Source of the DNA: a virus
IMG/VR virus record: IMGVR_UViG_3300008963_000042
Location: 1 to 21,402 of that record
Strand: one strand, 5' to 3'
DNA length: 21,402 nucleotides
Part shown: piece by piece, positions 1 through 21,402 of the stretch
Numbering within the stretch: the first letter of the stretch is position 1
Layout of the letters: every line of letters begins with the position of its first letter
Position numbers and translations under genes: made by a program
The notes under the pieces: generated by a model
Databases searched by the model: none
What the model saw: the letters and a program-made list of their open reading frames with translations, nothing else
What the model was told of the DNA's origin: nothing

Positions 1-1
1 C

Positions 2-1873
2 CCCACGGCGACCTTCGATGAGTACCAGTCATTCATCGACCAGTACACTGGCGATGGGATGGGAAGCAACTACCTTCGCGGCGGCGCGCCCAGCGAGGAA
101 GTCCTGCGTGGGCTGGCCGATCAAAACGAGAAGGTCCGCCAGGCTCAGGAAGAACAGCGCCTTCTGGAAAGTCTGCAACGCCGTGGCCAGACCGATGGCC
201 AGTTGCGGGGCACGGCTGACGACGTCTTGCTCAACATGGAAGATGACGACTTCGACAGCGCCTATGAAACATTAATCGAGCGACTTGGCGGCGAGGAAGC
301 AGAGGAGCAGTTCGGAAAGAACAGGCTTCAGTCCTACATCACGCCCAACCGACTCAACACGCTGGCCAACGAACAGCTCAGGGCCCGACTTCCCGAGATT
401 CGTGAATATGTCGACATGGTCGATAGTGAGGAGGTTGACGCAAAAGACATCGCGGAAACTTTCAACATCCGCAACGAGACTGTCCTCAATCCGATTGTCA
501 GCCGCATCCAGGAGTTGAATCGCAAGAGGCGCCAGCAGGAAGCTCAAAAAAACAGGATGGCCATCAACGATGCGCTCGATTCGGCGATTGAAAGGGGCGA
601 CCCGAATCCCGTCGAGTCCGTCAAAGAGCTGTTCCCCAGCGCTGACCACGAGTCTTTGAACGGCCTTTATCAAAATGCTCAGGAGCGATCCAATCGCCTT
701 CAGCAGCAGGAAGAAGAAAAGAGGCGCAGCCAGCGTCTTGCGCTGGTCCGGCAGTTCAAGAACGACGTTTTCATGAATGAGAACACCCCTATCGGGGCGG
801 GTATCTCGGCTGCTGTCCGGGGCGGCAATAAAGAGGAAGCGCTTCGCCTCATGCGTGACATTGCCCAGCGCGACCTAACTGAGAGTGAGTACGAGCTGGC
901 TTTCAGTGAAGGCGGTCTTGAAGCGACCTACGAGTCAATGCTTCGTGACATGCAAAGCACGCAGGATCAGCGCTACGCAGAGTACGAGCAGAAACAGGCT
1001 GCCAACTCCCGCGAGGCAGCTCAGGAATACGCTCAAGAGAATGTCGACCGGGCGTTCAACACGAATGACCAGCTCTTTAACGAGCAGGTTGCAACGCTTG
1101 CCAGCAACCTGGCCCGTCGCTTTGACTGGTCTTCAGCCGTTCAGGGCGCGTTTGAGCGCGCGATTCAGAGCAATGACATTCTTGGGCGCCTGGAAGATGG
1201 TGAAATCACACCCACCAGCGCCGTGTCTGAGATTGCCGCCGACCCGACCTTCGGTCAGGTTGCTCGCCCCGTACAAGACCGTCAGGGCGAGATCATGGAA
1301 GCGGGCAATCCGTTCCCTGCTGGAACGATGCGGGAGAACACGAAACTCCTTCGCGATGAGCTGACTTCTAACGTCGCCAGCGGTCTGGAATCTGAAGCGC
1401 AATCTGTTGAGAACGCAGAAAGTCTTGCCAGAAAGGAACAAGAGCTTGCGGTCTACCAGCGCACAATCCAGCAGGTTGAGGCCGATCTGGCCACCAAGCT
1501 GCGTCAGTTCCGTCAAAGCCGAAACATCTGGCTGAAGCCTGGCGACGGTGGCTGGAGCGAGCAGGAATTCTCGAGGCTTCAGCGTGAAGCCGAGCGAATT
1601 ATCGCTCAGGCCCGCAACCGCGCCGCAGAGCTGAAGGTGCAGATTGAAGACGAAAAGGCCGTCCAGCTTCAGTCTCGACAGGAAGAAGGTCAGGCAACTG
1701 TAGATCAGTCTGGCATCGGAGGAACCCGAAGCGGCGCTTTAAGGGGCGATACACTCGTACAGCCTCGAACGATGGGCGGACAGTCTTCACGGCGAGGGTC
1801 TGGCGACATGAATATCGACCTCACTGACACGCCTGAATCAACTTCCGGGAACCGTCGGCGAGAAGGGCGATAG
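2..1873 (+). CDS. Coiled-coil-rich phage structural protein (5'-partial)
   Basis: The reading frame is open from base 2 to a TAG at 1871-1873, and the first ATG in frame (59) has no ribosome binding site, so the true start lies left of the window. The visible part is about 623 residues, unusually rich in Gln, Glu, Arg and Ala, with long heptad-like helical stretches (for example around 700-740 and 1400-1700) and no recognisable enzyme motif. The last 60 residues are Gly/Ser/Arg-rich and look disordered. There is no signal peptide or membrane segment in what is seen. It lies 68 bp upstream of the giant polyvalent protein on the same strand, and such helical proteins often precede giant ejected proteins in podovirus-like late operons. 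An internal virion or ejection protein is therefore likely by context, but I do not recognise the family. A tail-fibre or scaffold role is the alternative. Confidence 0.8.
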   Translation, partial: PTATFDEYQSFIDQYTGDGMGSNYLRGGAPSEEVLRGLADQNEKVRQAQEEQRLLESLQRRGQTDGQLRGTADDVLLNMEDDDFDSAYETLIERLGGEEAEEQFGKNRLQSYITPNRLNTLANEQLRARLPEIREYVDMVDSEEVDAKDIAETFNIRNETVLNPIVSRIQELNRKRRQQEAQKNRMAINDALDSAIERGDPNPVESVKELFPSADHESLNGLYQNAQERSNRLQQQEEEKRRSQRLALVRQFKNDVFMNENTPIGAGISAAVRGGNKEEALRLMRDIAQRDLTESEYELAFSEGGLEATYESMLRDMQSTQDQRYAEYEQKQAANSREAAQEYAQENVDRAFNTNDQLFNEQVATLASNLARRFDWSSAVQGAFERAIQSNDILGRLEDGEITPTSAVSEIAADPTFGQVARPVQDRQGEIMEAGNPFPAGTMRENTKLLRDELTSNVASGLESEAQSVENAESLARKEQELAVYQRTIQQVEADLATKLRQFRQSRNIWLKPGDGGWSEQEFSRLQREAERIIAQARNRAAELKVQIEDEKAVQLQSRQEEGQATVDQSGIGGTRSGALRGDTLVQPRTMGGQSSRRGSGDMNIDLTDTPESTSGNRRREGR

Positions 1874-1899
1874 GACGACCATAGGCAGCGCCCCCAGTA

Positions 1900-1921
1900 C
1901 CGTAGGCGTTATCGCCTACGG
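1900..1921 (+). promoter_or_regulatory. Intergenic hairpin between the two late genes
   Basis: A perfect 9-bp inverted repeat (CCGTAGGCG, loop TTAT, CGCCTACGG) sits in the 68-bp gap just upstream of the GGAGA ribosome binding site of the giant protein gene. No T-run follows it, so it is not a standard intrinsic terminator. An RNA processing or stabilising hairpin, or partial attenuation, fits better. Confidence 0.5.
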
Positions 1922-1941
1922 ATAACTGGAGAACCGCTGCG

Positions 1942-4900
1942 ATGGGCATTTTTGAAAACCCGCAGAGCATTGGTAACGAATACCGTGTAACGCTCGATCC
2001 CGCCGAGCGTGATGACTACACCAACAACCCTGACCCTGAAGCCATCCTCCGGGACCCACGCTTTCTTCAGGACCTCCGCGAACAGTACGGCAACAATCTC
2101 GACGACGACGATCTGATCGACAAGTTCTACAGCGATCAGATTTGGGGCGATCTCAACACGTTAAGCGCTGCCAAGGATGCTGTCGAAGCGACGACAGCAG
2201 GCGAGGCTGAACGCAGCCGCCTCCGTCGACTCCAGAAGGCTTACCGTAGCCAGCCATGGTTCTGGAATAGCGATGAGCGCAGCGCAGGCGAGACGGCAAT
2301 CGACGCTGCTGCCGCCATTTTTTCTGACCCAATCAATTTCGTCCCTGGCCTCAACGCCCTATCGAAAGCCCGGATTGCTGGCCGCACGGCTCAGGTAGCT
2401 GGCCAAAACGCACTTCGTTCGGGTATCAAGGAAGGTGCCAAGACAGGCGCCAAGTCAGAGGCGCTCATTAGTGGCGGCCAGGAAGCGGCCGTCAATACGT
2501 CTCAGCAGGTCAGGGACGTCCAGCTTGGTCTTCAGGAAGAATTCAGCACCGGGCGACTGGCAGGTGCCACTGCGTTTGGCGCTGGTATTGGCGGCGGTGT
2601 TGGTGGCCTTATTGGTGGAACGGCGGGTGCTTTTGGTGGCCGTCAGGGCGCACGTCAGGCCGATCAGTTAGCAGAACTCGGCTACACGCCTGAGCAGATC
2701 AGTACGCTGGCCCCGGAAGAAGTTGAAGCAATCATCAGCCGTGGGACAGCTTCTCGTGTAGAAGGCCAGGAAGGAACTCCGCAGGAATCAGAAAGCCAGG
2801 AAGGGCAGGCCGAGGGCGAGCAGGAAGGCGAACAGGAAGAAACGCCGGAACAGGCTATCGACCGCGAGTTCGCTGACGTAGACCGTGTCCTTGACGCAAA
2901 CATCAGCGCCTACCGAAAAGACATCGACGACTTGCAGATGAGTGGCGCAGACGAAGCCCTCATCAAAGACACACGCCAGCGCCTTCAGGCTGTTGCCCAG
3001 CTACGCGGCATGGTCGAGCGTCTCAAAAAAGAGCGCGATGAGATCGCAGCCCTTGGCGAGACGAACGACGTTCGTTCCCTGTCGCAGCGGGACCGTCGAC
3101 TTTCGCGTTTTGAAGACGACTTCTCCCGCCTTCGCGTCCTCATGGCTCAGACTGATTCTGACGAGGATGCAGATGCCATTCTCGAGCGCATCCGGGCGAT
3201 GCGTGAAGAAATGAACGCTGAGTCACCTGATGGCACGCCTGAATCAGAAACCGATTCGCCTCAGCCAGAACAGGGCGCCGATCCTGAAACGGGTTCGGGC
3301 GACGCGCCCGAGGCACCCGAGGCCCCCGAAGCCGATACTGAAGCGGCAGAGCCTGCCCAGCCAGAGGCAGAGACACAGAACGAGCCCATCCGATATGCAA
3401 GCGATGGACAGCGTGAGCGCATCATTGGCTTGCTCGAGAAAGAGGGTCTCAACGAGTCAGACCTTCAGGCGTTTCTTGCGTCCGGCCGTGTTGAGTACGG
3501 CCGCTCCGGTCGTCTGATCCAGCGATCCGAGCGTCAGATCAAGAAAGTCCTGCGCGACGTGCGCGCTGCTCGGGTTGAAGAAACTGCGGAGACGGGTGGC
3601 CAGCCAGAAGCAACACCGCAGGCCGAGGCTGCACCGGCAGAGCCAGAAGTCGATGCAGCGCCAGAGAAGAATCTGCCCGCACCATCAGACGTCAAAATTT
3701 CAACTCGCCAGCGCGGCCGCGCCCTGGCCGACGGCGTTGATTACCGCCGTCTCGATGGCAAGAGCAAGAGCAAGTCGGGCGCCGTAACCAAGGGCGTCAT
3801 TACCGAGGAGGTTCGCCGCAAGGCCCGCTCGCAGGAAGCGCAGGACGCCTATGCGGAGAAAGCTCAGGAAGAACTGTCCAGGATTATCGACGAGGTCGGC
3901 ATTCTTGAGGCGGATGATGCCGTTGTCCGCCAGTTTATCGAGATCGCCAGCCGCGATTCGAGCCGGGGTTGGGAGACCGACCCGCAGGACATGCTGGCGC
4001 TTTTCGACGAGATCAAAAAGCGCAGCGATGCGGAAGACTCAGTCGATAACGCCAGTCGGAGCAATATCGACGGTGAGACAAAGACGTTCCAGCAGAAAGT
4101 CCTTCGCCGCAAGCGAGAGATCAGGAAGAACAACCCGGACCTTTCCGACGAGGCCGCCGATACGATTGCGCGCGGTGAGATTCAGTCTGGTGAAGCGCAG
4201 GCCACTACTGGCGGCGATACGATCCGCAACACCGGGCGCCGCACCGAGGAGGCTGGCAATCTCACCCAGGCTGGCCGGACCAACACCGGCCGTATCCAGT
4301 CTTTCCTGCGCCGGGGCACCCGAATTGGCCGCGACTCAGAGTACACCGTCACTGGTGGCAATCAGGTCAGGCCAAGCGAATTTGGCTTTGAAGCGGCGCT
4401 CATCAAGGCTCGCCAGGGCAATGGAATCACGCCATTCCAGACGACGGGCCGAACAAAGGTCATGACTCGCGAGGAAGGCACGAAGAATTTCGGCAAAGGC
4501 GAGACCGCTTACGCTGACCCGATGACCGGCCGCGCTTACGAGTCACGCGAACTGGCCATGGAAGTCCGTGGTGACGGGCCGCAGAAATCCAAGGATCGGA
4601 CGCCGACCCAGGAGCAAACGCCTGAAGACACTGAAGCCAGGATTCGAGACCTGATGGCGGAGTACGCCCGGTCAGGTGACTCATCTGGCTTCATGGATGC
4701 AGTCGCCGCTATCCGTCGTGGCGAGGCGATAGACACCAAGCGGGCGAACGACAACGGGGACACACCCGAGCCGCAGGTTGCCCGCCCTGTAGACACAGAG
4801 ACCGTCGCGCCAGAAGCAATTCCGCTGACACGGGGCGACAAGCTGCTCATCGTCAGGAGCAAGACAGACCCGAGCGACGTTCGGATGATGTCTCCACGCC

Positions 4901-7900
4901 AGGCCGATGAGGGTGGAGATATTCGCCGCATCATTGGTAGCAAGGGTCCGAAGTCAGACCCGGCAAACTGGGAAGCGCGGTACGCGCCGCGCCAGTCCGC
5001 CGTCCGAGGCCGAGGCGCTCGTCAGCGTCTTTTCAATCAGCTAGAGCAGACAGACACCGGGGAAACGCCTCAGCCTGGCGGCCTCTACGAGTCGGGCGAT
5101 GCTACAGGTGCTGGCCGACCGCTCAATGTCGATGATCTCCGCGACTACAGGATCACGGATGTCACCGAAGACGAGGGGATGGCCATAAGGCTTTCTCACT
5201 CAAAATTCTCTCGAGACCCCGAGAACAAGGACTACACGCTCGCAGACTTTTACCTTGCCGCGAGAGCAACGGAGAGCAAGCGCTGGGAGCCGACTCTTGA
5301 GTTGCACAGAGAGAAGTCCGAAAGGCTTCGCATTCTCTATGAGCGCATCCAGTCTGAAGCACCGCAGGGCTTCACCCTCAACGCGACAAGCCGCGACGAG
5401 TCGATTGCTTCTGTACGCAGCCTTTTCAGTGGCCTGAACACTGAGGAGGTTCGTGCCGCCGAGGACCTGTTGACCCGCCTCGGTGGCAATCCGAACCGGG
5501 CACCTGAGTTTATTGACGGAGAAGGCAAGAATTCGCTCCGCATTTCGGGGACTCAGGATGGCAGGATCAGTGAAGCTATCCGGCTTACCCCTGACGAGAC
5601 TTCCATAACACCCAGTCTGGCAACGCTTTATCACGAAGTCGCCCATTGGGCGTACTTCAACATTCTCACGCCGAAAGACCGCGCTGACTTCTGGCGTAGC
5701 GCCGAGCGCTACTACAAGGAAAGCGGCAGCCTGGACCGGGATGCAATCGACGAAGCTGTTCCGAAGCCTGGCCGCCAGACCTTCAGAGACGAAAATGGCG
5801 GCACAAACGTCCTCCGCTCCAATTCGATGGAGTCTCCGCAGGAGCTGTTCGCCAACCAGTTTGAGCTCTGGGCGATGCGTGGCCAGGCGCCGGAGATCAT
5901 GAAAGACGAGTCTTTCTGGCGGCAGATCACGCGCTACGTGAAGGCGGTATTCGACCGCTTCTATCACGGCGCCAAGATTGATGCGGACCTTGAGCCGCTG
6001 TTCGCCAAGATTCTGCCACCTGAAGAAGCGCAGAAAGTCCGCCTTGGCGTCGACTCTCAGCCATCGTCCGAATTTGGTCGCCATATCCAGAAGCGGTATG
6101 TCGAGTTGCAGCAGCTACAGAGGGACATCGACGACGCATTCAATCGGGACAGTGCTGACGCAATCATCACCGCCCATGGCGAACTGGTCCGTTATCTCCT
6201 TTCAACTGCCCCTCGAGGCAGCACAGAGGAGCGTCCGAACACCGGCGTATTTGACCCATTCAAGCGCTACATCCGGCTCATCAATCAGCGAGTCGACGAC
6301 ATCAACGAGATCGTGTCGGGCAAGCCGTTTGCATCGGAAGATGGCGCTGGCGATTTATCAAGAACTCCGCCCGAATGGGTGGACATGGGTGCGATTGAAG
6401 TCGAGGACCCGCAGGCAGTCGCTGACATGCTCAGGGACTACTATCACAACGGCTACGCTGGCCAGTTTACTCCCGAGCGCGGTCTTCCTGCCCGCATCAA
6501 GCAGCCGGAAGGCGCGTCGGTCAGCCGTCTTGTTCGCAATCTGCAAACAGCCATGGAGGCTTCTTACCGGCGGAAAGAATCGGGAAACATGGTCCCTGGC
6601 CACCGTCCTGAAGTAACTGAGTCCGCAGGGTCCCAGGCCGAACCGCCGTCAAAGGAAGTCCGCGCTGAAAAGAAAAAACAGACTCGCAAGAAAGAGGCTG
6701 CAAGCCGCGAAGCGAGGAAGACGGCCAAGACGCCGCCTGCAAAGCGTGCATCGAGGGCAGCCGTAAAGACTGATCCGGCTGTTGCAGAGGAGTTGAAGAC
6801 CAAGTCGCTCGACGATCTTCGCTCGCTGTACATGAAGCATCGCGGCACAAAGCGCGGCGACCAGATCGCCATCCAGATGCTTCGCAAGGAAAAGGCTGCT
6901 CCGCTTCCTTCAAAAAAGGTGGCCATCACCCCAGAGATTCGGAACATGGGAGGGTCCGACCTGCAATCTGCGCTGCTTGAGGCGCTTACAGGGTCCGACT
7001 CAAATCAGATCGACCGTCTCTCGTTCGAGCTCCGTCGCCGAGAAGCCAACAAGAAGCGCAAGAAGACTGGCGAGAAGCTGATCCAGCCTGTCTTCAGCCA
7101 GACGAACCGCTCGATCCTACAGGAGCAGGCCGACGACATTGGCCTTGCCACGAATGACGCAGTCCCGCCGAGCGCCCGCGCATCGGTTCGTGAGCTGCTT
7201 TCCTACATGACGCATCGCGACCCTGAAGTCGAGCAGACGCTTCGGACGATGACGTACCGCATGGTCAATCTCATGGGCAAGGCTGCCCGTGGGACGATCC
7301 AGGACAGTAATGTCATGACCAGCAGTGACATCGCCCAGCTCGCTGGAGTCGATCCGACGAGCGTCGGCAATGCTGTATTTGCTGACATGCGGGCGCCCGA
7401 GTTCAAAACGCTTCGCCGTGACATGCGCCGCATGGCCATTGGCCTGACGAAAGGGAACGTCTCACCGTTCGACGTCATGCACGAGATCGGTCATGTCGTC
7501 GCCCGCTCCGGCATCCTTGGGGAGCGCGAGATTGATGCGATCCGCCAGAGCTATCGGTTCGCCAACGACAGCACGAAAAAGCGTGTTGAGGCCGCTTATG
7601 GCCCGAAGTACCAGAATCGGATCACGGCAACGAAGGAAGACCTGCTTGCCGAGGAGTGGTTCGCCGAGCAGTTGGCTCAGTACATGGGCGAGCGTGTTGC
7701 CAAGGGGGACATTCACCGGGCGGCAGTCGACGGCGACGTTGGCGACCTGACGCTGCGCAGCTCTTTTGGACGTGCCATTGACCGTGCCGTCGAATACGTT
7801 GCCTACGTGGTCAACGGCATGATTGGCCGGAACGACATCAAACAGCAGTTCCGGCGCCTCCTGTTCTATGGCGACATGCACGAGCGCCCGCGCCAGTCGC

Positions 7901-10900
7901 CAGTATCAATCAGCCGTATCCAGTCGCCTGCAATGTCGCCGATTGAGGCGCCTGATGCTGTTATGGACAGCATCATGTCTTCCCCGGCCGCAAGGCTTCA
8001 GAAGATCAAGGCTTACGTTGGCGACGGGCTTTCTTACGACGCGGAGTCTGACAGCTTCGTGCCGTACTACCATGGCACGCCTCGAGGCGATAAGCTGCGC
8101 CGTGACGCCAACCCTGACGCAGTCCTTCGCGTGAGCGATCAGGGCAACTTTGGCCCTGGCGTCTACCTGGCCGACAACCCGGAGGTTGCCAATCAGGTCT
8201 ATTCACGGCGCCCGACTCAGCGGGCGTTCGAGAGCCAGATCGACGAACTCGATCTTCCGCAGGAGAAGAAAAACGAGCTGGTCCTAGACGCGGCTACGCT
8301 GAATCAGGTCCGTCGCCAGATCGCCGATGGCCGCGCCAATTATGGCCAGGCCAAGGCTGAAGGCAAGCCCGACATGGTCCTCGAAACGATGCGGACCATC
8401 ATGGACGAAGCGGTCGATCAGGAGCAGGCAATCGTCAAGCGTCTTGCCGCCGCAGGCGTCGAGCCTGACCCGCTCGTCATGCCGCTCTACACGCGCGTCC
8501 GCAATCCCGCAGACTTCCGGGAGACGGCGCGCTTCGACTCCATTGATGATCCGTTGATTCGGTCGATGCTCGACTACATGAACATGGTCGAGATCATTAA
8601 CAACGACGGATACAGGGCACTTGTTCGCACTTTCAGCGACGGCCCGAAAGATGGCGCCCAGACTTATAAGGCACTCGTGAATGTCCTTGAGCGTTCCGGC
8701 CGAAGCCAGGTTCAAGCCAAGACAGAGATCAACGAGATGCTGGATGACATGGGCTATGACGGTCTTCTGGCAACGCACCGAAACAGCGTCGACACGACTG
8801 ACGCAGACGTCATGGCCAATGGAAACACCTATGAACCGTCCCAGAAGGTCTACGACGGGCTGGTTGTATTTGATTCCCGCAACGTCAAGCACATCGAGGC
8901 AGCCGAGTTTGACGCTGCGGATGAGCGCCTCTACTACCGAGACAGCGCTGGACTGCCCAAGGGCGAAGTTGGCGCCGTAGTGGACAGCATCATCAACGAG
9001 AACGTGGAGAATATCGAGTCAATCAATCCGGGCCGCTTTGGTGAGTCGCTCGAGACTCGCGGCGCCACACCTTCGCTGACCAGCGCAGTCATGTCGAAGA
9101 TGCGCGGGCGCCGTCTCGACACCAAAGAAGAACAGTCGATGCGCAAGCAGTCGCCGTTCTGGTTCCTCCAGTCTCAGTCCTCGAGGATGCGCGACCTTGG
9201 CGCACGCTGGGTTGCTGACTGGTACAAGGGTCACTTCCCGGACCTGCACAATCAGTTCGCGAAGAAGTACATGCCGATCCATCATGCGCTTCGCGCACTT
9301 CCAGACGCAGACGGAAAGGTTCGAGCTTGGGCCAGGGAGTCGACTGGCAGCATCAAACAGGAGCAGCCAAAGAGCTATGGCCGCATTGTCCGGGCGCTTC
9401 GCCGGGGCGATGGATCGAGGCAGGAAAAAGCACTGTCCAGTCAGGAGCGCGAGGTCTACCAGAGCATCCGCCGTTACATGGTCAATGAGCGCAATGAAAT
9501 GATGCGCCTTGGCATTCACGTCGGCGACCGTGGCCCCAACTACATGCCGCAGGTCTGGCGCCCTGAGCGCATCCGCAAGAACCGCGACCAGTTTCTCGCT
9601 GGCATGGAGCAGTATTACTTCATGGAGAAGGCTTCTCGTGGTCAGGAGGCATCGAGTGACGAAGCAAAGGACTTCGCCCTTGGCATTTACGAGCGCCTTG
9701 CCGGGAATGAGGCAGACGGGACATTCGTCCCGGTGCGGGGCGGTTCCCGCAGCCCTCGCTTCGAGAATGTCGACTACAGCCGTGTTGTCGAGCTCGAAAA
9801 GCACCCGGAAGCCATGGAGATGCTGGAAGGCTTCCTCGAAGACGACATCGAGTCGCTTCTCGTTAAATACATGGAAGGGAGCACTCGAAAAATCAGTCAT
9901 GCCGAGAAGTTTGGCGTGAACAATCATGGCTTCTACGACTACCTGATGACCGCAGAGCAGGGCGCTGACGGTATTGCTCGTCTTCTATCCAACAACAAGG
10001 TGTTCCGGCGCGACACCCGCGCAATCACGGAAGACGGGTATGTCGTCGAGCCAACAGTGACAGAAACTGCGCCCATGCCTTTCGAGGGCGACCAGGGTCG
10101 TGCGCGTTCTTTCGTAAAAGAGCTGGTGGCAGCACACCAGGAAAAGGGCACGGCCGCTGCCAGGCAGATGCTTGAGGAGATCGCCCCGAAGACGACAGAA
10201 GGTCTTCGCTCGGAGACCTATGCGCGCCGCGTTGATTCCATCCTTGGGGCGCTGGACGACTTCAAAGGCAAGCCGTCTGACCTCGAACAGAAGGACTTTG
10301 CTTTCCTCGAGTCGTCGATGGACATTGCGATGAAAAAGCCGCTGCTCGGTACGGGCGGTGAAGGCGTCCGCAACTTCTCGAAGTTCATGCGCTCTTTCAA
10401 CAACATCAGCCTGCTTGGCTTCACAACGCTCACTTCCCTCGGTGACGTTGCCCTGCCGATGATCCGTTCAGGGTCGATGCAGAGCTGGTCGAAGGCGGTG
10501 AAACAGTATGCCCAGGACCCCGACTACCGCCGCATGCTCGAGAACGTCGGCGTTGCCATGGAGAGCATTGTCCATGAGCGGATGATCTACATGTACGGGG
10601 CTGTCGATAACAAGCTGTCGAACAGCTTCTTCAACGCCACCATGCTGACGCCCTGGACAGACATGAACCGTCGGATCGCTGGCGCTGTTGGCCATGAGAC
10701 CTTCAAGACCATGCAGACCAAGGCGGTCAAGAACCACAAGGCCAACCAGCCAATCGCGAATCAGAACCGCGCTTACAAGGAGGCGGCCCGGTTCCTGAAT
10801 CGCTATGGCCTGGGTGAGTATCTGCCAACCGGGTCAAAGGCGAGGGAGAGTCTTTCCAACCGCAAGCTGCTCGAGACAGACGACCAGGTACGCCTTGGCA

Positions 10901-11604
10901 TCCTCAAGTTTGCAGACGACGCGATCTTCGTGCCCAACCCGAACGACGTGCCGATGTGGGCGCAGACGCCATGGGGCGCGTTGATCTTCCAGCTCAAGTC
11001 TTTCCCGCTGATGATGGCCCGAATGGGACGTGATCTTGTGAAAGAGGCGAGGGATGGCAATATCCGGCCGCTGCTCTACCTCGCAACGCTTGGCCCTGCA
11101 TTCGGGTCCGGGGCGCTTGCCACGAAAGACATCGTGCAGATGCGTGGCGGCGATGACGGCCGGGATGCTGAGCTTCGTGAGCGAAACCTGACTAACGTCC
11201 TCGAATCCATGGGGTACAACGCTGACATTCATGGTTCCAAGGATGAGTTCCTCGGCTGGTATGTCGACGGCATGATGCAGATGGGCGGGCTCGGCCTGAT
11301 CGGCGACGTGATCTACAACGTCGCAACACAAGTCGACAACGGAAGCTATGGCGAAGTCAGGGTGACTTCAACATTCGCTGGACCGTCATACGGCGCTGCG
11401 ATAAGCGGAGTGAAGATCGGTGCTGGCCTTCTCGATAGCAACGACGACAGTAACGCCAAGGAGCGCGCCGCCGCTCGAGAGGCAGCTACACGGATTCCTG
11501 TTCTTGGCGGACTCAGGTCTGTCAGAGAAGGGATTGTCGACAACGTGGCAGGAGAGTCGTCTCGCGACAGCGGTGGGGGCGGGTTTACCAGTTCTCTGCA
11601 ATAA
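1942..11604 (+). CDS. Giant polyvalent virion protein: two zinc-peptidase motifs, ADP-ribosyltransferase-like domain, polyvalent-type C-terminus
   Basis: The protein has 3220 residues, with an ATG start preceded by GGAGA at 1928-1932. Domains in order: an N-terminal region with a DPINFVPGLN segment; a glycine-zipper hydrophobic stretch (about 207-233); acidic low-complexity linkers (about 270-310 and 425-485); a first zincin motif H1231-E-V-A-H1235 with E1301 as probable third zinc ligand; a Lys/Arg-rich linker (about 1570-1720); a second zincin motif H1847-E-I-G-H1851 with E1905 as probable third ligand; an ADP-ribosyltransferase-like domain (about 2030-2320) with HGT at 2044-2046, FGPGVYLAD from 2070 and a closing VVFD at 2308-2311; and a long helical C-terminal region (about 2400-3200) with two hydrophobic stretches, resembling the 'large polyvalent protein-associated' domains of phages and mobile elements. 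By family knowledge such proteins are carried in the capsid and injected, where they can act on host or defence proteins. Which domains are active is unknown. I saw no N4-type virion RNA polymerase motifs. Confidence 0.85.
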   Translation: MGIFENPQSIGNEYRVTLDPAERDDYTNNPDPEAILRDPRFLQDLREQYGNNLDDDDLIDKFYSDQIWGDLNTLSAAKDAVEATTAGEAERSRLRRLQKAYRSQPWFWNSDERSAGETAIDAAAAIFSDPINFVPGLNALSKARIAGRTAQVAGQNALRSGIKEGAKTGAKSEALISGGQEAAVNTSQQVRDVQLGLQEEFSTGRLAGATAFGAGIGGGVGGLIGGTAGAFGGRQGARQADQLAELGYTPEQISTLAPEEVEAIISRGTASRVEGQEGTPQESESQEGQAEGEQEGEQEETPEQAIDREFADVDRVLDANISAYRKDIDDLQMSGADEALIKDTRQRLQAVAQLRGMVERLKKERDEIAALGETNDVRSLSQRDRRLSRFEDDFSRLRVLMAQTDSDEDADAILERIRAMREEMNAESPDGTPESETDSPQPEQGADPETGSGDAPEAPEAPEADTEAAEPAQPEAETQNEPIRYASDGQRERIIGLLEKEGLNESDLQAFLASGRVEYGRSGRLIQRSERQIKKVLRDVRAARVEETAETGGQPEATPQAEAAPAEPEVDAAPEKNLPAPSDVKISTRQRGRALADGVDYRRLDGKSKSKSGAVTKGVITEEVRRKARSQEAQDAYAEKAQEELSRIIDEVGILEADDAVVRQFIEIASRDSSRGWETDPQDMLALFDEIKKRSDAEDSVDNASRSNIDGETKTFQQKVLRRKREIRKNNPDLSDEAADTIARGEIQSGEAQATTGGDTIRNTGRRTEEAGNLTQAGRTNTGRIQSFLRRGTRIGRDSEYTVTGGNQVRPSEFGFEAALIKARQGNGITPFQTTGRTKVMTREEGTKNFGKGETAYADPMTGRAYESRELAMEVRGDGPQKSKDRTPTQEQTPEDTEARIRDLMAEYARSGDSSGFMDAVAAIRRGEAIDTKRANDNGDTPEPQVARPVDTETVAPEAIPLTRGDKLLIVRSKTDPSDVRMMSPRQADEGGDIRRIIGSKGPKSDPANWEARYAPRQSAVRGRGARQRLFNQLEQTDTGETPQPGGLYESGDATGAGRPLNVDDLRDYRITDVTEDEGMAIRLSHSKFSRDPENKDYTLADFYLAARATESKRWEPTLELHREKSERLRILYERIQSEAPQGFTLNATSRDESIASVRSLFSGLNTEEVRAAEDLLTRLGGNPNRAPEFIDGEGKNSLRISGTQDGRISEAIRLTPDETSITPSLATLYHEVAHWAYFNILTPKDRADFWRSAERYYKESGSLDRDAIDEAVPKPGRQTFRDENGGTNVLRSNSMESPQELFANQFELWAMRGQAPEIMKDESFWRQITRYVKAVFDRFYHGAKIDADLEPLFAKILPPEEAQKVRLGVDSQPSSEFGRHIQKRYVELQQLQRDIDDAFNRDSADAIITAHGELVRYLLSTAPRGSTEERPNTGVFDPFKRYIRLINQRVDDINEIVSGKPFASEDGAGDLSRTPPEWVDMGAIEVEDPQAVADMLRDYYHNGYAGQFTPERGLPARIKQPEGASVSRLVRNLQTAMEASYRRKESGNMVPGHRPEVTESAGSQAEPPSKEVRAEKKKQTRKKEAASREARKTAKTPPAKRASRAAVKTDPAVAEELKTKSLDDLRSLYMKHRGTKRGDQIAIQMLRKEKAAPLPSKKVAITPEIRNMGGSDLQSALLEALTGSDSNQIDRLSFELRRREANKKRKKTGEKLIQPVFSQTNRSILQEQADDIGLATNDAVPPSARASVRELLSYMTHRDPEVEQTLRTMTYRMVNLMGKAARGTIQDSNVMTSSDIAQLAGVDPTSVGNAVFADMRAPEFKTLRRDMRRMAIGLTKGNVSPFDVMHEIGHVVARSGILGEREIDAIRQSYRFANDSTKKRVEAAYGPKYQNRITATKEDLLAEEWFAEQLAQYMGERVAKGDIHRAAVDGDVGDLTLRSSFGRAIDRAVEYVAYVVNGMIGRNDIKQQFRRLLFYGDMHERPRQSPVSISRIQSPAMSPIEAPDAVMDSIMSSPAARLQKIKAYVGDGLSYDAESDSFVPYYHGTPRGDKLRRDANPDAVLRVSDQGNFGPGVYLADNPEVANQVYSRRPTQRAFESQIDELDLPQEKKNELVLDAATLNQVRRQIADGRANYGQAKAEGKPDMVLETMRTIMDEAVDQEQAIVKRLAAAGVEPDPLVMPLYTRVRNPADFRETARFDSIDDPLIRSMLDYMNMVEIINNDGYRALVRTFSDGPKDGAQTYKALVNVLERSGRSQVQAKTEINEMLDDMGYDGLLATHRNSVDTTDADVMANGNTYEPSQKVYDGLVVFDSRNVKHIEAAEFDAADERLYYRDSAGLPKGEVGAVVDSIINENVENIESINPGRFGESLETRGATPSLTSAVMSKMRGRRLDTKEEQSMRKQSPFWFLQSQSSRMRDLGARWVADWYKGHFPDLHNQFAKKYMPIHHALRALPDADGKVRAWARESTGSIKQEQPKSYGRIVRALRRGDGSRQEKALSSQEREVYQSIRRYMVNERNEMMRLGIHVGDRGPNYMPQVWRPERIRKNRDQFLAGMEQYYFMEKASRGQEASSDEAKDFALGIYERLAGNEADGTFVPVRGGSRSPRFENVDYSRVVELEKHPEAMEMLEGFLEDDIESLLVKYMEGSTRKISHAEKFGVNNHGFYDYLMTAEQGADGIARLLSNNKVFRRDTRAITEDGYVVEPTVTETAPMPFEGDQGRARSFVKELVAAHQEKGTAAARQMLEEIAPKTTEGLRSETYARRVDSILGALDDFKGKPSDLEQKDFAFLESSMDIAMKKPLLGTGGEGVRNFSKFMRSFNNISLLGFTTLTSLGDVALPMIRSGSMQSWSKAVKQYAQDPDYRRMLENVGVAMESIVHERMIYMYGAVDNKLSNSFFNATMLTPWTDMNRRIAGAVGHETFKTMQTKAVKNHKANQPIANQNRAYKEAARFLNRYGLGEYLPTGSKARESLSNRKLLETDDQVRLGILKFADDAIFVPNPNDVPMWAQTPWGALIFQLKSFPLMMARMGRDLVKEARDGNIRPLLYLATLGPAFGSGALATKDIVQMRGGDDGRDAELRERNLTNVLESMGYNADIHGSKDEFLGWYVDGMMQMGGLGLIGDVIYNVATQVDNGSYGEVRVTSTFAGPSYGAAISGVKIGAGLLDSNDDSNAKERAAAREAATRIPVLGGLRSVREGIVDNVAGESSRDSGGGGFTSSLQ

Positions 11605-11606
11605 GA

Positions 11607-11627
11607 GAAGGGGGCTCAGCCCCCTTC
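11607..11627. terminator. Hairpin between convergent operons
   Basis: A perfect 9-bp stem (GAAGGGGGC / GCCCCCTTC) with a 3-nt loop lies between the stop of the giant gene (11604) and overlaps the stop of the convergent gene (11616-11618). It is GC-rich and could act in both directions, but neither side has a clean T-run. The minus-strand side reads TCTTATT. Terminator function is likely from position, not proven by sequence. Confidence 0.6.
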
Positions 11628-11942
11628 GATCGCTCCAAACTCGATAGTCAAACGAGTCGCTTCGGCGCTTGCCTCAAGATGCCGGAGCTGCTGGAGCCGC
11701 TCTGAAATCTGGTCTCTTGTAAGCCTACGCTTGTCGCGAGCGCGAACGTAGCTGTCTTTCCATTCCTGCGTTTTCCTGTACGACTCTGGCATACGGTCCA
11801 GCTCATTGAGCCGGTCAGTGACTGAGTCGATGATGTTGTTCATGTCGTCGATCTCGCGCTGAACATTCGCAGCCTTGATCTTCACGTCATAGAACGAGTC
11901 CAGCAATTCATCCATGGTCATGATGACAACCTCTGTGCTCAT
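11616..11942 (-). CDS. Small coiled-coil protein, unknown function
   Basis: This 108-residue, charged, almost wholly helical protein has Leu/Ile heptads (residues about 25-50 and 70-95) typical of a coiled coil. It has no Cys cluster, signal peptide or catalytic motif. Its ATG overlaps the TGA of the upstream nuclease gene as ATGA, so it is translationally coupled and is the last gene of the recombination operon. An internal Met (MTMDELL) is a possible later start. Position suggests an accessory role in replication or recombination. The function is not recognised. Confidence 0.75.
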   Translation of the reverse strand: MSTEVVIMTMDELLDSFYDVKIKAANVQREIDDMNNIIDSVTDRLNELDRMPESYRKTQEWKDSYVRARDKRRLTRDQISERLQQLRHLEASAEATRLTIEFGAIEGG

Positions 11943-12748
11943 GATTGTTTCGGGATCGGCGCGTAACGCTGGTAGTCACTGCATGGAGCGGTCGCCCTTG
12001 TGTCATGTTTGTGGCAGTGCCACCCGCCGTCGGCCAAAGGCGAGGCGTACTGACAAGTTGAGCAAGCAACTGGGACTTCGCGGTCGCCCCAACAGACACC
12101 TCGCTTAAAGCACCCACGACAGCGCCAATCGGTCTCGTCTTCTGATATTTTCCGTGCCTGTCCAGAAAGGACACGGTTTACTTTCTCCTCGAGAAAGCCA
12201 TATTCAAGATCATCGTAGGCGACGATCTCTGCGTGGTACTCGCTTGTGTTCTTGTTCACTGCGATGAGAAATGTCTTTTTCATGCCAGACATGCCCATCA
12301 TCAGTGTTACCTGAGCGTGGTACTGGGGGTGACTGATCTTGACGCCGTTCTTCCTGAATTTCTCAAAGCTGGCGTCATTCATCGACTTCACCTCGAGGAC
12401 ATGGACCTCTCCATTGATCTCGATATGGCCATCCATGTGGGATTTGATATGGCCGCCTAGCGCCTCGTAGGCATGCTGCTTGCCAGTCAGCCCATCAACT
12501 TCGAAAACATTCACCCTGGCCTTTTTCTTGAGATCGCTAACGACCATGTCTTCAAGAACGTGGCCAAGCTGGAAGATGCGTTTCAGCTTTGGCGCCGGGG
12601 GATCATTAGGAAAGCCTCGGAGATTAAATGCCAGTACCGCCTCGCACGAGTTGCCGACAATGCTGGCGCCGATGTACGCCCTCGACTTTCCTTCCGATTC
12701 ACGCTCGTATCCATCGTCGATTGCTTCGATGATTTCTTGTGCGTCCAC
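11939..12748 (-). CDS. Cas4/RecB-like PD-(D/E)XK exonuclease with Fe-S-type cysteines
   Basis: A 269-residue protein of the PD-(D/E)XK nuclease superfamily. Visible motifs are G62..E66 (motif I), D106 (motif II, SHMDGHIE), E119-V-K121 (motif III, VLEVKS) and a QYHAQ segment at 142-146 matching the RecB-family QxxxY motif region. C35 near the N-terminus and C210, C213 and C219 (CRGC..C) after the core match the four-cysteine arrangement that holds a 4Fe-4S cluster in Cas4, AddB and Dna2 nucleases. A second C-terminal cluster (C229, C232, C245, H247, C256) looks like an extra zinc ribbon. The start is GTG (12748-12746) with GGAG 8 nt upstream. It follows the SSB-like gene after a 50-bp gap holding overlapping hairpins. 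The expected role is 5' or 3' end resection feeding Sak4-mediated annealing or strand exchange. The fold is near certain; exact polarity is unknown. Confidence 0.85.
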   Translation of the reverse strand: MDAQEIIEAIDDGYERESEGKSRAYIGASIVGNSCEAVLAFNLRGFPNDPPAPKLKRIFQLGHVLEDMVVSDLKKKARVNVFEVDGLTGKQHAYEALGGHIKSHMDGHIEINGEVHVLEVKSMNDASFEKFRKNGVKISHPQYHAQVTLMMGMSGMKKTFLIAVNKNTSEYHAEIVAYDDLEYGFLEEKVNRVLSGQARKISEDETDWRCRGCFKRGVCWGDREVPVACSTCQYASPLADGGWHCHKHDTRATAPCSDYQRYAPIPKQS

Positions 12749-12787
12749 TGAGGATTCTCCTCAAGGGGAGCGCGATGCTCCCCTTGA
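12749..12787 (-). promoter_or_regulatory. Overlapping hairpins covering the nuclease ribosome binding site
   Basis: Two inverted repeats share three bases. One is an 11-bp perfect stem (12761-12771 with 12777-12787, loop 12772-12776). The other is a 6-bp stem (12749-12754 with 12758-12763, loop 12755-12757) that takes in the AGGAG ribosome binding site of the nuclease gene, whose GTG is at 12748. The two cannot both form fully, so the larger hairpin would free the binding site. The large hairpin could also act as a partial terminator after the SSB-like gene, although no T-run follows it. Confidence 0.45.
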
Positions 12788-12798
12788 ACGGTCAGATG

Positions 12799-13278
12799 TT
12801 AAAACGGGATTCGGTCATCCGGGTCCTGAGTGCTGGGCGCGCTGGCGCCAGCAGATTCCTGACCATCGCCTACAGGCATGAACCGCTTAATCTCCGCGTT
12901 CTGACGCTCGACACCATTCCGGTCACGCCACGGCTTGCCCATCCCGACGTAAACCTTGCAGGTCAAGCCAACCATCGACGTCACGTCGCCGGGTTTGTCC
13001 GGGTTGGGATGGCCTGAAGACACAAGAAACGTCTTGAGCTGGCGGAGGCCAATCTCCTGAGCCTGGCTGTTGGAGTGGTGGATGTTGAAGTTATGGCGGA
13101 TGTTGCCATCGTCAGCCGAAAACTCAGCGACCAGTTTCTTGTTGGAGGTATCGCCAACAGATTCAACCTTCGCTTCAGTGCATTTGACGATGTACTCGCC
13201 GGGTTCAAGGCGGCGATACCCCTTGTCTTCCTCGACGCCGGAAAGATCGAGCGATGGAAAGCCGTTCCAGTCAGACAT
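12799..13278 (-). CDS. DUF669-type single-strand DNA-binding-like protein with SSB-like acidic tip
   Basis: This 159-residue protein resembles the phage DUF669 family, which is commonly encoded next to Sak4-type ATPases and behaves as an SSB-like partner. Visible features are an N-terminal LEPGEYIVKCTEAKVE strand pattern, a central beta-rich core with RHNFNIHHSN, a VTSMVGLTCKVYVGMGKP segment, and a flexible Ser/Ala/Gly linker ending in DPDDRIPF. That ending closely matches the acidic C-terminal tip (DDDIPF) that bacterial SSB uses to recruit partner proteins. Its ATG overlaps the TAA of the ATPase gene as TAATG, so the two are co-translated. The assignment to ssDNA binding is inference from family, neighbour and tail; the family assignment itself is likely. 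Confidence 0.8.
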   Translation of the reverse strand: MSDWNGFPSLDLSGVEEDKGYRRLEPGEYIVKCTEAKVESVGDTSNKKLVAEFSADDGNIRHNFNIHHSNSQAQEIGLRQLKTFLVSSGHPNPDKPGDVTSMVGLTCKVYVGMGKPWRDRNGVERQNAEIKRFMPVGDGQESAGASAPSTQDPDDRIPF

Positions 13279-14069
13279 TACTGCGTCTCCTTGTCATCGG
13301 TAGTGTTTGTGCTCGTCTGCTCGTCCTCTCGAGCCATACGGGCGAATAGTTCGGTGATGTCCTGAACCTGCTCATACGGTTTCAGTCGGTTGCGTGGATC
13401 GCGAACCTTCCCGTGCCAGCCTGAAACCTCGTCTGTAACGACAAAGCGCTTGACCTTCGGGATGCCTTCGCTGGTCTTTTCAGTGACACGAACGCCGCAG
13501 AGAACGTGATCGAAAAGCGCCGGGATCTGCTTGGCTACTGCCTGGCCCTTAACGAGCGGCCAGTATTGAGTCACGTCGTTGGCGTCCTTCTCCTCTTTCG
13601 CCAGACAGGTCACATAGACGTGCATGTCCATGTCGCGAATCCACTTGAGGGCGCCAATCATCATGCGGTTGTATTCACCCCACATGGCGAATGCGTTGGT
13701 CACGTCCTTGAATTCGTGCTCGAGGTGCTCGACCAACCGTTCGGAGAGCTCCGTCAGTGAGTCAATCGCAATCCACTTGTAGCCAGCTTCCCGAAATTCT
13801 TCGGAGTTGAGCATCTTGATAATGCCCCGGAACGAGAACACGCCATTGTCCGGGTCATGCTTCCCGTCCCATGAGGTGAACGGCACATAGTCGATGTCGA
13901 CGTCTTCCACGGACTTCAAACCCGACTCGCCGGAAAGGATGAGACCCTTTCCGTACCGGGCCTGGTAGTAGCGGCACTGGAATGTCTTGCCGTAGCCGTG
14001 ATGCGCGTATAGCAACACCTTGGTTGGGCCATGATGCTGGATATGGCTAGTCTGCATCGTTTTGAACAT
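13278..14069 (-). CDS. Sak4-type RecA-like ATPase (phage recombinase)
   Basis: A 263-residue P-loop ATPase. Walker A is HHGYGKT (G25, G27, K28, T29). Walker B is KWIAIDS with D103. A VYVTCLAKEE strand follows in the position of the RecA-fold sensor strand. Length and layout fit the AAA_24/Sak4 group of short RecA-like phage proteins that promote single-strand annealing together with an SSB-like partner, here the next gene. The C-terminal 20 residues are Thr/Asp/Glu-rich and disordered. The ATG at 14069 has AAGGTG upstream; an in-frame ATG at 14057 has no clear ribosome binding site. The gene overlaps the preceding gene by 23 bp. The main uncertainty is whether it anneals strands or acts as an ATPase loader. 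Confidence 0.87.
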   Translation of the reverse strand: MFKTMQTSHIQHHGPTKVLLYAHHGYGKTFQCRYYQARYGKGLILSGESGLKSVEDVDIDYVPFTSWDGKHDPDNGVFSFRGIIKMLNSEEFREAGYKWIAIDSLTELSERLVEHLEHEFKDVTNAFAMWGEYNRMMIGALKWIRDMDMHVYVTCLAKEEKDANDVTQYWPLVKGQAVAKQIPALFDHVLCGVRVTEKTSEGIPKVKRFVVTDEVSGWHGKVRDPRNRLKPYEQVQDITELFARMAREDEQTSTNTTDDKETQ

Positions 14070-14520
14070 TGGGCTTCACCTTGACCTTGGGTTTCTGGAG
14101 ATTTCTGGTGAGGGCTGGCTTGAGACGCTCCTGTTCTTCAGCGTCCAGCTTTTTGAATGCGCGCTTGTCGACATGAAGCGTCCGCCTCACGTACGAGGGC
14201 CATTGCCCGGTATCAGAACCGAGGATTTCGCGAAGCACCCCCTGATTCCATGTCCAGCGCTCCTCGCGAACTACCGAGACATCTGCTGCTTCGGTGTTCC
14301 AAGTGTGCTCATCGGCGTCTTCGGGCGCATAGTGCGCAATCTCACTCGTGAGGAAGCCCATGCGTTCAACAATCGCCGCTCGGTGCTTCTCAAGTTCTGC
14401 ATATTCCTGAGCCAAGCGTTCAATACGGGACTCGATTGAGTCGTCTGACTCGCTTTCAGCAGGCTCTTTGCTTCGGCTAGCGGATGAGAAAAGTCGCCAC
14501 GGGTCGGTTTCATCAACCAT
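14047..14520 (-). CDS. Coiled-coil protein, first gene of the recombination operon
   Basis: The protein has 157 residues. The N-terminus is acidic and disordered, followed by a helical coiled coil (about residues 28-65) and a C-terminal part with a Trp-rich patch (WTWNQG) and a Lys-rich tail (KPKVKVKP). The start is well supported: AAGGAGG lies 4 nt upstream of the ATG. It is the first gene downstream of the divergent control region and overlaps the Sak4-like gene. I do not recognise the family. Its place suggests an accessory recombination or host-takeover protein. Confidence 0.8.
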   Translation of the reverse strand: MVDETDPWRLFSSASRSKEPAESESDDSIESRIERLAQEYAELEKHRAAIVERMGFLTSEIAHYAPEDADEHTWNTEAADVSVVREERWTWNQGVLREILGSDTGQWPSYVRRTLHVDKRAFKKLDAEEQERLKPALTRNLQKPKVKVKPNVQNDAD

Positions 14521-14538
14521 CGTTCCTCCTTAGTTGAG

Positions 14539-14581
14539 GGTGTCAGTGAGGTGTCATTGGGTGTATCGTACACCATACACC
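14539..14581. promoter_or_regulatory. Operator cluster of GGTGT repeats in divergent control region
   Basis: Three direct repeats on the + strand, GGTGTCA (14539), GGTGTCA (14550) and GGTGTAT (14560), are spaced 11 and 10 bp apart, about one helical turn. Two inverted copies follow: TACACC (14569-14574), which forms a perfect 6-3-6 palindrome with GGTGTA at 14560-14565, and ATACACC (14575-14581). The cluster lies between the recombination operon (-) and the HTH regulator gene (+), where operators of a Cro/CI-like protein are expected. Confidence 0.65.
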
Positions 14582-14592
14582 TAGAGACGCAA
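14565..14592 (-). promoter_or_regulatory. Possible promoter for the recombination operon
   Basis: On the minus strand, TTGCGT (14592-14587) is followed after 16 bp by TACGAT (14570-14565), a moderate sigma70-like match. The spacer is filled with the GGTGTA repeats of the operator cluster, so a bound repressor would block it. The match is imperfect and remains a prediction. Confidence 0.35.
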
Positions 14593-14610
14593 CCCGTTCA
14601 GGAGCGAGTG

Positions 14611-14832
14611 GTGGAATACCGAATCAACATCGAAGCATTGGTCGAGGACCTGGGCGGTGCTTCACATCTGGCCAAGTCAATCGGCGTCCCACGGACAGCT
14701 CCTTATGGCTGGATCAGACGTAAGTACATTTCCGGCCGGGTCCTCGAGCAAATCAAGACCGCCTATCCACAGGTAGATATTGACGCTTACTTTGAGGTGA
14801 CAAATGACAAGCAAGCTAGACGCAGCGCATGA
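14611..14832 (+). CDS. Small Cro/YdaS-like HTH transcriptional regulator
   Basis: This 73-residue protein has a GTG start at 14611 with AGGAG 6 nt upstream. An upstream GTG at 14551 would begin inside the operator cluster and has no binding site, so it is rejected. Residues about 9-45 read as a helix-turn-helix: GGASHLAKSIGV is the first helix and turn, and RTAPYGWIRR is the recognition helix, as in Cro/YdaS-type phage regulators. The small size, the place at the divergent region and the adjoining GGTGT repeats make autoregulation and control of the opposite operon likely. Its 3' end overlaps the prim-pol gene by 29 bp. It could repress (Cro-like) or activate (CII-like, which binds direct repeats one turn apart); the sequence does not decide. 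Confidence 0.8.
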   Translation: MEYRINIEALVEDLGGASHLAKSIGVPRTAPYGWIRRKYISGRVLEQIKTAYPQVDIDAYFEVTNDKQARRSA

Positions 14833-16702
14833 GTATCTGGAACGCGGCTGGTCGGTTATCCCGATCAAACCGGAGGGCAAGCGGCCAGCGATTGCATGGA
14901 AAGAATTCCAGGAGCGCCAGCCCACTGAGGAGGAAGTAGAGGAGTGGTGGACCAAATGGCCTGATTACGACATTGCGCTCGTCACCGGCGCCATATCCGG
15001 TGTAGTCGTCGTGGACTGCGACAATGAAGACGCCGAGCATGCCGCTTTCGATGCCGGTATGCGCTCATGGATCAGGGCGAAAACCAAGCGGGGTAGTCAC
15101 CTATACTTTCGTCACCCGCGTGACGGGATTCGTCGCGGTCCACGAGCGGGGATCAACAGTCGCGGCGCAGACTGGCCTCGCATACAGGGGCTGGATTTCC
15201 GGGGCGACGGTAGTTATGCGCTGCTCCCGCCGTCGAACAACTACTCGTGGGACTACGACACGACTGCGCTCGACTACGACGACATGCCGCTATGGGAGGA
15301 CTGGCGGCCCACGCTCCACGAGCGCGACCCGAACAACGATTTCCACTTCTCCGATCTCGATCTGAGCGGATTCGAGGCCATCGACGAGTTTCTCAGTGAG
15401 TGGGATCGGACGGCGCACTTCGTCCGCGAAAACTTCCCCCGCACCATGTCGATCCCGACGGGACTCGGCAACGGGCGCAACGAGCGCGTCATGCGCTACA
15501 TCAGCGAGTCCATCCTTGAAGGCTACTTTGGCCCTGATCTAAGGCTTCGTGGCTATGCCTTCATGCGTGAGTTCTTCGATGAGAACCTGCCAGAGAGCGA
15601 GTTCGAGGCCACCTGCGAGTCGATGGAGATTGCGGAGCGCAGGAATCATCCCGACCGCTTCGACGAGGAAGGCAATTACATCTACAAGCCCTATGTTCAC
15701 CAGGCTCAGCAGTCTGAGCCAGCGACGGGCAAGCGGCTCATCCGCATGGCGGATGCCGAACAACTCCTTGAGGAGTCAGGTAACAAGGAATACTTGATCG
15801 AGCCATGGCTTCCAAAAAGCACCATCGTTCAGGTCTATGGGTACTCCGGCCACGGCAAGAGCCTGTTCGTTCAGCATGCAATGGCAGCATTGGCCAGCGG
15901 TCGGAAATATTTCGGGCCATACGAGATAGCCAGACCAGCCCGTGTGCTGTACATGGACTGGGAAATGGGTATGGGCACCATCGCCCGACGCCTCATGGAG
16001 CTGAGGAACGTCCACGGAGATACGCAGGATCGTTTCAACATCTGGACGCCATTCGTCGACGATGCAGACGTTGATCTTCGTCGGAAAGAGGGGCTCCAGC
16101 GCCTCCAGGGCTGGATCGAGTGGTCAGAACCCGACGTGGTCGTTCTCGACACGATCAGAAGCGCCTATCCGGGGTTGCAGGAAAACAATGCCGACGAGTG
16201 GGCGCAGATCAACAAGCTGGCTACACGCCTGAGAAACGCCGGACTGGCCGTCATCCTTGTGCATCACAGCAACAAGCCGGGGGAAAGCGGCATTGGCCGT
16301 GAGGCAGGCAGCACCAACCAGCTTACCGTTCTCGAGACGCAGATCAGGATCACCCAGGTCTTCGATGACCAGCAGACGGCCAAGCAAAACGCAGGTCTGT
16401 ATGACGGCGATTATGAGCAGCCGGTGTGGAGTCAGTTGGAAGGGAAGCTACCTACTGACGGGCGCCTTGGAATGGTCGTAGAAGCGCGATACGGCAAGGT
16501 GCGCGAGTGGACTGATTTGCATGACCGGGTTCAATGGCTCGGGTTTGGCGACAACAATCATACCAACGACCAATATCTCGTCTCGAGTCGCTCATCCAAG
16601 CAGCGGGCCAAGGACATGGCCCTCGATGGATGGGAGCCAGAGAACATCGCGGCCATCCTGAGACGACCGGCTCGTCTCATCAAGGATTGGCTGGAGGTTT
16701 GA
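14804..16702 (+). CDS. Prim-pol primase fused to RecA-fold (RepA/AAA_25) helicase
   Basis: A 632-residue two-domain replication protein. The N-terminal 180 residues are a bifunctional primase-polymerase (AEP) domain: catalytic D71-x-D73 in VVVDCD, H99 in RGSHLYF, and D131 in GLDFRGDG followed by ALLPPS. Residues about 315-560 are a RecA-fold ATPase of the RepA/AAA_25 type: Walker A GYSGHGKS at 346-353, Walker B VVVLDT with D449, and H487-H488 in VILVHHSN, typical of hexameric replicative helicases. The last 35 residues look like a small helix-turn-helix. ATG at 14804 has GAGGTGA just upstream and overlaps the regulator gene. It probably primes and unwinds phage DNA. No separate phage DNA polymerase is in this window, so it is either elsewhere or supplied by the host. 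The 3' end overlaps a convergent gene by 23 bp. Confidence 0.93.
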   Translation: MTSKLDAAHEYLERGWSVIPIKPEGKRPAIAWKEFQERQPTEEEVEEWWTKWPDYDIALVTGAISGVVVVDCDNEDAEHAAFDAGMRSWIRAKTKRGSHLYFRHPRDGIRRGPRAGINSRGADWPRIQGLDFRGDGSYALLPPSNNYSWDYDTTALDYDDMPLWEDWRPTLHERDPNNDFHFSDLDLSGFEAIDEFLSEWDRTAHFVRENFPRTMSIPTGLGNGRNERVMRYISESILEGYFGPDLRLRGYAFMREFFDENLPESEFEATCESMEIAERRNHPDRFDEEGNYIYKPYVHQAQQSEPATGKRLIRMADAEQLLEESGNKEYLIEPWLPKSTIVQVYGYSGHGKSLFVQHAMAALASGRKYFGPYEIARPARVLYMDWEMGMGTIARRLMELRNVHGDTQDRFNIWTPFVDDADVDLRRKEGLQRLQGWIEWSEPDVVVLDTIRSAYPGLQENNADEWAQINKLATRLRNAGLAVILVHHSNKPGESGIGREAGSTNQLTVLETQIRITQVFDDQQTAKQNAGLYDGDYEQPVWSQLEGKLPTDGRLGMVVEARYGKVREWTDLHDRVQWLGFGDNNHTNDQYLVSSRSSKQRAKDMALDGWEPENIAAILRRPARLIKDWLEV

Positions 16703-16946
16703 CTTCTTTGAGATCAATGATGGCAACGTCGGCGCCGAAGTAGCGCCGACAGTCATCGTAAAAGGCGGCAATATCCGGGTACTGCTCTCGATTCCGCTGC
16801 CTTCGAACCGCCTCTGCGTCTGACATTTCAGGCTCTTCAGGTAGAGGCGGTTTATCTTCCTCCGCAACCGGCTTCATGAGCGGCTCAGCGGTCTCTTTGC
16901 TTGCTTTCCACTGCCGGTAACGCTCAGCTTTTTCTTCTGGCTTCAA
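16680..16946 (-). CDS. Small acidic protein downstream of RuvC, unknown function
   Basis: An 88-residue reading frame that starts at TTG (16946-16944), overlapping the TGA of the RuvC-like gene as TTGA. The same frame is open further upstream, but that part lies inside the RuvC coding sequence and is rejected. Translated, it has a Lys/Glu-rich N-terminus, a Pro/Glu-rich middle (KPPLPEEPEM) and a C-terminus with YPDIAAFYDDCRRYFG. An ATG at 16826 (MSDAEAV) is an alternative start. It overlaps the prim-pol 3' end by 23 bp. Family not recognised. Confidence 0.6.
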   Translation of the reverse strand: MKPEEKAERYRQWKASKETAEPLMKPVAEEDKPPLPEEPEMSDAEAVRRQRNREQYPDIAAFYDDCRRYFGADVAIIDLKEVKPPANP

Positions 16947-17419
16947 AACGAATACCCCATCCCGGCCAGCGCGATGAATATGGCGTCCGCGACTGCTTGG
17001 CCTTTGCCTTTCTTCCTCAGTACATCGACATCCGGGTAGCGCAACGCTGCTTTGGAGCGGGGAGCGTCCTTGTCGCTGCCCACGAAAGAGAACTTTTTCT
17101 TCCAGGACTGAGGAGTCACATGAGTGATCGGTATGCCCATTGCAGCGACGCACCCTTCGGCCGCGCCAGCCGAGTGGCCAAAAGAGAACATGGAGCTGAC
17201 GCCCTGTCCGGGCATTGCCCCAACTTTCTCGATGAAAGCGCCAGTGATGTCTTCCTGCTCACGTAGAAAGGCGGCGAGGGAAGGGACGTCGACGCGGTTC
17301 GATTTGCCGACGACGGTTTTGGGGCAAAGGCAGTAGTCGATGAATCCAGCCGACTGGTCCATGACAACGATGGCGCCGGACATGCCCGGATCAACGCCGA
17401 TGTAGCGGGGCTCGCTCAT
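16943..17419 (-). CDS. RuvC-like Holliday junction resolvase
   Basis: A 158-residue protein of RuvC length with the RNase H-like fold signatures: D10 in YIGVDPGMSG, E64 in AFIEKVGAMPG, and a C-terminal catalytic acid D145 in QAVADAIFIALAG. The middle motif SSMFSFGHSAGAAEG is characteristic of phage and bacterial RuvC proteins. It would cleave four-way junctions and branched DNA arising in replication and recombination, and may debranch DNA before packaging. The ATG at 17419 has GAGAAA upstream. It is first in a two-gene minus-strand unit preceded by a long structured leader (17437-17569). Assignment is secure at family level; substrate preference is unknown. Confidence 0.92.
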   Translation of the reverse strand: MSEPRYIGVDPGMSGAIVVMDQSAGFIDYCLCPKTVVGKSNRVDVPSLAAFLREQEDITGAFIEKVGAMPGQGVSSMFSFGHSAGAAEGCVAAMGIPITHVTPQSWKKKFSFVGSDKDAPRSKAALRYPDVDVLRKKGKGQAVADAIFIALAGMGYSF

Positions 17420-17436
17420 AAAATTTCTCGCATGAT

Positions 17437-17569
17437 GTTAAAAAAGACTAAGGAAAGTCATTCTGACTTTCTCTCCAACAAGTCTTTTTATCTTTTTCTT
17501 CGCGTCGGCGACCCCAAGAGGGGTCGACGACGCTCGAATAAGAGCGACTTTAGTCGCGTCTTTTTTAAC
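17437..17569. ncRNA. Structured intergenic element bounded by 12-bp inverted repeats (leader, terminator pair or small RNA)
   Basis: GTTAAAAAAGAC (17437-17448) and its exact reverse complement (17558-17569) bound a 133-bp element with several internal stems: GAAAGTCA/TGACTTTC (17453-17460 with 17464-17471, loop TTC) nested in AAAAAGACT/AGTCTTTTT (17441-17449 with 17481-17489); a 14-bp stem with one mismatch (17502-17515 with 17520-17533, loop AAGA); and GCGAC/GTCGC (17544-17548 with 17553-17557). On each strand the element ends in a T-run. It contains no credible ORF. Likely roles are a two-way transcription barrier between opposed operons, a ruvC leader, or a small RNA. Confidence 0.5.
17544..17566 (+). 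terminator. Intrinsic terminator on + strand
   Basis: GCGAC, loop TTTA, GTCGC, then GTC and six T's make a compact intrinsic terminator. It would stop + strand read-through from the prim-pol gene (through antisense ruvC) before the next + strand operon. Confidence 0.55.
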
Positions 17570-17590
17570 ACGGGGCTCTGCAACTTTCAA
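17562..17590 (-). promoter_or_regulatory. Probable promoter for ruvC unit
   Basis: On the minus strand, TTGAAA (17590-17585), a 17-bp spacer and TAAAAA (17567-17562) give a good sigma70-like arrangement. Its transcript would carry the whole structured element as a leader of about 135 nt before the ruvC ATG at 17419, with a hairpin followed by a T-run (around 17440-17445) ahead of the gene, which suggests attenuation. Confidence 0.4.
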
Positions 17591-17601
17591 CACCCCAGTG
17601 C

Positions 17602-17630
17602 TTGAATAGGTGTCTCAAGGTGTCTACTAT
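17602..17630 (+). promoter_or_regulatory. Probable promoter with GGTGTCT operator repeats in its spacer
   Basis: TTGAAT (17602-17607), a spacer of exactly 17 bp, and TACTAT (17625-17630) form a sigma70-like promoter about 95 bp before the HTH/zinc-finger gene. Two GGTGTCT repeats (17609-17615 and 17619-17625) lie 10 bp apart inside the spacer, and a weaker copy, GGTGCTT, is at 17639. The repeat and its spacing match the operator cluster at 14539-14581, so the same regulator probably acts here. Confidence 0.5.
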
Positions 17631-17723
17631 CGCTGTAGGTGCTTGGCCTCACTCTATTTTTCTGATTCGACTCGGGAACCGGCTGAGGTCCTGCACCACC
17701 CTTCAACGCAGGAGGTGGTAGCC

Positions 17724-18017
17724 GTGCCCAAAACCGTCAACCTGAGTGACGCAGACAGAAGCTGGCTTCATCAGCATCACCACGAGTACACCTACACCCA
17801 CATGGCCAGCGAGATAGGGTGTTGCGTCGACACCCTCAAGCGCATCCTCGCCCGAGAGGGCCTCCAGCAGTTCAGCGGCGCGAAATACGTCCTCAGCAGA
17901 GAGTTCGAAGTCGCTCAATGGGAACGCCCGTGCATGGCCTGCGGAAGCACTGAGAGGCGCCCTAAGAATTGGTACTTCTGCCGCCCGTGCAGAGCCGAAA
18001 TGGGATATGAAGATTGA
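17724..18017 (+). CDS. HTH plus zinc-finger DNA-binding protein
   Basis: A 97-residue protein starting at GTG (17724) with GGAGG 8 nt upstream. The frame is open further left, but that part covers the promoter and operator region and has no start with a binding site. Residues about 25-50 (YTHMASEIGCCVDTLKRILAREG) look like a helix-turn-helix. The C-terminus has CMAC and, 13 residues on, CRPC, a treble-clef or ribbon-like zinc site. As first gene of the operon, directly behind an operator-bearing promoter, it is a good candidate for an early regulator or host-takeover DNA-binding protein. Its TGA overlaps the TTG start of the next gene. The exact family is not recognised. Confidence 0.78.
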   Translation: MPKTVNLSDADRSWLHQHHHEYTYTHMASEIGCCVDTLKRILAREGLQQFSGAKYVLSREFEVAQWERPCMACGSTERRPKNWYFCRPCRAEMGYED

Positions 18018-18376
18018 GCAGCGCGCAGCGAAAGGGCAGTAATTACGAGCGCGAGCTTGCCTGCTACATCAACACCGCAACTGGCCTCGAAGCCTCGAGA
18101 GCACCCCTGTCAGGCGGTGGTCTAGTCGATATGCCAGCCATTTGCGACATCATCGGCACTCCTGGCCTATTCATCGAAGCGAAACGCGTAGAGCGCCTCA
18201 ACAGCCGCCGAGCGCTCGAGCAGGCCGAGCGCAATGCAACCGAGTCATACGCCCCTGAGCATCCTGTCGTCATCGAGCGAAGAAACTACGAACGGACAGG
18301 AGACAGCCTTGTACACATGCGCCTCGACGACTTCCTTGAGCTCTACAAGCACTACCTCAAAAACACTCACGGATAA
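18014..18376 (+). CDS. PD-(D/E)XK nuclease, Hjc/resolvase-like
   Basis: This 120-residue protein matches the small phage PD-(D/E)XK endonucleases related to archaeal Hjc and other resolvases. Visible motifs: KGSNYERELACYI at the N-terminus with E12/E14; SRAPLSGG; D45 in CDIIG; E55-A-K57 in FIEAKRVE; and Q70 in ALEQAER, the usual trailing Gln helix. The start is TTG at 18014 in a TTGA overlap with the preceding stop; no ATG occurs before the catalytic core. It would cut branched or recessed DNA. Together with the RuvC-like protein the phage carries two resolvase-type enzymes of different folds. A restriction-like or nickase role is the alternative. Confidence 0.8.
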   Translation: MSSAQRKGSNYERELACYINTATGLEASRAPLSGGGLVDMPAICDIIGTPGLFIEAKRVERLNSRRALEQAERNATESYAPEHPVVIERRNYERTGDSLVHMRLDDFLELYKHYLKNTHG

Positions 18377-18379
18377 CTC

Positions 18380-18943
18380 ATGCACATTAACGAGTTCGCC
18401 ACATTCCCGAGCGTTTTCACTCACGAGCAGATGGACCAGATCGTCCGAATGACCGATCACATCGAAGCAGGCGCTGCCCAAGTCCTCTCTCCCGACGGCG
18501 AGTCGAGCATCAGCCGCAATACCGTCAGGCGCTGCACATCAGGCTGGCTCCATCAGAACCGGAACACGGACCACCTTTTCTCCCGAATCTGGAACACAGT
18601 GAGCCAGGTCAACGACAAGCGCTTTGGCTTTGAAGTCGACTCGATGGAACCCCTTCAATACCTGCGGTATGGCCCACTCAATTTCTTTCGCTGGCATACT
18701 GACAACGGAAGCGATCCGGTCAAACGCAGAAAGCTAACGGCCATCATCAACTTGACTGGCCCAAGAGACCACCTGGGCGGGCGCCTTCAAATCAAGGGCG
18801 ATGGCCCCAAGTCAGGGCCGCTTCGCCAGCGCGGTTGCATGACCGTATTCCCCAGCCACTTACTCCACCGAGCAACACCTGTATGGCTCGGCGAACGAAA
18901 GGTACTTGTCGCATGGATCAGTGGGAAAAGACCGCTACGCTAA
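18380..18943 (+). CDS. 2-oxoglutarate/Fe(II)-dependent oxygenase (PiuC/prolyl-hydroxylase-like)
   Basis: A 187-residue double-stranded beta-helix enzyme. The iron-binding facial triad is visible as H106-x-D108 (FFRWHTDNG) and H163 (FPSHLLHRATPV). R173 in GERKVLVAWI is the usual 2-oxoglutarate carboxylate-binding Arg, and LGGRLQI is the conserved strand between them. Overall it resembles PiuC and P4H-type oxygenases, which hydroxylate proteins or small molecules using O2 and 2-oxoglutarate. Such genes are common in marine phages, where the substrate is mostly unknown. The ATG starts 3 bp after the nuclease stop, and the 3' end overlaps the next gene by 31 bp, so the two are coupled. The family is secure; a protein target is more likely than DNA, but this is inference. 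Confidence 0.9.
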   Translation: MHINEFATFPSVFTHEQMDQIVRMTDHIEAGAAQVLSPDGESSISRNTVRRCTSGWLHQNRNTDHLFSRIWNTVSQVNDKRFGFEVDSMEPLQYLRYGPLNFFRWHTDNGSDPVKRRKLTAIINLTGPRDHLGGRLQIKGDGPKSGPLRQRGCMTVFPSHLLHRATPVWLGERKVLVAWISGKRPLR

Positions 18944-19527
18944 TCGCACACGACCTATTCAAATGGTCGAACAACTGCCTCGAAACCCAGTCCCTAGAGC
19001 ATGGCGGCATGCCAGTCTGCCCGTTCGCTGGCCACGAATGGGAGTCAGGCCAGGCAATGATTCATCTGACTGACGATCTCGAAATCGTCACCCAGATCAA
19101 GGCGACGTTCCCACCGAGCGCCAACCAGACCCACATCATTGCCCTGACCAACATCGAAGGCCTGTCGCCGGAACAGCTTGCGCAGTGGACAGAGGAACAG
19201 AACAAAAAGCACTTCGGCGTCTGGCTCAAGTCATACCATCCAGAACGTACAGACACGCCATTCATCCCCGTCCACGAACGCCCCTCAGACTGGCCCGAAG
19301 TCGAAGACTATGCAGTCATAGTCATGCAGTCGTTCGAGCGAATCGTCGCTGCCAGCGAGGAGCTTGTGGAAACTCCCTACTACAATTATCTCTCAAAGGA
19401 GAAGATCGAGTCGGTCAGGCAGCGGGCAACAATGCTCGAAACATGGCAATCACTCACCGATGGCCCTGCCTACGAGCCACACGACGAGCATGGCATCATG
19501 CTTGCCCAGAAGGGCGTCTTTCAGTAA
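18913..19527 (+). CDS. CPFA-motif protein coupled to the 2OG oxygenase
   Basis: A 204-residue protein starting at ATG 18913 with AAAGG 10 nt upstream. A longer frame from 18835 is open but lies deep inside the oxygenase gene and has no binding site. Notable features are a short helical N-terminus, a GGMPVCPFAGHEW motif with C36-P-F-A followed by H41, a beta-rich middle (MIHLTDDLEIVTQIKATF) and a helical C-terminus. There is no signal peptide or membrane segment. The lone conserved-looking Cys-Pro-Phe-Ala motif next to a 2OG oxygenase recalls small unknown proteins that accompany oxygenases in marine phages. A partner, substrate or redox helper of the oxygenase is a guess. I cannot name a family. 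Confidence 0.75.
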   Translation: MDQWEKTATLIAHDLFKWSNNCLETQSLEHGGMPVCPFAGHEWESGQAMIHLTDDLEIVTQIKATFPPSANQTHIIALTNIEGLSPEQLAQWTEEQNKKHFGVWLKSYHPERTDTPFIPVHERPSDWPEVEDYAVIVMQSFERIVAASEELVETPYYNYLSKEKIESVRQRATMLETWQSLTDGPAYEPHDEHGIMLAQKGVFQ

Positions 19528-19537
19528 GGAATCAGTC

Positions 19538-19678
19538 ATGAGTCTCTACGAGAACATCAACAAGCGCCGCCGTGCTGGCACCAGCCGCTCGAAGAAAAAC
19601 AGCACGGTCTCCGAGAAGTCCTACCGAGCCATGAAGCGCGGCTTCCCGAACAGTAAGAAAAACCGCAAGAAAAAGTAG
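19538..19678 (+). CDS. Tiny, highly basic phage protein
   Basis: A 46-residue protein starting at ATG 19538, with TAAGGA 7 nt upstream placed on the previous stop codon. About 40% of residues are Lys or Arg. It has an N-terminal SLYENINKRRRAG segment and a Lys-rich tail. Proteins with this kind of opening and a K/R-rich, FPNSKK-like end are frequent in marine phages; their function is not known to me. Nucleic-acid binding or a structural role would fit the charge. The start is well supported. Confidence 0.75.
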   Translation: MSLYENINKRRRAGTSRSKKNSTVSEKSYRAMKRGFPNSKKNRKKK

Positions 19679-19723
19679 TCCAGCCACTCGCTTGACGGCG
19701 ACACGACAGTCAACAAGACTCGT

Positions 19724-19954
19724 ATGTCCACACATACACTGGAGCCCGTGTTGAACCGTCAGAACGTCATCATCACCCTGCTGACCCTCATCCTGGCCCT
19801 CGTCGGGTTCATTGCTTACGAGACGCTCTCCGGCGAGCGCTGGTGCCGTGTCGGTAGATTCACCGAAGAACTCACCTCTGACTGCTACGACTCAAAATTC
19901 GAGTGCGAGAACTCGCAGTACGGTGGCGTCGAGTGCGCAAAGAGGCCGACCTGA
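19724..19954 (+). CDS. Single-span membrane protein with four-cysteine external domain
   Basis: A 76-residue protein with one hydrophobic segment (about residues 15-33) preceded by NRQN and followed by a 43-residue domain with C41, C54, C61 and C71. The positive residue before the segment predicts N-in, C-out, which puts the four cysteines in the periplasm, where two disulfides could form. ATG 19724 has no ribosome binding site, whereas TTG 19751 has GGAG 6 nt upstream and still keeps the whole membrane segment (67 residues), so the shorter form is a serious alternative. It is the last gene of its operon. It may be a superinfection-exclusion or lysis-accessory protein, but neither is shown by sequence. 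Confidence 0.68.
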   Translation: MSTHTLEPVLNRQNVIITLLTLILALVGFIAYETLSGERWCRVGRFTEELTSDCYDSKFECENSQYGGVECAKRPT

Positions 19955-19956
19955 TA

Positions 19957-19991
19957 AAAAAGGGGCGCCCCTTTAGGGGGCACCCCTTTTT
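19957..19991. terminator. Strong bidirectional intrinsic terminator
   Basis: AAAAAGGGG (19957-19965) pairs with CCCCTTTTT (19983-19991). Inside it GCCCC (19967-19971) pairs with GGGGC (19977-19981), leaving one mismatch and a short loop. The flanking A-run and T-run make it a T-tailed terminator on both strands, serving the + operon ending at 19954 and the - operon ending at 20017. Confidence 0.88.
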
Positions 19992-20016
19992 GTCCAAAAG
20001 GAACGCGATAAAACGC

Positions 20017-20283
20017 CTACATGCTCTCAGCCTCGCCTGCTAACGCCGCATAGGCAACGTCATCCACGTAGTCATCTTCACGATACTCGCCCTGCACACT
20101 CCTGGCCTTTTTCAGCAGACTCATGAACTGCCAGCCCTGAGTCTCCGTCAGGCTCGTCCCATACAGCGCATTGAACGCCTCAACACACCGCCTCATGCTC
20201 CGCTCTCCATCAGGCGAGTCCCTCTGCGCGGCCCTGTCCACAAGCTCATCCTTAGCCTTGTCCAGAAACCCCTCAACACGCAT
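20017..20283 (-). CDS. DUF6378-like phage protein
   Basis: An 88-residue helical protein starting at ATG 20283, which overlaps the TGA of the dCTP deaminase gene as TGATG. Upstream GTG and TTG codons in frame are less likely. AAGGGGG lies a suitable distance upstream. The ending DDYVDDVAYAALAGE and the middle TETQGWQFMSLLKKAR match the pattern of small phage proteins annotated DUF6378. These are all-helical with acidic residues in the last helix, which recalls MazG-like folds, but no pyrophosphatase activity can be claimed. Pairing with a dCTP deaminase would suit a nucleotide-pool role. Confidence 0.72.
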   Translation of the reverse strand: MRVEGFLDKAKDELVDRAAQRDSPDGERSMRRCVEAFNALYGTSLTETQGWQFMSLLKKARSVQGEYREDDYVDDVAYAALAGEAESM

Positions 20284-20828
20284 CACCAAACCCCCTTGCT
20301 CGCAGTCGCCCCACGCTGGCCGTTGTAGCGACCGCGCACTGAATAACTTGCGTCAGGCGGAACACGCTCCCCTTGCCAGAAAACAACCTGCCCAATCTTC
20401 ATGCCGGGTTTTAACCCAAGACAGTTCTTTCGTAGCGCATTGATAAGCTCAAGCGTCAGCGTCGCATCATTGAATCCGGGGTCAGCCCAGCCAGCCAGCA
20501 CATGATTCAGACCAGCGCGAGCAAGAGACGATTTCAGTTTGAACTCGCAGGCGATCCAGTCGGGCAGGTTAAAAACCTCACGGGTCTCCGCCAGCGCAAA
20601 CTCACCAGGCTCCAGCCACCATAGACCGTCCTCGCCCAGAGGCGCCTGTTCCATAGGCGGCTTCTCCTTTTTAGACAGGTCAACAGAAACGCCGCCGTAT
20701 CTCTCAACCAGCAACGTATCTCCCAAGTGAAGATCAACGCTGGCTGCGTTGACTTGGTCAGTGTCCGCGCCTTCAAGAGTCGCTTCAAACACCAGATCAC
20801 AAAGCTGGTCATAGGTAATCAAACTCAT
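20283..20828 (-). CDS. dcd: dCTP deaminase (dUTPase/Dcd superfamily)
   Basis: A 181-residue protein of Dcd length. Characteristic motifs: LKSSLARAGL (S100, S101, R104), WADPGF (114-119), the catalytic glutamate E127 in TLTLELIN, LKPGMKIGQVVFW, and a C-terminal YNGQRGATASKG lid. The enzyme deaminates dCTP to dUTP, supplying dUTP/dUMP for thymidylate synthesis in phage replication. A bifunctional dCTP deaminase/dUTPase cannot be excluded, since the two share a fold. Its ATG overlaps the preceding stop as ATGA, and its stop overlaps the next start, so it is coupled on both sides in the right-hand minus-strand operon. Confidence 0.9.
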   Translation of the reverse strand: MSLITYDQLCDLVFEATLEGADTDQVNAASVDLHLGDTLLVERYGGVSVDLSKKEKPPMEQAPLGEDGLWWLEPGEFALAETREVFNLPDWIACEFKLKSSLARAGLNHVLAGWADPGFNDATLTLELINALRKNCLGLKPGMKIGQVVFWQGERVPPDASYSVRGRYNGQRGATASKGVW

Positions 20829-21073
20829 TCCATTTCTCCCGTAGCCCTAGCCATAACTTTCTCTGCTTCTTCCCGATTATCTGGCAAACCTCCTGCCAGT
20901 ATTTTGTCCAGCACGTCCAGCAACTCAGCCACCATACGATCAAGCACGATATTGTTGTCACCCAGCTCCGCGTTGCTGTCCGCAATCCGCTCAATCGTTT
21001 CAGCCGCCTCATGCTCGCCCTTGGCTTTCAGATCAGCGCATATCGGGCCAATGCTTATCGTCTTTTCAATCAT
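20825..21073 (-). CDS. Small acidic helical protein, unknown function
   Basis: An 82-residue protein starting at ATG 21073 (MIEKTISIG), with GAGAAAG directly upstream. A longer frame to 21124 overlaps the previous gene more and lacks a binding site. It is helical and acidic, with Leu-rich stretches (VAELLDVLDKILAGGL), and has no catalytic or metal-binding motif. It overlaps the previous gene by 8 bp and dcd by 4 bp (ATGA). Not recognised. Confidence 0.7.
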   Translation of the reverse strand: MIEKTISIGPICADLKAKGEHEAAETIERIADSNAELGDNNIVLDRMVAELLDVLDKILAGGLPDNREEAEKVMARATGEME

Positions 21074-21263
21074 CTTTCTCGTACTCCGCATGCCGGACAA
21101 AGCGCTGGATAGGCTCGAGGCCATGCAGCACCCGAACTAGCTTGTCTTTCGATTTGTCGTCAAACCGCCCCCGGTTCTCGTAATACTCGATCACGTCAAG
21201 TAACTCGTCCGACAGCGCCTCAATGTACTCCGCCAATTCTTCACCGAGCGACTTGTCACTCAT
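21066..21263 (-). CDS. Small charged helical protein, unknown function
   Basis: A 65-residue protein starting at ATG 21263, with AAGGAG 8 nt upstream. The upstream ATG at 21290 is rejected because this binding site would fall inside the coding sequence. It is strongly acidic at first (GEELAEYIEALSDELLDVIEYYE) and basic later (KSKDKLVRV), wholly helical, without Cys. It overlaps both neighbours by 8 bp in a tightly coupled operon. Family unknown. Confidence 0.72.
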   Translation of the reverse strand: MSDKSLGEELAEYIEALSDELLDVIEYYENRGRFDDKSKDKLVRVLHGLEPIQRFVRHAEYEKDD

Positions 21264-21390
21264 TCCGTTTCTCCTTTCTTCTAAGGGCACATGCGGGGCA
21301 TAAAGCCAATGGTCGGAGCTTCTCCCCCGTAACGTCTTTCATTCGTCTGACAATCGGCACCATCTCTAGGCAGTCATCGCATAAGGTCAT
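21256..21390 (-). CDS. Tiny zinc-ribbon protein (44 aa)
   Basis: A 44-residue frame from ATG 21390 to TGA 21258-21256. GGAAG lies 7 nt upstream at the window edge. It reads MTLCDDCLEM at the start and LCPACAL near residues 30-36, giving two CxxC pairs 27 residues apart with a basic tail (RRKEKRNE), a typical minimal zinc ribbon. It overlaps the next gene by 8 bp, the same overlap as between the following two genes, which supports it as real. Its role is unknown; small zinc ribbons of this kind often bind nucleic acid or RNA polymerase. Confidence 0.68.
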   Translation of the reverse strand: MTLCDDCLEMVPIVRRMKDVTGEKLRPLALCPACALRRKEKRNE

Positions 21391-21402
21391 TTGTTTTCTT
21401 CC

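What the first reader, a model, noticed from the sequence alone, without database searches (positions are those of the whole stretch)
5632..8946. Two zinc-peptidase motifs and an ADP-ribosyltransferase-like domain in one 3220-residue virion protein
The sequence shows HEVAH with a downstream E (residues 1231-1301), HEIGH with a downstream E (1847-1905) and an HGT...FGPGVYLAD...VVFD set (2044-2311) in one frame. Phage polyvalent proteins are known to be injected and to modify host targets. Carrying two separate zincins plus an ART suggests several host or defence targets, or self-processing into several effectors after ejection. The acidic and basic low-complexity linkers between domains are natural cleavage or unfolding points for passage through a tail.
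Basis: partly seen in the sequence, partly recalled or inferred. Interest (0 to 1): 0.65.

Follow-up and report, generated by a model that had tools for sequence, protein, structure and literature searches.

The report
Giant phage ejection protein, twin zincins
A marine phage makes one 3,220-residue protein, probably carried inside its head and pushed into the bacterium, that fuses a DNA-ejection scaffold to two protein-cutting (zincin) motifs and an ADP-ribosylating domain; across its relatives either cutter can be lost but never both, which suggests that the two back each other up in one needed job rather than attacking two targets.

Summary
All named motifs lie in one 3,220-aa frame (nt 1942-11604) at the stated residues, and two HExxH motifs are far beyond chance (P about 3e-4). 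The window is one record of the CRP-810-type phage family; hundreds of viral contigs encode relatives, nearly always as one ORF of 2,917-4,059 aa in the order N module, zincin 1 (Z1), Z2, ART, C domain. The C domain resembles T7 gp16-type internal virion proteins. The ART is confirmed through relatives (Pfam ART-PolyVal in 27 of 42). Z1 is predicted as a lethal-factor-like zincin. Z2 matches Z1 by profile but is predicted all-helical, so its zincin fold is unproven.

Main new result: among 87 non-redundant proteins, 33 keep both HExxH motifs, 45 Z1 only, 9 Z2 only, none lacks both. Z2 state changed at least 7 times on the tree, Z1 once. This argues against two zincins with separate targets and favours one shared metal-dependent step, most likely processing of the giant protein itself, with the ART as injected effector. 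Virion location, cleavage and ART activity are inferred. It is a polyvalent protein (a known kind) with a new architecture.

The parts
1942..11604 (+). giant ORF, 3,220 aa: N module, Z1, Z2, ART, C domain
1999..2721 (+). N module, residues 20-260, ends in a Gly/Ala-rich stretch; the equivalent stretch in CRP-810 (gp36) is annotated internal virion protein D; a separate gene in loci L039 and L042
2725..2871 (+). acidic low-complexity linker, residues 262-310
3199..3396 (+). acidic low-complexity linker, residues 420-485
3559..3711 (+). acidic low-complexity linker, residues 540-590
5314..6162 (+). Z1 domain, residues 1125-1407, lethal-factor-like zincin fold
5632..5646 (+). Z1 HEVAH, residues 1231-1235
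5842..5844 (+). Z1 third ligand E1301
6619..6777 (+). basic low-complexity linker, residues 1560-1612
7120..7911 (+). Z2 domain, residues 1727-1990, all-helical in the model
7480..7494 (+). Z2 HEIGH, residues 1847-1851, degenerate in many relatives
7654..7656 (+). Z2 candidate third ligand E1905
7990..8964 (+). ART domain, residues 2017-2341 (ART-PolyVal type, with a helical insert)
8071..8073 (+). ART H2044
8164..8166 (+). ART Y2075
8854..8856 (+). D2305, candidate third ART residue (assignment inferred)
9034..11571 (+). C domain, residues 2365-3210, T7 gp16-like internal virion protein; most conserved patch 3001-3030
2..1873 (+). upstream gene (5' end cut by the contig), homologue of CRP-810 gp37, the gene before the giant gene there

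Best explanation
This is the giant ejection (internal virion) protein of a CRP-810-type phage, built as a polyvalent protein. The N and C parts are the T7 gp16-like scaffold that leaves the head with the DNA and reaches the bacterial cytoplasm. The middle carries the cargo: two HExxH domains and an ADP-ribosyltransferase. At least one HExxH domain must stay alive; the two are interchangeable for a single metal-dependent step, most likely cutting the giant protein itself (before or after ejection) in the low-complexity linkers, so that scaffold and cargo parts separate. The ART then modifies a host macromolecule early in infection. Shown by computation: architecture, homologies, reciprocal loss of active sites. 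Inferred: virion location, cleavage and its site, ART activity and target.
For: One ORF with N-Z1-Z2-ART-C order across the family; 110 closed single ORFs, some from overlapping loci, median 3,236 aa. ART: Pfam ART-PolyVal in 27 of 42 members, best 1.3e-9; best viral fold hits are large-polyvalent and ART-PolyVal proteins, E 2.8e-16. Z1: model pLDDT 82 with the zincin order of helix, three strands and two ligand helices; the first 14 PDB hits are all lethal-factor or Certhrax entries, best E 8e-3. Z1 against Z2: hhalign probability 92%, E 6.6e-7, aligning both HExxH and Glu. C domain: PHROG virion structural protein in 4 of 14 members (best 5.4e-10) and 'internal virion protein with endolysin domain' in 2; the QLKSF patch aligns with T7 gp16 QFKSF. 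Twin zincins: 33 both, 45 Z1 only, 9 Z2 only, 0 neither in 87 proteins; in loci sampled only through the C domain 16/19/9/0, Fisher p 0.006. Ligand residues of a lost Z1 decay together (HAQK, HSQQ, SSER). Phages KPP25 and phiA008 carry one HExxH plus the same C domain without detectable Z2 or ART. The N module is a separate gene in L039 and L042. Literature: polyvalent zincins were proposed to be autoprocessing (PMC5512222).
Against: Z1 was lost only once on the tree, so the reciprocity rests on one Z1 event and about 7 Z2 changes, and the Fisher test ignores relatedness. The N4 vRNAP with a similar motif is described as packaged uncut (PMC5512222). No conserved cleavage site was identified. 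Z2 is modelled without a beta-sheet, so it may be only a metal-binding helical domain. The T7 gp16 match is weak on its own (E 0.0044, probability 8%).
Confidence: 0.5

Rival explanations
1. The two zincins are effectors that cleave different host or defence proteins.
For: Polyvalent zincins are thought to include effectors (PMC5512222). Z1 resembles toxin-type zincins.
Against: Separate targets would not predict that loss of one site is always paired with retention of the other. Effectors aimed at particular hosts are usually patchily distributed, but Z1 and Z2 regions are present in nearly all members.
Confidence: 0.15
2. The surviving zincin processes another virion component (for example the product of the upstream gene or a scaffold), or a host envelope protein during ejection, not the giant protein itself.
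For: The giant gene follows a conserved gene of the internal virion block, and reciprocal loss fits any single shared substrate.
Against: No specific evidence for such a substrate; the P1 and N4 precedents concern the protein's own chain (PMC5512222).
Confidence: 0.2
3. The HExxH sites are structural metal sites that fold or stabilise the ejection protein, without peptidase activity.
For: Z2 is all-helical in the model; N4 vRNAP keeps an HExxH domain in its C1 subdomain, and no cleavage by it is described in the passages read (PMC12633501).
Against: Z1 keeps the general-base Glu of HExxH as well as the metal ligands in every member with an intact site and models as a zincin fold. A structural site would not need that Glu.
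Confidence: 0.15

Closest known systems
Polyvalent proteins (Iyer et al. 2017, PMC5512222), including zincin MPTase and ART-PolyVal (PF18760) domains
   Same: Very large phage protein joining unrelated enzymatic domains; zincin plus ART fusion; ART assigned to ART-PolyVal through relatives.
   Different: Joined to a T7 gp16-like ejection scaffold rather than to an RNA polymerase or ArdC-N; twin HExxH domains with reciprocal active-site loss.
Roseobacter phage CRP-810 gp34/gp35/gp36 (PMC11288001)
   Same: The same protein at 52% identity over Z1-ART and 60% over C, same neighbours.
   Different: In the deposited genome the gene is broken into three ORFs by a one-base shift and a perfect 31-bp tandem duplication; the paper's text does not mention a peptidase or ART.
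N4-type virion RNA polymerase (about 3,500 aa; PMC12633501)
   Same: Giant ejection protein with domains on linkers and an HExxH domain; the Roseovarius phage RPP1 version also has an HGT ART-like motif and two HExxH motifs.
   Different: No RNA polymerase here; the Z1 profile matches N4 only over the HExxH helix, and the N, Z1, ART and C profiles do not match RPP1.
T7 gp16, internal virion protein D
   Same: C-terminal patch and PHROG 342 matches; position in the internal virion gene block.
   Different: 2.4 times longer; zincin and ART cargo; no N-terminal transglycosylase detected in the window protein.
KPP25 ORF088 and phiA008 gene0066
   Same: C domain (HMM E 8e-20 and 3e-28) with one HExxH, Z1-type in phiA008 (1.4e-8) and weakly so in KPP25 (0.0045); KPP25 product annotated as structural protein.
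   Different: Shorter (1,825 aa read for KPP25, cut by the record start; 2,050 aa for phiA008), without detectable Z2 and ART.

Membership tests
Polyvalent protein (phage type) | several unrelated enzymatic domains in one very large polypeptide of a mobile element | tested here: met
   Z1 zincin plus ART-PolyVal in one 3,220-aa ORF
Polyvalent protein (phage type) | delivered with the DNA into the host cell | not testable with these tools
   only indirect: gp16-like C domain
Zincin metallopeptidase, Z1 | HExxH plus downstream Glu ligand | tested here: met
   79 of 79 members of the first sample with all four columns present (a sample chosen partly by this motif); 36 of 44 loci of the scan through the C domain, the other 8 being the Z1-lost clade
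Zincin metallopeptidase, Z1 | three-stranded sheet with N-terminal helix and two ligand helices | tested here: met
   model; top PDB hits all lethal-factor type, though E only 8e-3
Zincin metallopeptidase, Z2 | HExxH plus downstream Glu ligand | tested here: met
   HEIGH 1847 and E1905 in the window; HExxH lost in 45 of 87 proteins
Zincin metallopeptidase, Z2 | zincin beta-sheet | tested here: inconclusive
   the model is all-helical over residues 1727-1976, yet the profile matches Z1
ADP-ribosyltransferase (ART-PolyVal) | sequence family PF18760 | tested here: met
   27 of 42 members, best 1.3e-9; the window's own ART gives no direct Pfam hit
ADP-ribosyltransferase (ART-PolyVal) | catalytic H-Y-E/D residues | tested here: inconclusive
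   H and Y in 63 of 87; third position D/E in 39 of those 63; window has D2305, assigned from alignment and model only
T7 gp16-like ejection protein | homology to the gp16 C domain | tested here: inconclusive
   PHROG 342 at 1.6e-5 in 2 of 14 members; direct hhalign weak but on the conserved patch
T7 gp16-like ejection protein | present in the virion and ejected | not testable with these tools
   needs virion proteomics
N4-type virion RNA polymerase | single-subunit RNA polymerase domain | tested here: not met
   no RNA polymerase domain in Pfam, PHROGs or NCBIfam scans

The most novel reading that the evidence does not exclude
The giant protein is a self-cutting polyprotein: a duplicated zincin pair that must keep at least one live copy cuts the ejection scaffold free from an ART effector during or after passage through the tail, so the phage delivers a scaffold and a toxin-like enzyme as one chain and separates them inside the cell.
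Probability: 0.3. Interest if true: 0.75.

Novelty: new variant of a known kind. Interest (0 to 1): 0.52.

Why it matters
Why phages put proteases inside giant ejection proteins is an open question. This family offers natural single knock-outs of each of two protease sites, in a lineage with an isolated phage (CRP-810) and a cultured marine host. That makes the self-processing idea for polyvalent proteins directly testable, and it points to an ART delivered by widespread ocean phages.

Tried and rejected
Z1 seemed 100% conserved in the first 80 loci, but those loci had been picked with Z1 active-site patterns. Rescanning through the C domain removed that bias and uncovered the clade that lost Z1. 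The three-ORF form in CRP-810 was considered as natural splitting and rejected: the breaks are a one-base shift and a perfect 31-bp tandem duplication. The three-ORF locus L035/L107/L197 is one contig with overlapping ORFs and was not used as evidence for splitting. PDB profile searches with ART, Z2 and C alignments gave only chance-level or coiled-coil hits. Direct similarity to the N4-type protein of RPP1 was tested and not found for N, Z1, ART or C. Whole-protein Pfam, NCBIfam and PADLOC scans of the window protein found nothing useful. The PDB fold search with the Z2+ART model had no hit under E 0.3; tankyrase and PARP4 ART domains appear only weakly. The paired-lineage test of reciprocity had only one usable pair, so it could not be decisive.

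Full report
Observation. The window is an entire IMG/VR record of 21,402 bases. It holds one ORF of 3,220 aa at 1942-11604 (+). By composition 0.025 HExxH motifs are expected; 20,000 shuffles gave two or more in 0.03%.

Identity of the phage. The closest isolated relative is Roseobacter phage CRP-810 (52% identity over Z1-ART, 60% over the C domain), type member of a globally distributed marine phage family described in PMC11288001. The replication genes of the window are shared with it and with the viral contigs. The CRP-810 homologue is annotated as three ORFs, the first called internal virion protein D. The breaks are a one-base shift and a perfect 31-bp tandem duplication, and intact one-ORF relatives are the rule: 110 closed ORFs spanning N to C (some from overlapping loci), median 3,236 aa, range 2,917-4,059. 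Only the clade of L039 and L042 has the N module as a separate gene upstream.

Architecture. Five modules recur in order: N (20-260), Z1 (1125-1407), Z2 (1727-1990), ART (2017-2341), C (2365-3210). The C domain is the most conserved part. It matches PHROG 6958 (virion structural protein, best 5.4e-10) and PHROG 342 (internal virion protein with endolysin domain, best 1.6e-5) in relatives, and its QLKSF patch aligns with QFKSF of T7 gp16, weakly (E 0.0044). Proteins of KPP25 (annotated structural protein) and phiA008 share the C domain and one HExxH, but not Z2 or ART. This suggests, without proving it, that one zincin on an ejection scaffold is the older state.

Domains. ART: 27 of 42 members hit ART-PolyVal, best 1.3e-9, and the modelled region's best viral fold matches are large-polyvalent and ART-PolyVal proteins. 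H2044 and Y2075 are kept in 63 of 87 non-redundant proteins; the candidate third residue (D2305 in the window) is D or E in 39 of those 63. Z1: the model (pLDDT 82) has the zincin order of elements and its top PDB hits are all of the lethal-factor and Certhrax type, at E 8e-3. Z2: the profile aligns with Z1, with HExxH on HExxH and Glu on Glu (probability 92%, E 6.6e-7), but the model is all-helical, so the zincin fold of Z2 is not established.

Reciprocal loss. In loci found through Z1 patterns, Z1 was always intact and Z2 often dead. Because that sample was chosen by the Z1 site, I rescanned with C-domain alignments only. This uncovered a clade whose Z1 is dead (HAQK, HSQQ, SSER at the four ligand/base positions), and all of its members keep Z2. 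In 87 non-redundant proteins with a complete centre, 33 have both, 45 Z1 only, 9 Z2 only, none neither. In the C-sampled subset the counts are 16, 19, 9 and 0 (Fisher p 0.006, uncorrected for kinship). On a C-domain tree Z1 state changes once (support 98) and Z2 state at least 7 times; the Z1-dead clade groups with proteins that have both, next to a clade that lost Z2. Motif state was read from HExxH at the right distance from the C domain. The pattern is what redundancy for one needed function predicts, with the caveat that the Z1 loss is one event.

Mechanism. Known ejection proteins leave the head and, for gp16, the C part is placed in the cytoplasm (PMC8954989). Polyvalent zincins have been proposed to process their own chains, with P1 DdrB cut before packaging and N4 vRNAP packaged uncut (PMC5512222). 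I therefore think the twin HExxH domains serve one proteolytic step, most likely on the giant protein's own linkers, separating scaffold and cargo. Shown: architecture, homologies, loss pattern. Inferred: virion location, cleavage, activity, target.

Against the known. The protein belongs to the polyvalent kind, for which zincin plus ART fusions and multiple zincins were reported (PMC5512222: about 36% of the proteins have one to five zincins and about 8% more than one). It is not an N4-type vRNAP: no polymerase domain and no match to RPP1 for N, Z1, ART or C. What I have not found described is the zincin pair with reciprocal active-site loss on a gp16-like scaffold, conserved through a globally distributed phage family; the literature search behind that statement was short.

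Noticed in passing
CRP-810 OR671924.1, locus L003 near 16062-16114 and 22066-22142: The giant gene of the deposited CRP-810 genome is broken by a perfect 31-bp tandem duplication and a one-base shift; intact relatives exist. Sequencing or assembly error, or recent mutation.
   Followed up: partly
L039 4516-6162 and 7670-16360; L042 1139-2911 and 7823-16435: The N module is a separate gene, with several other genes between it and the zincin-ART-C gene.
   Followed up: partly
L236 and L240, about 602 residues before the C domain: A further HExxH motif (HELKH) near the ART region in two relatives with Z2 lost.
   Followed up: no
window 18380-18943: A 2OG-Fe(II) oxygenase gene (Pfam 4.7e-11), with a relative in only two of the fetched loci (CRP-810 and L042).
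   Followed up: no
window 11939-17419: Replication block: YqaJ/Cas4-like exonuclease, Sak4-like ATPase, Prim-Pol/AAA_25 primase-helicase and RuvC-like resolvase.
   Followed up: no
window 20283-20828: dCTP deaminase gene (Pfam 1.4e-27).
   Followed up: no
L060, L083 and L070 groups: In deep clades the ART region keeps its place but has lost the catalytic His, and Z2 is dead there too, while Z1 stays intact.
   Followed up: partly
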